Source: Labilibaculum euxinicum (GTDB lineage Bacteria > Bacteroidota > Bacteroidia > Bacteroidales > Marinifilaceae). From it: 64,000 nt of DNA. Location of the stretch: assembly GCF_009795715.1 (NCBI RefSeq), contig NZ_WTCR01000007.1, positions 248,001-312,000 on the forward strand, in the 5' to 3' direction. The position numbers and the translations under genes were made by a program. Shown one piece after another: positions 1-64,000 of the stretch (its first letter is position 1; the number at the start of each line of letters is the position of its first letter). Under the pieces are notes generated by a model. That model saw nothing but the letters and a program-made list of their open reading frames with translations, was not told the DNA's origin and did not search any database.

Positions 1-549
1 AGAGCCTTGAGTAATAGACGTACCACCTCGTACAACAATATTAATATCTGCTCCGGGAGCACCACTTTGAGTAATCACACTCACCCCAGCTATTTTTCCT
101 GTAATGGCTTGCGCTGCAGTAGTTACCGGAACCTGAACAAGCTCCTTCCCTCCCACAGAACTTACAGCTCCGGTTAAATCTTTTTTTCTAGCCGTTCCAT
201 AACCAATAACAACGACTTCATCTAATTCAGAAATTTCTTCTTTTAATTGAATATTAATGGTGGTGGCATCATTAACTACAATCGTTTGTGTAATTAAGCC
301 AACAAATGAAAAAGTAATTTTTGAATCTTTACCAGCAACCGTTATAGAATAATTACCATCAATATCTGAAAGAGTTCCGTTTGACGTCCCCTCCTCAATA
401 ATAGTCACGCCCGGTATGGTAGTAACTCCGTCTGTAACGTTTCCGGAAACAGTAATTTGAGAGATGGCATTAAAACTAAATCCATACAAGATGATAATTA
501 AAACCAACCACCGTTTCACGATACGTGTTTTGTTTGTGTGCTTTTTCAT
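1..549 (-). CDS. SusC-family TonB-dependent outer-membrane transporter, N-terminal part (cut by window edge)
   Basis: The first 183 codons are present; the gene runs off the left edge. The protein starts with a signal peptide (MKKHTNKTRIVKRWLVLIII...) and goes into a carboxypeptidase-regulatory-like (CarboxypepD_reg) domain with the typical SusC pattern GVTIIEEGTSNGTLSDIDGNY. A TonB-box-like stretch (ELDEVVVIGYGT) and the start of the plug domain (TAAQAITGKIAGV) follow. SusC proteins are outer-membrane beta-barrels that import oligosaccharides together with a SusD lipoprotein, which is presumably just outside the window. The gene is divergent from the HTCS regulator at 1122, so that regulator may control it. 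Family assignment is firm; the glycan is not known. Confidence 0.93.
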   Translation of the reverse strand, partial: MKKHTNKTRIVKRWLVLIIILYGFSFNAISQITVSGNVTDGVTTIPGVTIIEEGTSNGTLSDIDGNYSITVAGKDSKITFSFVGLITQTIVVNDATTINIQLKEEISELDEVVVIGYGTARKKDLTGAVSSVGGKELVQVPVTTAAQAITGKIAGVSVITQSGAPGADINIVVRGGTSITQGS

Positions 550-640
550 AGAAATACTATTTTATAAACTTATTTTAAGTGGATAAAAAATTATCTGTTA
601 TTTATATCCGCTAAAACTACGGTCAGGAATATTCGTATCA

Positions 641-673
641 AATACAATATTGTCCAAATCAATACAATATTGT
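641..673. promoter_or_regulatory. Duplicated 13-bp operator-like motif in the SusC/HTCS divergent region
   Basis: The 13-mer AATACAATATTGT occurs at 641-653 and again, identical, at 661-673, a spacing of 20 bp or two helical turns. Each copy contains the 10-bp perfect palindrome ACAATATTGT. Degenerate relatives follow (AATACAATAG near 685, TATTGTAC near 741). The site lies about 90-125 bp upstream of the SusC start at 549, inside the 572-bp gap 550-1121. I see no convincing gene in the rest of that gap. Position and spacing suit a regulator binding site, with the adjacent HTCS the obvious candidate; this is inference. Confidence 0.4.
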
Positions 674-1121
674 ACCTATCAACCCGTACATAAAAATACA
701 ATAGCCTGTACACGTGTAATTTACGAGATAACACATTCACTATTGTACATGAATGCTTAAGAACAAAAAAAGCATAAAAAGCAAGGTGGATAGGATGAAT
801 CTACGGAAGTGTCTCCATCAAAATAATGATAAGTAGGTGTATTTTTATCATCAACAGATTAGCTTAAACCCAAAACATGACTATTTTTACAAGCCTATAT
901 AAATATCAATCAGCGAATACTCATTCAATCCAATTATTTTTTCTATAATCGTTTTATAGAACCTATTTGTAAAAGCAATATTTACATTCCGTTTGTTACG
1001 ATACAAACCTTTCGCTTGAACTTTATAAACTGGAATCCAACTCGTATCAATAAAAACGAATAGGAGATCATACATTTACCGGAAGCGTATAAATTGAAGA
1101 TTTAGCCAAAAATGAAAACAA

Positions 1122-4100
1122 ATGAACATTAAGTATTTTTTTCTTAGTTGCTTTTTATTTATCTATCTAAATGTAAATGCTGAAAAATCTTTCAGAATAC
1201 AAAATTTAACCACTAAAGATGGTTTATCACAAAACACCATTAGTTGCATTCTGCAGGATAAACAAGGATTTTTATGGTTTGGATCATTAAATGGTTTAAA
1301 TAAGTACGATGGAAATGAGTTTACTGCTCTTCAACCGAGCTATGGACAAACCACCACATTATCCGACAGCAGAATAAAAAACATCCGCGAAGACAAATTT
1401 GGGTATTTATGGGTACAAACCAATATAGATCATATAAATTGCTATAACCCTCAATCAGAAAGCTTTATTAGCCTTAATTCTGCAAATAATCAATATGCAA
1501 ATATTTACTTTGCTCAATCAGGAGATGTTTGGCTTTGGGGAAATAAAAACGATTGTCTCAAGCTTACTCACACCCCAAAAGGACTAGAATCCAAGTCTTT
1601 TGGAAATAATTCACTAGGCTCTGGTACGGTTAATTTTATTTCAGAAGTGAAATCCGGAGAAATATGGATTGGGACACATAACAAACTATTCTGCTTTAAA
1701 GACAAGCAATTGAAGCTACTCATTAAAAATTCCAATTTTCATTCCATCGTTGAAAATGGTGCTTTTGTTTATGTTTTTACCGATAACAACAAAATGTACA
1801 AAATAGATAAAGAATCGCATAAAATTACCAATGAGGTTAAGCTTCACTTTCCTATTCACAGTTCGCTGCACAACACAGCACTTCTTTCCTTAAACAACAT
1901 ACTTATCACCACTCATGAAGAAAGCTATGTTTTGAACACGCAAACGTTACAAATCCACCTGGCAAATTCACTTTTTAAAGGTCAATCACTTAAAAATGCC
2001 TTTACTCAAATGGATAACAAAAATCATATCTGGGTTTATAACAAAAGCGGTGTTATTTGGCAATACAATTCTGAGCAGCATAGCTTTAAGCCTTTTGAAT
2101 TAATACCGCCATCAATTATTTCCAATATTGACATGGAGCGTTATTCAATTTATCACGATTCAAAAGATATGATTTGGATATCAACCTATGGAAACGGTTT
2201 GTTTGTTATTCAACAAAAAAACAATGAAATATTTCATTTAAAACATCATAAAAATGAGTTTGATGGACTTCGGACAAATTTTTTACTATCCATTACTGAA
2301 GACCGCAGTGGAAATATCTGGTTAGGAACAGAATATGCCGGGATATCAAAAATAAATTTAATTGAAAACAAGTACCAATCATTTTATCCCGAGCACAGAT
2401 CATCAAGTGATGAGGATAATATAGTGAGGCTGATTTATGAAGATAAAAACGAGAATGTTTGGCTGGGCACCAAAAGCGGACAATTATATATTTACGACAA
2501 ATTTTTTTCGTTGATAGCCAAACATCAGATTAAAGGCGGAATGCCTTATATCCTTGCCGTAGATACTAAAGGAAATAAATGGATCGGAACAAAAGGAAAT
2601 GGATTATTAATATTTGATAATAACTGCTTTACAAGCTATAAGACTTACAAGAAAGAGCTTATTAATTTAGATCTGCAAGCAGATAAAATATATGCTGTCT
2701 GCAAAGACTCTAAAGGAAGAATGTGGCTGGGAACATTTGGATTTGGCCTTCTTTTAGCCAAAGAGCACGATGGCACATTGGAACTAATCAATTTTCCGGA
2801 GTTAAGAAAGAAACAAACCAGAATCCGAACCATTGTTCAGGATAAAAACGGTCAAATGTGGTTGGGTGGAAATAACGGCTTACTTACCTTTGATCCTGAT
2901 TCCATACTACAAGATAAATCAAAATTTAGTCATTATCAGTTTAACAACAGAGATGATGCTTCACTGAGTAATAATGAAGTAAAAACAATATTTGAAGACA
3001 GCAAAGGCACCTTATGGATCGGTACCTCAGGAGGTGGCTTAAATAAAATAATCAAAAGAGAAAATAAGCATTTGCATTTTGAGCATTTTACAACAAAGCA
3101 AGGACTCGTAAATGATATTATACAAGGGATTCAGGAAGATGAAAACCAAAACCTGTGGATTAGTACCGAAAGTGGTATTTCATTATTCTTTCCTCAAGAA
3201 AATCATTTCGAAAATTATTCATTGTCATCTAAATGGGAAGGAGATCTATTTTGTGAATCGGCCATTTGTAAAAGCAAAAACGGAGCAATCTATTTAGGTA
3301 GTTATGATGGTTTTTATACCATTCAGCCCGACAGTATTAAAAATCATTCGAACTCAGAACCAATTATTCTAACTGAACTTTTTATTAACGGAGCTAAAAT
3401 CTTGCCTGAAGGTAAAACATCTCCCTTATCCCAATCCATATCTTCAACTAAAGAAATCAATCTTAAGCACAATCAACATTCCTTCACCATTCAATTTGCG
3501 ATATTAAATTATCAGAATACGAACAGATACACCTATATATTAGATGGTTTTGAAACGCAATGGAATCCATCAACACAACACAACCAGGCGACCTACCGAA
3601 ACATACCACCTGGTACATATACATTTAGGGTAAAAGGAAGTAACCACATGGGGACATGGGGTGAAAATGAAACAAAACTTTTGATTACCATAGAACAACC
3701 CATCTGGCGTTCAACTAAAGCCATCATACTCTATTTTATTTTGGTGATTGTTATTGGTGTAATTGCTCTTAAAATAAACAGAAAAATATATCATTTAAAT
3801 GCCGCCATTCAATTCGAACATCAATTAAGCGAATACAAAATTCGGTTTATTACAAATATTTCGCACGAATTTCGTACGCCTTTAACCATTATTCGAAGCA
3901 CAATAGAGAATTTAATGGCACAAAAGGATATGACAGAAAGTATCAAAAAACACTTGCAATACCTCGATAAAAGCTCAAGAAGATTATTACGACTGACCAA
4001 CCAATTTCTTGAATATAGAAAGATCCAGAATGAGCAGGCTAAAGTTGAATGCGAACCAACCGAAGTTGTCGGCTTTTTTGAAGATCTTTTTTCCACCTTC

Positions 4101-5390
4101 GAAGAATTAGCAGAAAGAAAAATGTTGTCTTTTGATTTTGTATCCAATCTCTCTTCATTTGTTATGCAATTGGATAAAGAGAAAATGGAAAAAGTAGCCT
4201 ACAACTTATTATCTAATGCTTTTAAATTTGTTAACAGAAAAGGAAAAATAAGCTTCATTCTCAATATTAATCAAGAATTAAAAACTCTTAGCATTAGTGT
4301 TTCGGATAACGGCAAAGGAGTGCCAAAAAAAGAACAAGGATTATTGTTTACACGATTTAAACAGATTTCACCATCCAAACCCGGCATTGGTATCGGTTTA
4401 AATTTATCCTACGAAATAATAAAACTACATGATGGCAACATCCAATACACCGAAACTCCTGGTGGAGGAGCAACTTTTATTGCCTCTATACCTATTCTTA
4501 CTAATACCGAAACAAAAGTAATCCGTCATCAGCAACAGGTTTTACAGCCAACCAATCCTGAAATAATAGAATTGGAAAGCAATCCCTTAACTACTTTGTC
4601 AGAAAAAGAATTAGAGCAGTATAAGAATTTTAAAGTATTAGTGATTGAAGATGATCCTGATGTTTCCGATTATTTAAATGACTTTTTGCAACAATATTTT
4701 AAAGTGATTGTTGCTGTAAACGGTCTTGATGGAATAAACAAATGTAGTCTGGTCAATCCTCAATTAATTATTTGTGATGCGATGATGCCTAAAATGAATG
4801 GTTTTCAGGTTATTAAACGAATAAAATCCGATTTTCAAACCTGTCATATTCCCATTGTAATGTTAACAGCTTATGTTAGTTCTCCTTACCAACTTAAGGG
4901 AATTACGGCTGGAGCTGATGCCTATATCACGAAACCTTTTAGTTCTCAGTATCTGATCATACGTATGGTGAAATTATTAGAGCAAAGACACACCTTGCAA
5001 CAAAAATACGCCATGGAACCTGGCGTAAGCTCCTTACCCAATTTTGCTGTTAATAAGGACAATGAATTTATAAAAGAACTGAATTTAATCATAAAACAAA
5101 ACATTTCTAATACTGATTTTTCTATTAATGAATTTCACGAGAAAATGTCAATGGGGAGAACCATATTTTACAAAAAGGTAAAAGGTCTAACCGGTTTTAC
5201 ACCCAATGATTACATCAGAGTTATTCGAATGAAAGAAGCTGCAAAATTATTAATTACCACTAAGCTTAATGTGTCGGAAGTAGCGTATAAAGTCGGAAGT
5301 AGTAATCCTTTTTATTTTAGTAAATGTTTTAAACAACAATTTGGGGTATCTCCTTCTGTTTATATTAAAAATGGAAGTGCTAAAAGTTAG
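1122..5390 (+). CDS. Hybrid two-component system regulator (HTCS)
   Basis: This 1422-aa one-protein sensor-regulator combines a periplasmic glycan sensor with a cytoplasmic kinase, receiver and DNA-binding domain. A signal peptide is followed by about 14 Reg_prop-type propeller repeats (recurring D..G.lWiGT patterns, residues about 25-745) and a Y_Y_Y domain (about 747-840). One membrane helix lies at about 866-886. The HisKA box SHEFRTP carries the phospho-accepting His915. HATPase motifs follow (NLLSNAFKF, DNGKGVP, GIGIGLNLS), then a receiver domain with Asp1219 in ICDAMMPKMNG and a C-terminal AraC-type HTH (about 1310-1422). HTCS proteins activate neighbouring PULs when an oligosaccharide binds the propeller. 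Likely targets are the divergent SusC and/or the genes to the right. Confidence 0.95.
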   Translation: MNIKYFFLSCFLFIYLNVNAEKSFRIQNLTTKDGLSQNTISCILQDKQGFLWFGSLNGLNKYDGNEFTALQPSYGQTTTLSDSRIKNIREDKFGYLWVQTNIDHINCYNPQSESFISLNSANNQYANIYFAQSGDVWLWGNKNDCLKLTHTPKGLESKSFGNNSLGSGTVNFISEVKSGEIWIGTHNKLFCFKDKQLKLLIKNSNFHSIVENGAFVYVFTDNNKMYKIDKESHKITNEVKLHFPIHSSLHNTALLSLNNILITTHEESYVLNTQTLQIHLANSLFKGQSLKNAFTQMDNKNHIWVYNKSGVIWQYNSEQHSFKPFELIPPSIISNIDMERYSIYHDSKDMIWISTYGNGLFVIQQKNNEIFHLKHHKNEFDGLRTNFLLSITEDRSGNIWLGTEYAGISKINLIENKYQSFYPEHRSSSDEDNIVRLIYEDKNENVWLGTKSGQLYIYDKFFSLIAKHQIKGGMPYILAVDTKGNKWIGTKGNGLLIFDNNCFTSYKTYKKELINLDLQADKIYAVCKDSKGRMWLGTFGFGLLLAKEHDGTLELINFPELRKKQTRIRTIVQDKNGQMWLGGNNGLLTFDPDSILQDKSKFSHYQFNNRDDASLSNNEVKTIFEDSKGTLWIGTSGGGLNKIIKRENKHLHFEHFTTKQGLVNDIIQGIQEDENQNLWISTESGISLFFPQENHFENYSLSSKWEGDLFCESAICKSKNGAIYLGSYDGFYTIQPDSIKNHSNSEPIILTELFINGAKILPEGKTSPLSQSISSTKEINLKHNQHSFTIQFAILNYQNTNRYTYILDGFETQWNPSTQHNQATYRNIPPGTYTFRVKGSNHMGTWGENETKLLITIEQPIWRSTKAIILYFILVIVIGVIALKINRKIYHLNAAIQFEHQLSEYKIRFITNISHEFRTPLTIIRSTIENLMAQKDMTESIKKHLQYLDKSSRRLLRLTNQFLEYRKIQNEQAKVECEPTEVVGFFEDLFSTFEELAERKMLSFDFVSNLSSFVMQLDKEKMEKVAYNLLSNAFKFVNRKGKISFILNINQELKTLSISVSDNGKGVPKKEQGLLFTRFKQISPSKPGIGIGLNLSYEIIKLHDGNIQYTETPGGGATFIASIPILTNTETKVIRHQQQVLQPTNPEIIELESNPLTTLSEKELEQYKNFKVLVIEDDPDVSDYLNDFLQQYFKVIVAVNGLDGINKCSLVNPQLIICDAMMPKMNGFQVIKRIKSDFQTCHIPIVMLTAYVSSPYQLKGITAGADAYITKPFSSQYLIIRMVKLLEQRHTLQQKYAMEPGVSSLPNFAVNKDNEFIKELNLIIKQNISNTDFSINEFHEKMSMGRTIFYKKVKGLTGFTPNDYIRVIRMKEAAKLLITTKLNVSEVAYKVGSSNPFYFSKCFKQQFGVSPSVYIKNGSAKS

Positions 5391-5402
5391 TTTTAGAATA
5401 AT

Positions 5403-5472
5403 AACAGAGCATAAACACAGTTAGTATTGAGCCAGCAAAATATGCTTGACAATGTTATTTTGATGCTCTGTT
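5403..5472 (+). terminator. Possible terminator stem after the HTCS gene
   Basis: AACAGAGCAT (5403-5412) pairs perfectly with ATGCTCTGTT (5463-5472), but the loop is 50 nt and there is no clear T-tract, so termination is weakly supported. In the rest of the 325-bp gap 5391-5715 I see no gene. Confidence 0.25.
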
Positions 5473-5715
5473 TATATTAGACGTTCCAAGGCAGTACCGA
5501 AAAAAAATAGTAATTTTAGCAACTCATAATTTAAGATCTTTTATAGTAAAAAAATACGATCCAATTTAATTAAATCGTAATTTTAATCACAGCATAATTT
5601 CAGATAAAACATCCATACCGAAGCGATTTTGACACACCGGGAGATGATTATCTCAGCATGGTAATCCCGAAAGCTTTCAGAGCCATATGGCAAATCAAAA
5701 ACAAATTATAAACAT

Positions 5716-6585
5716 ATGAAATCAACAATCTTATCCATTGTATTATTTACAATGATCAGCTGTTCTGCAATAGGACAAAACCTTACCAATGCCAGCTTAT
5801 TTCTTAGGAGCGACTCTGTTTACACCAATATGATTCAGGAAGAATCCGGTGACTTATACAAAACAATAGGACATCACGGACCTGCTGTTGAAAATGAATG
5901 GTTGGCACTTCGCTTGTATTTTAATAATAAAGCTACTTCGATTGATGTTTACAACAAACAAAAAAAAGGTCTCGAATTAAAAAATGTAAAATGGTATCCT
6001 TCCGAAAAAGAACAGAAAAAAGGCCTGGGTGCTGATTATTATAAAGTAGGATCGACAGTAGGCCTTGGAGGTGTTCGCCTTTGGGATGGAGAAAATGTAG
6101 TGCTTTTAGCTCCAGTTTCGAATCGTATTGCCACGGTTAAAAAGGAAGCCACTTATTCTCAAATGGAAATGTTATCAAAAGATGTTCCATATAAAGGAAA
6201 AAAGATAGATGTATTGGTTCGTGTAACCGCTTACACCGGAATTCGGGAAATGAGAGTGGAAGCTTTTGCTTTAACAGACGAGGATGTTCAGTTTGTTACC
6301 GGAATTAACTACCACAAAGGGCAAAAAGTTGAAAAAGCCGATAATTATATGATTGCATGGGGTTATCATCCTGAAGATGTGGCCGCAGAAAAGATTCAAG
6401 TTGGAGCTGCAATAATGATTAATCCAGATGATTATCAGGACAGAAAAGATGATGGCAAACAACAACTTTACATTTCAAAACCAACAAAATATTTAAGCAC
6501 TTGGGTAACCTCCACGATTGAAAAGGATAAAAAAATGGGAACCTTTGAAAAATTTAAAGCATACGTTGTTAAAACTGCAAAATAA
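5716..6585 (+). CDS. Secreted DUF4861-like protein
   Basis: A 289-aa protein with an N-terminal signal peptide and a Cys at residue 16 (lipobox-like MISCSAIGQ). The segment around residues 30-75 (SDSVYTNMIQEESGDLYK...HHGPAVENEWLALRLYFN) resembles the conserved start of DUF4861, a family of secreted proteins that accompanies pectin-degrading enzymes in Bacteroidota. No catalytic role is assigned here. It is the only plus-strand gene between the HTCS and the minus-strand enzyme block and ends tail-to-tail with the esterase at 6643, with a terminator between. The family call is from memory of motifs, not a search. Confidence 0.55.
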   Translation: MKSTILSIVLFTMISCSAIGQNLTNASLFLRSDSVYTNMIQEESGDLYKTIGHHGPAVENEWLALRLYFNNKATSIDVYNKQKKGLELKNVKWYPSEKEQKKGLGADYYKVGSTVGLGGVRLWDGENVVLLAPVSNRIATVKKEATYSQMEMLSKDVPYKGKKIDVLVRVTAYTGIREMRVEAFALTDEDVQFVTGINYHKGQKVEKADNYMIAWGYHPEDVAAEKIQVGAAIMINPDDYQDRKDDGKQQLYISKPTKYLSTWVTSTIEKDKKMGTFEKFKAYVVKTAK

Positions 6586-6596
6586 ATTCTGTAAGT

Positions 6597-6623
6597 AAGG
6601 GGCCATAAAGCCCCTTCTTTTTT
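6597..6623 (+). terminator. Rho-independent terminator
   Basis: AAGGGGC (6597-6603), a six-base loop and GCCCCTT (6610-6616) are followed by a T-rich run. It closes the DUF4861-like gene; the convergent esterase ends at 6643. Confidence 0.75.
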
Positions 6624-6642
6624 TCCTTTTACAAAAAGATTG

Positions 6643-8889
6643 TTATTCCTTTTCAAGTATCGATTTTATCGTATCTGCCCAAATTTGATATCCTTTCTCT
6701 GTCGGATGACAATAATCTCCAGCTATTTCTTTTGTCAGAATTCCCTCCTGAGTTACTAATCTCGGACCAATATCCACTAGTTTAATGTTGTTTTTCTGTG
6801 CAAACTGCTCCAATTTGATATTGATTTTATTAATTAACTGTCGTCTCGGATGATCAGGTTTTTCTTCCCTTGGAAAAACAGACATTAAGATGATTTTAGC
6901 TCCGGGAACTTTGGATCGAACACGTGAGTATACGGCCACAATCCCCTCCACAATTTCTTCAGCCGTATTTACCCGGGCATTAGATGTCTGACTGGTATTA
7001 TTCGTACCGATATGAATGATTACAGTCCGGGGATGCAAACCATCCAATTCTCCATGATCCAAACGCCACAAAACATTCTGTGTGCGATCCCAGCCAAATC
7101 CCAAATTTAAAACCCGGTATTTGCTAAACAGATTGTTCCATGAAATAGGACCATTGGATTTTCGGGCTCTGCCATCAGCGTATTTTAAATCAGGTTTGCC
7201 TCCCCAAAAATGAGTGATCGAATTACCGATTAAAACAATTTCGGGATTGATTGAGTCTTTAATTGCCAGCACATCATTGTGTCTGTCCCACCAATTGTAA
7301 CTGTCTTGTTCCAATTTTGAAACCGGTACGATAGCCGTATTGCTGTTAATTTCAGTATCCAATACCTTGTCGTTCATCAATTGCGACAACAATGGTTCCA
7401 TTGATTGAGCCCACAATTTTGCTCCCAGAGGCGTAGGATGCAACCAGTCAGACATCAACTCATGCTTGATTGAACCATCCAAATTGAGAAATAGATGGTT
7501 TACATCACAATAGAATACATGCTTCCGGTCACTCAACTTAGAAATTAGATCGGCTGATCTGTCAAGAATGGCACGATGAGAAGTTGGATTGGGGCCATCG
7601 TAACTACCTGGAAATGGTCTCAAAAGCACAATCTTGGTTTCGGGCAAACGAGTTCTAATCTCTTTTACAATTGCTTCAATACCTCCTGCAACTTGCGATG
7701 CTGTATGCCGGGTAGGATAATGCTTTTCATCCACATTGTTTGTACCTACTTCGAGTATGATTGCCTTGGGAGATTGTCCATTAAGTATTCCTTTTTGAAT
7801 ATTCCATAAAATATTTTCGGTTCGGTACCCGCTAAAACCCAAATTTATGGCATTTCTTGGAGCAAAAAACTGATTCCACACCTCTTGGTATTGTGTCTTT
7901 TCAAAATTGTTAATGATCGAATTGCCCATCAATATCAAATCATATTTATTGTGTGCTATCAATTTCAGCTTTTCAGCCAAACGCCCCTTATTATAGCCCT
8001 CGGTTGGTATTGTTGCCGGATTAACATCAGTTTTAAGCAATATTTTACCGGTTTCAAGAGAGTTTTGAATAAAAGGCTTCAATTGAAATTCTTCAGCTGT
8101 TGGATTGATGTTTTTTCCCGCCAGGTAAATACTGTCTTTTACGACTTTCAACACGGCATGCCCGTCATAACCAATCCATGTTTTGTAATAATCGATACAC
8201 CTTGTCTTATTTTCAACTTGATCGTTTTCATTTACCAGCAAAAACAATTCAGATTCTGGATTTATGGGAGGCATAATTGTTGGATACACAGTACCAGTCA
8301 TGCATTCATCCATATTTATAGGAGAAATGAGAATTATCTTTTCCGGTTGTTCACCCTTATTCAATCTCTCGACTGCCTTTGCCGCAAGATTAGCTCCGGC
8401 AGAAAAACCAAGAAGAACATTGGGAGAGTTGCTAAAACCATGCTTCTTAAAATTGTTTTTTAAATAGTGATACGCATTTAACACATCATTCTCAGCAAGG
8501 TTTTGAATGTTGGATTCTGTCCCGATGTAATAATCAAGTACTACAACATCATACGCCTTTTTAGTAAGGAAACGAGCCACTTCGATACCTTCTTGTTTGG
8601 TATGTATGACACTAAAATCGCCTCCAGGTACGACTAAAACTGTTCCGTTAGATATTTTTGAACGCGTCCGAAAAAGTCGGAGCATCGGCTTGTTTAAATG
8701 ATGAATAATTCCATCCTTCTCAATTTTATTTACTTGTAAAACTTTCTCGCCTGATATCAATAAAAATTTAGAATTCCCTATATCCTGCCCTACTTCCTGA
8801 GCCATAATCCTCTCTCCTAAAAACAGAAGAACAGTCATTAAAACAAGAATACAAAAACTTGGAAAAGAGCTATTTATACATTTTTTCAT
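6643..8889 (-). CDS. Three-domain secreted esterase: alpha/beta hydrolase plus two SGNH hydrolase domains
   Basis: A 748-aa exported protein (signal peptide about residues 1-30, ending IMAQ) that joins three hydrolase units. Residues about 60-280 look like an alpha/beta-hydrolase with oxyanion segment VVPGGDF and nucleophile elbow GFSAGAN, as in BD-FAE-type carbohydrate esterases. Residues about 315-510 and 545-748 are two SGNH/GDSL-like domains of the PAF-acetylhydrolase type. Each starts with GNSI instead of GDSL, has a GTNN block (VGTNNVDEK, IGTNNTSQ) and ends with a HPT motif (DWLHPT, DYCHPT) that holds the catalytic His. In this PUL the likely job is removing acetyl or methyl esters from pectin. 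Substrate specificity cannot be read from the sequence. Confidence 0.85.
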   Translation of the reverse strand: MKKCINSSFPSFCILVLMTVLLFLGERIMAQEVGQDIGNSKFLLISGEKVLQVNKIEKDGIIHHLNKPMLRLFRTRSKISNGTVLVVPGGDFSVIHTKQEGIEVARFLTKKAYDVVVLDYYIGTESNIQNLAENDVLNAYHYLKNNFKKHGFSNSPNVLLGFSAGANLAAKAVERLNKGEQPEKIILISPINMDECMTGTVYPTIMPPINPESELFLLVNENDQVENKTRCIDYYKTWIGYDGHAVLKVVKDSIYLAGKNINPTAEEFQLKPFIQNSLETGKILLKTDVNPATIPTEGYNKGRLAEKLKLIAHNKYDLILMGNSIINNFEKTQYQEVWNQFFAPRNAINLGFSGYRTENILWNIQKGILNGQSPKAIILEVGTNNVDEKHYPTRHTASQVAGGIEAIVKEIRTRLPETKIVLLRPFPGSYDGPNPTSHRAILDRSADLISKLSDRKHVFYCDVNHLFLNLDGSIKHELMSDWLHPTPLGAKLWAQSMEPLLSQLMNDKVLDTEINSNTAIVPVSKLEQDSYNWWDRHNDVLAIKDSINPEIVLIGNSITHFWGGKPDLKYADGRARKSNGPISWNNLFSKYRVLNLGFGWDRTQNVLWRLDHGELDGLHPRTVIIHIGTNNTSQTSNARVNTAEEIVEGIVAVYSRVRSKVPGAKIILMSVFPREEKPDHPRRQLINKINIKLEQFAQKNNIKLVDIGPRLVTQEGILTKEIAGDYCHPTEKGYQIWADTIKSILEKE

Positions 8890-9081
8890 CAGTCATTTAT
8901 TTAATTGTATTTGAAAGTTTTACAAAAAATGCTCTGGTCGCAGCTCATGCAATAGAAATGGATACATACCTGTTTTTTTCTATTTAAAACGAACAAACCA
9001 CCTCTTCAAACATTCTTTGTGAAAGTATATTTGTCGAAATTAATTAAGATCTTTTGTAGTAAGGCATCCCCACAGGAATTA

Positions 9082-11346
9082 TTAAAGCGCATTATTTTCT
9101 CCAGTGAATCTCACATGAATACTATCCGCAAATACACATCCTTTATAAAGAACCTGCAGCTTAACTTTAATCGCTTGATCTGCTAAATAATCTTTCGCCT
9201 TTAGAGTAAGCGACCTGTCTGAATTTATCTCTGCCCCATTAACTATCCACGTGTACTGATCGTAATCGAAACCAGCATCTAATGTGTAAGTTTCCTGAGA
9301 ACAAGTAATTGTATCAAGAATAATTCGTTTCGCTCCATGATAACGCGTATTCATACCATTGGCTTTTCCATCCTTGGCTTTACCTGATTTAGAATGTGCT
9401 CCTCTTTGAAGCTGGTATTTATTGTTCCAAAATTTTCCTAAATCAGATCCCAAATAAAAACCTGGTTGTGTAGGTTGGTTGTAGCTTATGTTTTGATCAG
9501 CCACGCTAAGCCGGTAGATATGATCACTCAGCAAAGTGTGAAAACGATAAGGAGTACTGTAATTGGTCATGTACAAGCGAAGTTCATTGTTATCTTTTGT
9601 TCGAACCAAAATTTCTTCACGCCAATCTCCCACCAAGTCAGCTTGCAGGCAAGGGTTCCCTTTCGTCCAGTTATTGGCGGTTAAATCTTCACTAAACGGG
9701 ATTGGTAAATTCATTACACCATCACCAGTCCATTTTGTGATACCAACAAATTCGCGACCAGTAACACTCGATCCATCCAACAATTCGCGGTTTAAATCAC
9801 CATCCCACCAAATGCCCATATTTATTGACGGAGTGTTTGCGGTAATAAATTTTCCATTGGCTGTATAAACACCTCCTGAATGAGTTGTCCATAATTCACA
9901 GCCTTTAAATCGTGGATCGATATCAGCCGCCATAGCTCTTCCAACATCTTCGAAAGAAGGGATCCCCCAAATATACTCTCCCGTACAGGCATCACGTAAT
10001 TCCGATCCGGCCTTAGTCGGAACATGTTCATGACAATCCCAAATTTCAAGTCCTGGTCGTTCAATATCAATATCCGTTAAATGCAAGGCGTCGCCATGCC
10101 CCAGCTGTGTATTGTAACCACCTGTTCCATCTGCATTAATCAAACAAGCACCATAGGTAATCTCATCTTTACCGTCTCCATTTACATCACCAATACTTAA
10201 TTGATGATTCCCTTGTCCTTCGAAACTTTTGTATTCGCCCTGATTATCGGTTGTGCTAAAATGCCAGCGTTGCGTTAATTTCCCATCTCTGTAATCCCAG
10301 GCTTCCAGTACTGTTTTTTCGTAATAGCCTCTGCATATTAGAATACTCGGACGCATTCCGTCAAAATACCCCACTCCTCCTAAAAAACGATCTACCCGAT
10401 TACCGGTAATATCACCAAAATCATTTGGAGCTCCTCTCGAAATGTAATTTGCTCTTGCCAATTCTTTGCCAGTTACCCCTTCTATTACAGAAAAAAATTC
10501 GGGTCCGGTAATTATTTTACCATAAGTTCGAGACGAAGGATCTCTATCTACATAATCACTTACTCCATCATTATTTACGTCACCAATTACCTCACCATCT
10601 CCAAATTGAGTTCCTTCAGCTGTTTTAACGGCAATCTCCGCTTTTCCATCCCCATCAAAATCGTATGCCATCATTTGAGTATAATGAGCACCTTGCCGGA
10701 TATTAATTCCCAAATTAACGCGCCACAAAAATGTTCCGTCAAGTTTGTAAGCTTCGAGCAACGGACCACCGTTACACACACCGTTGTGCGAATTATCATG
10801 ACCGCTATTTTCACGTTTTAGTACAATGTCCAATTCTCCGTCTCCATCCAAATCGGCCGCAGTTGCATCATTGGGACTGTATTGCCATAAACTGTCGCCG
10901 GGAAATGCTTGTATTGGAATTGATAAGTATGGATGATCGGCCATTTGCGACGTGAGTACATAAGAAGCCAGCACATGATGTGTTTTAGCATCTTTTAAAA
11001 CATAGGTTGTTGATGCTTTTGTATTTACAAAGCTATCTTTAACAAAGGTACTTGCAGCTATTGGAGTTTTATTAAGCTTACGCTCTTTTTCGTTATTATT
11101 GATGCGATAAAGGTCAAACTGTGTTTCGGCTTTATCTTTTGGAAGAAATCTCCAGCTTACCGCTACAACTCCATTTCCCTGATGAATGGCAACTAATCCT
11201 CTCCCCAAATTTTCCTTTTGAATGGATGGTGCATAATTTGGTCCTTTTACTATTTGGGAAGGTGTTTTTGTGCAACAGGATTGCAGCACACCACAAAGAA
11301 TTAGAATAAGAATTTTATCTGCAAACGAACCTAATGAATTAAACAT
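9082..11346 (-). CDS. Rhamnogalacturonan endolyase, PL11 family
   Basis: A 754-aa lipoprotein-like protein (LCGVLQSCCTK lipobox). The start of the mature part (GRGLVAIHQGNGVVAVSWRFL, with a fibronectin-like segment after it) and the repeated acidic calcium loops of the propeller (DLDGDGELDIVLKR, DFDGDGKAEIAVKTA, DVNGDGKDEITYG) are characteristic of polysaccharide lyase family 11 (the YesW/YesX type). These enzymes cut the rhamnogalacturonan-I backbone by beta-elimination and leave an unsaturated galacturonate at the new end. Residues after about 650 form an extra tail. Products would feed the GH105 enzymes of this locus. Same strand as the GH28 upstream with a 72-bp gap, so probably cotranscribed. 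Confidence 0.92.
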   Translation of the reverse strand: MFNSLGSFADKILILILCGVLQSCCTKTPSQIVKGPNYAPSIQKENLGRGLVAIHQGNGVVAVSWRFLPKDKAETQFDLYRINNNEKERKLNKTPIAASTFVKDSFVNTKASTTYVLKDAKTHHVLASYVLTSQMADHPYLSIPIQAFPGDSLWQYSPNDATAADLDGDGELDIVLKRENSGHDNSHNGVCNGGPLLEAYKLDGTFLWRVNLGINIRQGAHYTQMMAYDFDGDGKAEIAVKTAEGTQFGDGEVIGDVNNDGVSDYVDRDPSSRTYGKIITGPEFFSVIEGVTGKELARANYISRGAPNDFGDITGNRVDRFLGGVGYFDGMRPSILICRGYYEKTVLEAWDYRDGKLTQRWHFSTTDNQGEYKSFEGQGNHQLSIGDVNGDGKDEITYGACLINADGTGGYNTQLGHGDALHLTDIDIERPGLEIWDCHEHVPTKAGSELRDACTGEYIWGIPSFEDVGRAMAADIDPRFKGCELWTTHSGGVYTANGKFITANTPSINMGIWWDGDLNRELLDGSSVTGREFVGITKWTGDGVMNLPIPFSEDLTANNWTKGNPCLQADLVGDWREEILVRTKDNNELRLYMTNYSTPYRFHTLLSDHIYRLSVADQNISYNQPTQPGFYLGSDLGKFWNNKYQLQRGAHSKSGKAKDGKANGMNTRYHGAKRIILDTITCSQETYTLDAGFDYDQYTWIVNGAEINSDRSLTLKAKDYLADQAIKVKLQVLYKGCVFADSIHVRFTGENNAL

Positions 11347-11418
11347 GTTGTATAAAATTATATTGCAACAGCTTACTAAAGGGCTGCAATGGTGTTTACG
11401 ATTGTTGAAATATCCTTT

Positions 11419-12852
11419 TTAGTGAGCTTCGAATGGATTTTCTACCAATTTGCCATCTACTCTTACGCGGTCAGCATCGCAATTTTCTACATCATCCAAC
11501 ACAAATAAGGGACGTGCATCCTTTTGCTCAAAATAAAATCTGATATTCTCGAAAAATATATTTTCAGCATGCCTCACATAAAAACCTGAGGCTGGAATTG
11601 TTCCAAACATCCAAGGTTCAGGATATGTTTTCTCACTTTCGGGAGGTACAATTTTCCCATCTTCTGCAGTATATCCTCCTTTAAAATGAATGTTGATATT
11701 AGAGAATGAGATTTCTTCAACCTTGTGACCAGGCACACCACTTATGATATTTGAAAATTGCGAATCAGCATTGTAAACATTCACATTACTGATTTGAACT
11801 CTTCGCAGCTTTCCAACGGGAGTACCTTTCGGACTGCGCTGACGTGCTCCCAAGCGAATGAAAAATGGAGAATTGCCCACATTTCTCATCGTAATATTCG
11901 AAACCACTACATCTTCGAGCCAACCTCCGTCAACAGCTTCAATGGCCAAACCTCTGCTTCGTTCGAAAATACAATTGGTAATAGCAATATTTTTAAAGCC
12001 TCCACTTGACTCGGTTCCTAATTTAATACGTCCGGTATTTGAACCGTGATCAGGAGCTACAGCCTCGTCGGTTTCCCACTTCGCCGTCAATACAGATCCT
12101 TTATCGTAACCAGAAACAAAACAACCATTGACAGTAACGTTCTCGGTATCTTTAAAATATCCCAAAGCATAACTCGATTTTAAAACAATGGCGTCGTCCC
12201 ATGGGCAATTTACACTGCAATCGGAAATACGTACGTTTTTACAGCAATCAATATCAAAACCATCGCGGTTCGTATCTACTTTAAGATTGAGTACGTGCAA
12301 ATTATCTACTCCTGTTGCTAAAATGGCAAAATGACCGCAGTTTAGCATCGCTACATCCTTAACGGTAATGTTATGACACTCCTTAAACGACAATGCTTTA
12401 TTTCCAACTCCGTGGAGCCGGCTTTCTTCTCTGGTTAATCCCTCACCATATATTAATCCATTACCACAAATGGTTATGTCGTGCTCATTAACAGCCCAAA
12501 ATAAGGAATTTTTCCAGTGGCTATGTCCAAAGTCCTGATATGGATTATCAGGATTAGGCTCAGCAATATCATAACCTTCCTTTTCGGAAGGGAAAGCCGC
12601 TAAAACAGTAGCACCGGATTCAATTTGAATAGTAATATTACTTTTTAAACGAATGGAATAACAAGCATATGTTCCGGCAGGAATATAAATAGTTCCTCCT
12701 CCATTTTGAACCGCCTCTTCAATAGCACTGTTAATCGCAGGAGAATCAACGGTTACACCATCTCCCTTAGCTCCAAAATCTTTAATATTATAAGTTTCGG
12801 CCTTTAAAGAGATACCGTATAGTAATGCTATAAGCAGGAATAATTGTCGCAT
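11419..12852 (-). CDS. Glycoside hydrolase family 28 (polygalacturonase/rhamnogalacturonan hydrolase type)
   Basis: A 477-aa secreted protein with a signal peptide (MRQLFLLIALLYGISLKAE). The N-terminal pectate-lyase-fold start (YNIKDFGAKGDGVTVDSPAI), followed by GGGTIYIPAGTY and the GH28 catalytic segments TNRDGFDIDCC and CPWDDAIVLKS, gives a right-handed beta-helix hydrolase. In place of the classic GHG..IGS block it reads TGRIKLGTESSGG, a variant I associate with Bacteroidota RG-active GH28 enzymes. It hydrolyses alpha-galacturonosyl bonds in pectic backbones; exo/endo mode is not decidable. It sits between PL11 and a small secreted protein in a same-strand cluster. Confidence 0.9.
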   Translation of the reverse strand: MRQLFLLIALLYGISLKAETYNIKDFGAKGDGVTVDSPAINSAIEEAVQNGGGTIYIPAGTYACYSIRLKSNITIQIESGATVLAAFPSEKEGYDIAEPNPDNPYQDFGHSHWKNSLFWAVNEHDITICGNGLIYGEGLTREESRLHGVGNKALSFKECHNITVKDVAMLNCGHFAILATGVDNLHVLNLKVDTNRDGFDIDCCKNVRISDCSVNCPWDDAIVLKSSYALGYFKDTENVTVNGCFVSGYDKGSVLTAKWETDEAVAPDHGSNTGRIKLGTESSGGFKNIAITNCIFERSRGLAIEAVDGGWLEDVVVSNITMRNVGNSPFFIRLGARQRSPKGTPVGKLRRVQISNVNVYNADSQFSNIISGVPGHKVEEISFSNINIHFKGGYTAEDGKIVPPESEKTYPEPWMFGTIPASGFYVRHAENIFFENIRFYFEQKDARPLFVLDDVENCDADRVRVDGKLVENPFEAH

Positions 12853-12865
12853 ATATTTTTTGTTT

Positions 12866-13609
12866 TTAATCTGGTGTCGATTTCATCCATTCTGTTTCTT
12901 TATTTACCCTGTAACTTCCTTCTTCAAAAAGCTTTGGAAGCATAAAATAATTGTAGTCGTCCATAGGATTCAGAAAATAGAAACAAAAATAGTAATTCTG
13001 TTTATCCACCATTTTAAAATCAGAAGTCAACACTTGCGCCACTGTTTTCTTTCCGGATTTAAGCAATTGAATTGGATTTGTTTGTTGATTCGCATCGGCC
13101 AATTTCAATGTGCCTTCAGGAGGTGTTAATCCCTCCAAAATTCTCAGCTTACGGCTGTTTCCATAATAAAGAGTAAATGAATTTCCTTCAATGCTAAAAA
13201 CATTTTGGTAACAATCCTTTGGTAAAATAAGAGGCTTCCACATTTCAATATCCACCTTGCTATTTGAAGCTCCTCCATATGTCCATATCAGCTGCAAATC
13301 TTTAGGAAGATTTTCACCTGTTAACTTCATTACAGCACCTTTGCTATCCTCCAAAGTCCGAATCAAAAATTCAATAGCGCCCTTCGCCAATATCTCGTCC
13401 TTCAAAATGTATTTTTTTTCCTTTTCGGATGATTTCAGCTTTATGCTTTTAAACTCCGAAAACCACTTGCTTGTACCTTGAGTGGCAACTCCAATTCGTA
13501 ACGTTCCTGCTAATTCTGGTGTAACTAGAGACCAATCCGGATTTTGAGCTTTAACAAAACCCAAATATAAAAAAGCCAGTAAAAAGGCGAATGTTTTTTT
13601 CGACATCAT
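12866..13609 (-). CDS. Small secreted PUL protein, possibly a truncated DUF4450-like unit
   Basis: I chose the start at 13609 (MMSKKTFAFLLAFLYLGFVKAQ), which gives a clean signal peptide and lies 7 bp after the upstream stop. An earlier start at 13648 would overlap that gene and bury the signal. The mature 220 residues include a segment (LQLIWTYGGAS...LPKDCYQNVFSIEGNSFTLYYG, with gaps) that reminds me of the beta-sandwich part of DUF4450 proteins, which are normally much longer. That similarity is weak and unverified. The position, inside a run of pectin enzymes, suggests glycan binding or an accessory role. No catalytic residues are apparent. Confidence 0.75.
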   Translation of the reverse strand: MMSKKTFAFLLAFLYLGFVKAQNPDWSLVTPELAGTLRIGVATQGTSKWFSEFKSIKLKSSEKEKKYILKDEILAKGAIEFLIRTLEDSKGAVMKLTGENLPKDLQLIWTYGGASNSKVDIEMWKPLILPKDCYQNVFSIEGNSFTLYYGNSRKLRILEGLTPPEGTLKLADANQQTNPIQLLKSGKKTVAQVLTSDFKMVDKQNYYFCFYFLNPMDDYNYFMLPKLFEEGSYRVNKETEWMKSTPD

Positions 13610-13616
13610 AAATTGT

Positions 13617-14828
13617 TTAGTTTCCGTCTGGTTTTTGAATTTCAGCAAAAGGTGTTGGATACCATTTAAAATTCTTGAAATCGTCAGGCACCGCGGGATT
13701 AAAATCCTTTACATCATCTCTTAAATACTGTACCAAAGGCAAATGAATTTGTTTCATACCATAAACAACACATTTTGCAATTTGATTGGCACCAAAAGGA
13801 TTAAAGTGAGTATTGTCTTTCAAAGGCGTCTCCTGATTTGGAAACGTATTAGCTGGATAGTGAACAAATGCATTCACTGAATTTTCTACACCCATGGCTT
13901 CATAAAGAGTACGAGTATAAGAGTGCAAATCAATCAAAGAAATATTTTCTTCGGTGGCCAGTTTTCTCATCGCATCCGGATAATCCCCATGAGTGTCAGC
14001 AATTTTCCCTTCCCCGTTAAAACTTCTGCGTTGAGTTGGGGTTACAAAAACAGGATTTGCTCCTTTTTCCCGAGCTGCAACAATAAAATCCTTTAATCGA
14101 TCCGTAAAATTCAAATATGCTCCTTTCCCCTCTCCTCTTTCCTTCTGATCATTATGTCCAAATTCAACAAATATGTAATCACCAGGCTTAACCTGCGTTA
14201 ATAATTTCTCTAATCTTCGTCTGGCAATAAAACCACTTGCAGTTTCTCCGGATTCGGCATAGTTAGCAAAACAAACATCATCACTAAAAAAAGAAGGGAT
14301 GATCTGCCCCCAGGAACACCACGGCTCGTTTTCCTGATCAACAACAGTTGAATCTCCACATAAAAAAACAGTAATAGCAGAATCTGAAGGTGTTATTTCG
14401 ATAGAAACCACCTGAGGAGACTCGCCGTTAAATTCAAAAGTCAGATTGCTATCCCAATTTAATTTGGTCTTTTCTCTTTTTTTGATTTTAACATTTCTTC
14501 CCGCTGTTATAATCGTATCTCTTTTATTGATATAGAAATAAACATCTTTGATTTCTCCTTTTTCTGTGGATATTCCGTCAAAAAACAGTCTTCTGGATTC
14601 ACCTCTGATCACGGTATGTCCCGCACTATTGTCAGATCCGACTCTCACATGTACTTTGTAATTTCCATCCGGCACATCTTTGAAAGTAACAAAACCGTTA
14701 TCTGCTTTACTTAAAGGATCCATAATCTTAAACTGGCTGTCTTTTTTACTACACGACTGAAATACCATGATTAAAACTACCACGATCATACATGCGGAGA
14801 GCTTCCTATTTACATTTCTAAAACTCAT
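13617..14828 (-). CDS. CE12-type rhamnogalacturonan acetylesterase lipoprotein with N-terminal sandwich domain
   Basis: A 403-aa lipoprotein (VVLIMVFQSCSKK lipobox). Residues about 35-145 form a beta-sandwich of the kind that precedes the catalytic domain in many CE12 enzymes (FKDVPDGNYKVHVRVGS). From about 150 the SGNH hydrolase begins: CGDSTVV block I with the nucleophile Ser, the NYAESGETAS glycine block, VEFGHNDQKE with the block-III Asn, and KDNTHFNPFG with the catalytic Asp/His pair. CE12 enzymes remove O-acetyl groups from rhamnogalacturonan. Gene ends 7 bp before the next start, so cotranscription is likely. Confidence 0.88.
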   Translation of the reverse strand: MSFRNVNRKLSACMIVVVLIMVFQSCSKKDSQFKIMDPLSKADNGFVTFKDVPDGNYKVHVRVGSDNSAGHTVIRGESRRLFFDGISTEKGEIKDVYFYINKRDTIITAGRNVKIKKREKTKLNWDSNLTFEFNGESPQVVSIEITPSDSAITVFLCGDSTVVDQENEPWCSWGQIIPSFFSDDVCFANYAESGETASGFIARRRLEKLLTQVKPGDYIFVEFGHNDQKERGEGKGAYLNFTDRLKDFIVAAREKGANPVFVTPTQRRSFNGEGKIADTHGDYPDAMRKLATEENISLIDLHSYTRTLYEAMGVENSVNAFVHYPANTFPNQETPLKDNTHFNPFGANQIAKCVVYGMKQIHLPLVQYLRDDVKDFNPAVPDDFKNFKWYPTPFAEIQKPDGN

Positions 14829-14840
14829 CTTAAAAAAGGA

Positions 14841-15995
14841 TTATTTGAAATCTTGTAATTTATATACTTCTACCCCAGCTAACAGCAAACAACCAATACC
14901 ATAATCTTCAAAATCAGGCATGCTATCATATTTTACCGGCTGTCCGTCTTTAGGTTCTTTTCCTGTTCCCTGCACATAACCCAAAAATCCATTTTCATGA
15001 ATGGCATCCTTCACAATCGCATTCCAGGCTTTTGCAACAACAGGCATGTATTTTTCCTTTGATAAGAATCCGTTATTGATTCCCCATGCCATACCATATA
15101 CAAATAAAGAAGTACCTGTCACCTCTTTTCCGCCATAATTTTCAGCATCATGTAAACTCACATTCCAAAATCCATCTTCTCTCTGACATTTTACCAATGC
15201 CTTTGTCATGGACATAAAATCATTCACATAATCCTTATAATGCTTTTCGTCTTTCGGTATTTCGCTTAATACTCTTACCAAAGCAGCATATACCCATCCG
15301 TTGCCTCTTGACCAATAACAATCTTCTCCGTTTGGTTCTTTATAAGGAGGAACAAAATCGGCATCGCGCCACCATAAACCATCTTCTTTGTTATAAAGAC
15401 CTCCTCCAATATCATTTCTGCTGCAGGCATACATATCCCACATTTTATCAAAATACTTTGCATCATTCATTGTCGCACCATATTTCGCAAAAACCGGCAT
15501 CCCCATTTGAATGGCATCTATCCATGTCCAATCATCCTTTTGCGGCGTATTCACCAACATATCTAAATTGGCTTTTACCTTTCTTATGTATTTTGGATCT
15601 TTAGATAGTCTAAATAAATCAATATAGGTTTGACCAGCACAATAATTATCCGCATTTCTGGTAGTTGTACCACTTCTAAACCCCCATTTATGAAAATCAG
15701 ACCATTGATAAGCATAATCGTATAACTTTTCTTCGGGTAATATTGAATACAAGGCCATTAATCCTTCATAATACACACCTCTTGTCCAAATATTGCTTGG
15801 CCTTTCACGCCCCACATTTGATGGTGCTTTATAATCACTGTATTTTTCCATGAAATAATTATTCACTTTAATTATTTCTTTCAAAGTTTGTTCATGATCA
15901 ATCAATTTTTGTCCACAAGCCGGAGAAAAATTCATCGATGACGTAACAATTAGTAGTATAAACTGCAATAAATACATTCTGCTCAATAATCCCAT
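14841..15995 (-). CDS. GH105 unsaturated rhamnogalacturonyl hydrolase
   Basis: GH105 enzymes (YteR type) remove the unsaturated galacturonate left at the non-reducing end by rhamnogalacturonan lyases such as the PL11 in this cluster. The (alpha/alpha)6-barrel landmarks are visible: RPSNIWTRGVYYEGLMAL, the catalytic-Asp segment DDWTWIDAIQMGMPVF, CYWSRGNGWVYAALV, and the C-terminal GTSLFVYGMAWGIN. I start it at 15995 (MGLLSRMYLLQFILLIVTSS), which provides a signal peptide; an in-frame ATG at 16070 would add 25 residues before it. It heads the minus-strand block and is divergent from susC at 16260. Confidence 0.9.
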   Translation of the reverse strand: MGLLSRMYLLQFILLIVTSSMNFSPACGQKLIDHEQTLKEIIKVNNYFMEKYSDYKAPSNVGRERPSNIWTRGVYYEGLMALYSILPEEKLYDYAYQWSDFHKWGFRSGTTTRNADNYCAGQTYIDLFRLSKDPKYIRKVKANLDMLVNTPQKDDWTWIDAIQMGMPVFAKYGATMNDAKYFDKMWDMYACSRNDIGGGLYNKEDGLWWRDADFVPPYKEPNGEDCYWSRGNGWVYAALVRVLSEIPKDEKHYKDYVNDFMSMTKALVKCQREDGFWNVSLHDAENYGGKEVTGTSLFVYGMAWGINNGFLSKEKYMPVVAKAWNAIVKDAIHENGFLGYVQGTGKEPKDGQPVKYDSMPDFEDYGIGCLLLAGVEVYKLQDFK

Positions 15996-16145
15996 TTCAT
16001 ATAGTGTTTTAGAAATTTTTACCACCAAATGTATTACATACCACATCCGCAAAAAAGGAAAATTATACACAAACCTAGAATATCATCCACAACAACAAAG
16101 CATCAAAATAAATACATGTTTTAGTACTATTTTCCATTTTCTATC

Positions 16146-16157
16146 GTGTGCGCACAC
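16146..16157. promoter_or_regulatory. Perfect 12-bp palindrome in the GH105/SusC divergent promoter region
   Basis: GTGTGCGCACAC is a perfect palindrome and is GC-rich in an otherwise AT-rich gap. It lies about 105 bp upstream of susC and 150 bp upstream of the GH105 start. Its location suits an operator for one or both transcripts; the binding protein is unknown. Confidence 0.3.
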
Positions 16158-16259
16158 CTTATTTTTACAACCATTGAAAAAGCTGGTTGGTAACTCTAGT
16201 TTCAATCTATGTTTAATCTATTAAAAAGTTTTTATGAACCTAATTAAATCTAGTGTAGT

Positions 16260-19200
16260 ATGAATTTATTTAAATCAAAAAGAAAACAATTTAAAGTGTT
16301 TTTCATAACACTGCTTACAAGTTGTTTTTTTATGGCTGGAAACGTCAACGTTTGCGCACAAGGACAAACGATTTCCGTTACAGGTAGTGTTAAAGATCAA
16401 ACAGGTCTGTCCATAATCGGAGCCACTATCGTAGAAAAGGGATCTGTTACAAATGGTACTATAACCGATATTGATGGAAATTACCATATTAAAGTACCTG
16501 AAAATGCAACAATAACCGTAAGTTTTATTGGTTTTTCAACTCAGGAAGTACCCGTTACCGGAAAATCAGTAATTAATTTCACCTTAGCTGAAGAAACTAC
16601 AAATCTTGATGAATTAATTGTAGTTGGTTATGGCGTTCAAAAGAAGAGCGATGTGACTGGTGCTGTAACGAGGGTTAGCGCTGAAGACATTGTAGCAATG
16701 CCTGTTAAAGATGCTGTGCAAGCCATGCAGGGAAAAACTGCCGGGGTTGACATTACCTCAAATCAAAGACCAGGAGAGACTGGAAGTATTACAATTAGAG
16801 GTATCCGTTCTTTAAATGCCAGCCAGAGTCCATTATATGTAGTAGATGGAATGGTTGTTCAAAGTGGAGGAATAGACAATATTAATCCTAACGACATTGA
16901 AAGTATTGACATTCTAAAGGATGCTTCTGCTACAGCGGTTTATGGATCAAGAGGTGCAAACGGTGTAGTATTGGTAACTACTAAAAAAGGAAAAACAGGT
17001 GAAGTAAGTTTTAATTACTCCGGTTCAGTTACCATCGAAAAAATGTACGACGTAACTGAGATGATGGATGCTGCTGAATGGTTGGATTACGCCAGACTGG
17101 CAAAATACAATATGGGTAGTTATGCATCTGCTACACCTTCTTATACTGCTGATTTAGCTACCTGGGGGTCTGTTGGAGCTTCATTCGCAAATATTGAAAA
17201 AGGATGGGTAAATGGAGCTTGGGATGCCAGTAAAGTAGGTAATTACAATTGGGGTGATCATGGTAAACGAACTGCTGTTTCAACGGAGCACACCATTAGT
17301 GCATCAGGTGGTACAGAGAAGTTCAAGGGATATGGCTCATTCGGATATTTACGTCAGGAAGGAACGCAACCCGATCAACTGTATCAACGATATACTGCTA
17401 AAACAAATTTTGAAGTATCGCCTACAAACTGGTTCAAGTTCGGAACAACTATGAACCTTAGCTATGGAGAACAGGACTATGGTTACAGCTTTACAAAATC
17501 AAGTACTGGACCCGGGGATTACTACTCCGCTTTAAAATCTATGTTGCCTTGGACGGTTCCCTATGATGAAAATGGAGATTATATTAGAAACCCTGCAGCA
17601 GGAGATGTTAATATTATTAATCCGATTAAAGAGTTGGATTATAACACAAATAATCGTCAGTCATTGCGTGCAACCGGAAGTTTTTATTCTCAATTGGATT
17701 TTGGGAATATGTGGAAACCTTTAGATGGTTTGAGTTATCGTATCCAATTTGGCCCGGAATTTAAGTACTATCGTTTGGGTGTATTTAATGCCGCTGAAGG
17801 TATTAATGGAGATGGTAACAATGCGGCCAAATACAATACTAACAATACACGCGCCTATACATTAGACAATTTATTGTATTACAATAAAACATTTTCAAAC
17901 CTTCATAAAGTTGGTTTAACCGCAATGCAGTCTTTCTCAAAGTATCATTATGAAAATGGAGATATGAAAGCAACAGATGTTGCTTCAACTTCCGAATTAT
18001 GGTACAACCTTGCATCTGGCGGTGATGCATATAGTCTTGGCACCGGTTTATCAGAGAAACAAATGGAGTCATATATGCTTAGGGGAAATTACACTTACAA
18101 CGATAAATACATGTTGACTGCATCTATGCGTTGGGATGGTGCTTCTCAATTAGCTGCTGGAAACAAATGGGCAAGTTTCCCTTCTTTGGCGTTAGGTTGG
18201 CGTATTGATCAGGAAGATTTCATGAACAATGCTTCATGGATTGATGGATTGAAAGCCCGTTTCGGTTATGGTATAACAGGTAACGCTGCAATTAAGGCAT
18301 ATGATACAAAAGGTGGAGTAGCTTCTTTATACTATAATTGGGGTACTACATCATCTGAGTTAGGATATGTAGCATCTGATCCTTCAGTTAAATACCCACC
18401 TAAAATGGCAAACACCGATCTTAGTTGGGAAAAAACAGGCCAATATAATGTTGGTATAGACTATGTGCTTTTTAACGGACGCTTAAGTGGTAGTGTTGAT
18501 ACATATAAAACAAAAACCACCGACTTATTAATGATTATGTCGATTCCAAGTTTAACAGGTTATACTTCAACCTGGGCAAACATCGGTGAAACAAAAGGTT
18601 CGGGTATTGATTTGCAAATCAATACAGTTAACATAAAATCAAATGATTTTAGCTGGGAAACCAGTATCTCTTGGTCAAAAGATCAAAGCGAAATTTCAAA
18701 ATTGAATAATGGAAAGACTGAAGATCTTAATAATGCTTGGTTTATAGGTGAAGACATCGGTGTTTATTACGACTATGTATATGATGGCATCTGGAAAACT
18801 TCCGAAGCTGCTGAAGCTGCAGTATATGGACGTAAACCAGGTCAGATAAAAGTTAAAGACCTTAACAATGACGGTGCTATTGATGCTAATGAGGATAGAC
18901 AAATTGTTGGAAATAAACGTCCGGACTGGTCTGGAGGTATGACAAATACATTTAGATACAAGAATTTTGATTTATCATTCTTCATATACTCTCGTTGGGG
19001 GAATACTTTCAGAAGCGGAAAAGAAACACTGGATGGTCGCTTTACGATGCGTAAAATTGATTATTGGGTTGCTGGAGTTAATGAAGATGCAGAATACTAT
19101 TCTCCTGGTTCAAATGGAGAAGCTGCTGATACTTATGCCAGTTCTATGAATTATCAAGACGGATCTTTTGTAAAAATGCGTAACATCAGTTTAGGTTATA

Positions 19201-19397
19201 ACTTTACTCCTAAACAGTTAAAAAAACTTGGAATCAGCAAACTTAAAGTGTATGCTCAATGTATGAATCCATTTACAATCTATTCTAAATGTGATTATTT
19301 AGATACAGACCTTTCGGGTTATAATAACAACACAACATCTACTGGTTCATCAACCACTCTTAAAAGTTTCGTATTTGGTTTGAATCTTGGATTCTAA
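16260..19397 (+). CDS. SusC-family TonB-dependent outer-membrane oligosaccharide transporter
   Basis: A 1045-aa protein of the normal SusC length. After a signal peptide (to about residue 34, VNVCAQ) comes a CarboxypepD_reg domain (VTGSVKDQTGLSIIGATI...GTITDIDGNY), a TonB-box-like segment (NLDELIVVGYGVQKK), a plug domain (MQGKTAGVDITS, ITIRGIRSLNAS, YGSRGANGVVLVTTKKG) and a 22-strand barrel ending in an aromatic residue (VFGLNLGF). With the SusD 17 bp downstream it should form the import complex for the RG-I oligosaccharides of this locus. TonB-dependent energy supply is family knowledge. Confidence 0.97.
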   Translation: MNLFKSKRKQFKVFFITLLTSCFFMAGNVNVCAQGQTISVTGSVKDQTGLSIIGATIVEKGSVTNGTITDIDGNYHIKVPENATITVSFIGFSTQEVPVTGKSVINFTLAEETTNLDELIVVGYGVQKKSDVTGAVTRVSAEDIVAMPVKDAVQAMQGKTAGVDITSNQRPGETGSITIRGIRSLNASQSPLYVVDGMVVQSGGIDNINPNDIESIDILKDASATAVYGSRGANGVVLVTTKKGKTGEVSFNYSGSVTIEKMYDVTEMMDAAEWLDYARLAKYNMGSYASATPSYTADLATWGSVGASFANIEKGWVNGAWDASKVGNYNWGDHGKRTAVSTEHTISASGGTEKFKGYGSFGYLRQEGTQPDQLYQRYTAKTNFEVSPTNWFKFGTTMNLSYGEQDYGYSFTKSSTGPGDYYSALKSMLPWTVPYDENGDYIRNPAAGDVNIINPIKELDYNTNNRQSLRATGSFYSQLDFGNMWKPLDGLSYRIQFGPEFKYYRLGVFNAAEGINGDGNNAAKYNTNNTRAYTLDNLLYYNKTFSNLHKVGLTAMQSFSKYHYENGDMKATDVASTSELWYNLASGGDAYSLGTGLSEKQMESYMLRGNYTYNDKYMLTASMRWDGASQLAAGNKWASFPSLALGWRIDQEDFMNNASWIDGLKARFGYGITGNAAIKAYDTKGGVASLYYNWGTTSSELGYVASDPSVKYPPKMANTDLSWEKTGQYNVGIDYVLFNGRLSGSVDTYKTKTTDLLMIMSIPSLTGYTSTWANIGETKGSGIDLQINTVNIKSNDFSWETSISWSKDQSEISKLNNGKTEDLNNAWFIGEDIGVYYDYVYDGIWKTSEAAEAAVYGRKPGQIKVKDLNNDGAIDANEDRQIVGNKRPDWSGGMTNTFRYKNFDLSFFIYSRWGNTFRSGKETLDGRFTMRKIDYWVAGVNEDAEYYSPGSNGEAADTYASSMNYQDGSFVKMRNISLGYNFTPKQLKKLGISKLKVYAQCMNPFTIYSKCDYLDTDLSGYNNNTTSTGSSTTLKSFVFGLNLGF

Positions 19398-19414
19398 TTT
19401 TAAAAAAGTTAATT

Positions 19415-21481
19415 ATGAAAAAAAATAAAATATTATTACTGTTTGGGTTGATAAGTATCTTAACTTTTTCTGTATCATCCTGCAAAGATGATTTCTTGGA
19501 CGAAGAACTTACAACAACCCAAAGCACTCAGACGTTTGAAACACAAGAGGGGCTGGACCAACTGGTTATAGGAACATACCAAAAACTGAAATTTAAATTC
19601 AACTATACCTGGGGAATTAAGATGTTTAACGTAGGTGTAGATGAATTTACGGATGCAAATAATGCTATCCCCGACTACAATGGTTATAGTGCTGATTTAA
19701 ACTCAGCAGAAGGCGGAAACAACAAGCCTGTGTGGCAAAACATGTATGCCGGTATTGAATCAGCAAACACTATTATTCAAAATATGCCTCTTTACTACGA
19801 TAAAGAAAATTCAAATTATAACACTCGATTAGGCGAAGGTTATTTTCTACGTGGCTATTTTTATTTAACTCTTACCACTCAATATGGAGGTGTGCCATTG
19901 AAATTAGAACCATCAACAGCGGTTGAAACTTATTTTACACGAGCCACAGAAGAAGAATGTTTTGCACAAATCATTGCAGATTTTAAGTCGGCATATGATT
20001 TATTACCTGCAAGTCCAGAAGCAACCGGCCGCATATCAAAATATGCCGCAGCTCATTTTCTTGCAAAATCAAAATTAACACGAGCAAGCGAATTATATAG
20101 TTCATGGAACTCAAGCTATATCAGTGATGATTTAAATGATGTCATAAAATACGGAACAGAAGTTTATAATGCTCATCCTTTATGTACAAACTATGTGCAA
20201 TTATGGGATTATCAAGCGGCTAACGGTGCCAACGAGAGTGTTTCTGAAGTAGTTTTGGCTGCTCAATTCTCTGACGATCAATCTACCTGGGGTAGATTTG
20301 GAAATCAGATGCATCTTTATTATCCATCTGTTTATCAAGACATTTCCGGTACAAAAAGAGATATATCAGGGGGTCGTGAATTCTGTTATGCCCGAACTAC
20401 TAATTATACCATGGATGTGTTTGATCGTGTGAACGACTCACGCTTCTGGAAATCATTTATTACTACTTACGGATGTAACTCTACAGCAAATGCTCCGGAA
20501 TGGACTGCCGATAATGCTATTTTAGGACCTGTAGGAACTGTAGCTGGAACAAAACGATTTGAAGGCGGAGATCTGGCTGTTAAATACATTGTTAACAATG
20601 CTGGCGATACCAGATATAATCCTGTTACAAATGATGTAACCGGTGTTTTAAAAGATGGTGTTATGCAAAACACCCACACATTTGTTCGTTATTTTAATGG
20701 TGATGCACAAGATTGGATTGGGCAACATGGTAATGAAGGATATTATGGTGTTCAGAAACGTTTTGTTGCACTATCGAAATTTCGAGATGGATACAGAGTC
20801 GCAATTGCATCTCAATTTGGAACCCGCGATGTCATTCTTGCCCGTTCTGCAGATGATGTTTTAATGGTTGCTGAAGCCTATATACGAAAAGGCGAATCGG
20901 AATATGCTAATGCCATTACCTGGATTAATAAATTAAGAGACCGGGCTGCATTTTTAGCTGGAGAAGACCGTTCTGTTCACGTTGATGGAGGACAAGCCTA
21001 TAAGAACAATAGCTATTGTAATGGTAAAGGTGGAGGATATTCTTCTGATGGTGCTATTTATTACGATAAAAACACTTATTATGAATCAAATGGAGATTTG
21101 ACAGAAACAACTGCTGCTACAATCAATGAAATGCATATCAACTCAGTAAGTGATATCTACAATTCTTCAGTAGATGCACCAATTTATACAAAGCTTGAAT
21201 GTTCAAGCAATGCGGAGAAAATGATGTGTTTTTTATTGAATGAAAGAACTCGTGAACTTTGCGGAGAAACAGTACGTTGGGAAGATTTAGCCCGTACCAA
21301 AAGGCTTGAAGCCCGCTTTAAGGCATTTAATGATGGTTGGGTTAGAGGTAACTCTACGTTTAGTGCAAACAAACATTATTACCGACCAATTCCTCAATCT
21401 TTTCTTGATGCCATTACCAATGAAAATGGCCAGGCATTAAGTTCGGAAGAGAAACAAGCTATGCAAAACCCAGGATACTAA
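19415..21481 (+). CDS. SusD-family starch-binding-like outer-membrane lipoprotein
   Basis: A 688-aa lipoprotein (FSVSSCKDDFLDEELTT, lipobox Cys at residue 23), somewhat longer than a typical SusD. The N-terminal TPR-like SusD motifs are clear: LDQLVIGTYQKLK, NMYAGIESANTII, GEGYFLRGYFYLTLTTQYGGVPL. The C-terminal RagB/SusD part carries DVLMVAEAYIRKG, INKLRDRA, LLNERTRELCGETVRWEDLARTKRL (quoted in part) and YYRPIPQSFLDAI. It binds oligosaccharides at the surface and lids the SusC barrel. It is cotranscribed with susC, and a strong terminator follows. Confidence 0.96.
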   Translation: MKKNKILLLFGLISILTFSVSSCKDDFLDEELTTTQSTQTFETQEGLDQLVIGTYQKLKFKFNYTWGIKMFNVGVDEFTDANNAIPDYNGYSADLNSAEGGNNKPVWQNMYAGIESANTIIQNMPLYYDKENSNYNTRLGEGYFLRGYFYLTLTTQYGGVPLKLEPSTAVETYFTRATEEECFAQIIADFKSAYDLLPASPEATGRISKYAAAHFLAKSKLTRASELYSSWNSSYISDDLNDVIKYGTEVYNAHPLCTNYVQLWDYQAANGANESVSEVVLAAQFSDDQSTWGRFGNQMHLYYPSVYQDISGTKRDISGGREFCYARTTNYTMDVFDRVNDSRFWKSFITTYGCNSTANAPEWTADNAILGPVGTVAGTKRFEGGDLAVKYIVNNAGDTRYNPVTNDVTGVLKDGVMQNTHTFVRYFNGDAQDWIGQHGNEGYYGVQKRFVALSKFRDGYRVAIASQFGTRDVILARSADDVLMVAEAYIRKGESEYANAITWINKLRDRAAFLAGEDRSVHVDGGQAYKNNSYCNGKGGGYSSDGAIYYDKNTYYESNGDLTETTAATINEMHINSVSDIYNSSVDAPIYTKLECSSNAEKMMCFLLNERTRELCGETVRWEDLARTKRLEARFKAFNDGWVRGNSTFSANKHYYRPIPQSFLDAITNENGQALSSEEKQAMQNPGY

Positions 21482-21496
21482 TAAATCCTAAACTAT

Positions 21497-21547
21497 AAAA
21501 TCACTAAACCGGTTCAAATCTATTCCGGTTTAGTGATTTTTTTTTTA
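21497..21547 (+). terminator. Strong rho-independent terminator after susD
   Basis: A 16-bp perfect stem (21497-21512 with 21525-21540) with a 12-nt loop is followed by a T run to about 21546. It separates the susCD transcript from the enzyme genes downstream, or lets only a fraction read through. Confidence 0.88.
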
Positions 21548-21746
21548 CTCTGATTATCCCAACAAAAATAAACTGCCAGGCTCTTCCGAATAGCAATATC
21601 CACTATATTAAATACATTCTTGATGAATACATCTCCAAATTATGGATGATTTGACATGAATACGGAAAAATATACATCTGTTACAATTTATTCATTTCTA
21701 CTTTTGATGTAAGTAATAACAGATAACAGCTTATAAAATATTCGCA

Positions 21747-24700
21747 ATGAAACTCTCATTTAGTAGTACACCACATCAGACTTTTTTAGCACGATTTTTA
21801 ATCGTTATTTTTATAATTTCGTTAAATTCTCTTTCCTATGCTCAGGAGAAGAAATCTAACTCTGGAAAAAATAGAAAATCCGACTTTACAAATAAAACGG
21901 AATTTAATGATGCAAACACACCTCTTCATCTTTTACAAGCTGATTACCCAATAAACTATCAGGCTCCTGACAAAGATCAAATTGAAAATCAACTTAAAAC
22001 AATTGTAAATTATCTGGAGCAGGTTACGCCAGCTGGTGTAATTGATTCAAAAAGTCAAAAAGTTATTACTAAGTATGAAAACATCGACAGATACAGTCAA
22101 TTAAAAAAAGGAGATTTCAGATTAACCTCATACGAATGGGGAGTTACCTATGCGGCTATGTTGCGCATGACCCAGGTTACTGATAATGAAACGTATTTGA
22201 ATTATGCACGGAACCGCTTTGCATTTTTAGCAGAAACAGCTCCTTATTTCAAAAAACAATTGGATGAAGTTGGAACGATTGATCCTTTGATGACAAAAGT
22301 TTTACAACCCAAAGCCTTAGATGATGCCGGCGCCATCTGTGCAGCAATGATCAAAACATCAACATTCGACAACCCCTCTTCAAAATTAGATACTTTAATC
22401 GGTAACTACATCGATTATATCATGTACCACCAATATCGCTTAAAAGATGGAACATTTGCACGCAAACGTCCGCTGTATAATACTGTTTGGTTAGATGATA
22501 TGTTCATGAGTATTCCCGCTTTACTGCAAATGGGAAAATACAGGCATAATGACAAATACACTCAGGAAGCCGTTAAGCAAATCAAACTGTTTAAAGACAA
22601 ACTATTTGTTGAGAACAAAGGCCTTTTTCGTCACGGATGGGCTGAAGGTTTAGAACCTGAACCAACATTTTTCTGGGCACGGGCCAATGGCTGGGCTTTG
22701 CTAACCCTTTGTGAAGCTTTAGATGTTTTGCCTAAAGATAATGAAGATCGAAAATGGATCATGGATCTATATCAACAGCAAATTGGTTCATTGGTTCAGT
22801 ATCAATCCGGACAAGGTTTATGGCACCAATTAATAGATAAAAACGATTCTTACCAGGAAACTTCAGCTAGTGCAATTTACGTATTTGCAATTGCTCACGG
22901 TATCAATCAGGGATGGTTAAATGCTCGAGTATACGGTCCTGTAGTTACTTTGGGATGGAATGCTCTTTCTCAAAAAATAAATTCGAAAGGACAAGTTGAA
23001 GGTACTTGTGTAGGAACAGGAATGGGATTTGATCCGGCATTCTATTATCATCGTCCAACCAGTGCTTTTGCCGCTCATGGATATGGACCAATGTTGCTCG
23101 CCGGTGCTGAAATGATCGAATTATGCAATCACTGGTTTCCTAAAATGAACGATAGTGCAATTCATTTTTACGGACAAACACTACCCTATTCGGAACCCAT
23201 TTTTGAAGTTGGTGATCCAAGACATCCGCCATATAAAAAAGCAGGCAGCAGTCGTAAAGGAAAAAACCCGGTTGTGTTTGTAATTGGTGATTCTACAGTA
23301 AAAAATGGCCGAGACAAAGGTGATTTAGGACAATGGGGCTGGGCCAGCTTTTTCGATCGCTTTTTTGATGCAACAAAAATTACAGTGGAAAACCATGCAT
23401 TAGGGGGCAGAAGCAGCCGAACATTCCTCACCGAAGGATTGTGGCAAAATGTGCTGGAAGGCTTACAGGAAGGAGATTACCTGTTTATTCAGTTCGGTCA
23501 CAATGATGGTGGCCCCTTTGATACCGGACGCGCCCGTGCTTCTATCAAAGGAGCTGGCGAAGAATCAAAAACTTATACCATGGAAGCTACCGGCGGACCG
23601 GAAACTGTATATACTTTTGGTCATTACATGCGTCATTATATTGAACAAGCTAAAGCTCATGGTGTAAAAGTGATTGCCTTGGCTCACACGCCACGCAACA
23701 ACTGGGAAAATGGTAAAATGGTTCGTGTAACGGATACCTACGCCAAATGGACCAGGCAGGCAGCAGAAGACGAAGGCGTTTGCTATATCGATGCCAACGA
23801 TCTTTGTGCAAAAGAATACGAAAAAATAGGTCAGGAGGCCACTAAACCCTACTATAAAGATAATGTACACACTTCTTATATTGGAGCGATAACAAACGGA
23901 AACACAATTGCCAAGGCCGCATATAATCTGAAAAATTGCGACCTGAAAAAATATATGAAAAAAGAAGCCATAGACAATCCAACTAAAGTGGCATCAAAAC
24001 CTTTGTACCGCGATCCTAAATTTGACGGAGCTGCAGATCCGGTTGTTGTATGGAATAAAAAAGAACAAAAATGGTTCATGCTCTATACCAACCGTAGAGC
24101 CAATCTGGAAAACACAAATGGAGTTGATTGGGTGCACGGAACACCTATTGGTATAGCCGAATCAGAAGATGGAGGACTAAACTGGAAATACCGGGCTGAT
24201 GCAAACATAAATTATGGCGGCGACAGCACTACTTACTGGGCTCCGGAAGTAATAGAACAAGATGGAACTTATCACATGTACTTGACTATTGTACCAGGAA
24301 TTTTCAGCGATTGGAATCATCCACGTCACATCATTCATTTGACCAGTAGTAACCTGATTGACTGGAAATTGGAGTCTCAGATAAATTTAGCTTCCGATAA
24401 AGTAATTGATGCTGAAGTTGTAAAAGCTCCAAACGGAAAATGGAGAATGTTCTACAACAATGAGAAAAATAATAAATCCATTTACTATGCTGAAAGCAAC
24501 GATCTGTACAATTGGGAAGATAAAGGACTTGCTGTTGGAAATAAACGTGGTGAAGGCCCTGTTGTCTTCTTCTGGAAAAACCAATATTTCATGATTATTG
24601 ATTCATGGGATGGATTATCTGTTTTCAGTTCCAGAAACATGCAAAACTGGCATCTTCAAAAGGAAAACATATTGGATAAACCCGGATGTTATGAAGATGA

Positions 24701-24911
24701 TCAGGTAATAGGTGGACATGCTGATGTCGTAATCAATAATGGCAGAGCTTACATTTTCTATTTTACTCATCCGGGAAGACTAGAAGGCGTAAATGATGAC
24801 AATTATGAAACCAGAAGATCATCCATACAGGTGGGAGAATTAAAATTTGTAAATAACCAAATATCCTGTAATCGTAATTTACCGGTAGATATTAAATTAG
24901 TGAATCCTTAA
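21747..24911 (+). CDS. Trimodular enzyme: GH105 + CE12-like SGNH esterase + GH43-like beta-propeller
   Basis: A 1054-aa secreted protein made of three enzyme-like units. Residues about 55-465 are a GH105 unsaturated uronyl hydrolase (YEWGVTYAAMLRMTQ, TVWLDDMFMSIPALLQMG, WARANGWALLTLCEAL). Residues about 508-740 are an SGNH esterase with VIGDSTV, NHALGGRSSRTF, IQFGHNDGGP and KDNVHTS. Residues about 750-1054 form a five-bladed-propeller-like unit of GH43 type (DGAADPVVVWNKKEQKWFMLY, YWAPEVI, VIDAEVVKAPNGKWRMFYN). All three key motif sets look intact. The combination would deacetylate, remove the unsaturated uronate and trim a side chain on one RG-I fragment. The specificity of the last unit is not known. 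It starts the second plus-strand transcript. Confidence 0.88.
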   Translation: MKLSFSSTPHQTFLARFLIVIFIISLNSLSYAQEKKSNSGKNRKSDFTNKTEFNDANTPLHLLQADYPINYQAPDKDQIENQLKTIVNYLEQVTPAGVIDSKSQKVITKYENIDRYSQLKKGDFRLTSYEWGVTYAAMLRMTQVTDNETYLNYARNRFAFLAETAPYFKKQLDEVGTIDPLMTKVLQPKALDDAGAICAAMIKTSTFDNPSSKLDTLIGNYIDYIMYHQYRLKDGTFARKRPLYNTVWLDDMFMSIPALLQMGKYRHNDKYTQEAVKQIKLFKDKLFVENKGLFRHGWAEGLEPEPTFFWARANGWALLTLCEALDVLPKDNEDRKWIMDLYQQQIGSLVQYQSGQGLWHQLIDKNDSYQETSASAIYVFAIAHGINQGWLNARVYGPVVTLGWNALSQKINSKGQVEGTCVGTGMGFDPAFYYHRPTSAFAAHGYGPMLLAGAEMIELCNHWFPKMNDSAIHFYGQTLPYSEPIFEVGDPRHPPYKKAGSSRKGKNPVVFVIGDSTVKNGRDKGDLGQWGWASFFDRFFDATKITVENHALGGRSSRTFLTEGLWQNVLEGLQEGDYLFIQFGHNDGGPFDTGRARASIKGAGEESKTYTMEATGGPETVYTFGHYMRHYIEQAKAHGVKVIALAHTPRNNWENGKMVRVTDTYAKWTRQAAEDEGVCYIDANDLCAKEYEKIGQEATKPYYKDNVHTSYIGAITNGNTIAKAAYNLKNCDLKKYMKKEAIDNPTKVASKPLYRDPKFDGAADPVVVWNKKEQKWFMLYTNRRANLENTNGVDWVHGTPIGIAESEDGGLNWKYRADANINYGGDSTTYWAPEVIEQDGTYHMYLTIVPGIFSDWNHPRHIIHLTSSNLIDWKLESQINLASDKVIDAEVVKAPNGKWRMFYNNEKNNKSIYYAESNDLYNWEDKGLAVGNKRGEGPVVFFWKNQYFMIIDSWDGLSVFSSRNMQNWHLQKENILDKPGCYEDDQVIGGHADVVINNGRAYIFYFTHPGRLEGVNDDNYETRRSSIQVGELKFVNNQISCNRNLPVDIKLVNP

Positions 24912-24977
24912 GATCAATAAGATAACTCCAGAAGTTTTTTAAGCACATTCAAATCAAGATTAAAAATCAGTAAAAAT

Positions 24978-25727
24978 ATGAAATTTAAAGCAATATCAAT
25001 ACTCGCTATAAGCACCGTCCTTTTCATTTGTTGTGCACAACAACCAAAAGACGTTCGTATATTTATATCAGGCGATTCTACAGCTCAAAGCTACGACACA
25101 ACAAAAACCGTAATGAGAGGCTGGGCACAGATGCTGCCCGATTTTTTCGATGAACACATTACTGTTGTTAATAAGGCGAAAGCAGGCAGAAGCACCAAAA
25201 GCTATTTGGCAGAAGGACGATGGAAAGAAGTAGTTGATTCTCTTCAACCAAATGATTATGTGATCATACAATTTGGTCATAACGATGCTTCTTCAAAACC
25301 GGAAAGACATGCCTCCTACCCTGATTACAAAAGAAATTTGATTACGATGGTGAAGGAAGCACAGGCAAAAAAAGCCCGGCCAATTTTGGCCACATCAATT
25401 GTGATGAGAACCTTTAAAGACAATGGTTTACTTGATGATCGGTTAAAAGGATATCCAGCCATTACCCGTCAATTGGCCGATTCTTTAAACATTCCTTTAA
25501 TTGATACCTGGCTGAAATCAAGGGATTTGATTATCATGATGGGTGATGAACCCTCAAAAAAATTGTACATGTGGATAGAAGCAGGCGTTGATTCAATCCG
25601 ACCAGATGGTTCTCAGGATGATACACACCTGCAGGCTCCCGGAGCTGCTGCAATTGCAGAAATAGTAGCAGCTGAAATCAAAAAACAAAACCTTAAAGAC
25701 ATAGCGAACCATGTTCTTATCCCGTAA
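24978..25727 (+). CDS. CE12 rhamnogalacturonan acetylesterase
   Basis: A compact 249-aa SGNH hydrolase with a lipoprotein-like signal (LFICCAQQP). The four blocks are IFISGDSTAQSY (nucleophile Ser), NKAKAGRSTKSY (Gly), VIIQFGHNDAS (Asn) and DGSQDDTHLQAPGA (catalytic Asp/His). It matches single-domain CE12 enzymes such as YesT/RhgT, which deacetylate rhamnogalacturonan. The stop overlaps the next gene's start by 17 nt, so it is translationally linked to the GH106. Confidence 0.9.
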   Translation: MKFKAISILAISTVLFICCAQQPKDVRIFISGDSTAQSYDTTKTVMRGWAQMLPDFFDEHITVVNKAKAGRSTKSYLAEGRWKEVVDSLQPNDYVIIQFGHNDASSKPERHASYPDYKRNLITMVKEAQAKKARPILATSIVMRTFKDNGLLDDRLKGYPAITRQLADSLNIPLIDTWLKSRDLIIMMGDEPSKKLYMWIEAGVDSIRPDGSQDDTHLQAPGAAAIAEIVAAEIKKQNLKDIANHVLIP

Positions 25728-28491
25728 AAACACAGCTAAATTAGCAACACTGCTTTTAATTCCTTTTCTACTTGTACGCTGCCAGCCGGATGTTCAATGG
25801 CCCGAAGAATCTGTGAACACGAAACCCGGAACCCGATGGTGGTGGATGGGCAGTGCTGTAGATGAAGCAAACCTGTCGCGAAATCTGGAATTGTATTCTG
25901 ATGCCGGACTAGGTTCTCTGGAGATCACACCAATTTATGGTGTTCAGGGAAATGATTCCAATGAAGTTGACTTCTTATCCAACAGATGGATGGAATTATA
26001 TTCTCACACCCAAAAGGAGGCTGAAAAACTGGGGATAAATATCGACATGAATACCGGAACTGGTTGGCCTTTTGGCGGACCTGATGTTGGGCTAAAAGAT
26101 GCTGCCGGTCGATTGTTAATCAAGAAATTTAAATTATCAACAGGTCAACAATTCAATCAATTGATTCTACCTGATGAGAAAAAGCAGATAGAAACGGCAA
26201 GACTGGCAAGTTTAATGGCTTTTTCCGAAAAAGGAGAAATAGTAGACCTAACGGAAAAGGTTAGTAATAAAAAACTTGACTGGACTGCACCTGCAGGAAA
26301 CTGGAGACTGATTGCTCTTTTTGAAGGAAACACATTTCAGCAGGTTAAAAGAGCTGCCCCTGGCGGTAAAGGTTTGGTTTTGAATCATTTTTCGAAAGAA
26401 AGTGTAGAGAAATATCTGAGTAAATTTACGAAAGCCTTTAACGAAAGCGGTGCGCCTGTTCCCAATTACTTTTTTAATGATAGTTACGAAGTATACAATG
26501 CAGACTGGACTCCAGGATTTCTTGCTGAATTTGAACAAATGCAAGGCTATAAATTACAGGATTATCTTCCTCAATTTTTAGATACAGCACGAAACGAAAC
26601 TACAGCAAGAATCGTTTCGGATTACAGAGAGACACTTTCGAAATTATTATTGGAAAACTTTACCAAGCCCTGGACTGAGTGGGCACACAAGCTGAATAGT
26701 AAAACCCGGAATCAGGCACACGGTTCGCCGGCTAACTTAATTGATATTTATGCCGCAGTAGATGTGCCCGAATGCGAAGGATTTGGATTGTCCGACTTTC
26801 ACATTAAAGGTCTTCGTAAAGATTCTTTAACACGTCATAACGACTCCGATTTTTCCATGTTAAAATACGCTTCATCAGCGGCTCATATTTCAGGAAAGAA
26901 ATACACTTCTTCAGAAACATTTACATGGCTTACCGAGCATTTTCGCACCTCCTTCTCTCAGTGTAAACCCGATTTGGATCTGATGTTTGTTTCAGGCGTT
27001 AATCACGTTTACTTTCACGGCACTACCTATAGTCCGGCTGAGGCTGCATGGCCGGGATGGAAATTTTATGCTTCGGTGGACATGAGTCCAACCAACCCAT
27101 TGTGGCGCGATGCAAAACCCTTTTTTAAATATATCTCACGCGTACAATCGTTTTTACAAATGGGTAAACCCGATAATGATTTTCTGGTTTATTTACCTGT
27201 TTACGATATGTGGCACAAAGTGGACGGTAAATTATTACAATTCGATATCCATAAAATGAAACAACGTGCTCCGGAATTTATTCATGTAGTCAACCAAATT
27301 AGTAATGCCGGCTATGATATGGACTATATTTCGGATTCATTCATTACAAGCACTGAATTTAAAGACGGACATCTAATTACATCGGGAGGAACTTCGTATA
27401 AAGCTTTAATTATACCTTCTGTAGATAAAATGCCGGCGGAGGTTATTAAAAAACTGATTGATCTGTCCAAACAAGGTGCACAAATTGTGTTCATGGGAAA
27501 TTATCCTAAAGATGTTCCCGGATATGGAAATCTGGAAAACCGAAGAAAACAATTTTTTACTTTAAGTGATCAGCTGCCTGAAGTTGACTTTAACGAAACC
27601 ACAGTAAGCTCATTTTCGAAAGGAAAAATAATTACCGGAACGGATTATAAAAATACACTTGCGGCTACCGGAGTTGTTGCTGAAGAATTTAAAACAAAAG
27701 CGGATCTTAAATACATTCGCAGGAAAAACAGTCAGGGGTATCATTATTTTGTTTCTGCACTTAAAGCTGAGGATACAGATACCTGGATTACTTTACCAAA
27801 GCGAGCTGAATCAGTCGTATTTTTCAATCCTGTCAATGGACAAAAAGGAAAAGCACAAATAAAACAAGCCGATGATAAAACAAAAGTAAGGCTGCAGTTA
27901 AAATCCGGAGAATCATTGATATTCCAAACATTTTCGACAAACGTTACGGTTGAAAACTGGCCTTATCTTAAAGAAACAGGAAATCCATTTGTACTGAACA
28001 ACAACTGGAAAATATTCTTTAAAGAGAGTATCCCTGCTATCACCGACACCTTTGCTATTCCAAAATTAGTTCCCTGGACCGATCTAAAGATTCCTGAGGC
28101 CAAAGAAAATATGGGGACAGCAGTCTATTCAACAACATTTACGGTAAATAAAAAAACGGCTGATGACTGGATTCTTGATTTGGGTGATGTGAGAGAAACA
28201 GCCAGAGTAAGACTGAATAATGTTGATATTCAAACACTATGGTCGGTACCCTACGAACTTTCTGTTGGCAAATATCTTAAAAACGGTCTTAATGCAATAG
28301 AAATAGAGGTAACAGGTTTACCAGCCAATCACATCGCAAGTTTAGATCAAAAAGGAGTTCAATGGCGTATTTTCAAGGAAATTAATCTGGTTGACCTTAA
28401 CTATAAAAAAACAGGTTATGCGAATTGGAAAACAATGCCTGCCGGCTTAAACAGTGAAGTAAAATTAATACCCGTTAACTTTTCGAATTAA
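25711..28491 (+). CDS. GH106 alpha-L-rhamnosidase
   Basis: A 926-aa lipoprotein (LLLIPFLLVRCQPD). The N-terminal GH106 signature is plain: KPGTRWWWMGSAVDEAN, GSLEITPIYGVQGN, NIDMNTGTGWPFGGPDV. Further along are FNDSYEVYNADWTPGFL and the long catalytic-domain segment HGTTYSPAEAAWPGWKFYAS, and near the C-terminus a beta-sandwich with LDLGDVRETARVRLN and LWSVPYEL. GH106 enzymes release terminal alpha-L-rhamnose from pectic oligosaccharides; the freed sugar would be handled by the mutarotase at 38875. It overlaps the CE12 upstream and lies 15 bp before the GH28. Confidence 0.92.
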   Translation: MFLSRKNTAKLATLLLIPFLLVRCQPDVQWPEESVNTKPGTRWWWMGSAVDEANLSRNLELYSDAGLGSLEITPIYGVQGNDSNEVDFLSNRWMELYSHTQKEAEKLGINIDMNTGTGWPFGGPDVGLKDAAGRLLIKKFKLSTGQQFNQLILPDEKKQIETARLASLMAFSEKGEIVDLTEKVSNKKLDWTAPAGNWRLIALFEGNTFQQVKRAAPGGKGLVLNHFSKESVEKYLSKFTKAFNESGAPVPNYFFNDSYEVYNADWTPGFLAEFEQMQGYKLQDYLPQFLDTARNETTARIVSDYRETLSKLLLENFTKPWTEWAHKLNSKTRNQAHGSPANLIDIYAAVDVPECEGFGLSDFHIKGLRKDSLTRHNDSDFSMLKYASSAAHISGKKYTSSETFTWLTEHFRTSFSQCKPDLDLMFVSGVNHVYFHGTTYSPAEAAWPGWKFYASVDMSPTNPLWRDAKPFFKYISRVQSFLQMGKPDNDFLVYLPVYDMWHKVDGKLLQFDIHKMKQRAPEFIHVVNQISNAGYDMDYISDSFITSTEFKDGHLITSGGTSYKALIIPSVDKMPAEVIKKLIDLSKQGAQIVFMGNYPKDVPGYGNLENRRKQFFTLSDQLPEVDFNETTVSSFSKGKIITGTDYKNTLAATGVVAEEFKTKADLKYIRRKNSQGYHYFVSALKAEDTDTWITLPKRAESVVFFNPVNGQKGKAQIKQADDKTKVRLQLKSGESLIFQTFSTNVTVENWPYLKETGNPFVLNNNWKIFFKESIPAITDTFAIPKLVPWTDLKIPEAKENMGTAVYSTTFTVNKKTADDWILDLGDVRETARVRLNNVDIQTLWSVPYELSVGKYLKNGLNAIEIEVTGLPANHIASLDQKGVQWRIFKEINLVDLNYKKTGYANWKTMPAGLNSEVKLIPVNFSN

Positions 28492-28506
28492 AAGTTCAGA
28501 TACCCT

Positions 28507-29928
28507 ATGAAGTCATTACAATTTATCATACTCCTACTTTGCGGATTTAGCGCATTGGGGCAGAATAATTCTTCAATCCCTAAATTTACCTGGATGGAAA
28601 ATTCGGGCAGCCATACTTTTCCGGATCAGAAAACCGAATTTCATGTGGAAGATTACGGGGCTGTTGGAGATGCACTTGTTTTAAACACCAAAGCCATTCA
28701 AAAAGCAATTAATGAGGCTGAAGCGGCCGGAGGAGGAACAGTAACGTTTAAACCCGGTGTTTATTTAACAGGATCGCTTTTTATCGGCAACAACGTTAAT
28801 TTCAACATCCCCAAAGGAACCATGCTGACCGGGAGTCAGAATCTGGAAGATTACAAACAAATTGATACCCGTGTTGCAGGCATTGAAATGAAATGGCCGG
28901 CTGCACTCATTAATATTATTGACAAAAAGAATGCTGCCATTACAGGAAATGGAACAATTCACGGCAAAGGAAAAGTGTTTTGGGACAAATACTGGAACAT
29001 GCGCAAGGAATATGAACCCAAAGGACTTCGCTGGATTGTAGATTACGATTGTGAAAGACCCAGAGGAATACTAATATCTGATTCTGAAAACATCACTATT
29101 GATGGAATAGTACTGTATCAGCCGGGCTTTTGGAGTCTTCATATTCTGTACTCGAAATACGTAACAGTTAATGATGTTACTATTAGTAACAATATTGAAG
29201 GACACGGACCTAGTACCGATGGAGTGGATATCGATTCCTCTTCGTTTATTTTGGTTCAAAACAGCAATATCAATTGCAATGATGATAATTTTTGTTTGAA
29301 AGCAGGACGCGACAGCGATGGTCTGCGGGTAAACCGACCTTGTGAATACATTGTAATCAGAAATTGTTATGCAGGAATGGGAGCCGGACTTTTTACAATC
29401 GGGAGCGAAACATCCGGCAGCATCAGACATGTTGTTGCGTATAATTTAACAGCAGAAGGCACATCCTTTGGTTTACGTTTTAAGAGTACGATTCAACGGG
29501 GAGGCAAAATCGAGGATATTCATCTGGCAAATATCACCATGAATAAGGTTAAATATCCTCTGTCTGTTGATTTGAACTGGAATCCAGCTTACAGCACATC
29601 ATTGCTTCCTGAAGAATACAAGAATAAAACACTGCCTGAGCATTGGAAAAAAATGCTGGCCTATGTTGATCCTAAGGATGGAACTCCAAAGTTCCAAAAC
29701 ATATCCTTCTCCAATATTAAAGCCACCGGAGCTAAACGCTGTATCAATGTCGTTGGAATTAAAAGCAGTACCATTGAAGGTTTTAAATTCTGTGATGTAA
29801 GCATAGAAGGTAAAAATGCCGGAGTAATCAAATATGCCAAAAACTGGAAATGTGAGCATCTTCATTTAAAATCAAACGATGATTTGCTCCTGGAAAACAA
29901 CAAAAATATCAATCTTGAAAACAATTAG
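28507..29928 (+). CDS. Glycoside hydrolase family 28
   Basis: A 473-aa secreted beta-helix enzyme (signal peptide MKSLQFIILLLCGFSALGQ). GH28 landmarks: VEDYGAVGDALVLNTKAI, GGGTVTFKPGVYLTGS, GHGPSTDGVDIDSSS and CNDDNFCLKAG with the catalytic Asp residues, and FGLRFKSTIQRGG near the end. At the position of the usual catalytic-loop His (GHG..IGS) this protein reads GAGLFTIGSETSG, so the His appears replaced by Ala. It may be an exo-acting or altered-specificity member; activity needs testing. Confidence 0.9.
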   Translation: MKSLQFIILLLCGFSALGQNNSSIPKFTWMENSGSHTFPDQKTEFHVEDYGAVGDALVLNTKAIQKAINEAEAAGGGTVTFKPGVYLTGSLFIGNNVNFNIPKGTMLTGSQNLEDYKQIDTRVAGIEMKWPAALINIIDKKNAAITGNGTIHGKGKVFWDKYWNMRKEYEPKGLRWIVDYDCERPRGILISDSENITIDGIVLYQPGFWSLHILYSKYVTVNDVTISNNIEGHGPSTDGVDIDSSSFILVQNSNINCNDDNFCLKAGRDSDGLRVNRPCEYIVIRNCYAGMGAGLFTIGSETSGSIRHVVAYNLTAEGTSFGLRFKSTIQRGGKIEDIHLANITMNKVKYPLSVDLNWNPAYSTSLLPEEYKNKTLPEHWKKMLAYVDPKDGTPKFQNISFSNIKATGAKRCINVVGIKSSTIEGFKFCDVSIEGKNAGVIKYAKNWKCEHLHLKSNDDLLLENNKNINLENN

Positions 29929-29963
29929 ATTAGCTAAAAAGTTATATGTTGCAGGTTCTTGGG

Positions 29964-30011
29964 CACAACTCACAACTCACAACTCACAACTCACAACTCA
30001 CAACTCACAAC
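29964..30011. repeat. Heptanucleotide tandem repeat (CACAACT)n
   Basis: Six perfect copies of CACAACT plus six bases of a seventh fill the GH28-GH2 intergenic region, directly upstream of the GH2 start at 30054. Any GH2 start before 30054 would translate this repeat as LTTHNSQ-like peptide. Perfect short repeats of this kind can change length by slippage and may alter spacing in the leader of the GH2 message. Confidence 0.95.
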
Positions 30012-30053
30012 ATTTCCAAGACAAGCTTAATATCAAACAATAATACATACCAC

Positions 30054-32882
30054 ATGAAACATCAACTCATTACCTACCTGCTTTTGTTAACCTGTTTCTG
30101 CGCAACGGGACAGCAAACTGAACGGCAATATTTATCCGGAACAGGATTGGGAAATACAGTTACCTGGAATTTTTACTGCTCTGCTGGTCAAAACAGCCAA
30201 AAATGGAGTCAGATAGAAGTTCCTTCGCAATGGGAACTGCAGGGCTTTGGAGAATATACCTATGGCAGATGGTACAAGAAAAAAGGAGTTGAACCATCGA
30301 AGGAAACCGGCACCTACAAATACTCATTTAAGGTGCCAAAAAAATGGAGCGGACAACAAATTTCGATTGTTTTTGAAGGTGCTATGACGGATACTGAAGT
30401 ATTCATTAACGGAGAAAAAGCCGGAGATATGCACCAAGGCGGGTTTTATCGTTTTTCATACGATATTACCCATAAAATCACTACCGGAAAAAAGAATGAT
30501 CTTAAGGTGATTGTTCACAAACACTCGGCAAACAACAGCATCAACAACGCCGAAAGAAAAGCCGATTGGTGGACTTTCGGCGGCATTTACCGTCCGGTTT
30601 ATTTAGAAGCAAAACCTAAAACAGCAATGAACCATGTGACATTGGATGCAAAAGCCGACGGGAGTTTGAATGCTGACATTGATTTGTCTGAAGAAATAAA
30701 ATCAGGTAAAATTATTGCCAGCATAGAACCCTTAACAGGAAAAGGAAAATTTGCATCCAAAACCATTCCATTGACTCTGAATGGCAAAAAACAACACATC
30801 AGCACCAAATGGAAGGATGTTATCAGCTGGAATCCTGAGAATCCTCAACTTTACAAACTACACCTGAAATTAACCGACCAAAACAATAAAACTTTGCACG
30901 AGTGGTCGTCAAGAATTGGTTTTAGAACGGTTGAATTCAGGGCAAAAGATGGCATTTATGTAAATGATACCAAAATTGTAATGAAAGGGATCAACCGTCA
31001 CTCATTTTATCCGGAAGGAGGACGAACCACTAATCGTGAAATCAGCAAAAGCGATGCTCTTTTATTAAAAGAAATGAATATCAATGCTGTTCGTTTTCAC
31101 TACCCTCCCGATCAGCACTTTCTGGAAATGTGCGATTCAATCGGTTTGTTTGTGGTAGATGAATTGGCCGGATGGCAAAACTGCTACGACACCGAAGTAG
31201 GATCAAAACTGCAGAAAGAAATGCTGACCCGCGATGTAAATCACCCATGTATTGTATTGTGGAGCAATGGCAATGAAGGAGGCTGGAACTACGATCTCGA
31301 TCAGCATTTTGCCGATTACGATCCTCAGAACCGACATGTGATTCATCCTTGGGCTGACTTTAATGGAATTGATGCCCACCACTACCCTGCCTACTTAACT
31401 GGTGTTGCCCGATTAACCAACGGCTATAAAGTATTTATGCCAACCGAGTTCATGCATGGAATGTATGATCAGGGACTTGGTGCAGGTTTAGAGGATTTTT
31501 GGGACAACTGGACCTCTCACCCATTATTTGCAGGTGCTTTTATGTGGTCGTTTGCTGATAATGCAGTGAAACGTACTGATAAAAACGGCATTCTTGACTC
31601 TGACGACTTTAGAGCTCCTGATGGTATTGTTGGACCTTACCGTGAAAAAGAAGGCAGTGTATTTACCGTTCGTGAGGTTTGGGCTCCTATTCAGTTCAAA
31701 AAGCTATACATCACCCCTTCGTTTAAAGGTAAATTTACCCTATCGAACAGATTCCTTTACACCAATTTAAAGGACTGTAAAATGACGTATCAACTGTATA
31801 AAATTAATTCTCCTTTAAAAGGATCTAAAAAAGAGATTTTAGGCAAGGGTAATGTTTCTCTTCCACAAATAGATCCTGGCGAAACAGGTTTTGCCAAAAT
31901 GGAATTACCTGCTAATTTCTTTGATGCCACTGTTTTAGAAATTGAAGCATTCGATCCTGCAGGACATAAAATCTGCAACTGGAGCTGGCCTGTAAAATAC
32001 GCCGGTGAATACTTCCAATTACAACATGCCGGTACAACCAAAGATGGAGATGTAAAGCTTACGGAAACGGACAGTATTACTACTTTGGAAGCAAATGGAG
32101 TATCTGTATCATTTAATCAGCAAAATGGTCAGATTTTACAGGTAAAAAACAAAAAAGGAATTGTTCCTTTTACCAATGGACCTGTTGCTGTAGGCATGAA
32201 AATTCAGTACAAAGAATGCTATGCCAAACAAAATCAGCACAGCGCTCAGTTTGTTGCAAAATATCTGGGAGGTATCGATTCTATTGTTTGGACAATGAAT
32301 GCACAAGGACTATTAAATATGAATGCTGTGATGCTGAACAGAGCTGGCGGAGGCAAAGGTTTTGACGATGCATTTACCGACAACGAAATAAATAATTTTG
32401 GTTTAACCTTCTCGTACCCCGAAAAAATAGTTAAAGGAATGGAATGGTTTGGCCGCGGTCCTTACCGGGTATGGAAAAACAGAGTAAAAGGAACCAACTA
32501 TAATCTTTGGCAAAAAGATTACAACAACACCATAACCGGAGAAAGTGAATACGGATTAACTTATCCTGAATTCAAAGGCTTTCATGCCAATTTATATTGG
32601 GCTGCCATACAGTCTGATGAGGCTCCATTTACGGTATATTCTGAAAGTGACGGCGTTTTCTTACGAATGCTGACCCCCGAAGAACCCAAAGGAAGAATGG
32701 AAGGAAGACACACAATGCCGGCCTTCCCGTCTGGTGATATATCCTTTTTATACGATATTCCGGCGATTCAATCTTTCAAACCAATATCCATGCAGGGACC
32801 ACATAGTCAGCCGGGAAATATCCGCATAAAAGTAGGTGACGAAGGAATTAGAATGATATTGGATTTTGATTTTAAAGAATAG
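30054..32882 (+). CDS. GH2 family glycoside hydrolase (beta-galactosidase-like)
   Basis: I place the start at 30054 (MKHQLITYLLLLTCFCATGQ, a clear signal peptide), giving 942 aa. The in-frame start at 29946 would translate a tandem repeat. Domains run in GH2 order: jelly-roll sugar-binding (VPSQWELQGFGEYTYG), an immunoglobulin-like sandwich, and a TIM barrel with MKGINRHSFYPEGG, NAVRFHYPPDQHFLEMCD and the acid/base Glu in VLWSNGNEGGWN. A later Glu in PTEFMHG is a nucleophile candidate. A LacZ-type C-terminal domain (GPYRVWKNR) closes it. It probably trims beta-linked galactose or a related sugar from RG-I side chains. Confidence 0.9.
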   Translation: MKHQLITYLLLLTCFCATGQQTERQYLSGTGLGNTVTWNFYCSAGQNSQKWSQIEVPSQWELQGFGEYTYGRWYKKKGVEPSKETGTYKYSFKVPKKWSGQQISIVFEGAMTDTEVFINGEKAGDMHQGGFYRFSYDITHKITTGKKNDLKVIVHKHSANNSINNAERKADWWTFGGIYRPVYLEAKPKTAMNHVTLDAKADGSLNADIDLSEEIKSGKIIASIEPLTGKGKFASKTIPLTLNGKKQHISTKWKDVISWNPENPQLYKLHLKLTDQNNKTLHEWSSRIGFRTVEFRAKDGIYVNDTKIVMKGINRHSFYPEGGRTTNREISKSDALLLKEMNINAVRFHYPPDQHFLEMCDSIGLFVVDELAGWQNCYDTEVGSKLQKEMLTRDVNHPCIVLWSNGNEGGWNYDLDQHFADYDPQNRHVIHPWADFNGIDAHHYPAYLTGVARLTNGYKVFMPTEFMHGMYDQGLGAGLEDFWDNWTSHPLFAGAFMWSFADNAVKRTDKNGILDSDDFRAPDGIVGPYREKEGSVFTVREVWAPIQFKKLYITPSFKGKFTLSNRFLYTNLKDCKMTYQLYKINSPLKGSKKEILGKGNVSLPQIDPGETGFAKMELPANFFDATVLEIEAFDPAGHKICNWSWPVKYAGEYFQLQHAGTTKDGDVKLTETDSITTLEANGVSVSFNQQNGQILQVKNKKGIVPFTNGPVAVGMKIQYKECYAKQNQHSAQFVAKYLGGIDSIVWTMNAQGLLNMNAVMLNRAGGGKGFDDAFTDNEINNFGLTFSYPEKIVKGMEWFGRGPYRVWKNRVKGTNYNLWQKDYNNTITGESEYGLTYPEFKGFHANLYWAAIQSDEAPFTVYSESDGVFLRMLTPEEPKGRMEGRHTMPAFPSGDISFLYDIPAIQSFKPISMQGPHSQPGNIRIKVGDEGIRMILDFDFKE

Positions 32883-32905
32883 CAGTCAATCCATTTTGTA
32901 ATGTT

Positions 32906-32942
32906 ATGAGGCTGTCTTATTAAAAGGCAGCCTTTTTTTTTA
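32906..32942 (+). terminator. Rho-independent terminator after the GH2 gene
   Basis: A GGCTG...CAGCC hairpin (around 32911-32933) is followed by a run of eight or more T. It ends the plus-strand enzyme transcript. Confidence 0.82.
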
Positions 32943-32953
32943 TAGTTTCTTTC

Positions 32954-33064
32954 GACGGTTGTTGATATGGTACCACGACTGTTGTTGGTACAGTACCACG
33001 ACTGTTGTTGGTGCAGTACTACGACGGTTACCGGTATAGTACCACGACTGCTGCAGTCGTGGTA
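32954..33064. repeat. Four 23-bp tandem repeats ending in a 25-bp inverted repeat
   Basis: Units begin at 32954, 32977, 33000 and 33023, each exactly 23 bp, with consensus GAC(T/G)GTTGTTGGTRCAGTACCAC and some changes per copy. A fifth start at 33046 turns into an inverted repeat: 33040-33064 is palindromic with 12-bp arms (TACCACGACTGC / GCAGTCGTGGTA) around one central T. It lies directly after the GH2 terminator. No reading frame through it is convincing. It resembles an intergenic mosaic repeat; the function is unknown. Confidence 0.85.
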
Positions 33065-33225
33065 AATTCTACTCTTTATACACAAATAGTTGCAGGGCTC
33101 GTTTTTATGCACCATGCATTTTCGGAATTTTTTAAATCGCTTTTGTTTTAACTCAACGCTTTAGTAAGAGCGCGAAGTTGAGCCCCAATAGCTATTGGAT
33201 TTCCTACAAAAAACCAGACAAAAAG

Positions 33226-33353
33226 TTAAGCCACGTTTTTATAATATTTAATTCCAAAATCTAAAGGACTTATATAGTCTAAGTATGAGTGTCTTCTTTT
33301 TCTATTATACCAAATTTCAATAAATTCAACAATAGCTATTTTTGCTTGAAAAA
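33226..33353 (-). pseudogene. C-terminal remnant of an IS3-family transposase (OrfB)
   Basis: Reading the minus strand gives about 42 codons ending in a stop at 33226-33228, with the segment WYNRKRRHSYLDYISPLDF. This is the hallmark C-terminus of the IS3-family integrase-core transposase (YN..R.HS.L.Y.SP..F). Nothing upstream continues the frame, so only the tail of the element survives. A 14-bp palindrome CCAATAGCTATTGG (33185-33198) lies beyond the stop. The fragment separates the GH2 transcript from the second HTCS and marks an old insertion. Confidence 0.8.
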
Positions 33354-33396
33354 AGAGTAAAATTGTACTCTACGCATGTAATTTCAGCTGTAATCT

Positions 33397-36300
33397 TTAC
33401 TTTCCATATTTTGAAGGGGCACAACCAAACTGTGCCTTAAAACACTTACTAAAATAGAATGGATCTTCGATTCCAACCTGCCAGGAAACCTCAGATACAT
33501 TGTATTTATCTTCAAGAATTAGCTCGGCAGCTCTCTTCATTCTTTTTATTTTAATCAATTCATTTGGCGAATACCCAGTGAGACCTTTCACCTTTTTATA
33601 AAATATAGTTCGTGTTTGTCCTGCCAGTTCTGTAAACTCAGTTACAGTAAAGCTTGGCTCGGCAAGATGCTTATCGATAATTTCATTAATTAAATCGTAA
33701 AATGCCTGATCTTTATTCCCCTGACTTAACAATCCTTTTTTAACCTCAACATCAACAGAAAAACGTTTTTTAAGCCTCTCACGCTGATCAATTAAAGAAT
33801 ACACCCGGGATAGTAAATATTTAAAACTAAAAGGTTTCATAATATACTCATCGGCACCACATTCACTTCCTTGCAGCTTAATGGTATCTGAAGACATGGC
33901 AGTCAGTAAAATAATTGGAATGTGACTTGTTTCAAAATTATCTTTTAGCCTTCGGGTTACTTCCAAACCATCCATTTGCGGCATTTTTACATCACAAATT
34001 ATCAATGTTGGGTTCAATTCAATGGCTTTATCCAATCCTTCTTTACCATCTGCAGCCAACTCAATATCAAAATGATGCTGCAATTCGTCTTTCAAATACT
34101 CCCTAATATCATAATTGTCATCGATAACCAATATTTTCCAATGATGCGGATTAAGGGGTCTTTGAATAACGTGATCCTCATTGTGCTCCGCCTGAACCTC
34201 TTCATTATCAACGGCATCTACAACATCTAAAAATTTAACATCGCTGTACACTTCTTTTTTAGAAGGTAATTCAACCGTAAAAATAGAACCTCCCTCTGGA
34301 TTTGGGCTGTATTTCACTTTGCCCTTGTGAGTTTCGGTGAATTCTTTAACCAATTCCAAACCAATTCCGGTTCCTTCTGCCGAAGTATTCAACTTCATAA
34401 AACGGCCAAAAAGGAACTCCCTTTTTTCCTTGGGAATACCAACTCCTGTATCAATCACACTTATTATGCAATTCCCACTATGAGCATCTCTAACTACTCT
34501 GCAGGTAATTTTTCCTTTTGCAGGAGTAAACTTAAAGGCGTTGGAAAGCAGATTAAACAATATTTTCTCAACTTTATTTCTATCGATATAAAAATCCCAT
34601 TTCCCATTGATCCCTTCGAACTGGTATTCTATATTTTTTTGAAACGCTATTTCTTTAAAAGCATAGTAAGCATTACGGGTAAAATCTGAGATATCCGTCA
34701 TCTCAAGATTTAGAGTCAATACATTGTTCTGTAGTTTGCGGAACTCCAATAGCTGATCAATCAATCGCGACATTTGAGTTGTATTACGATTAAGCAAGCT
34801 GACATTTTTAGAGACTTCAGCAGGAAGCTCTTTCATATCATTCATTCTCTCAACAGCTCCTTTAATTAAAGTAAGCGGAGTTCTGAATTCATGTGATATA
34901 TTCGTAAAAAAGCGTAGTTTATAATCCGTTAACTGTTTTTCCATTTTAACAGCATTATTAAGCGAACTGATTCGTAATAAAAAACGAATAATTACAAATG
35001 CTATTCCCAGAATTATTAGAATATACAGAGCTATTGCATAATTCGTTCTCCAAACAGGAGGTAAAACAGTAATTTGAAACGTTCTTATCTCATTATTCCA
35101 TTCGCCGTCAGCATTAGCTCCTTTTACCTGAAACTTATAATTGCCACTAGGCATATTTTTATAGGTAGCCCAATTGTTACTGTTTGGAGAACTCCAATAT
35201 TGATCGTAAGGCTCCAGATTGTATGTATATTTATTTCTTGAAGGGTCTGTTATATCTAAACAGGCAAAATTAAGTGTAAAAGTATTTTGATCATGTTCCA
35301 GCACGATCTTATCTGTAATACTTATTGACTCTTTTAACGGTGAATCAGCCTGCCCCGCTTCAATTCGCTGATCATTCACAAAAAAATCGGTTAACTGAAC
35401 CAAAGGAACTGTTTGATTGACAACAATGCTGGCAGGATTCAGTACTAACATGCCATCTAAAGTTCCCCACAGCATTTCGCCATTTTCTTTTAATAAACAG
35501 GCATTCTCATTATAAAAATCGCCGTACGTACTGTTCGAAAACTGATAAGTTAAAAAGGTATTCTTCCCTTTTTCTATATGCGTTAAACCACTCTCTGTAC
35601 TTACCCAAAGTACACTATCCTTACTTTCCAGAATGGAGGTAATAATATCCGACGGAAGTCCTTCCTTTTTTGTGTATTTTACGAAAGAACCCTGTTTATC
35701 AGGACTGTCAGCATCAAACAAATTCAATCCGCCTCCAGCTGTCCCAATCCACAATTCACCTCTGCTATCTTCAAAAATCGCTTTTACGTCATTACAGTTT
35801 AAACCTTCCGGATGTCCTGGATTGTATGTATAAATTGTATATACATTCTGATTCTTAATGAATTCCTCCGGCTGAAAACAGATCAATCCTTCGTAAGTAC
35901 CTACCCAAATAAGTCCCTTTTTATCCTCCAGTAAACATCTTACAAAACTGATATTCCCTTTGTTATTTAAATAATGATTAAACCGAAAACGGTTCCCCGA
36001 TTCCTCTACCAAATCAATTCCTCCGCCAAAGGATGCGATCCAAATTCTTTTCTCAGAGTCTTGTATGATATCAAATATGGAATTACTGCACAAACTATTG
36101 ACTTTTTCTTCCTCATTAACAAAATGTTGATATTGCTGATACGATTTTTTATCGTATATATACACCCCGTTTCCTTTGGTACCTACCCAAATCCGTCCTT
36201 TGTCATCTTCAGATATGGTATAGGGATTAATATTTTTCTCAATTCGCTTCTGATTTTTTAGCTGATCATCATATATATACAGACTGCCATTTTTTGTACC

Positions 36301-37680
36301 CAACCATATCTTACCGTCTGAGTCTTTAAAAATAACCTTCACATTGTTACTTGCAACAATAGATTCATCCTTTTCCGGCATAATATATTTTACATCGAAT
36401 TTTTCTCTGGTGACCTTAATAACACCTGCATATTCACTACCAATCCACAAATTTCCAAAATGATCTTCATCAATAGATAATAAATAATCCGAAACCGGAC
36501 TGTTTTCTACTTTATCATACAAATAATTGGTTAATACATCATTCTCCGCATTATACTGATACAACCCATTTCCGTAGGTGGTTATCCAGTAAATTCCTTC
36601 CGAGTCGATTAAAACATTATATCTTCCATCATCAATAACACTGGCTACCTCCGGTGATATCAACTGCATCTCTTTGGTTTTGCCTGTAATAGGATTGGTA
36701 TAAATCATCCGTCCTGAATCATCATACACCCAAATGCCTTTTTTGGCATCAACAATTATACGCGGGGCTGCAATAATAGGGTTTGAACTGCCTAAAGGAT
36801 TTTTAGAAAATACACCCGTATTTACATCAACTTTATACAGTCCTTTTTCCAATGATGAAACAATCAAATTATCTTTGTTCAGCTGTGCTATATCCCGAAG
36901 AGAACATCGCTCCGAAGATTTAAATGCCTCTAAAAACAGATGTTTCTTCAGATCATAACGGCAAATCACATCATCGGACATAAAATAAACAATTGAATTT
37001 AACTGCATCGCCTTTCGGAAAACACCAAGATTCTCCTGATTGTAAAACTCATCTGTATGGCCGGATGAATCAATTCTATTTAATCCCGAATCGCGGCCAA
37101 TCCATACATTGTTTAAAGAATCTGCAAACACAAAATTCACTTTATCTTCTGATAATTTGCTTGAATTTGATGCAGAATGAAAAGCTATAACAGGTACCCC
37201 CTCCGTATTTTTTTCGATTTTAACACATCCACTATCGCCCCACAACCAAACCTCTCCTTTTTGGGTTTCCAAATAATTAGTAAACAAAAGCGGTACTGTA
37301 TTTCCCTCGTAACTAAATTCGATAAAACGTTCCAATTTGGGATTGTAACAATTAAATGAATTATCATACGTTTTAATCCACAAAAAACCATCCTTGTCTT
37401 CATGGATACTTCTGATTCTTTGATCGGTAATATTTTTGGGTCTTCCGGGTTCCGGTTTGTAGGTTATAAACCGGGTTCCGTCATACCGCACCAAACCATC
37501 CAGAGTACCAACCCACAAAAAACCCATATTATCAACAACAATACTTCGGGCAGTATTTTGAGGCAATCCGTCTTTGGTACTAATCTGACTAAACAGTATG
37601 GATTCCTGGGCACATAACATGGAAGAAAAGAAGAGAGAAATTGTAAATATGCCAATGAAAATATTTTGCCTTTTATTCAT
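33397..37680 (-). CDS. Hybrid two-component system regulator (HTCS)
   Basis: I start at 37680 (MNKRQNIFIGIFTISLFFSSMLCAQ, a good signal peptide; 1427 aa); an ATG at 37701 would add seven residues. The layout repeats that of the HTCS at 1122: propeller repeats (about 25-760), a Y_Y_Y domain, a membrane helix (about 883-904), HisKA with His930 in NISHEFRTP, HATPase motifs (NLLSNAFKF, DTGVGIP, GTGIGLELV), a receiver with Asp1230 in ICDVKMPQMDG, and an AraC-type HTH (VSWQVGIEDPFYFSKCFKAQFG). It is a paralogue of the first HTCS and probably controls the RG-I genes around it. It is divergent from the GH43-like gene at 37869. Confidence 0.95.
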   Translation of the reverse strand: MNKRQNIFIGIFTISLFFSSMLCAQESILFSQISTKDGLPQNTARSIVVDNMGFLWVGTLDGLVRYDGTRFITYKPEPGRPKNITDQRIRSIHEDKDGFLWIKTYDNSFNCYNPKLERFIEFSYEGNTVPLLFTNYLETQKGEVWLWGDSGCVKIEKNTEGVPVIAFHSASNSSKLSEDKVNFVFADSLNNVWIGRDSGLNRIDSSGHTDEFYNQENLGVFRKAMQLNSIVYFMSDDVICRYDLKKHLFLEAFKSSERCSLRDIAQLNKDNLIVSSLEKGLYKVDVNTGVFSKNPLGSSNPIIAAPRIIVDAKKGIWVYDDSGRMIYTNPITGKTKEMQLISPEVASVIDDGRYNVLIDSEGIYWITTYGNGLYQYNAENDVLTNYLYDKVENSPVSDYLLSIDEDHFGNLWIGSEYAGVIKVTREKFDVKYIMPEKDESIVASNNVKVIFKDSDGKIWLGTKNGSLYIYDDQLKNQKRIEKNINPYTISEDDKGRIWVGTKGNGVYIYDKKSYQQYQHFVNEEEKVNSLCSNSIFDIIQDSEKRIWIASFGGGIDLVEESGNRFRFNHYLNNKGNISFVRCLLEDKKGLIWVGTYEGLICFQPEEFIKNQNVYTIYTYNPGHPEGLNCNDVKAIFEDSRGELWIGTAGGGLNLFDADSPDKQGSFVKYTKKEGLPSDIITSILESKDSVLWVSTESGLTHIEKGKNTFLTYQFSNSTYGDFYNENACLLKENGEMLWGTLDGMLVLNPASIVVNQTVPLVQLTDFFVNDQRIEAGQADSPLKESISITDKIVLEHDQNTFTLNFACLDITDPSRNKYTYNLEPYDQYWSSPNSNNWATYKNMPSGNYKFQVKGANADGEWNNEIRTFQITVLPPVWRTNYAIALYILIILGIAFVIIRFLLRISSLNNAVKMEKQLTDYKLRFFTNISHEFRTPLTLIKGAVERMNDMKELPAEVSKNVSLLNRNTTQMSRLIDQLLEFRKLQNNVLTLNLEMTDISDFTRNAYYAFKEIAFQKNIEYQFEGINGKWDFYIDRNKVEKILFNLLSNAFKFTPAKGKITCRVVRDAHSGNCIISVIDTGVGIPKEKREFLFGRFMKLNTSAEGTGIGLELVKEFTETHKGKVKYSPNPEGGSIFTVELPSKKEVYSDVKFLDVVDAVDNEEVQAEHNEDHVIQRPLNPHHWKILVIDDNYDIREYLKDELQHHFDIELAADGKEGLDKAIELNPTLIICDVKMPQMDGLEVTRRLKDNFETSHIPIILLTAMSSDTIKLQGSECGADEYIMKPFSFKYLLSRVYSLIDQRERLKKRFSVDVEVKKGLLSQGNKDQAFYDLINEIIDKHLAEPSFTVTEFTELAGQTRTIFYKKVKGLTGYSPNELIKIKRMKRAAELILEDKYNVSEVSWQVGIEDPFYFSKCFKAQFGCAPSKYGK

Positions 37681-37868
37681 TTTATAATCCCTTAAGAACA
37701 TACCCTTTTCTTTGATTTAGCAGTAACTGTATTACAAAAAATAAAAATAGACAATTAAATAAAAATACCATCTAAAACGGCATTTTTTACAGGAGTTTGT
37801 ATGATAATCCATGATTATAATTATCCTTACATTTATCTTGTAATAAATTTTTTATAACTCTATTTTTC

Positions 37869-38825
37869 ATGATCAATTTTAATTTCTTCAAACTAATCAT
37901 CTGTCTTTTAATCCTTTTGCCTGGATGTTCTGAAAATCACAAAGACGTTTACTTATTTTCCTATTTCACAAACAATGGTCAGGATGGGCTTCATCTGGCC
38001 TATAGTTACGATGGACATCAATGGGAAGCAGTAAAGGATGGTAAATCATTATTAAAACCGGTTATTGGTAAAGATCGGTTAATGCGCGACCCAAGCATCA
38101 CCCAAGGGAAGGATGGAATATTTCGTCTTGTTTGGACAACAGGATGGTGGGATCAAGGAATTGGATACGCTTCCTCAAAAGATTTAATTCACTGGTCGGA
38201 ACAAAAAAACATCCCTGTAATGGAGCATTTTAAAGAAACCCGAAACACCTGGGCTCCCGAAGTATTTTTTGATGATGCATCCCATTTATTTTATATTGTT
38301 TGGGCATCGACAATTCCCGGACAATTCCCGGAAATTGAAACCACAAGCAATGAAAAAGGGCTAAATCACCGACTATATTTCACAACTACAACTGATTTTA
38401 AAACTTTCTCTCCCACATCTCTCTTTTATGATCCGGGGTTTAGTGTCATCGATGGAGCCATTCTTAAAACCGATTCAACCTACATGATGGTTATTAAAAA
38501 TGAAATGTCGGTTCCTAAAGAGAAAAATTTGCGCATTGTTTTCACAAAAAATATGGCCGATGGATTCCCAACAAAGGTTTCTGATAATATTTCGGGGAAC
38601 TCCTGGGTAGAAGGACCAACTCCATTAAAAATTGGGAAATACATCTACATTTACTTCGATAAATACAGAGACAAAAAATATGGTGCCATTCGTTCACTTG
38701 ATGGAAAAAACTGGGAAGATATTTCAGAATCAATTAATTTACCCAGAGGCATTCGACACGGCACTGCATTTAAAGTTTCTGAAAAAACACTGAATAATCT
38801 TCTGGACAATACTTCCGGTAAATGA
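37869..38825 (+). CDS. GH43-like glycoside hydrolase lipoprotein
   Basis: A 318-aa lipoprotein (ILLPGCSENH). The five-bladed-propeller features of clan GH-F are visible: LMRDPSITQGKDGIFRLVWT with the general-base type Asp, NTWAPEVFFDDASHLFYIVWAS, SVIDGAILKTDSTYMMVIKN, and EGPTPLKIGKYIYIYFDKY with a Glu at the expected place. GH43 members remove arabinose, galactose or related sugars from side chains; substrate is undetermined. It is 49 bp upstream of rhaM on the same strand, so it is likely part of an RG-I side-product operon under the second HTCS. Confidence 0.78.
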   Translation: MINFNFFKLIICLLILLPGCSENHKDVYLFSYFTNNGQDGLHLAYSYDGHQWEAVKDGKSLLKPVIGKDRLMRDPSITQGKDGIFRLVWTTGWWDQGIGYASSKDLIHWSEQKNIPVMEHFKETRNTWAPEVFFDDASHLFYIVWASTIPGQFPEIETTSNEKGLNHRLYFTTTTDFKTFSPTSLFYDPGFSVIDGAILKTDSTYMMVIKNEMSVPKEKNLRIVFTKNMADGFPTKVSDNISGNSWVEGPTPLKIGKYIYIYFDKYRDKKYGAIRSLDGKNWEDISESINLPRGIRHGTAFKVSEKTLNNLLDNTSGK

Positions 38826-38874
38826 TTACATCCTTTTGAACAAATTAATTTCCAAATACAAAACTCCATAAAAA

Positions 38875-39189
38875 ATGAAACGGTTAGCCTTTAAAATGCA
38901 CCTCAATGAAGGTCAGAAAGAAGAATATAAAAAACGCCATAATGAATTGTGGCCAGAGCTTAAACAATTACTAAAAAAGGCTGGAGTAAATGAATACTCC
39001 ATTTTTATAGATGAAGAAACAAATACTTTATTTGCATTTCAAAAGCTAAGCAGCAACGGAGGCTCGCAAGATTTAGGACAAACCGAAGTGGTGAAAAAAT
39101 GGTGGGAATTTATGGCAGATATAATGAAAACCAACGCAGACAACTCCCCCGTTTCAATTCCTTTAGAGGAAGTATTTTACCTGGAGTAA
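38875..39189 (+). CDS. rhaM: L-rhamnose mutarotase
   Basis: A 104-aa cytoplasmic protein of the normal RhaM length. It has the family's N-terminal strand (RLAFKMHLNEGQKEEYKKRHNELWPEL, given in parts: KMHLNEG, KRHNELWPEL), the NEYSIFIDEETNTLFAF segment and the KKWWEFMADIM helix with paired Trp. RhaM interconverts alpha- and beta-L-rhamnopyranose. Its presence next to the PUL supports rhamnose as an end product and so supports an RG-I substrate. Confidence 0.92.
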   Translation: MKRLAFKMHLNEGQKEEYKKRHNELWPELKQLLKKAGVNEYSIFIDEETNTLFAFQKLSSNGGSQDLGQTEVVKKWWEFMADIMKTNADNSPVSIPLEEVFYLE

Positions 39190-39280
39190 AACACCCGAGT
39201 CTTGAAAAAGGAAGAAAATTGGCAGTTAATAATTTATTACGTGAACTCGCCGGAGCCCCAAGATCATCCACTCACTAAAA

Positions 39281-39313
39281 AAACACTTTTCACAGTAAAA
39301 AGTGTTTCATTCA
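39281..39313 (+). terminator. Probable terminator after rhaM
   Basis: AAACACTTTT (39281-39290) pairs with AAAAGTGTTT (39298-39307), followed by a weak T-rich stretch. The rest of the 305-bp gap 39190-39494 holds no gene I can support. Confidence 0.45.
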
Positions 39314-39494
39314 TTTGAAACTTCCATTTTATGTGCTAAATATTAAAACAGTAAAAGGAACGGATAAATTTACTACCTGTTGAATTTCATCTTCCCATAT
39401 TAAAATCCTAAAAAGATAAATTATCTTTACTTCGATAAAAATTGAATGACTCTAAAGTTACCACTTGCAGAAAATTTGCCCAGACAAACTTCTT

Positions 39495-41030
39495 ATGACC
39501 AATCAAACCATTATTTCTTTTGAAAATGTAAGAGTACAGTATCTTAATCAGATTCTTCTTGAAAATATTAATCTTTCGGTGAAAACAGGGCAGCACTGGG
39601 CGATAATCGGAGCAAGTGGTTCGGGAAAAAGTGCTCTTCTAAAAACAATTGCAGGTAAATTCCATATCTCGCAAGGAGAATTCAAACATCCATTACTGGA
39701 TGAAAAAACAAAAAAACGAAATGGAAATCAAATTCTTTTTACCTGGAAGAATTTGATCAGTCAGGTGTCAACAAAGCATAATTTTACAAATTTATCCAAC
39801 ACCACCAGTTTTTACTATCAGCAACGCTTTAACTCCGCTGATTCGGAGGACACTCAAACCGTTGAGCAGTATCTTTCAAAAATTGAACCATCTTCATCGC
39901 CCGAAACGTGGACACTCAATAAGGTACTGGATCGCTTACATCTTCGAAATTTAAAAAATAAACACCTTATCAAGCTATCAAATGGGGAAACAAAAAGACT
40001 ACTTATTGCTAAGGCGCTGCTGAAAAATCCCACGCTGCTTCTATTGGACAATCCGCTTACTGGACTCGATATTGCAATGAGAACAGACATTAATAATCTG
40101 ATAACTGAAATATCTGATTCAGGTATTGGTATTGTTATGACTACTTCACCCAACGAAATTCCGGAAGCAATTACTCATGTTGCTGTTCTCAGCGAAGGAA
40201 GAATTACAAGCAGTCTCACCCGATCTGAATTTAAGCCTGAAAAAGTTAGTTTTTCAGCCATTTCTGAAATTGATAATCTGGAACTTAAAAAGCTGCTGGC
40301 AACAAGCAAACAGGAGAATTTCGAAAACATTGTTGAAATGAAAGATGTAGTGATTAAATATGGTGAACACACCATTCTTGATCATGTAAACTGGACTATA
40401 AGACAAGGTGAACGTTGGGCATTGCTTGGTCACAATGGTGCCGGGAAATCAACTTTATTAAGCTTAATTAACGCAGATAATCCTCAGGCATATGCTAACA
40501 ACATATCTCTTTTTGGTGCGAAGAGAGGAAGCGGGGAAAGCATTTGGGATATTAAAAAGAAAATTGGTTTCGTCTCTCCTGAATTCTTTCAATATTTCCC
40601 AAATGGAAATTCATGCCTTCAGGTAATTGAATCGGGATTTCACAACACTTTAGGTCTCTTCCGAAAATCAAATCCTGCTAAAGCTGAAATTGCTAAACGT
40701 TGGATGCGGCTTCTTGAAATTGAGAGTTCTGCCACTCAAGGATTCAAAAATGTATCGGCAAGCACTCAACGCTTGTGCCTCCTTGCCAGAGCACTGGTAA
40801 AAAATCCTCCATTACTGATATTTGATGAACCCACTCAAGGATTAGACCTTCACCAACAGAATAATTTCAAACGCATTATTGAAAAAATATGCAGACACAG
40901 CAATGTAAGTCTTATATATGTAAGTCATTACAGGCATGAAATACCGGAAAGTGTTCAATATACATTGAAATTAGAAAAGGGGAAACAAATTGAAAATACA
41001 GAAAAAGCCGACTCTCAACTGCAAAATTAA
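39495..41030 (+). CDS. Double ABC ATPase, ModF/PhrA-like
   Basis: I start at 39495 (MTNQTIISFENVRVQYL); the in-frame ATG at 39465 adds ten unlikely residues. The 511-aa protein has two ABC cassettes without membrane segments. The first has Walker A GASGSGKSALL and signature LSNGETKRLLIAKALL with LLLDNPLTGLD. The second has GHNGAGKSTLLSL, a degenerate signature (VSASTQRLCLLARALV) and LIFDEPTQGLD. Length and layout match ModF (PhrA-like), a stand-alone tandem ATPase linked to molybdate or stress in other bacteria; its role here is unproven. No permease is adjacent. It appears to be ordinary chromosome between the PUL and the tRNA. Confidence 0.8.
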   Translation: MTNQTIISFENVRVQYLNQILLENINLSVKTGQHWAIIGASGSGKSALLKTIAGKFHISQGEFKHPLLDEKTKKRNGNQILFTWKNLISQVSTKHNFTNLSNTTSFYYQQRFNSADSEDTQTVEQYLSKIEPSSSPETWTLNKVLDRLHLRNLKNKHLIKLSNGETKRLLIAKALLKNPTLLLLDNPLTGLDIAMRTDINNLITEISDSGIGIVMTTSPNEIPEAITHVAVLSEGRITSSLTRSEFKPEKVSFSAISEIDNLELKKLLATSKQENFENIVEMKDVVIKYGEHTILDHVNWTIRQGERWALLGHNGAGKSTLLSLINADNPQAYANNISLFGAKRGSGESIWDIKKKIGFVSPEFFQYFPNGNSCLQVIESGFHNTLGLFRKSNPAKAEIAKRWMRLLEIESSATQGFKNVSASTQRLCLLARALVKNPPLLIFDEPTQGLDLHQQNNFKRIIEKICRHSNVSLIYVSHYRHEIPESVQYTLKLEKGKQIENTEKADSQLQN

Positions 41031-41150
41031 AAGAAGCAGAATCATTGTACTCTTCCCAATAAAAACCACATATACAGCTATTTCCAAAAAACAATTGATG
41101 ACCTGTACAATTCGATTGACTGCTCTAAATCATTTTTCGCATAATATCTT

Positions 41151-41179
41151 TTGTAATCCGCTATTTTGTTTTACTTTTG
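41151..41179 (+). promoter_or_regulatory. Bacteroidetes-type promoter for tRNA-Ser
   Basis: TTG at 41151-41153 and TACTTTTG at 41172-41179 are separated by 18 bp, matching the Bacteroidetes consensus TTG-N17-23-TAnnTTTG. It lies 31 bp upstream of the tRNA. Confidence 0.65.
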
Positions 41180-41210
41180 TCCCGCACAATTATCCTAACA
41201 GATATTGCTT

Positions 41211-41298
41211 GGAGGGATGACAGAGTGGCCGATTGTGCGTGCTTGGAAAGCACGTGTACCGCAAGGTACCGGGGGTTCGAATCCCTCTCTCTCCGCCA
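41211..41298 (+). tRNA. tRNA-Ser (anticodon GGA)
   Basis: An 88-nt class II tRNA ending in encoded CCA. The acceptor stem GGAGGGA pairs with TCTCTCC (41288-41294). The anticodon loop TTGGAAA is closed by CGTGC/GCACG, with anticodon GGA at 41245-41247. A long variable arm (TGTACC...GGTACC) and the T-loop TTCGAAT follow. Its 3' end is the integration site of the island, so the last bases of this gene (from about 41284 on, including the CCA) probably come from the element. Confidence 0.97.
41284..41296 (+). other. attL of the integrated island (13-bp repeat in tRNA-Ser 3' end)
   Basis: CCTCTCTCTCCGC here is repeated exactly at 58101-58113. Integration by tyrosine recombinases into tRNA 3' ends leaves such a repeat at each side. 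The integrase gene starts 254 bp away. Confidence 0.75.
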
Positions 41299-41320
41299 TG
41301 CAGAAATGCAACAGAAGGAA

Positions 41321-41353
41321 AAGCCTTGTAAACCTAACGTTTACAAGGCTTTC
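41321..41353 (+). terminator. Terminator following tRNA-Ser
   Basis: AAGCCTTGTAAAC (41321-41333) and GTTTACAAGGCTT (41339-41351) form a 13-bp perfect stem with a 5-nt loop. It is on the island side of attL, so it belongs to the element and replaces the tRNA's original terminator. Confidence 0.8.
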
Positions 41354-41399
41354 TTCATTTAGTACCAAAGCAATCAAACACCTAAAACAGCAATAAAAA

Positions 41400-41444
41400 G
41401 GTGTAGCATTCGGTGTAGATTAGAAAGCTTAATTTTGCTACACC
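41400..41444. promoter_or_regulatory. Integrase arm-type site cluster near attL
   Basis: GGTGTAG occurs at 41400-41406 and 41412-41418, and inverted (CTACACC) at 41438-41444. The 11-mer ATTCGGTGTAG (41408-41418) recurs exactly at 58026-58036 near the other end of the island. Repeats shared by both inner ends of an element and placed just inside the core sites are what arm-binding sites of tyrosine integrases look like. Confidence 0.5.
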
Positions 41445-41549
41445 GCGAACAGGTACTAATGCACTATAATTCATTATTTTGCTCTCTTCAAAAATCACTC
41501 GTTTGCTAGTTTTGACAAATCGTTTTAAAACATTCAAAAACCAGTAAAA

Positions 41550-42761
41550 ATGAGACAAACTACTTCTATTTTATTTTTTGCAAGAAAAACTACTCAACTG
41601 AAAAATGGAGAATCTCCAATCTTCGTAAGAATCACTGTCGATGGTCAAAGATTAGATATCTCTTTGAAGAAAAGTATCGATTCTAAACTATGGGATGCCA
41701 ATAAGGGAAAGTGCAAAGGCAACTCTCTTAAGACAAAAGAAAACAATCGTTACATTCATTACATGGAAGAAAAACTCTTGAAAATCGTTAACGATCTTGA
41801 AATTCAAGAAGAGCTTACTTGTAAAAATATAAAAGCGTGTTTAAATCAGGAGAATGAAGATCTTAGTATTATAAGCATCTTCCAGAGACACAATGAAAGA
41901 TGTGAAAAGCGTATTGGAATAGATATGGCAGAAGGAACAGTAGAACGTTACCAAACTTGTTTAAAACACACTCAAGACTTCATCAAAACACAATACAACT
42001 TAAAAGATTTACCCCTAAACAAAATCAACCATCAATTTATTACCGATTTTGAACATTACTTTAGAACAATACGAAAATGCTCTACCAATACCACTTTTAA
42101 ATACCTTAAAAATTTTAAGAAAATAACGAATTTGGCTCTAGCAAACGAATGGATGAGATCAGACCCTTTTGCAAAAATCAAGTTCAAAATGGAGAAGGTT
42201 GATAAAGAGTTTTTAGATGATGAAGAATTGAAGAAATTGATGGATAAAAGCTTCGAAATTAAACGTCTTGAAATTATTAAAGATCTCTACCTATTTTGTT
42301 GCTTTACAGGATTAGCTTTTTCAGATGTAAAATCTCTTAGCCTAGAACAAATTGTAAAAGGTATAGATGGTAATCTATGGATAAAAAGTAGAAGGCGAAA
42401 AACTAAAGTCGAATTCGATATTCCACTTTTTGAGATTCCCAAAGCTATTCTTGCTAAGTACAAAGATGATCCTATTTGTATGGTTCAGCAAAAACTATTG
42501 CCCGTACCCAGCAACCAAAAGATGAATGCCTATTTAAAGGAAATTGCAGACCTATGTGGTATTAACAAAAATCTAAGCACTCACTCTGCCAGACATACAT
42601 TTGCGACAACGGTTACTCTAGGCAATAATCTCAACATTAAGGCTATTTCGAAGATGATGGGGCATACCAACACCAGAATGACAGAAAACTATGCTAGAGC
42701 TAGCGAAAAGCTCATCTCAAAGGAGATGAATAAGATTCAAGGGATGTATCAATATGTATAA
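41550..42761 (+). CDS. Site-specific tyrosine recombinase (island integrase)
   Basis: A 403-aa phage-integrase-family recombinase of the Bacteroidetes type. An N-terminal arm-binding segment (about 1-100), a SAM-like core-binding domain (about 105-205) and a catalytic domain (about 215-400) are present. Catalytic features include the Lys hairpin (SRRRKTKVEFDIP), the H..R box HSARHTFAT, GHTNTRMTENYA with the nucleophile Tyr. The first Arg of the classic pentad is missing: the segment reads CFTGLAFSDVKSL with Ala at that place, as known for CTnDOT-like integrases. It lies just inside attL and should insert and excise the island at tRNA-Ser. Confidence 0.93.
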   Translation: MRQTTSILFFARKTTQLKNGESPIFVRITVDGQRLDISLKKSIDSKLWDANKGKCKGNSLKTKENNRYIHYMEEKLLKIVNDLEIQEELTCKNIKACLNQENEDLSIISIFQRHNERCEKRIGIDMAEGTVERYQTCLKHTQDFIKTQYNLKDLPLNKINHQFITDFEHYFRTIRKCSTNTTFKYLKNFKKITNLALANEWMRSDPFAKIKFKMEKVDKEFLDDEELKKLMDKSFEIKRLEIIKDLYLFCCFTGLAFSDVKSLSLEQIVKGIDGNLWIKSRRRKTKVEFDIPLFEIPKAILAKYKDDPICMVQQKLLPVPSNQKMNAYLKEIADLCGINKNLSTHSARHTFATTVTLGNNLNIKAISKMMGHTNTRMTENYARASEKLISKEMNKIQGMYQYV

Positions 42762-42772
42762 AAGTTAATGCA

Positions 42773-42810
42773 AAAATCCCCGAGCACCATTACTGTTGTT
42801 CGGGGATTTT
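42773..42810. terminator. Bidirectional terminator between the integrase and the operon end
   Basis: AAAATCCCCGA (42773-42783) and TCGGGGATTTT (42800-42810) form an 11-bp stem with A/T flanks in both directions. It serves the convergent integrase and the six-gene minus-strand operon. Confidence 0.82.
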
Positions 42811-42818
42811 CTTAATCA

Positions 42819-44081
42819 TTATTGAATCAGCTGAGTATTTTTATTATTCTGGTAGTGTACAATTACTCTCTCCCGATATATTTGATGACTATTTGAATGG
42901 TTTAATTTAAATGGGAAAGGATAAAACCCTAAATTATTTTGAATCACAAATGACAAAAAATCATGCCATTTTATCTCATACTTCTCTCTCAATGCCTTAA
43001 ACTCATTATATAACATTGTTTTTCTCTTCTTATCATTTAATCGATTTAAGATTTCATTCTCAAATTCTTTATTATATTTTCTATCCAAAAGATTCTCAAT
43101 AGTAGATTTTCCATCGGTAATCAGGAAACCAAACCCATGATTATCACAAAATTCTATCAATGCAGAAAATTTTCTATGAACACGTGCATCAGCCATACCT
43201 GTCATATCTTTTACTTCTACGATAAAAGCTTCACCTGATTCCAAAAAGACTGCAAAATCAGGAGTATATTTGTGATTATAACCATTATTATCGTATTCAA
43301 TTGTTGTTGGTTGCTCAACAAAGAATTTCACATTTGGCATGCACTCAAGCATTAAAATAAAGTTCAATTCAATTCCTGATTCGTATTGAATTTTCCTTTT
43401 GCATTTAGCACTCTCATAGTACCCTGTTATATAGTCTGAATCCTGATTAACTTCTCTTTTAGGTTCAAGATTCTGAGTATTAATATTTTTCCAAATTCTC
43501 TTTTTTTCACCCCAAATAACATTGCTCAACAACCAATCTTGCTTTTGCTTTATCTTTTGTTTGTATTTTTCTGCTCGATAAGACTCTAATTGTTCTCTTT
43601 TTATCTTTGCAAATTGTAGCTTTTTCCATTTTTTATAAGCTGAAATATTCCTATTGATATCTTTGTTCTCTGCATACAGTAAGTGAGAACACAATTTTAC
43701 TATTTTATCTCCTGATATTTCTACAATATGCTTATTCCAGAAACTGATCAACTGCTCATATGTATTTTCGCCTTTCGAACTTTCAACCTCATATATCAAT
43801 AAATCAAAAAGCCTTTTACATGGAATATCCGTATTTGCTCTTCTTCCAAACCCACGTAATTTGCGTAATGCTTTATTATGAATTTGTCTAATTCTTTCTC
43901 TTGATAAACCAAATTCTTGTGCTATTTCCGCATGTGTCGCAAAAGTATTATTTTCAAAATCATAACTTTTCTGCAAGATCACTCCTTCTCTATCCGTAAT
44001 AACTCTCTTATTGGAATTTTCCCGTTTCGAAAAAAGACACTCATTAAATAGTTCGATTAATTTTTGCCCTGTTGATGTCAT
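42819..44081 (-). CDS. Sigma-70 region-4-like HTH fused to a TnsA-like PD-(D/E)XK nuclease
   Basis: About 420 aa, last gene of the operon. I start at 44081, where ATG overlaps the previous stop as TAATG; numbering below is from that ATG. Residues about 25-80 end in a helix-turn-helix EFGLSRERIRQIHNKALRKL that is almost a sigma-70 region 4.2 recognition helix. No other sigma regions are present. A charged helical linker follows (about 150-185). Residues about 225-310 carry ESGIELNFILMLE, YTPDFAVF and AFIVEVKDM. This E...PD...ExK order is that of the TnsA-family and related PD-(D/E)XK nucleases. The C-terminal 110 residues are unassigned. Function is likely DNA cutting guided by an HTH or RNA-polymerase contact; this is inference. 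The combination is unusual. Confidence 0.72.
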   Translation of the reverse strand: MTSTGQKLIELFNECLFSKRENSNKRVITDREGVILQKSYDFENNTFATHAEIAQEFGLSRERIRQIHNKALRKLRGFGRRANTDIPCKRLFDLLIYEVESSKGENTYEQLISFWNKHIVEISGDKIVKLCSHLLYAENKDINRNISAYKKWKKLQFAKIKREQLESYRAEKYKQKIKQKQDWLLSNVIWGEKKRIWKNINTQNLEPKREVNQDSDYITGYYESAKCKRKIQYESGIELNFILMLECMPNVKFFVEQPTTIEYDNNGYNHKYTPDFAVFLESGEAFIVEVKDMTGMADARVHRKFSALIEFCDNHGFGFLITDGKSTIENLLDRKYNKEFENEILNRLNDKKRKTMLYNEFKALREKYEIKWHDFLSFVIQNNLGFYPFPFKLNHSNSHQIYRERVIVHYQNNKNTQLIQ

Positions 44082-45844
44082 TACAAACAATTTTCTAATT
44101 CAATTTCCCTCCATTTATCTGGAAAATAGGGCGTTTGAAAATAAATATGAGCCAGATCTTTTAAAAATGATAAACCTGCCTTATCGGTACGATATTCATA
44201 TTGAAATTCATCCTTTCTTTTTGCAAATTCTTCCTTAAATTTCTCAAAACTCAAATCTTTATTAAGGTCTTCAAATAAAGAAATATCATGCTGGTAGCCA
44301 TCATTAAAATGTGGATTAGAGAATAATTGCTCTTCTAAATCATCTTCATTATTTTCAATTAAGTTTTTCGAAGTTGAATATATTCCATGATGTGGAGTGA
44401 ATATGCCAATATCAATCTTATTCTCAATCAAAAATTTACGAACATCATAATACTCTTCCTCTAATTCGAATATTGCAATATATTCCATTATAACGGCTAA
44501 TAATGGGCTTGTTGAATCAGAATAATAAACTGGTTTTTCATGGGTAAGAGTAAATCTTATTACACTTTTATAGCTGTTGTTAGCATCAGGTAATCGACCA
44601 TATTTTTCCTTTCCATTTTTAATATAGAAAATCACACCTTTCAGATAATTTATTGCACTTGCTTTGTCCCCTGCGAATACTAATAAGTTTATTACATCGA
44701 TGATCGGAATAGAATTCACATCTAAAAGAGGTCTCATTGAAACACTATTAGCATTAAGAACTTTAATTATGACTTCCTTTATACTTTGTTTGTGATCTAA
44801 ATCATCTCCCTCAATAGAACTCAACATTAAGCATAAATATTGAAGATACTCAAATGTCCTTTTGGTATACCCTATTTGTTCATACCTACCGGAACTTTCA
44901 GATGAAAGCCCATTATTAATTACAGCAATTCCCAATGTTCTTTGAAAATATTCTGTTAAAACAGATCGATAAAAATCCAATGTTTGAGTAAAATAGCCTA
45001 AAACTTTCTTATCTGTTTCTAATTTATTTTTCAATATCCAATACCAATATCGTATAATCAAGTGTGTCAAATATCGTTTTGATAAATCAAAGTTATTATA
45101 TTCCTTAGCCTCAGTGTAAACGATAAATGAAATAAGCTTCAATGTTTCAAATAACATTTCCCATTTTCGGTTTAACTTTGTCTTATATCCTTCCCATTTT
45201 TCTTTTTCAAATAAAGCATCTAACAAATCAATAAAATCACTTGAAACATGATTTGACGCGTTCAAATTAATCAGAACTTTATTAAACAAATTAGTTGTTT
45301 TTACATCTGTTAAAAGAAAGGCTCCAAATAAGTTATCTGTAAACAGTTCTGTTAGTTTCTCAATATCCCATCTATCATATTCATTCACACCATCTTTTGG
45401 AAATTCTTGTTTAAGAAACCCATCGTAAACATCTCGAATATTCCCTTTAAGTATACCATTGTGAACTAATACAATTTTTTTAGGAAGACTATCAAAATCC
45501 TGATAATCTGACTTAAAGTCAACCAATTTCGCTTCAGTTAGTGATTGAAATATCCCATACTCTTTATAGAATGTAGCTTTTGAAACATCCCTATCTGCAC
45601 CTCCTTTTAACTCAAAGTAAAATCTTTTTTTCTTTCCATACCCAACATCGTCCTTATCTACAAAGACATCTTTCCCAACTGCAATTATATCCTTTCCAAA
45701 TTCTTGTAACCCTTTGTTTTCAGTAGGCTTCGATAAAATGTCAAAATTTAAAGAAGTTAATAAAATAGGAAAGATTCTATTTAACTCACTTTCCTCTGTT
45801 AAAGACTCCAAATATGATTTAACAATTAATGGTTTAATATTCAT
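44081..45844 (-). CDS. Unknown 587-aa protein with an N-terminal PD-(D/E)XK-like domain
   Basis: Not recognised as a named family. Residues about 15-130 have the pattern of a restriction-endonuclease-like fold: a helix with ESELNRIF, then LQEFGKDIIAVGK with Asp52, and RFYFELKGGA with Glu78 and Lys80, as in Mrr-type nucleases that test for linked DNA. The spacing D-X25-E-X-K is plausible. The remaining 450 residues are helical, probably repeat-like, with no motifs I know. It is coupled to the genes on both sides by TAATG overlaps (45844 and 44081), which suggests that the three proteins are made in fixed proportions and may form a complex. Confidence 0.7.
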   Translation of the reverse strand: MNIKPLIVKSYLESLTEESELNRIFPILLTSLNFDILSKPTENKGLQEFGKDIIAVGKDVFVDKDDVGYGKKKRFYFELKGGADRDVSKATFYKEYGIFQSLTEAKLVDFKSDYQDFDSLPKKIVLVHNGILKGNIRDVYDGFLKQEFPKDGVNEYDRWDIEKLTELFTDNLFGAFLLTDVKTTNLFNKVLINLNASNHVSSDFIDLLDALFEKEKWEGYKTKLNRKWEMLFETLKLISFIVYTEAKEYNNFDLSKRYLTHLIIRYWYWILKNKLETDKKVLGYFTQTLDFYRSVLTEYFQRTLGIAVINNGLSSESSGRYEQIGYTKRTFEYLQYLCLMLSSIEGDDLDHKQSIKEVIIKVLNANSVSMRPLLDVNSIPIIDVINLLVFAGDKASAINYLKGVIFYIKNGKEKYGRLPDANNSYKSVIRFTLTHEKPVYYSDSTSPLLAVIMEYIAIFELEEEYYDVRKFLIENKIDIGIFTPHHGIYSTSKNLIENNEDDLEEQLFSNPHFNDGYQHDISLFEDLNKDLSFEKFKEEFAKRKDEFQYEYRTDKAGLSFLKDLAHIYFQTPYFPDKWREIELENCL

Positions 45845-47718
45845 TACATCTTATTTAGGTTAATTTCGTATAAATCTGGATTAAGGTAACATTCAGCATC
45901 AACCAGCATTTCTGATCTGATATCAGCCAAAGGACGAGATTCCTGTTCTCCATGTTTCCATGAATTTCCTCTCACAATTACAATATTTTTTGCAATCTGA
46001 GATAAAAAACCTTTTTGATTTTTTGCCTGATCCATCGCTTTTGCATTCTCCTCACGTTCCAACCTGTAATAAAATTCCATTAAATCACTTTCATTTTCCC
46101 TTGGATCAATATCTTTCACAGATTCTTTTATTTTTTTTACTTCATAATAATTATCCAATGATTCTTTAATTGGTTTAATAAATTCTTGATCTTCTTCGGA
46201 ATCTGAAATTTCTTTTTCAATTAATTTGAATATTGATTCATGGTAAGAGTAGAATACCTTTTCACTCAATCTTCTTTGTAAAAATTCTCTTGTTTTTTTA
46301 AACTTTGATTTTCTTAATTCTAATAGAATAGGTATTAATTCATCGAAACAAATAGGTGATTTGCAAATTCCCTTAATTGCATTTATTTGAGCCTCTTCTT
46401 CTTTCAGTTTTAATAAGTTCACATTATAAACCCCATGATGAGAAGACTGAATAATTTTAACAGCTAAAATGCTGAACAAGGGATGCTCTTTAAACAAATT
46501 GAGAATAATATTTTCCGTAGCTACTTGATTGGTTTGCCAAGCTTGACTTATTCCATTTCTAAATAATTCTATTTTAAAACGGAATTGAGGATTATTTTCA
46601 AAATTTGCTATTATATAATTGAAGATATATTGAGGATTTTTGAAATTATCGAAAAACCTGTTGAGTATTTTAATCTTTTTAGTTTTTGAAAGATACATAA
46701 GCATTAGATTATACTTATCAGCTTCAAAGTCGTCCAAGTAAGTACTAATCCCATGGAAAACTATATCTAGAACCTTATCTGTACCCTTTTCTATAAAATT
46801 AACTAATGCCTGAAAACTCTTTGCCTTAATTTCTTCAGAAGATGCCGAACTGTTTATTAAATTAAATAACAAATAGGATTGTTCACTAGCGACATTTTCA
46901 TCTTCAAAATTGAGCGGAAAAACACTCTTAAATATATTCTCTATGTCTATTTCATTAGCATATTTAATTCGCGCTAATACAAATAAAGATTCCTGACAAT
47001 CGACTTCTTTTAATTTAATCCCCACTTCTAAAGCTTTCCTATCTCCTGCATCATACAATCCTATTAAAAGGTGTGACGCTATTCTTAAGGGACTATTCCT
47101 ACTATTTAAATCAATTAATAAATCATTTGCCTTTTCGGTATTAATACTTCCATATTCTCTCAGAAAATTAATTATACTAGAATTAAGGTTTTCCTTATCC
47201 CATAGCTGTATACACATCTCGGCTATTTCTTTAGCCGAATAACCAGAGTAAGGTAAAAAATTCATAAATACTCGTTCAAAACTGTATAAATGATTTTCTT
47301 TCTTCTCTATATCTTTCAAAGTAATTAAAAACTCTCTAGGATCTGCAATATCTTCCCTTTTGAATTTATTTAGAACATACGTCTTTAAGCCTTTAATTAC
47401 CTTATCGTAAGCATTTACAATATTGATCTTATATTCCTTGCGTTTATTCTCTTTAAAATCATTAATACATTTAAAAGCTCCTGAGAATTCAAGTGGAAAC
47501 TGTTTACCTACTTGCGTTTCAATAAACATTAATAAATGTTCATAAAACAGCTCATTAGGTGTCAACACTAAGATATCTATGTTGTCTTCACTTTCTTTAA
47601 GAATATTAACTGAAATTAATTCTTTACAATCTCCAATTTCAGATTTATTAAATAACATTCTATTTTCTTTTAACAGAATCTCAATAATAAGATAAATATT
47701 TGTTTCCAATTTAGTCAT
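45844..47718 (-). CDS. Unknown 624-aa helical-repeat-like protein
   Basis: I do not recognise the family. The sequence is almost all helical, with repeated short helix pairs (for example ANDLLIDLNSRNSPLRIASHLLIG and EIKAKSFQALVNFIEKG, quoted separately), which is how HEAT/ARM-type scaffolds look. No nuclease, ATPase or membrane motifs are visible. Its stop shares one base with the next start (TAATG at 45844). The position between a predicted protease-fold protein and two predicted nucleases fits a scaffold or sensor subunit; this is inference. Confidence 0.65.
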   Translation of the reverse strand: MTKLETNIYLIIEILLKENRMLFNKSEIGDCKELISVNILKESEDNIDILVLTPNELFYEHLLMFIETQVGKQFPLEFSGAFKCINDFKENKRKEYKINIVNAYDKVIKGLKTYVLNKFKREDIADPREFLITLKDIEKKENHLYSFERVFMNFLPYSGYSAKEIAEMCIQLWDKENLNSSIINFLREYGSINTEKANDLLIDLNSRNSPLRIASHLLIGLYDAGDRKALEVGIKLKEVDCQESLFVLARIKYANEIDIENIFKSVFPLNFEDENVASEQSYLLFNLINSSASSEEIKAKSFQALVNFIEKGTDKVLDIVFHGISTYLDDFEADKYNLMLMYLSKTKKIKILNRFFDNFKNPQYIFNYIIANFENNPQFRFKIELFRNGISQAWQTNQVATENIILNLFKEHPLFSILAVKIIQSSHHGVYNVNLLKLKEEEAQINAIKGICKSPICFDELIPILLELRKSKFKKTREFLQRRLSEKVFYSYHESIFKLIEKEISDSEEDQEFIKPIKESLDNYYEVKKIKESVKDIDPRENESDLMEFYYRLEREENAKAMDQAKNQKGFLSQIAKNIVIVRGNSWKHGEQESRPLADIRSEMLVDAECYLNPDLYEINLNKM

Positions 47719-47763
47719 TAGGATTTAAGTTCTTTTCTTTTGATTACATTCAGCAAGAAATAA

Positions 47764-48471
47764 TTACTTTAAATAAGGATCTGGATAAACTATTTTTAAA
47801 CGGGCTCCAACAAATCCAAATTCAAGATCTTCAAGGTTCTCCTTTGATTTAAGGGGATGTTCAGTATTATTATATTTCATGTATTTCAATAAAGCTTTTT
47901 GAGTGCTTTTGTAGAGTGACAATTGTTTAATACTCGACATAATTTCCTTGTCAGAAATCCTTACTCCTCTAGTCGTGTCTTGATAAATTGTTATTATTAG
48001 ATCATTACGGCTTTTATCAGTCCAATTATTGAAATATATGATTTCATAATTATCACCCCATGCATCAACAATAATGTCCTCAGAGTCTTCCATTAATATT
48101 CTCACAAATACATGATAATCTCCCTCATTAATTATCATTTTCAAACGACAAAGCTGGATTTGCAATCCTTTTGTCGATTGCATAAGCTCCAAAAAAATTA
48201 GAGATGAATATTCATAACAGAATCCACCTTCTGCTATTCTTGCGACACAAGCCCGTAGTTGTATTTTTTCTAATTCATTTAAGTTATCTCGATCAACTTT
48301 TTTATATAAATCCCTAGCATAATCAGCCCTTCCAAGACTCTGTGATTCAGAGCTTATTATATCTTGAATAATATTACCAGCACCGTAGTGCAATATTTTT
48401 TTTGAATTAGCAATTGCCTGTGTTGCTATTCGAGAAATATCAACTGCTGCAATTAAATTTTCTTCTGACAT
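47764..48471 (-). CDS. Predicted Cys-His-Asp papain/transglutaminase-fold protein
   Basis: A 235-aa protein with no signal peptide. Three segments line up like the active site of papain/transglutaminase-fold enzymes: GGFCYEYSSLIFLEL with Cys85 at the start of a helix, EGDYHVFVRILME with His120 in a strand, and EDIIVDAWGD with Asp136 followed by Trp. The same order and the D-A-W ending are seen in bacterial effector proteases and deamidases. The N-terminal 70 residues and C-terminal 80 residues are unassigned. In the operon it lies between the UvrD-like helicase (83-bp gap) and the helical protein (45-bp gap). A protease or deamidase activated on infection is a plausible role but is inference. 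Confidence 0.65.
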   Translation of the reverse strand: MSEENLIAAVDISRIATQAIANSKKILHYGAGNIIQDIISSESQSLGRADYARDLYKKVDRDNLNELEKIQLRACVARIAEGGFCYEYSSLIFLELMQSTKGLQIQLCRLKMIINEGDYHVFVRILMEDSEDIIVDAWGDNYEIIYFNNWTDKSRNDLIITIYQDTTRGVRISDKEIMSSIKQLSLYKSTQKALLKYMKYNNTEHPLKSKENLEDLEFGFVGARLKIVYPDPYLK

Positions 48472-48554
48472 ATTTTTTGTTTACTATAATACATAGCAAT
48501 GAGACAATACCATAGTTAACCGTTAAGGTTTCTTCTCAAATGTTATCTGTAAGT

Positions 48555-50483
48555 TTAAAGAGGAATTACGTTATCAACCCCAAACCATTCTTTTGCTTGG
48601 TCAATTATTTCAGTCGAAGGATTGTGATAATAAACGGCCAGTTTTTCTTTAGCTCTGGTACAGCAAACATAAAAGATTTTCTGAGTTCTTTTTAACACAC
48701 TTTCTTTGTCAACTCTATTCGTAAATAAATATTCAAAATTGTAATCATTCCACTTTCCATTATCTAAAATGACAAAGACATTATTAAATTCGGCTCCTTT
48801 AGTTTTATGCTGCGTAGAAAAGGGTGTGTAACCTTCCAAATATTGATACAAATTTTGAAACTCTTTGAAAGGAATATCTTTCACACGGTTATACAGATAC
48901 TCATTTCGATTTTTAAAATCTGTTATGTGATCATCAATCAAGCAAATTCCTTTGTCATTTGCATCATTAATGACTTCTTCGATGGTTTTCATACCAACAT
49001 TCATTAATTCTTCAATATTCCCTTTTAGAATTCTTTTATCTTCGATACGTCTTATTTGATTCCTAAAATCTGTAATTCTCAAAAAATCATTATACTTCTT
49101 GTCAGAATAAAGTGAGATGTTTGATTGAATTTTGAATAGATGTTTAATCAATTTATCTCTTTTGGATCCCTTTCTATTTTCTTCTTCTGTATCTTGTTTT
49201 TTATTATCAATTAAAGAATCCTTTGTAAGATATATTTTTCGAACTATCGAGAATGGCTTATCTTTTAACTGATTATACAATAATAAATTTGCGGGTTCTT
49301 GTAATAAAACATCTTTCTTTAATAGACGTTGTCTATTTTTTAATGCAAATTTATCAACAACTATATCAAATGTATCTTCTTCTTCAATTTCGATTTCTGG
49401 TTTATTATTCTTTTTATTGTATTTGATTTTATTTAGAATATCTTTCTTTAAACTAATCACAGGATCTTTATCGTAGATATCCATTAATCCAATGAAGCCG
49501 GCTTTATCAGCGATAAGATTATGTGTTAGATTTAATTCTTTTGTTTCCTTTAAATTGGTAAAATCCCAATAAAGTTCTTTTGAAAGAAAATCCTTTACAT
49601 GATCAATATTTCCATCTGATGAATAAATAAATTTGATTTCACCATCTTTAATTTTCTCATCTACCATGTTTGGAGCTAACACATCTAAAGAAGCTTTCTG
49701 TATTATACCATCTGTACGTAATAAGTTAGCGAGATCAATAATTAATTGAGGATTTCTTCGATTTTGATTTTTCTTTATTTCCTTTAAATTATCAACGGCA
49801 TCACCCTTATAAACATCTACATTACCTATACCGTCATCATAAATAGCCTGCATGGAATCACCGAACAAACCAATTATATTTGATTTAGTACTTTTAATTA
49901 AATGTTCAAGAAAAATCTCTATTACAAGTTTATTAGTATCTTGATACTCATCAATGAAAATAAACTTGAATTTATCCTTTAAAATACCACTTAGAGAAGG
50001 ATATTTTTCAAACATACCATTCGTCAGAATTAATAATTCATCATGAGAAATTATACCATCTTTTAGCCTTAGAAATTCTTTATATTGAATACCATCTTTG
50101 CATTCGTCGTAGAAATTATCTGGAACATTATCATCCTCAATATTTATCCTTTTAACGTCGACATTATTTGACAATGCGATTAAAGTAGATTTTAGTTCTT
50201 TTTGAAAATGTTTTATATTATCCCATAAAAAATCATGAATGGTTGATACACTTAAATTCTTGTGATCAACCCTTTCTTCAATTTCTTTTACAGCTGCATT
50301 TGTATACGTCATACATGCAACTTGAGCAGTTGGATTTTCTTTAATAACTTGTCTTATAACTTGAACTAATGAATAAGTTTTTCCACTACCAGCACCACCG
50401 CTTAATAAGAAATTTTGATTATTGTCAATACACTTTAAGATCTCTTGTACTTCTGGTTCTAGTTCTAATCTTGTTTCAACCAT
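48555..50483 (-). CDS. UvrD-like helicase of a Gabija-like pair (GajB-like)
   Basis: An SF1 helicase of about 642 aa. I start at 50483 (MVETRLELEPEVQEIL), which leaves a 19-nt overlap with the upstream gene; the start at 50519 would add 12 residues. Motifs are complete: Walker A SGGAGSGKTYSLV, MTYTNAAVKEIEERV (Ia), FIFIDEYQDT (II), FGDSMQAIYD (III), NQNRRNPQLI (IV), STQHKTKGAEFNNVFVIL (V) and FYVCCTRAKEKLAV (VI). In Gabija and class 2 OLD systems a UvrD-like helicase is always paired with an OLD nuclease, as here. It is somewhat longer than the GajB proteins I know. Confidence 0.85.
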   Translation of the reverse strand: MVETRLELEPEVQEILKCIDNNQNFLLSGGAGSGKTYSLVQVIRQVIKENPTAQVACMTYTNAAVKEIEERVDHKNLSVSTIHDFLWDNIKHFQKELKSTLIALSNNVDVKRINIEDDNVPDNFYDECKDGIQYKEFLRLKDGIISHDELLILTNGMFEKYPSLSGILKDKFKFIFIDEYQDTNKLVIEIFLEHLIKSTKSNIIGLFGDSMQAIYDDGIGNVDVYKGDAVDNLKEIKKNQNRRNPQLIIDLANLLRTDGIIQKASLDVLAPNMVDEKIKDGEIKFIYSSDGNIDHVKDFLSKELYWDFTNLKETKELNLTHNLIADKAGFIGLMDIYDKDPVISLKKDILNKIKYNKKNNKPEIEIEEEDTFDIVVDKFALKNRQRLLKKDVLLQEPANLLLYNQLKDKPFSIVRKIYLTKDSLIDNKKQDTEEENRKGSKRDKLIKHLFKIQSNISLYSDKKYNDFLRITDFRNQIRRIEDKRILKGNIEELMNVGMKTIEEVINDANDKGICLIDDHITDFKNRNEYLYNRVKDIPFKEFQNLYQYLEGYTPFSTQHKTKGAEFNNVFVILDNGKWNDYNFEYLFTNRVDKESVLKRTQKIFYVCCTRAKEKLAVYYHNPSTEIIDQAKEWFGVDNVIPL

Positions 50484-52621
50484 ACTAAACCCTCTTTTAT
50501 ATATGCAGGAATACTCCAATTGCTAAATTCAATATCGTTCTTATCTGTCTCACTATTAAGTAATATTTCAATCGCAAGAGCAGGTTTTTTTATCACTGCT
50601 TTTTCAGAAAAATCAAAAACATCAATTGTATCATTTTTAAAACTTTCCAAATGTGTTGGCCTTAAACTTGAAAATATATTTTTTTCATGTGTTATGAAAT
50701 CTTTATTAATATGGAAAAAAGCATCTTCAAAACTTCTGGCATGATATCCTGATTCTTCTATTTGATACAACACTAAAAGGTTTCCTTTAGGGTCAGCATG
50801 CCATTTTTCATCACCATTTTTACTTAATATTTTTTTATCAAACTTTAATTCTTTAAAATACTTAAGATCCTCTGGTGCATTATGAAAAAATTTCAAGGAA
50901 TTATTGGAAGTACTTCTTGCGTCCTTATGACTAGCTGCGCACGGTTCAACTACAAATCTTAATTTTCCATTTTTATACTCCTTTTGCACTCCTTTATCAT
51001 CAAGTTCTGGTTTTAAATAATAACTATCTATGTCAGTTATTATTATAGATTTTTCAATCCCAATAAAGTCAATAAACTTTTCGAATATATGAGAATGAGC
51101 ACCAACCTCTACTATTGAAATATTCTGTGATAATAATGGATTATCCTTATATTCTTGATCAATCTTTTTCATCATAGCAGGCAATAATATCCTTTCAGTA
51201 TCACCTTCAATGAAGATTGCCTTATCTGCAAATAATAATTCTGCTCTATTTAATGTGAGGTATTGTTTTAAGAAGCGGAAGTTTTTTTCTTCGTCTTTAT
51301 ATTCCTCTTCTAAATCCATTAAATCTTTTGAAACAATTTCATTACTCAAAGTTTTTCTGAGATATTTAATATCGTTAAAATCACTATCTGCTACAATATG
51401 GGAAGAGTGAGTACTTATAATGTATTGGAGATCTCTATTTTCTCCATCTTCACGCTTTACACCTTCTTTTAATAGATCTTTTATGTTTTTTATAAACACA
51501 TATTGCATTTGAGGATGCGTATGGGCTTCTGGTTCTTCAATGAATAAAAGGTTAATATCGGCTGGTTTTTCATCCTTTTTACGTCTAAATTCTTGAACTA
51601 GTATTTCTATTTCAAAAATCATGCTTATTAGGTTTAAGTAACCTAACCCATTATTATACTCAGGAAGTTTATTTTCAGCATCGTGCTTATAAACAACTGT
51701 TGTATTGCCCTCAAGTAACTCTCTGTGTTGTAGTGTAGAAATAATTTCAATCTCAGAGTCGTTAGGTTTAATTCCTCCAAACTTCTTTACCTTTTCAATA
51801 GTACCGTTAAATAAGCTAGAATATATACCACTCAACTGAGTGTCTGTGTCAATTAATTTATCTTTAAATTCTTCAATTGTGTTGTTTTCTTCTTCACTAG
51901 CTTCGGTTCTTCTATAAATCCTTGAAGTCTGCCCAGAAAGTGTTTTATCAACTTCTTTGTTTGTCACATCCCTTTTAGCACTAATATATTTGAAATTTAG
52001 GATTTCTTTAATGCTTATTTTCTCAGAATCTAAATCTATATAATTATTTAATTCTGCTTCATCAGTTTCTTTATTATATCCAAATGAATATTTCTTAGAT
52101 TTGAAATAATCAGAATGCCTATTATTAAGAAAATCAGTTAATGATTTAATTTTATATTGGTCATTCTCTTCAAACTTAGCAGTTTCTTTATTCTCAAATA
52201 TTTGATAATCACTTCTTAAACGTTTATAATCGGAATAGCTAATGATGTATTCAAATCCTAATACTACTTTGTTATTTTCAGGATCTAAATCCATCATAAC
52301 TCTACTAATATTCGCCAGGTTATCGTTCTCAAAATATTCGATAAATAATTTTAGCTTTATTCCTAATGGTTCATAATCCTCTTCAGAAATAGTATCTGTA
52401 GATCTGATCCAATTATCAAAGTCATGTTTAAATTCAATATTGAAATCATAGTAAGAGAATCTATTACGTTCTGATTGATTAAGGAATTTATCCAATGCTG
52501 CTAATATTGAAGTTTTTCCAGAATTATTTTTACCCACTATTAAAGAAAGTTCTTCTTCTAAGTTTATCTCAAAATCCTTTAGAATTCTAAAATTTTCAAT
52601 TTCAATATTAAAAATATGCAT
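50465..52621 (-). CDS. OLD-family ATP-dependent endonuclease of a Gabija-like pair (GajA-like)
   Basis: A 718-aa protein with an ABC/SMC-type ATPase head split by a long insertion, then a TOPRIM nuclease domain. Walker A is GKNNSGKTSI (30-39), the signature-like segment YNNGLGYLNLISM (322-334), Walker B INLLFIEEPEAH (356-367) and the H-loop STHSSH (403-408). TOPRIM motifs are IFIEGDTERILLPAM (Glu472) and ITDIDS (Asp530, Asp532). GajA-type proteins nick DNA when nucleotide levels fall during phage infection; that is family knowledge. The length exceeds the usual GajA (near 580 aa), mostly by the insert about 60-320. It heads the six-gene operon. Confidence 0.87.
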   Translation of the reverse strand: MHIFNIEIENFRILKDFEINLEEELSLIVGKNNSGKTSILAALDKFLNQSERNRFSYYDFNIEFKHDFDNWIRSTDTISEEDYEPLGIKLKLFIEYFENDNLANISRVMMDLDPENNKVVLGFEYIISYSDYKRLRSDYQIFENKETAKFEENDQYKIKSLTDFLNNRHSDYFKSKKYSFGYNKETDEAELNNYIDLDSEKISIKEILNFKYISAKRDVTNKEVDKTLSGQTSRIYRRTEASEEENNTIEEFKDKLIDTDTQLSGIYSSLFNGTIEKVKKFGGIKPNDSEIEIISTLQHRELLEGNTTVVYKHDAENKLPEYNNGLGYLNLISMIFEIEILVQEFRRKKDEKPADINLLFIEEPEAHTHPQMQYVFIKNIKDLLKEGVKREDGENRDLQYIISTHSSHIVADSDFNDIKYLRKTLSNEIVSKDLMDLEEEYKDEEKNFRFLKQYLTLNRAELLFADKAIFIEGDTERILLPAMMKKIDQEYKDNPLLSQNISIVEVGAHSHIFEKFIDFIGIEKSIIITDIDSYYLKPELDDKGVQKEYKNGKLRFVVEPCAASHKDARSTSNNSLKFFHNAPEDLKYFKELKFDKKILSKNGDEKWHADPKGNLLVLYQIEESGYHARSFEDAFFHINKDFITHEKNIFSSLRPTHLESFKNDTIDVFDFSEKAVIKKPALAIEILLNSETDKNDIEFSNWSIPAYIKEGLVWLKQD

Positions 52622-52864
52622 CTCCTGTTATTTTTTGTTCAATCCTATCAAATTTATGAAAAACAAGTAGCAAACAGCCTATTGATATAAAGTAAAATAT
52701 AGAGTCCACATAAAATAGAATAATTCCACATAATTATTAATACCAGTTATTAGAACATGATTATTCTCCTAAGTGTAGCTAGACAGAGAACCAAGGCGAT
52801 TTAAAGTCCTTATAGGATCAGATAAATTAACTAATAGTTCTGAGTGTATGTAATTACAACATTT

Positions 52865-53575
52865 TATTGAATTTTAAGCATAGCGTAACTCGGTCTTACA
52901 CCAGTTATTTGTCTAAATAACCTGATCATCCAGATAAAAAAGCAGATTATTTTAGTGAACATTCCCATATCACTAGTAAAATCAGCTAACACAGAGAATC
53001 AAAACCGAATCATTGAGCAATAATAAAGGGGGTTTTAAGCAGGGCTTAGCCCGGTCTTAGCCCGGTTTCTTACCTAGATAAACTGATCACCCAGACAGAA
53101 TAACAAATCAATATGGTGTAAACTCCCATTTGACTAGTGAAATCAGCCAACACAGAGAATCAAAACCAAATCAGTAAGTAATGATAAAGGGGTTTTAAAC
53201 AGGTCTTAGCCCGGTCTTAGCCCGGTTTTTTATCTAGATAAATGATCATCCAGACAGAAAAACAAATTATCTTAATGGAAACTCCCATTTTACCAGCAAA
53301 ATCAGTCAATACAGAGAATCAAAACCTAATCATTGAGCAATAATAAAGGGGTTTTAAGCAGGGTTTATCCCGGTCTTAGCCCGGTTTCTTACCTAGATAA
53401 ACTGATCACCCATACAGAAAAACAAATCAATATAGTGGAAACTCCCATTTTACTAGTAAAATCAGTCAATACAGAGAATCAAAACCTAATCAGTAAACAA
53501 TGATAAAGGGGTTTTAAGCAGGGTTTAACCCGGTCTTAGCCCGGTTATTTATCTAGATAACCTGATCATCCATAT
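52865..53575. repeat. Array of about four and a half 160-bp direct repeats, probable part of a replication origin
   Basis: The marker GAGAATCAAAACC (first bases) begins at 52994, 53155, 53314 and 53474, giving periods of 161, 159 and 160 bp. A diverged copy precedes them from about 52865. Each unit has a doubled CTTAGCCCGG-type decamer, then a TATCTAGATAA-like element, then TGATCAYCCA. The last copy carries TATCTAGATAACC (53550-53562), identical to each arm of the inverted repeat at 55920-55950. No reading frame spans the array. It lies just downstream of the helicase gene, as origins do in several phage satellites. Confidence 0.85.
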
Positions 53576-53605
53576 TCTCAAATTTAAGAAAAATCGTATT
53601 TTCTT

Positions 53606-53809
53606 CTTACCCTCTTACCCAACTTCCACAACTCACTCATTTGCAAAGCTTCTGGCAGGGTAAGATAAGTTCACTCTTCTTACCCAAAAATCCATTTTTG
53701 AGAAAACTGCAAGAATTCTCTTACCCAAAGGTAAGAGGAAAAACCACACCTTACCCGAAGTAAAACCCTGATTACTTATCGTTTAAACAGTCAGGGTAAG
53801 AAGGGTAAG
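53606..53809. repeat. Cluster of eight CTTACCC/GGGTAAG iteron-like heptamers
   Basis: CTTACCC occurs at 53606, 53614, 53679, 53720 and 53750, and its complement GGGTAAG at 53658, 53794 and 53803. A shortened copy is near 53730. Eight exact copies in about 200 bp lie between the 160-bp repeats and the helicase stop at 53827. Dense, oriented short repeats are typical of binding sites for a replication initiator. The region holds no gene. Confidence 0.75.
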
Positions 53810-53826
53810 AAGAAAACGTGAAAAAA

Positions 53827-54990
53827 CTAAATTTTTGAATCCAGATAATAACCATAAACTCCATTTAGTTTCTTCTTGGGGATATCAATCTGTTTTAAAG
53901 CTTTGCCAATTTTCACAACATTCAGATAGTTAATATTCAACATCTGGCTAAGTTTCGTCTTGATATCGGTTGCAGTCCGAAACGAATTAGGATCTTCTGT
54001 TTCATCATGTGTAAAGTGTTTTTGAATCAACTGTCTTTCTTCGGATAGAATTTGAAACGCCTGATTCCTGCTTTCATTCTCGTTGATCTCGTCCAATGAT
54101 AAATTACAGTCAAACTTGGTTTTCACAAGATGGTAAGCCTGAGCATAGACCAAATCAATATCAATCTTCTTCGAATACTCCCAATCTATTTTTTCAATCT
54201 CAAAACACAGCCAGCGAACAGATCCTGTTTCATCCATTAGAAACTCCATTTCATTGGTAGAACCAATAAAACTACATCTTCTGGGAATCACCGAAGCCTT
54301 TCGTTCATAGGGTAACCGATCATTGATCTTCTCCTTTGAAAAAAGAGCCTTTAGGCTATTGATATCTCTTCGTGAAAGGGTTGCCAATTCATCCAGATTG
54401 ATCAGAATATTTGTTGCCAGAGCAATACGGCTGTCTTTATCAATCGATATGTTCTCGGAGATATAATCGCCCAAAGTTGGCGGACATAGAAACCTACAGA
54501 AAGTTGATTTCCCACTGTTCTGCTTATCGTGAACAAATATTAAAGCTTGCTTGTTAAAAAACCGACTGTCTATTGCTGTTTTAATGACCCGAACCATCCA
54601 CTTCCGAAAATGTAATTCAAAAGACTTTTGATCCTTGGTGTGAACAAAAGAAGCTAGATTTCCGATATGATCAATCCCATCCCACTCCGGAAGATTGGAA
54701 AAATAACTTTCGAATGGATTATAATCGGGCACATAATCAGATTTTAAAAGAGCCAAAAGGTTTGCAATACTAATATTTATACCTTCTTTCTGCAATTCTA
54801 TATAAAGTGAATTTTCACATAGTATCCGCCATTTAGAAGCATCTTTCTTTCTTATCTCAATATCAAGACTTATAATGTTATTTCTAAGCAAATAACGTTC
54901 ATTCAGATATTCTTCAGTTAAGCTGAACTTATTTGCAATTGTTTTCTTAGGAGCTATTTCACTCACTTTCTCAGTATTTTCAGTTGTCAT
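53827..54990 (-). CDS. VirE-family P-loop helicase of the element's replication module
   Basis: A 387-aa protein with the VirE (virulence-associated E) domain. Walker A is FVHDKQNSGKSTFCRFLCP (about 153-170), Walker B ILINLDELATLSRRD (about 195-208), and GSTNEMEFLMDETGSVRWLCFEI is the conserved sensor segment (about 250-275). VirE-type ATPases are helicase-like partners of prim-pol primases in Bacteroidetes mobile elements. The ATG overlaps the stop of the PriCT-like gene by four bases (54987-54990). The origin-like repeats follow its stop directly. Confidence 0.86.
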   Translation of the reverse strand: MTTENTEKVSEIAPKKTIANKFSLTEEYLNERYLLRNNIISLDIEIRKKDASKWRILCENSLYIELQKEGINISIANLLALLKSDYVPDYNPFESYFSNLPEWDGIDHIGNLASFVHTKDQKSFELHFRKWMVRVIKTAIDSRFFNKQALIFVHDKQNSGKSTFCRFLCPPTLGDYISENISIDKDSRIALATNILINLDELATLSRRDINSLKALFSKEKINDRLPYERKASVIPRRCSFIGSTNEMEFLMDETGSVRWLCFEIEKIDWEYSKKIDIDLVYAQAYHLVKTKFDCNLSLDEINENESRNQAFQILSEERQLIQKHFTHDETEDPNSFRTATDIKTKLSQMLNINYLNVVKIGKALKQIDIPKKKLNGVYGYYLDSKI

Positions 54991-55370
54991 ATCCTGTTTT
55001 TTATCAGTACACCATGAGTTTTAGCGATCCAAAAAAGAGTTGCCAATGTAATTCCTCCACCCCTGCACTTCAAACAATTTGTATATTGTTTATCGCACTT
55101 TTCACGATTGTAATCAGGATTCAAACGGCTTATTCGGTGAAAGTAATTACGTCCTGTTTCTCCCAAAGACTCTGAAAGACTAAACCCAATATTCCTCCAA
55201 GTTTCATAGCCTTGAGTGATATCTATGCTACATGATTCAATCATTTGTGTTAATTGTTCAACATTTGTCAGTAAGTCACCAACAACCGCAGTTGTTGGTG
55301 GTTTGCTCTGGATAGTTCTGGGTTGGTTCTTCACCTCTACCCATACATGCGGATTAAATACCTTTTTCAT
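54987..55370 (-). CDS. PriCT-2-like primase C-terminal domain protein
   Basis: A 127-aa protein whose residues about 35-120 match the PriCT-2 type helical domain (TQGYETWRNIGFSLSES, NYFHRISRLNPDYNREKCDKQYTNCL split over two helices, GGGITLATLFWIAK). In most relatives I know this domain sits inside one long protein between a prim-pol domain and a VirE helicase. Here it is its own gene, overlapping the upstream gene by 17 nt and the downstream gene by 4 nt. An ATGA-type junction argues for a true split rather than a sequencing frameshift, but this is not proven. Confidence 0.72.
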   Translation of the reverse strand: MKKVFNPHVWVEVKNQPRTIQSKPPTTAVVGDLLTNVEQLTQMIESCSIDITQGYETWRNIGFSLSESLGETGRNYFHRISRLNPDYNREKCDKQYTNCLKCRGGGITLATLFWIAKTHGVLIKNRI

Positions 55371-55980
55371 GACTCAAATATTTGGGATTTATATAAACCT
55401 GAGGGTCATATGGCAGAAAGCATGCACGTGCAAGGTCTTTTCCCGAAGCATCAACTTCTATTCGATAAGTTTGTTTCAAGTAATTGCTCACAGCCTTAAA
55501 ATAGTTCTTGTGGTCCATCAAGCTGATATCGATAGCAATCACCCATTTTAATCCATCACCCGATGGAGAACGGAACAAAAGAACCGTTTCCAAGCTCTCA
55601 TCAGCTAGTAAGCTCTTTTTAACTCCATCCACATCCGGCAAATGATCAAAGTCCAGCACCATCAAGCCTGAATGATGTTGAAAATGTTTCTCACTTCTTT
55701 TGGTAAATGTTCCTGAGAAGCAGACATAGTTGAACTGGCTTGCTTTAAAGGCTCTGGCTTCTTCAATATCTTTGATTTGTCGTAAGGTCTGAGTTCGTTC
55801 AATATTCCAATGTCCTTTAATAAGCGTATAAGCATCAAGAACAGTTATTGTCCTGTATGGCTTGGTATTAGATATTGGCTTTTTGAAGAAGCTAAACTCA
55901 TGTATCTTTATTTTTATCTGGTTATCTAGATATTCAGTATCTAGATAACCGTTTATTTTATCACTTAAATTTGGTTTCAT
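55354..55980 (-). CDS. Prim-pol-like protein, BT4734/VirE N-terminal family
   Basis: A 208-aa protein. The segment around 100-150 (QHHSGLMVLDFDHLPD with the Asp110-X-Asp112 pair, then LFRSPSGDGLKWVI) is that of archaeo-eukaryotic-type primases in the BT4734-like family that precedes VirE domains. The Asp pair would bind metal for primer synthesis. Codons 11-21 of the gene contain the perfect 13-bp inverted repeat at 55920-55950. First gene of the three-part replication operon. Confidence 0.78.
   Translation of the reverse strand: MKPNLSDKINGYLDTEYLDNQIKIKIHEFSFFKKPISNTKPYRTITVLDAYTLIKGHWNIERTQTLRQIKDIEEARAFKASQFNYVCFSGTFTKRSEKHFQHHSGLMVLDFDHLPDVDGVKKSLLADESLETVLLFRSPSGDGLKWVIAIDISLMDHKNYFKAVSNYLKQTYRIEVDASGKDLARACFLPYDPQVYINPKYLSHEKGI
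55920..55950. promoter_or_regulatory. Perfect 13-bp inverted repeat inside the prim-pol gene start
   Basis: GGTTATCTAGATA (55920-55932) and TATCTAGATAACC (55938-55950) are exact complements around a 5-bp spacer. The same 13-mer is in the last 160-bp repeat (53550-53562), with related forms in the other copies. A binding site for a replication or control protein of the element is the simplest reading. Confidence 0.65.
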
Positions 55981-56112
55981 ATTATTTCATTTTTTAGAAA
56001 GATTAGGGCATAGTTATCCTGTTTGCAAAGCATTACCACTTCACAGCATATTAAGTCTATGCCATACAATTCGATTAATTTAAAGGAAAAGAAGATTCCT
56101 TTTAAGAAAGGT

Positions 56113-56400
56113 TTACTTAAAGGATCTCACGTAATGTTTGTTCAAATGAGCTTCAATATCTGAGCTCTTATAGTAGATTTTTGAACCAATTTGAGAAAAG
56201 GCTAAAGTACCGTTATCACGATAGGTTTGAAGCGTTCGCTTGCTAATAAGAAGTGTTTGACAAACTTCCTGATTGTCAAGCCATCTTTCTTCTAATGGAT
56301 AAAAGTGTTTTCTACTTAATTTTTCAACAGCTTCTTCCATGCTTCTTAATTGCGAGTTTATCTTTAGAAAAGCATCACTGCTCATTGTTACTACTTCCAT
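56113..56400 (-). CDS. Helix-turn-helix (excisionase-like) protein
   Basis: A 95-aa protein with an N-terminal coiled helix (about 10-35) and a winged HTH_17-type domain (about 38-90: WLDNQEVCQTLLISKRTLQT, then YRDNGTLAFSQIGSKIYYKS). Proteins of this kind precede the primase operon in many Bacteroidetes integrative elements and act as excisionase or regulator. It ends 132 bp before the prim-pol start. Confidence 0.82.
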   Translation of the reverse strand: MEVVTMSSDAFLKINSQLRSMEEAVEKLSRKHFYPLEERWLDNQEVCQTLLISKRTLQTYRDNGTLAFSQIGSKIYYKSSDIEAHLNKHYVRSFK

Positions 56401-56487
56401 AATATTGAAATTTAGAGTTAATTAATAAAAATCAAATCTATCTAGCGCTAGTAGATCGTTTCGGAAGCAAACATAGGCAGTACAAAG

Positions 56488-56521
56488 CAAAAAAAGGGTT
56501 GCAACTAACTTGTACAACCCT
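56488..56521 (-). terminator. Terminator of the 441-aa gene
   Basis: On the minus strand GGGTTG...CAACCC (56520-56515 and 56501-56496) forms a 6-bp stem followed by seven T. It lies 46 bp after the stop at 56567. The rest of 56401-56566 shows nothing else. Confidence 0.7.
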
Positions 56522-56566
56522 CAGTAAGCTCACTGATTATCTGCATGATAATTCACATATTTTTAT

Positions 56567-57892
56567 TTAGTATTTATTCAACAATTGACGCAAACGAACC
56601 AATTTAGTCTCCCAAAATTCAATCGCTTCATTTTGCGGACTGTCAAAATTATTCTTTACCGATTTATAACTAATATCATCTTTTTGCTTTGAAGAAAAAC
56701 TTGATGCTATTTGCTTGGATAATTTTGTGATATTATCAGTTTGTAAGATATTCTCATCGCAAAGCAATCGGAAAAACAGAGCCATTTGCGACACCGTTAA
56801 ATTGGACTTAACCTTTCCAAAACCATTTGAACTGCTCATGCTATTCAATAAAGTGCTGTCGTAATTCTTTAGTTTGTCCTCAATAAATACTATCAATTTA
56901 TCCAAAGTAACATCAACCAAAGTCATAATATTCGACAAATGATGTTTTCTATAAGTAGGGCTGTCCTTTAAAGTGTAAAGTCGTTTTTTAAAAGCTATCA
57001 AAACCTCATATCGTTCTTTCTCATTCTTGCCGGATAAAGATTTGTTAAGATACTCAACACTATAAGCATAAGTCTCTGCGGATGCAATATTTGTCTCGAT
57101 TAGAAAATTTAACACCTCCTCTTCTTGAACAAGATTATCTGTAGTGTCTAACAAACTATCTAACACCTTCAAGGGCTTTTGGATGAACGAATAAGTCCTA
57201 TTAGAATCATACAAATTTATGTAAACCTGAGACTTTACATCCCTTACGAAATCTTGAAAAGACGTAAAATCCTTTACTATATCATCTTTTCCAATTTCTT
57301 TATCCTTTGGTTCACTTTGGACATCAGAAAGTGAATTAAGAGGAGAATCAGCATATTCGCTAGCTTCAAACATTACACTATCAAAAAGCACGTGATCATT
57401 TCCAAGTGAAAAACTTTTAAAGAATTCTTCACGCCATACCTCCACTTTCGTCTCATCAATACTCTTATATCTTAAAATTAAACTTTCGTCTTCTAAAATA
57501 TCATTAAGAGATACAAATAACTTAACAGTAATAAATTTCAGCAAACCTACAACTCCCTCATAGGCAACAAGAAGATTCGCATAATAGTCATAGCTATCAT
57601 AGTTTATTTGGAAAATTATTAAATCTTCGAGAGCAGATTTTAGACAACATTCAATTCTTGTTTTAAAACTTAACAGTCTCTTTGCCCTAAATTCAAACAT
57701 AGATTGAACTGCTTCACGAGATTTACCTTGTCCTGCAATGTCAAAATATATTTTCTTGATTTTATCGAACTCGTATTTTAACTTTTCACAAATATCTTTA
57801 TTCAAAAATACTATAGAGATTTCATCTTCATTCTCAATTTTTTCATAAGTGTCGTAAAACAACCTCTCTAAATATTCAAATTCATCCCTCAT
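56567..57892 (-). CDS. Unknown 441-aa island protein, RteC-like C-terminal region
   Basis: No confident family. The protein is strongly helical and charged, with a low-complexity linker at about 180-210. The last 80 residues (LTVSQMALFFRLLCDENIL, then ISYKSVKNNFDSPQNEAIEF) recall the C-terminal part of RteC-like regulators and of hypothetical proteins in Bacteroidetes integrative elements, where this region is a winged-helix-like module. That is a motif impression only. It is the gene nearest attR and is transcribed towards the replication module. Confidence 0.65.
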   Translation of the reverse strand: MRDEFEYLERLFYDTYEKIENEDEISIVFLNKDICEKLKYEFDKIKKIYFDIAGQGKSREAVQSMFEFRAKRLLSFKTRIECCLKSALEDLIIFQINYDSYDYYANLLVAYEGVVGLLKFITVKLFVSLNDILEDESLILRYKSIDETKVEVWREEFFKSFSLGNDHVLFDSVMFEASEYADSPLNSLSDVQSEPKDKEIGKDDIVKDFTSFQDFVRDVKSQVYINLYDSNRTYSFIQKPLKVLDSLLDTTDNLVQEEEVLNFLIETNIASAETYAYSVEYLNKSLSGKNEKERYEVLIAFKKRLYTLKDSPTYRKHHLSNIMTLVDVTLDKLIVFIEDKLKNYDSTLLNSMSSSNGFGKVKSNLTVSQMALFFRLLCDENILQTDNITKLSKQIASSFSSKQKDDISYKSVKNNFDSPQNEAIEFWETKLVRLRQLLNKY

Positions 57893-58025
57893 ACTATTCC
57901 TTTAAATTTTTATTAAGTTGACAAAACTAATAAAATGCGGTGCATTCTGAACATTTTTTATATCTTTGAATTACTCGCAAACGAGAACATTTTGATAAAA
58001 AGCAAAGCAATCAAGTAGTTACATA

Positions 58026-58036
58026 ATTCGGTGTAG
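58026..58036. promoter_or_regulatory. Integrase arm-type site near attR
   Basis: ATTCGGTGTAG matches 41408-41418 exactly. It lies 65 bp inside the attR core, mirroring the cluster beside attL. Confidence 0.45.
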
Positions 58037-58100
58037 TGAAAAATAGTTTACAGAGCTAAATCATTGTATTACAGCATACGAGATAGGGATGGTTCAAGAT

Positions 58101-58113
58101 CCTCTCTCTCCGC
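58101..58113 (+). other. attR of the integrated island
   Basis: CCTCTCTCTCCGC repeats 41284-41296. The preceding GGTTCAAGAT resembles the T-arm of tRNA-Ser without forming a tRNA. What follows (an A run and a terminator stem) is presumably the tRNA's original downstream sequence. Confidence 0.75.
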
Positions 58114-58120
58114 AAAAAAA

Positions 58121-58149
58121 AAGCAACTAAATATTAGTTGCTTTTTTTT
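58121..58149 (+). terminator. Displaced original terminator of tRNA-Ser
   Basis: AAGCAACTAA (58121-58130) and TTAGTTGCTT (58134-58143) form a 10-bp stem with a 3-nt loop and a T run. There is no gene just upstream, only attR, which fits a tRNA terminator moved away by the island. The rest of 58150-58404 holds no gene I can support. Confidence 0.8.
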
Positions 58150-58404
58150 ATGCGCTAAATAAAGGAAACCAAGGGATTCAAACGAAACCATAAAACAGTA
58201 AATAATACCAAAGCTTAAAAGCTTTGCCTCCTAAAACACCAAACTAAAGTAGGGTAAATACTTGAAAATTCTTTTTGCTTGTGTCACTCCTTCTTTAAAG
58301 ACAGAGAGCCCATTTGGAAAACAAGCAGCACAAATAATCCCTATTATCGGGAGAAACACCTGGCAATTTTTTTGCCGATGCCCGGGGAGAGAACACCATA
58401 CTTT

Positions 58405-58620
58405 CTATTCAATTTTTAAATTCAACCTACGGGCACGATCTTGAATTAATGCGGTATAGGCTTCTTTCATTTTGAGAGGAAGGAAACTGCTTTCAATCAG
58501 ATCAAACCAAGACGGGATCGTTTTTTCAAATTTTGTAAAGATATTATCCTGTGTTTTTTCCGGAATCTCAAACAGATTAAAGTCTGTAAAAAATAATGAT
58601 CTCACCTGGAATGAAAACAT
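58405..58620 (-). CDS. Small protein at the end of the paralogue operon
   Basis: A 71-aa protein of unknown function (MFSFQVRSLFFTDF...). The ATG at 58620 overlaps the stop of the gene before it as TGATG, so it is probably translated by coupling. It is amphipathic and has no membrane helix or metal motif. It could be a small partner of the larger proteins, or the separated tail of one. Confidence 0.55.
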   Translation of the reverse strand: MFSFQVRSLFFTDFNLFEIPEKTQDNIFTKFEKTIPSWFDLIESSFLPLKMKEAYTALIQDRARRLNLKIE

Positions 58621-59888
58621 CAAAATAGTAAGACCTCTTTCTCCTGCAGGTCTTCTTCATCAGCGATCCCCTCTAAATCATCTTTTAACAGCTCTTTTCC
58701 TTTTCTCATGTATTCATCAAAAGCATCCCAATTGTAGGTGTCTTTTTCGTTCCTGTTGATATGTTTCGCCACATCAAAAAGATAATCCAAACCACATTCT
58801 TTAAAAAGGGTAAAAATTCCTTGTTCAGGATTCATTTCGCTGGAAGCAAACACTTCCAGTTTGGCAATGTTCCAATAAGTAATTTCCTCTTTGCTTAAGC
58901 CCGATAATTTTTCCAGCTTATCACCTTCGGGAGTACCACGCTGTGTCACGAAAAGAAAAGTGCTGATTACTAGCTTGTCACACACCGGCCCGGCAATAAA
59001 ATACCCCAACTTAAAATCTTTGTAATAAATCGGAAACAATACATTTCTACGATAAATCAAAGGCTCTTTATTCCTCATACTAATACCGATGTAACTTTGT
59101 GCAACTTCCTCTCCAATGGGTTTAATCCGGCTAAAATATCTTATAAGTGCATGATTTTGAATGCAGACAGGAAGTTCTTCCTCATCTCCTTTGTATAAGC
59201 CGGATAACTTAGCCGCCGAAATGCTGATCCATTGAGGTTCATCATTTACACTTTGGCAGCCTATCTGATAAACAATTCTTTTGATCCCATTTATTTTCAC
59301 TTTACTAACCCGTGGTTCAACGCTGCATATCTTTAGGGTATGATACAAGCCATGCACATCATCTTTTCTGTATTCATATGAAGTTTTGAAAGTGTGCATG
59401 GTTGTCGTAAATGGATTTGAAACAATAAGTATCCTGTTGTAATTCCAATACAAATCCGTTATTGGTTTTTCAATTTTAGCAAAATGCCTAAATAATACAT
59501 GCAAAGCCTTTTTAATTTCAGTACTTCTTGTTTCAGGAACATAGGAGTGCCATGCTATGAACCGCTCAACGGCCACCATAGCAATCACCGAAACCGGCTT
59601 TTGTCCTTCTACCAAAACGGATTTTTCCTGCTGGCAAAACAGCTGACAGAAATGCTTGTAGATTCTCATTTTCTCTCTACTGATCTTATGCCCTGCCATC
59701 AATTTCGGCTCCATAAAATGCATGCGAAGCCTGTAAATTTCTTTCATCTCCTGTTGGCTTATTATGCCTAGAGCATCAGCACAGCCAAGTAATTGGCACA
59801 CTTGTTTTATCCGATTAAAATTGACATTTACGGCTGCACTTTCGTTATACTTTACAACGGGTGTTTTCCTTTTTCCTTTCTTACTCAT
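58620..59888 (-). CDS. Unknown protein, second of two tandem paralogues
   Basis: A 422-aa protein. I start at 59888 (MSKKGKRKTPVV), where ATGAGTAA overlaps the upstream stop; this also gives the same N-terminus type as its paralogue (MSKKRKKTNTS). Shared blocks include ELPVCIQNHALIRYFSRIKPI, CDKLVISTFLFVTQRGTPEGD (in part), KLEKLSGLSKEEITYW and YNWDAFDEYMRKGKELL. I do not recognise the family; no catalytic motif of a known enzyme stands out. The basic N-terminus might contact nucleic acid. Confidence 0.75.
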   Translation of the reverse strand: MSKKGKRKTPVVKYNESAAVNVNFNRIKQVCQLLGCADALGIISQQEMKEIYRLRMHFMEPKLMAGHKISREKMRIYKHFCQLFCQQEKSVLVEGQKPVSVIAMVAVERFIAWHSYVPETRSTEIKKALHVLFRHFAKIEKPITDLYWNYNRILIVSNPFTTTMHTFKTSYEYRKDDVHGLYHTLKICSVEPRVSKVKINGIKRIVYQIGCQSVNDEPQWISISAAKLSGLYKGDEEELPVCIQNHALIRYFSRIKPIGEEVAQSYIGISMRNKEPLIYRRNVLFPIYYKDFKLGYFIAGPVCDKLVISTFLFVTQRGTPEGDKLEKLSGLSKEEITYWNIAKLEVFASSEMNPEQGIFTLFKECGLDYLFDVAKHINRNEKDTYNWDAFDEYMRKGKELLKDDLEGIADEEDLQEKEVLLF

Positions 59889-61173
59889 CAAGCCCCTCCT
59901 CAACCAATTCTTCGAGTATTTCATCTTCTGCTCCCTCATCAAATAGTTCTGTTTTCCCCAGATTGATGTATTCGTTTAAAGCTTTCCAATTGTAATTTCT
60001 CTGCTCCTTCTCACAGCCTAATGATTGTACAGTAAATAAATGACTTATTCCTGCATCCTCAAATGCTTTCCTCATTTCATGATTAGTCTCCAAATTTGAA
60101 CCGAAGAAATTTTCAAGGCTGCCAATTTTCCAGTACGATATTTCTTCTTTACTTAAACCCAATACTTTTTCCAGCTTATCACCTTCGGGCGTATAATGAT
60201 GAGTCAAAAATAAAAATGTCTTAATGATCAATCTATCTTTATTAATTACTCCTAAGAAATAACCACATTTTAGATTTATATGAAAATACGGGATCAAGAT
60301 ATTTCCCTTGTAGATTTCAATCTTCAAAGAGGTTTGTAAAGTATAACTAAGTTGATGGATAATATCTATACCAGATAGTGGTTTTAATCGCTCCAATAAT
60401 CGGTTATAGGCGTGATTTTGAATACACAGCGGCAATTCCTTTTTATCACCACGGTATACTCCCTGAAGGCTTTTTACAGGTACAAACACCCAATTCATAG
60501 TAAAGCCATAATCCAAATACCCTAATTGAAATACTTTCCTGAGTTTACCATTTTCGATATAATTACCCGAACGGCACGGAACAGCCTCTAAAGTTGAAAA
60601 ATAATGCATCCCGAGTGTTGGATATTCCTTCACATTAAAATCAAACTTCAGATTATATAAGGTTTCGCTAAAAATGTTGGTACTATTGGAAGTAATCGCA
60701 TAATGATAAATAATTGTCTTAATCGTTTCCTGCAAAGTCCCCAATTTTAACCGCATAGGAGTAAAGGCAATCTGCAATTGATTTTTTCTTTCACCTGTCA
60801 CATTGTCAAGTGAGGTTAAAAATTGCAATCCTACAAGAATTTCAAAATTGGTGAGTTCTACGTCCCTATCCGGCTGCAGTTTGTAAATACTGTGAGCATA
60901 AAAATCCTGCACATATTTCGTAAAGAATTCTAATGCATCTTTTGAAACAACCTCTTTGTTCTCAAACTTAATAGATCCTACATAAACTCTATGTCCGAAG
61001 GCATTACTTTTTTCATCTTTTGAAAGAAGTTTAAAAGCAGTTTCACAATCGGTCTGATAACATACGCGTTCTAAAATTTTTAAATATTTTTTTTTAAGTA
61101 CAGGATTGTTATGAGGACTGTTATCCCGTTTTCTTACTTGCGAAGTATTTGTTTTCTTTCTCTTTTTGGACAT
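59881..61173 (-). CDS. Unknown protein, first of two tandem paralogues
   Basis: A 430-aa protein and clear relative of the gene downstream; the best matching stretches are ELPLCIQNHAYNRLLERLKPL, DRLIIKTFLFLTHHYTPEGD, KLEKVLGLSKEEISYWKIG and NYNWKALNEYINLGKTEL. The invariant pair of blocks QNHA..R...R.KP and TPEGDKLEK..GLSKEEI.YW is the family signature. The N-terminus is very basic. Function unknown. It leads the three-gene operon just outside the island. Confidence 0.77.
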   Translation of the reverse strand: MSKKRKKTNTSQVRKRDNSPHNNPVLKKKYLKILERVCYQTDCETAFKLLSKDEKSNAFGHRVYVGSIKFENKEVVSKDALEFFTKYVQDFYAHSIYKLQPDRDVELTNFEILVGLQFLTSLDNVTGERKNQLQIAFTPMRLKLGTLQETIKTIIYHYAITSNSTNIFSETLYNLKFDFNVKEYPTLGMHYFSTLEAVPCRSGNYIENGKLRKVFQLGYLDYGFTMNWVFVPVKSLQGVYRGDKKELPLCIQNHAYNRLLERLKPLSGIDIIHQLSYTLQTSLKIEIYKGNILIPYFHINLKCGYFLGVINKDRLIIKTFLFLTHHYTPEGDKLEKVLGLSKEEISYWKIGSLENFFGSNLETNHEMRKAFEDAGISHLFTVQSLGCEKEQRNYNWKALNEYINLGKTELFDEGAEDEILEELVEEGLDE

Positions 61174-61191
61174 CGAACATCTGATTTAAAA

Positions 61192-61221
61192 TGCAGGTGT
61201 TAAATTAACAATATACCTGCA
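61192..61221. promoter_or_regulatory. Nested inverted repeat upstream of the paralogue operon
   Basis: TGCAGGT (61192-61198) and ACCTGCA (61215-61221) bracket GTTAAATTAAC, itself an inverted repeat around one base. It lies 19-48 bp before the start at 61173, inside the leader, where it could act as an operator or RNA hairpin. In the remaining part of 61174-61582 no gene is visible. Confidence 0.35.
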
Positions 61222-61582
61222 AATAAAAATAAAAACCCCTTATTTTATATAACAATTTTATTATTATTTGTCAGGTGTTATACATCGATACAGTTGCCTC
61301 GCTCAACTCCCAATCGCACCATACTGAATTAGAAAGTGCAGAACCCTATCAATTTGTCGCATCTAATCTCTATCTTCGCAGGCTTGGTTTTGTTTGCAAA
61401 TAGCTGGAATTTGGGATAGCGTTCTACTAAAGTTTTCTAATTTTAAATATTGGCATAACCTGATGGGCATATATCCGAACCGGCACTTGTTTTTATTCTA
61501 AACAGAAACATCAATTCAATAAACGGCAAAATACAAGAAGCTTATCATCAACTATAGATCATTAAATTAAGGCAATCACCAT

Positions 61583-62665
61583 ATGAATTTTGAGGAAAAA
61601 AAACATCAAATTAAAAGATATGATCTATCGGAAGATAAATCGTTAAAGGCCTGGAGTGCTGCGGACGAATATCTTTTACAGGCATTTACTGATTTGGAAA
61701 AAAACCCAAATCATTTGGGCATTTATGGTGACCGGTTTGGTTTTTTGGGCTGTTATTTACATTCATTTAACCCGACAGTAGTATTCACTCAAAAAAGTCA
61801 GCAGAAAGCCATTGGTGCCAATTTAAAAGCACACAATATTCCAATGCTTAATTTTTCGGATCCGCTTTCACCTCTTGAAAATGAAATGGATTTCGCCTTG
61901 GTAAATGTGCCTAAATCTTTAGAGCTTTTTCAGCTTTTTCTTGAACAGATTGCAGGCAATTCGAGTGAAGATATTACCGTAATCTGTGCATTCATGACCC
62001 GCCATTTTAGTCCTAAATTATTACAAATAGCACAGGAATATTTCGATGTAACGGAACAAAGCAGAGCGGTAAAAAAAGCGCGTCTATTGGTGCTTACAAA
62101 AAAGAAAAACATTGTTAAAAAGGAACTCATTACCTCGCTAAACTACAACAATCAAGACTACAAACAGTATTGGGGAGTGTTTTCGGCACAACATATTGAT
62201 TATGCCACACAGTTTTTTTTGGAACATCTTGAAATAGATGATACCGATCGGTGTATTTTGGATTTAGCCTCTGGAAATGGAATTATTGGCAATGAAATAT
62301 TCAAAGAATTGCCTGATGCTGAAATCCATTTAATGGATGATTCTTACCTGGCTGTTTCTTCAGCAAAATTAAATGTTCAAGGAGAAAATATACATCATCA
62401 TTTTAATAATGAGCTAACCATTTTTGATGATAACACTTTTGATTTGATTGTGACAAATCCGCCCTTTCATTTCGAATTTGAGATAAACATCCAAATTCCC
62501 CTTCATCTCTTTAAAGGGTGTCTCCGCTGTCTGAAAAAAGGCGGAAATCTTCAGCTTGTCGCAAATAAACATTTAAATTACAAAATACATTTGGAGCCTC
62601 TGTTCTCGTCGGTTGAGATTATCGCTGAAGACAAAAAATTTATTGTGTACAAATGCATTAAGTAA
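61583..62665 (+). CDS. Class I SAM methyltransferase, RlmG/RsmC type
   Basis: A 360-aa protein with the two-domain layout of 23S/16S rRNA guanine-N2 methyltransferases: an N-terminal degenerate methyltransferase-like half (LGIYGDRFGFLGCYLHSF) and a catalytic C-terminal half. There motif I is CILDLASGNGIIGNEIF, the acidic loop HLMDDSYLAV, and motif IV DLIVTNPPFHF with the NPPF needed for base-amine methylation. Length and the N-terminal half favour RlmG (guanine 1835 of 23S rRNA in E. coli) over RsmC. No partner genes. Confidence 0.78.
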   Translation: MNFEEKKHQIKRYDLSEDKSLKAWSAADEYLLQAFTDLEKNPNHLGIYGDRFGFLGCYLHSFNPTVVFTQKSQQKAIGANLKAHNIPMLNFSDPLSPLENEMDFALVNVPKSLELFQLFLEQIAGNSSEDITVICAFMTRHFSPKLLQIAQEYFDVTEQSRAVKKARLLVLTKKKNIVKKELITSLNYNNQDYKQYWGVFSAQHIDYATQFFLEHLEIDDTDRCILDLASGNGIIGNEIFKELPDAEIHLMDDSYLAVSSAKLNVQGENIHHHFNNELTIFDDNTFDLIVTNPPFHFEFEINIQIPLHLFKGCLRCLKKGGNLQLVANKHLNYKIHLEPLFSSVEIIAEDKKFIVYKCIK

Positions 62666-62813
62666 TTATATCAAAATTGATCTTATAAGATAGTGCTTAT
62701 AGAATCGAGTCATACCCTGACAAGGAAGACTTGTATACAGACAGAGCACGACAAGCTGATATTTTAAGCAGGATTTTGATATTAAATTGGTATTACCCCT
62801 GAGAAACATATAA

Positions 62814-62838
62814 AAGCCCGACCAATACAGTCGGGCTT
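62814..62838. terminator. Bidirectional terminator between rlmG-like gene and the metal operon
   Basis: AAGCCCGAC (62814-62822) and GTCGGGCTT (62830-62838) form a 9-bp stem with A/T runs on both sides. It mainly closes the minus-strand metal operon ending at 62879. Confidence 0.8.
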
Positions 62839-62878
62839 CAATTTTTAATCCTGAAGGAAAATATCCAAACCATTTGTT

Positions 62879-63253
62879 CTATTCATGCTGATGATGTCCT
62901 TCGTCACTTTTCATCTCAGCATTCGTCCGATCGTATTTACAACAAGCCGGCAGCTTATTGTAATTCTCATCTTTCGCTTTATGCATTTCCGTATCATGTC
63001 CTGCATTGGCAATGGCCATATGTATTTTGTGAATGTCTGTTTTGGTTGTATCAAAAGCAACCTCAATTATTTTCGTTTCCTTGTTCCAATCTGCCAGTGT
63101 TACACCATCCACCGCTAAAGCCGCTTTTTCGATTCGGTTTTCGCACATTCCACAATTACCAAATACCTTAAATTTTTTACTTGTTTGCTGAGCAGATAAA
63201 CTAAGTCCGCTCACTAAAAACAATCCGATTAATCCTATTAGTTTTAACTTCAT
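62879..63253 (-). CDS. Secreted heavy-metal-associated (HMA) domain protein
   Basis: A 124-aa protein with a signal peptide (LIGLIGLFLVSGLSLSAQ). Residues about 25-95 form a ferredoxin-like HMA fold with the metal-binding CxxC in FGNCGMCENRIEKAAL. The tail has a CC pair and is His-rich at the end (DEGHHQHE). It resembles copper chaperones found with Cus-type efflux genes, and the gene upstream encodes such an adaptor. Confidence 0.88.
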   Translation of the reverse strand: MKLKLIGLIGLFLVSGLSLSAQQTSKKFKVFGNCGMCENRIEKAALAVDGVTLADWNKETKIIEVAFDTTKTDIHKIHMAIANAGHDTEMHKAKDENYNKLPACCKYDRTNAEMKSDEGHHQHE

Positions 63254-63297
63254 AACATTTACTTTTATCCTTATTAACTATTTTATTTTACAACACA

Positions 63298-64000
63298 TTA
63301 CTTAATTGTTTCCTTCACTTCTCCACATCCGAGCATCATGTCTCCAAAATAAGGGTTTTGAATTTCCTCAGAATTACTGAACCAGTAAGCACCTTTATCA
63401 TCAGCAGCCATAGGGCAGAATTGATAGTAAGTTGTTACTTTATACAGCCCAAAAGATTTTATACTTTTATACAAAGCCTGGTTAAATGGGGCAAAAGCAG
63501 TTCTTTGCGCATCAATATCTTTACTGGCAGCAATCGCTTTCAACTTGGTCTCAAGTACATTTAAATTGGTCATCCACTCCATATGGGCATCCCCTTTTAA
63601 CAGCTCCATGTCAACAGTACTCAGTTTTGACAGTAAGGATTCCGCGGCAGGCTCAACCAAAGATGGGTTGGAGGTAACAAAAGCTTTTGTGAGCAGCAAA
63701 TATTCGTTATAAAAACCTGTTAATTGCTTTTTAAATTTTTCATCCACCACAGTGCCTTCCATTTTTTGCATCGAATTACCGCCCACCATATCTCCGTGAT
63801 TATGACCCATTGAGACTTTTCCTCCTTCAGGATTCATCATACTTGGAAGCCCAATTAGCTGAGCGGCAGCATCAATTTTAAAGACTCCGTTTATTGCAAT
63901 TTCTTCATTCTCTTTCAAGCCCTCACTCACAACAAAAAATGCGCCTGCTTCGGGTCCTAAAACTATTTCACGATACAAAAAAGACGGGGTTTCCCGATTC
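63298..64000 (-). CDS. RND efflux periplasmic adaptor (CusB-like) with DUF3347 C-terminal domain, partial
   Basis: The gene enters from the right edge without a start; the frame is open to 64000 (NRETPSFLYREIVLGPEAG...). The beginning is the membrane-proximal beta-domain of an RND adaptor (VVSEGLKENEEIAINGVFKIDAAAQL). After a His/Met-rich linker (MGHNHGDMVGG) comes a DUF3347 domain ending in YYQFCPMAADDKGAYWFS and NPYFGDMMLGCG, where Cys, Met and His residues could bind copper. Together with the HMA protein this is the end of a Cu/Ag-type efflux operon. Confidence 0.85.
   Translation of the reverse strand, partial: NRETPSFLYREIVLGPEAGAFFVVSEGLKENEEIAINGVFKIDAAAQLIGLPSMMNPEGGKVSMGHNHGDMVGGNSMQKMEGTVVDEKFKKQLTGFYNEYLLLTKAFVTSNPSLVEPAAESLLSKLSTVDMELLKGDAHMEWMTNLNVLETKLKAIAASKDIDAQRTAFAPFNQALYKSIKSFGLYKVTTYYQFCPMAADDKGAYWFSNSEEIQNPYFGDMMLGCGEVKETIK

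Follow-up and report, generated by a model that had tools for sequence, protein, structure and literature searches.

The window, a 64,000-nucleotide stretch of the Labilibaculum euxinicum genome (contig NZ_WTCR01000007.1, positions 248,001 to 312,000), contains a 16.8-kb integrated element at 41284-58113, the extent of which is delimited by comparison with congeneric genomes. The integration target is a forward-strand tRNA-Ser (GGA) gene (41211..41298; ARAGORN), the 3' end of which contains the left copy of a 13-bp core, CCTCTCTCTCCGC (41284-41296, forward strand). The right attachment core, CCTCTCTCTCCGC, is at 58101..58113 in the same orientation, and DNA homology with the congeneric copies stops at 58114-58115. 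A forward-strand gene (41550..42761) encodes a 403-residue tyrosine integrase (Pfam Arm-DNA-bind_5, Phage_int_SAM_5 and Phage_integrase). The right part of the element is transcribed leftwards and codes for a VapE-like replication protein (53827..54990; PF05272, E 1.1e-32), a PriCT-2 primase C-terminal protein (54987..55370; PF08707, E 2.3e-17), a BT4734-like N-terminal protein (55354..55980; PF08800, E 8.3e-23), a small HTH_17 protein that is likely an excisionase (56113..56400; PF12728, E 8.9e-11) and a 441-residue element-core protein (56567..57892) with no Pfam match at E 0.01. Between the cargo and vapE there is a tandem array of 4.4 copies of a ~160-bp unit (52872..53572; TRF), a possible replication origin.

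The same integrase/VapE element is present at the same tRNA-Ser in two congeneric genomes, L138 and L140, with other cargo, and its right half is seen in a third, L139. The integrases of L138 and L140 are 93% and 89% identical to that described here and both genomes contain related tandem arrays; in all three relatives VapE is 95-98% identical, and the 441-residue protein 74-99.8%. Homology with the first two copies is lost at about 42803-42808 and picked up again at about 52872-52984. The swappable slot between these points corresponds approximately to the interval 42819-52621, which the original prediction placed in the cargo slot of a tRNA-Ser island, and the DNA comparison bears out that placement independently. 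The cargo between the integrase and VapE is exchangeable, the load of this genome being Gabija, Olokun and two orphan genes. A search of a library of open-access papers listed nothing on point for the element.

Whether the element is a phage satellite (P4- or PICI-like) rather than another kind of integrative element is finely balanced, and we put the satellite at a little under an even chance. Its core consists of an integrase, an HTH protein, primase parts and VapE, with no structural or conjugation gene recognised by Pfam, and P4-like satellites have a similar defence hotspot beside their integrase: in the accessible part of PMC9122126 they too are small integrated elements in which the cargo slot adjoining the integrase has a high turnover. 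However, no packaging gene is recognised and no helper identified, the 441-residue core protein has no recognised family, and a single-protein scan of viral contigs, which detects close relatives only, returned no relative of this VapE. Scans of that kind also found none of OloB, gene 3, gene 6 or GajA. The element, a putative satellite, differs from P4-like satellites in its core of VapE, PriCT-2 and BT4734-like proteins and in its larger cargo, which measures ~7-11 kb across the three copies aligned here versus 1-5 kb in that same part of PMC9122126.

Six genes fill the slot, all transcribed leftwards and all open over their length as originally listed, with the start codons of two corrected from the listed TTG to ATG (GajB at 50483 and gene 6 at 44081). 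PADLOC profiles match four of the six gene products (GajA, GajB, OloA and OloB). We conclude, with a probability of roughly 0.92, that the cargo comprises two named anti-phage pairs, Gabija and Olokun, together with two orphans, genes 3 and 6, on one exchangeable slot of the integrated element. The pairs are identified by profile, and we infer the activities and mechanisms of all of the cargo proteins. A promoter and terminator scan gave signals at chance level.

Genes 1 and 2 were originally described as Gabija-like, and both proteins do match Gabija profiles. GajA (50465..52621; PADLOC PDLC00079, E 6.7e-295) is a 718-residue OLD-family ATPase/TOPRIM nuclease (Pfam AAA_15, E 4.1e-66; OLD-like_TOPRIM, E 2.4e-13), and GajB (48555..50483; PDLC00135, E 7.2e-229) is a UvrD-like helicase of 642 residues. 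As in Gabija generally, both proteins are full length and the gajB start sits within the 3' end of gajA. GajA has an OLD Walker A motif at residues 30-37, a TOPRIM FIEG motif with E472 and a DID motif at 530-532 (D530/D532), these acidic residues being placed by motif and not by structural alignment; the available text of PMC10781630 gives an invariant Glu and DxD as Gabija TOPRIM features, and both are found here. GajB has a UvrD Walker A motif (GGAGSGKT) and a DExQD box (DEYQD). GajA is 36-57% identical to five plasmid relatives, and phmmer at E 1e-5 finds no solved Gabija chain for either protein. There is nothing unusual in the composition of this pair, and its GajA nuclease-ATPase and GajB helicase would be expected to target phage DNA in the way published for their relatives.

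Genes 4 and 5 encode OloA (624 residues, 45844..47718; PADLOC PDLC03925, E 7.6e-58) and OloB (587 residues, 44081..45844; PDLC03926, E 1e-128). In OloB, an N-terminus of PD-(D/E)XK type precedes a helical C-terminal body. Both models match over most of the protein length, and the genes have the Olokun order, OloA then OloB, overlapping at a TAATG. Olokun is said to have been described originally, with anti-phage activity, by Millman et al. in 2022. The pair recurs as a two-gene unit in other genomes: among 56 other OloB loci, OloA lies directly upstream in all 55 with more than 600 bp of upstream sequence, a count that is circular for the 35 OloA genes that are themselves part of the profile. 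With the OloA of the window as the sole blastp query, OloA is found at 36 of the 56. Olokun is a described system in the section of PMC10121019 available, and the part of PMC10855318 consulted lists it among systems with validated or predicted nuclease activity, so a nuclease role is not a new idea; the accessible text of a 2026 review (PMC12926258) gives its mechanism as unknown.

The original prediction left genes 3 to 6 without any named system and proposed that together they make up a new four-gene defence system or else serve Gabija as an accessory set. The genes do share a strand, lie close together with gaps of 83 and 45 bp, and show the two TAATG overlaps that had been reported among the last three genes, at OloA/OloB and OloB/gene 6. 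However, genes 4 and 5 are a named pair present at 56 other loci, and sequence searches found genes 3 and 6 at none of them, with some loci cut by contig ends. Gabija and gene 6 contexts speak against the proposal as well: all five plasmid Gabija loci inspected have gajB overlapping the gajA end and lack gene 3, OloAB and gene 6, and two plasmid relatives of gene 6 that were inspected have no OloAB alongside. A sixth Gabija locus, L125, has none of these genes within its last 1.5 kb. We regard the four-gene proposal as extremely unlikely and have dropped it; the assignment of the Gabija pair, the island and its slot, and the domain readings of genes 5 and 6 stand.

Defence genes tend to cluster, and in the window Gabija and Olokun are adjacent on the same strand. 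A seventh Gabija locus, L052, also contains a divergent Olokun; there too Gabija is followed by two genes and then Olokun, the proteins being divergent. That the two systems cooperate as a composite immune unit is nonetheless very unlikely, since the two genes lying between them differ, and blastp finds a GajA-like ORF at just one of the 56 OloB loci and a GajB-like ORF at one other. Two named systems carried side by side is the reading we retain.

The PD-(D/E)XK-like N-terminus originally noted in gene 5 is supported by both conservation and modelling. The candidate catalytic residues of OloB are D52, E78 and K80, of which D and K are present in 47/47 sequences and E in 45/47, with Q in the remaining two; the more distant relatives L052 and L053 lack the glutamate. 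An AlphaFold2 model of OloB (pLDDT 90.5) has helices at residues 17-31 and 98-107, a short helix at 89-93, and strands at 35-38, 53-59, 71-80 and 122-128, a predicted alpha-beta-beta-beta-alpha-beta order with the D...(E/Q)xK motif on that core. Foldseek with the whole model gives no PDB match at E 0.001 or better (the best, an AVAST5 filament, has E 0.022), so the nuclease reading rests on the motif, its conservation and the order of secondary structure elements. An OloB profile likewise has no match among PDB sequences. In the most likely mechanism, infection would be sensed by OloA, which is helical, together with the helical OloB body, and the N-terminal PD-(D/E)XK nuclease of OloB would then be unleashed.

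Gene 3 (47764..48471) encodes a 235-residue orphan with no profile match above a curated cut-off. The residues C85, H120 and D136 are present as originally noted, and gene 3 is narrowly distributed and possibly encodes a cysteine protease or deamidase. There is no papain- or transglutaminase-like Pfam match and no convincing relative in any search, and a single-sequence structure model is unusable (pLDDT 39.3). Several weak matches were rejected: that in genome G259 has E 4.8e-4 but lies in a frame with two stops, those to PBECR1/HcyBio (E 0.026, 0.012 and 0.00073) are all below the Pfam cut-offs and not credible, and the best phmmer match in the PDB (E 0.038) is not credible either.

Gene 6 (42819..44081) encodes an orphan of 420 residues. 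As the original prediction held, it is a sigma-70 region-4 HTH fused to a TnsA-like PD-(D/E)XK endonuclease, with matches to Pfam Sigma70_r4 (residues 32-79, E 3.3e-12) and Tn7_TnsA-like_N (252-325, E 9.1e-12), numbered on the 423-residue listing. Whole gene 6 has matches in 366 of 395 genomes, and nearly all of the matches listed are to the HTH only (approximately residues 13-105). For this reason a second search left out the HTH, and just three of 286 match: the window itself, a 237-residue ORF with the nuclease part only, and a frame with four stops. The sole PADLOC match, to MzaA (E 6.6e-6), is through the HTH, and the score against the NCBIfam TnsA-like model is 62.8 bits versus a cut-off of 110; both assignments were rejected.

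Full-length relatives of gene 6 are found on enterobacterial plasmids. A related gene is matched in 256 of 5,426 complete Escherichia coli genomes, with 80% or more of its length covered in 207 of them, and all 261 places are on plasmids. One relative, WP_000004560.1, annotated as a TnsA endonuclease N-terminal domain-containing protein, adjoins excA on an IncI1-type plasmid. It is co-linear with gene 6 across both the sigma-4 HTH and the nuclease, at 28% identity, and shares the E-S-G-x-E, PD and EVK motifs, but is longer (528 residues), has an extended N-terminus and stands alone rather than behind OloB. We also considered whether gene 6 is IbfA, with which IncI plasmids inhibit phages, and rejected this: in the part of PMC12111858 available IbfA is an ATPase-TOPRIM protein, and the ibfA genes of ColIb and R64 are unrelated to each other, according to the accessible portions of PMC12111858 and PMC8004404. 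For gene 6 itself, the papers listed by searches of an open-access library contained nothing on point.

The start of gene 6 overlaps the end of OloB by one base (TAATG), which suggests co-translation and could reflect cooperation. A same-strand ORF begins within 60 bp after OloB in 14 of the 49 loci with more than 500 bp downstream, such that Olokun operons seem to acquire followers. This Olokun could then have gene 6 as a functioning third subunit, a second nuclease joined to it by translational coupling, but we consider this unlikely: no neighbour family besides OloA, followers included, exceeds five of the 56 OloB loci and none is gene 6, the overlapping arrangement is seen at none of those loci, and relatives of gene 6 occur without Olokun in the two plasmid records inspected. 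Most likely, gene 6 is an HTH-guided nuclease in its own right that was captured downstream of OloB. It is a speculative and quite unlikely extension that gene 6 and its plasmid relatives form a family, not described before, of nucleases for defence or competition. Their sigma region-4 HTH would aim a PD-(D/E)XK endonuclease at transcribed foreign DNA, perhaps through recognition of -35-like promoter DNA or through binding to RNA polymerase, and gene 6 would here be hooked to Olokun by translational coupling.

The locus is ordinary overall and its claim to novelty is confined to gene 6. A false lead is removed, in that four of the six genes are now filed under two named systems, and the remaining puzzle is narrowed to one tractable protein family. 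OloB now has a confident model and a set of conserved residues that are candidates for catalysis. A small element with an exchangeable slot in a Bacteroidales genus is also a place to seek further systems.

The six genes are swappable cargo made up of two known systems, Gabija and Olokun, and two orphans, genes 3 and 6. The ORF listing of the window bears out six genes on one strand, all minus and running from 52621 down to 42819, in an AT-rich segment with a G+C content of 28-32% versus 31-41% elsewhere in the window (2-kb steps). PADLOC 2.0.0 assigns four of the six, and the first two are GajA (50465..52621, E 6.7e-295) and GajB (48555..50483, E 7.2e-229), whose Pfam matches to an OLD-like TOPRIM and a UvrD helicase agree with the Gabija-like pair originally proposed. 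The start of gajB is corrected to the ATG at 50483 and overlaps the end of gajA. Gene 3 (47764..48471) follows after 83 bp and, after a further 45 bp, come two genes that match the PADLOC Olokun models, OloA (45844..47718, E 7.6e-58) and OloB (44081..45844, E 1e-128), so the view that the last four genes fit no known system does not hold. The start of gene 6 (42819..44081) is corrected to the ATG at 44081, which has one base in common with the OloB stop in a TAATG junction; the same junction joins OloA and OloB, and the overlaps originally noted are present.

The segment corresponds almost exactly to the exchangeable cargo of a 16.8-kb element (41284-58113) with a conserved core of an integrase and vapE-primase-HTH genes, because breaks in homology bracket it and the cargo differs between copies. 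A plus-strand tRNA-Ser(GGA) is predicted at 41211-41298 and is followed by a tyrosine integrase. A search for VapE in 21 relatives, nine of them in the window's genus with the window included, gave matches in five, all of that genus: the window itself, three genomes at 96-98% identity and one remnant. The other four genomes of the genus have none. Two of the congeneric copies, L138 and L140, occupy the same tRNA-Ser(GGA), have integrases 93% and 89% identical respectively, and share a block of vapE, PriCT, BT4734-like, HTH and 441-aa genes; in the third, L139, the contig begins beside vapE and only the block from vapE to the 441-aa gene is visible. DNA homology with these copies covers the tRNA and integrase up to 42803-42808 on the left, restarts at 52872-52984 on the right and stops at 58114-58115, immediately after a 13 bp copy of the tRNA end (58101-58113) that is also present in L138, L139 and L140. 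Between the breaks the window carries Gabija and Olokun, L138 carries type I restriction-modification genes and a DrmC-like protein, and L140 a 1970-aa RHS/SpvB-like protein, which upholds the original placement in the cargo slot of a tRNA-Ser island.

A tandem array of approximately 150-160 bp units lies at the border of the cargo and vapE in all three copies checked (window 52872-53572, L138 6167-7044 and L140 14295-14872), and is possibly the replication origin of the element. L141 has a decayed copy at a tRNA-Ser(TGA), around type I restriction-modification genes and PrrC, and its truncated integrase and vapE fragments lie within 4126-15442. P4-like satellites have a comparable hotspot beside their integrase, as described in part of PMC9122126, and this element may itself be a phage satellite. 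Just past its right end, adjacent genes at 58620-59942 and 59881-61173 encode 430-440-aa proteins that share stretches by eye and have no Pfam match at E 0.01.

Olokun was reportedly first described by Millman et al. in 2022. It appears as a named system in portions of PMC10121019, PMC12926258, PMC10855318 and PMC12629846, the third of which places it under a heading of nuclease activity, validated or predicted. Scanning an OloB alignment against genome contigs yielded 56 loci, mostly in Bacteroidota. Their ORFs were defined simply, as the longest non-overlapping ones, and contig ends truncate several of the loci. OloA is found by blastp in 36 of these and by profile in all 56, and is the ORF immediately before OloB in 55/55 loci with more than 600 bp upstream; the profile was built from the window OloA and 35 of the upstream ORFs tested, so that the count is circular for those 35 and independent for the rest. 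A GajA-like and a GajB-like ORF were each found by blastp at one locus, not the same one. Neither gene 3 nor gene 6 was detected by blastp or among the neighbouring ORFs at any of the 56, some truncated as noted, which argues against genes 3-6 as a new four-gene system. The 308 neighbours of at least 100 aa, taken from as many as five ORFs ahead of OloB and four behind it, include no family present at more than five of the 56 loci, and a same-strand ORF begins within 60 bp past OloB in 14 of the 49 loci with more than 500 bp downstream. OloB itself is found at E 0.001 in 5/295 genomes of the order, and the PADLOC model finds it in 9/395 genomes of the phylum; both counts include the window, the first also one weak partial hit and the second some partial hits.

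Gabija and Olokun were seen as neighbours at only one other locus, L052, in the order GajA, GajB, two other ORFs, OloA and OloB. There, Gabija, a 516-aa gene, a 399-aa gene and a divergent Olokun occupy one strand of 9075-19162, and neither of the genes between the two systems has a PADLOC match at E 1e-5. Two further OloB loci have putative nucleotidyltransferase genes on both sides of Olokun, judged by eye from the N-termini (L054, 7931-9028 and 12631-13389; L082, 7367-8125 and 11728-12786).

Across an alignment of 47 OloB sequences D52 and K80 never vary, and position 78 holds glutamate in 45 and glutamine in two; two more distant sequences outside this set (L052 and L053) keep D52 and K80, and the glutamate is not conserved. 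AlphaFold2 with the 47-sequence alignment gives a model (mean pLDDT 90.5, pTM 0.87) in which residues 17-128 form a helix, three strands, a helix and a strand, an order typical of a PD-(D/E)XK core, with an extra short helix at 89-93. D52 lies just ahead of the second strand, E78 and K80 are at the end of the third, and from about residue 160 the model is nearly all helical. Foldseek finds no match to it in the PDB at E 0.001: its best hit is an AVAST5 filament (E 0.022), and those ranked next are largely TPR and other helical proteins. Olokun may couple a nuclease effector to a helical sensor or scaffold.

The alternative that the four genes are an accessory set of the Gabija pair is not supported at other Gabija loci. 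GajA relatives are present at E 1e-30 in 68 plasmid records. Among the best five, the end of gajA always overlaps with the helicase gene, and gene 3, OloAB and gene 6 are absent from the stretches examined around all five. The same threshold gives 3/286 genomes of the order sample, one being the window; the other two are L123, which stops within gajB, and L125, where approximately 1.5 kb beyond Gabija shows nothing that matches gene 3, OloAB or gene 6. The active-site features set out in part of PMC10781630 are found in GajA (Walker A, FIEG with E472, DID at 530-532) and GajB (GGAGSGKT, DEYQD). The target choice of Gabija is debated, and a section of PMC12407980, a 2025 preprint, proposes action on linear DNA unattended by RecBCD.

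Gene 3 matches no curated family, with nothing above the curated cut-off in Pfam, nothing in NCBIfam or PADLOC, no match in plasmids, phages or viral contigs, no credible PDB match, and weak PHROG matches (best E 0.012). The candidate residues Cys85, His120 and Asp136 are present, and a single-sequence structure model was unusable. Two of 291 genomes of the order match, the window and one other, which was rejected as a broken, unrelated frame.

Gene 6 has Pfam Sigma70_r4 and Tn7_TnsA-like_N domains, as foreseen, and its sole PADLOC match is MzaA (E 6.6e-6), through the HTH. Its family also occurs apart from Olokun, since the two plasmid relatives examined adjoin excA in an IncI1-type transfer region with no Olokun; one of the two is annotated as two ORFs. 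By tblastn, 302 of 72,556 plasmid records match, 273 of them with a coverage of 80% or more, and among phage records there is no match at E 1e-5. Alignment with a plasmid relative (28% identity) shows E-S-G-x-E, PD and EVK motifs common to both. That relative has a match in 256 of 5,426 complete E. coli genomes, spanning 80% or more in 207 of them; all 261 places lie on plasmids, none on a chromosome. In the plasmid locus L006 the relative beside excA (11491-13077) is annotated by its sigma-4 HTH and TnsA-like nuclease domains alone, and this type is common on E. coli plasmids. A literature search on the function of the family gave nothing among the open-access papers listed. Gene 6 and the element are of greater interest than the new system that had been claimed.
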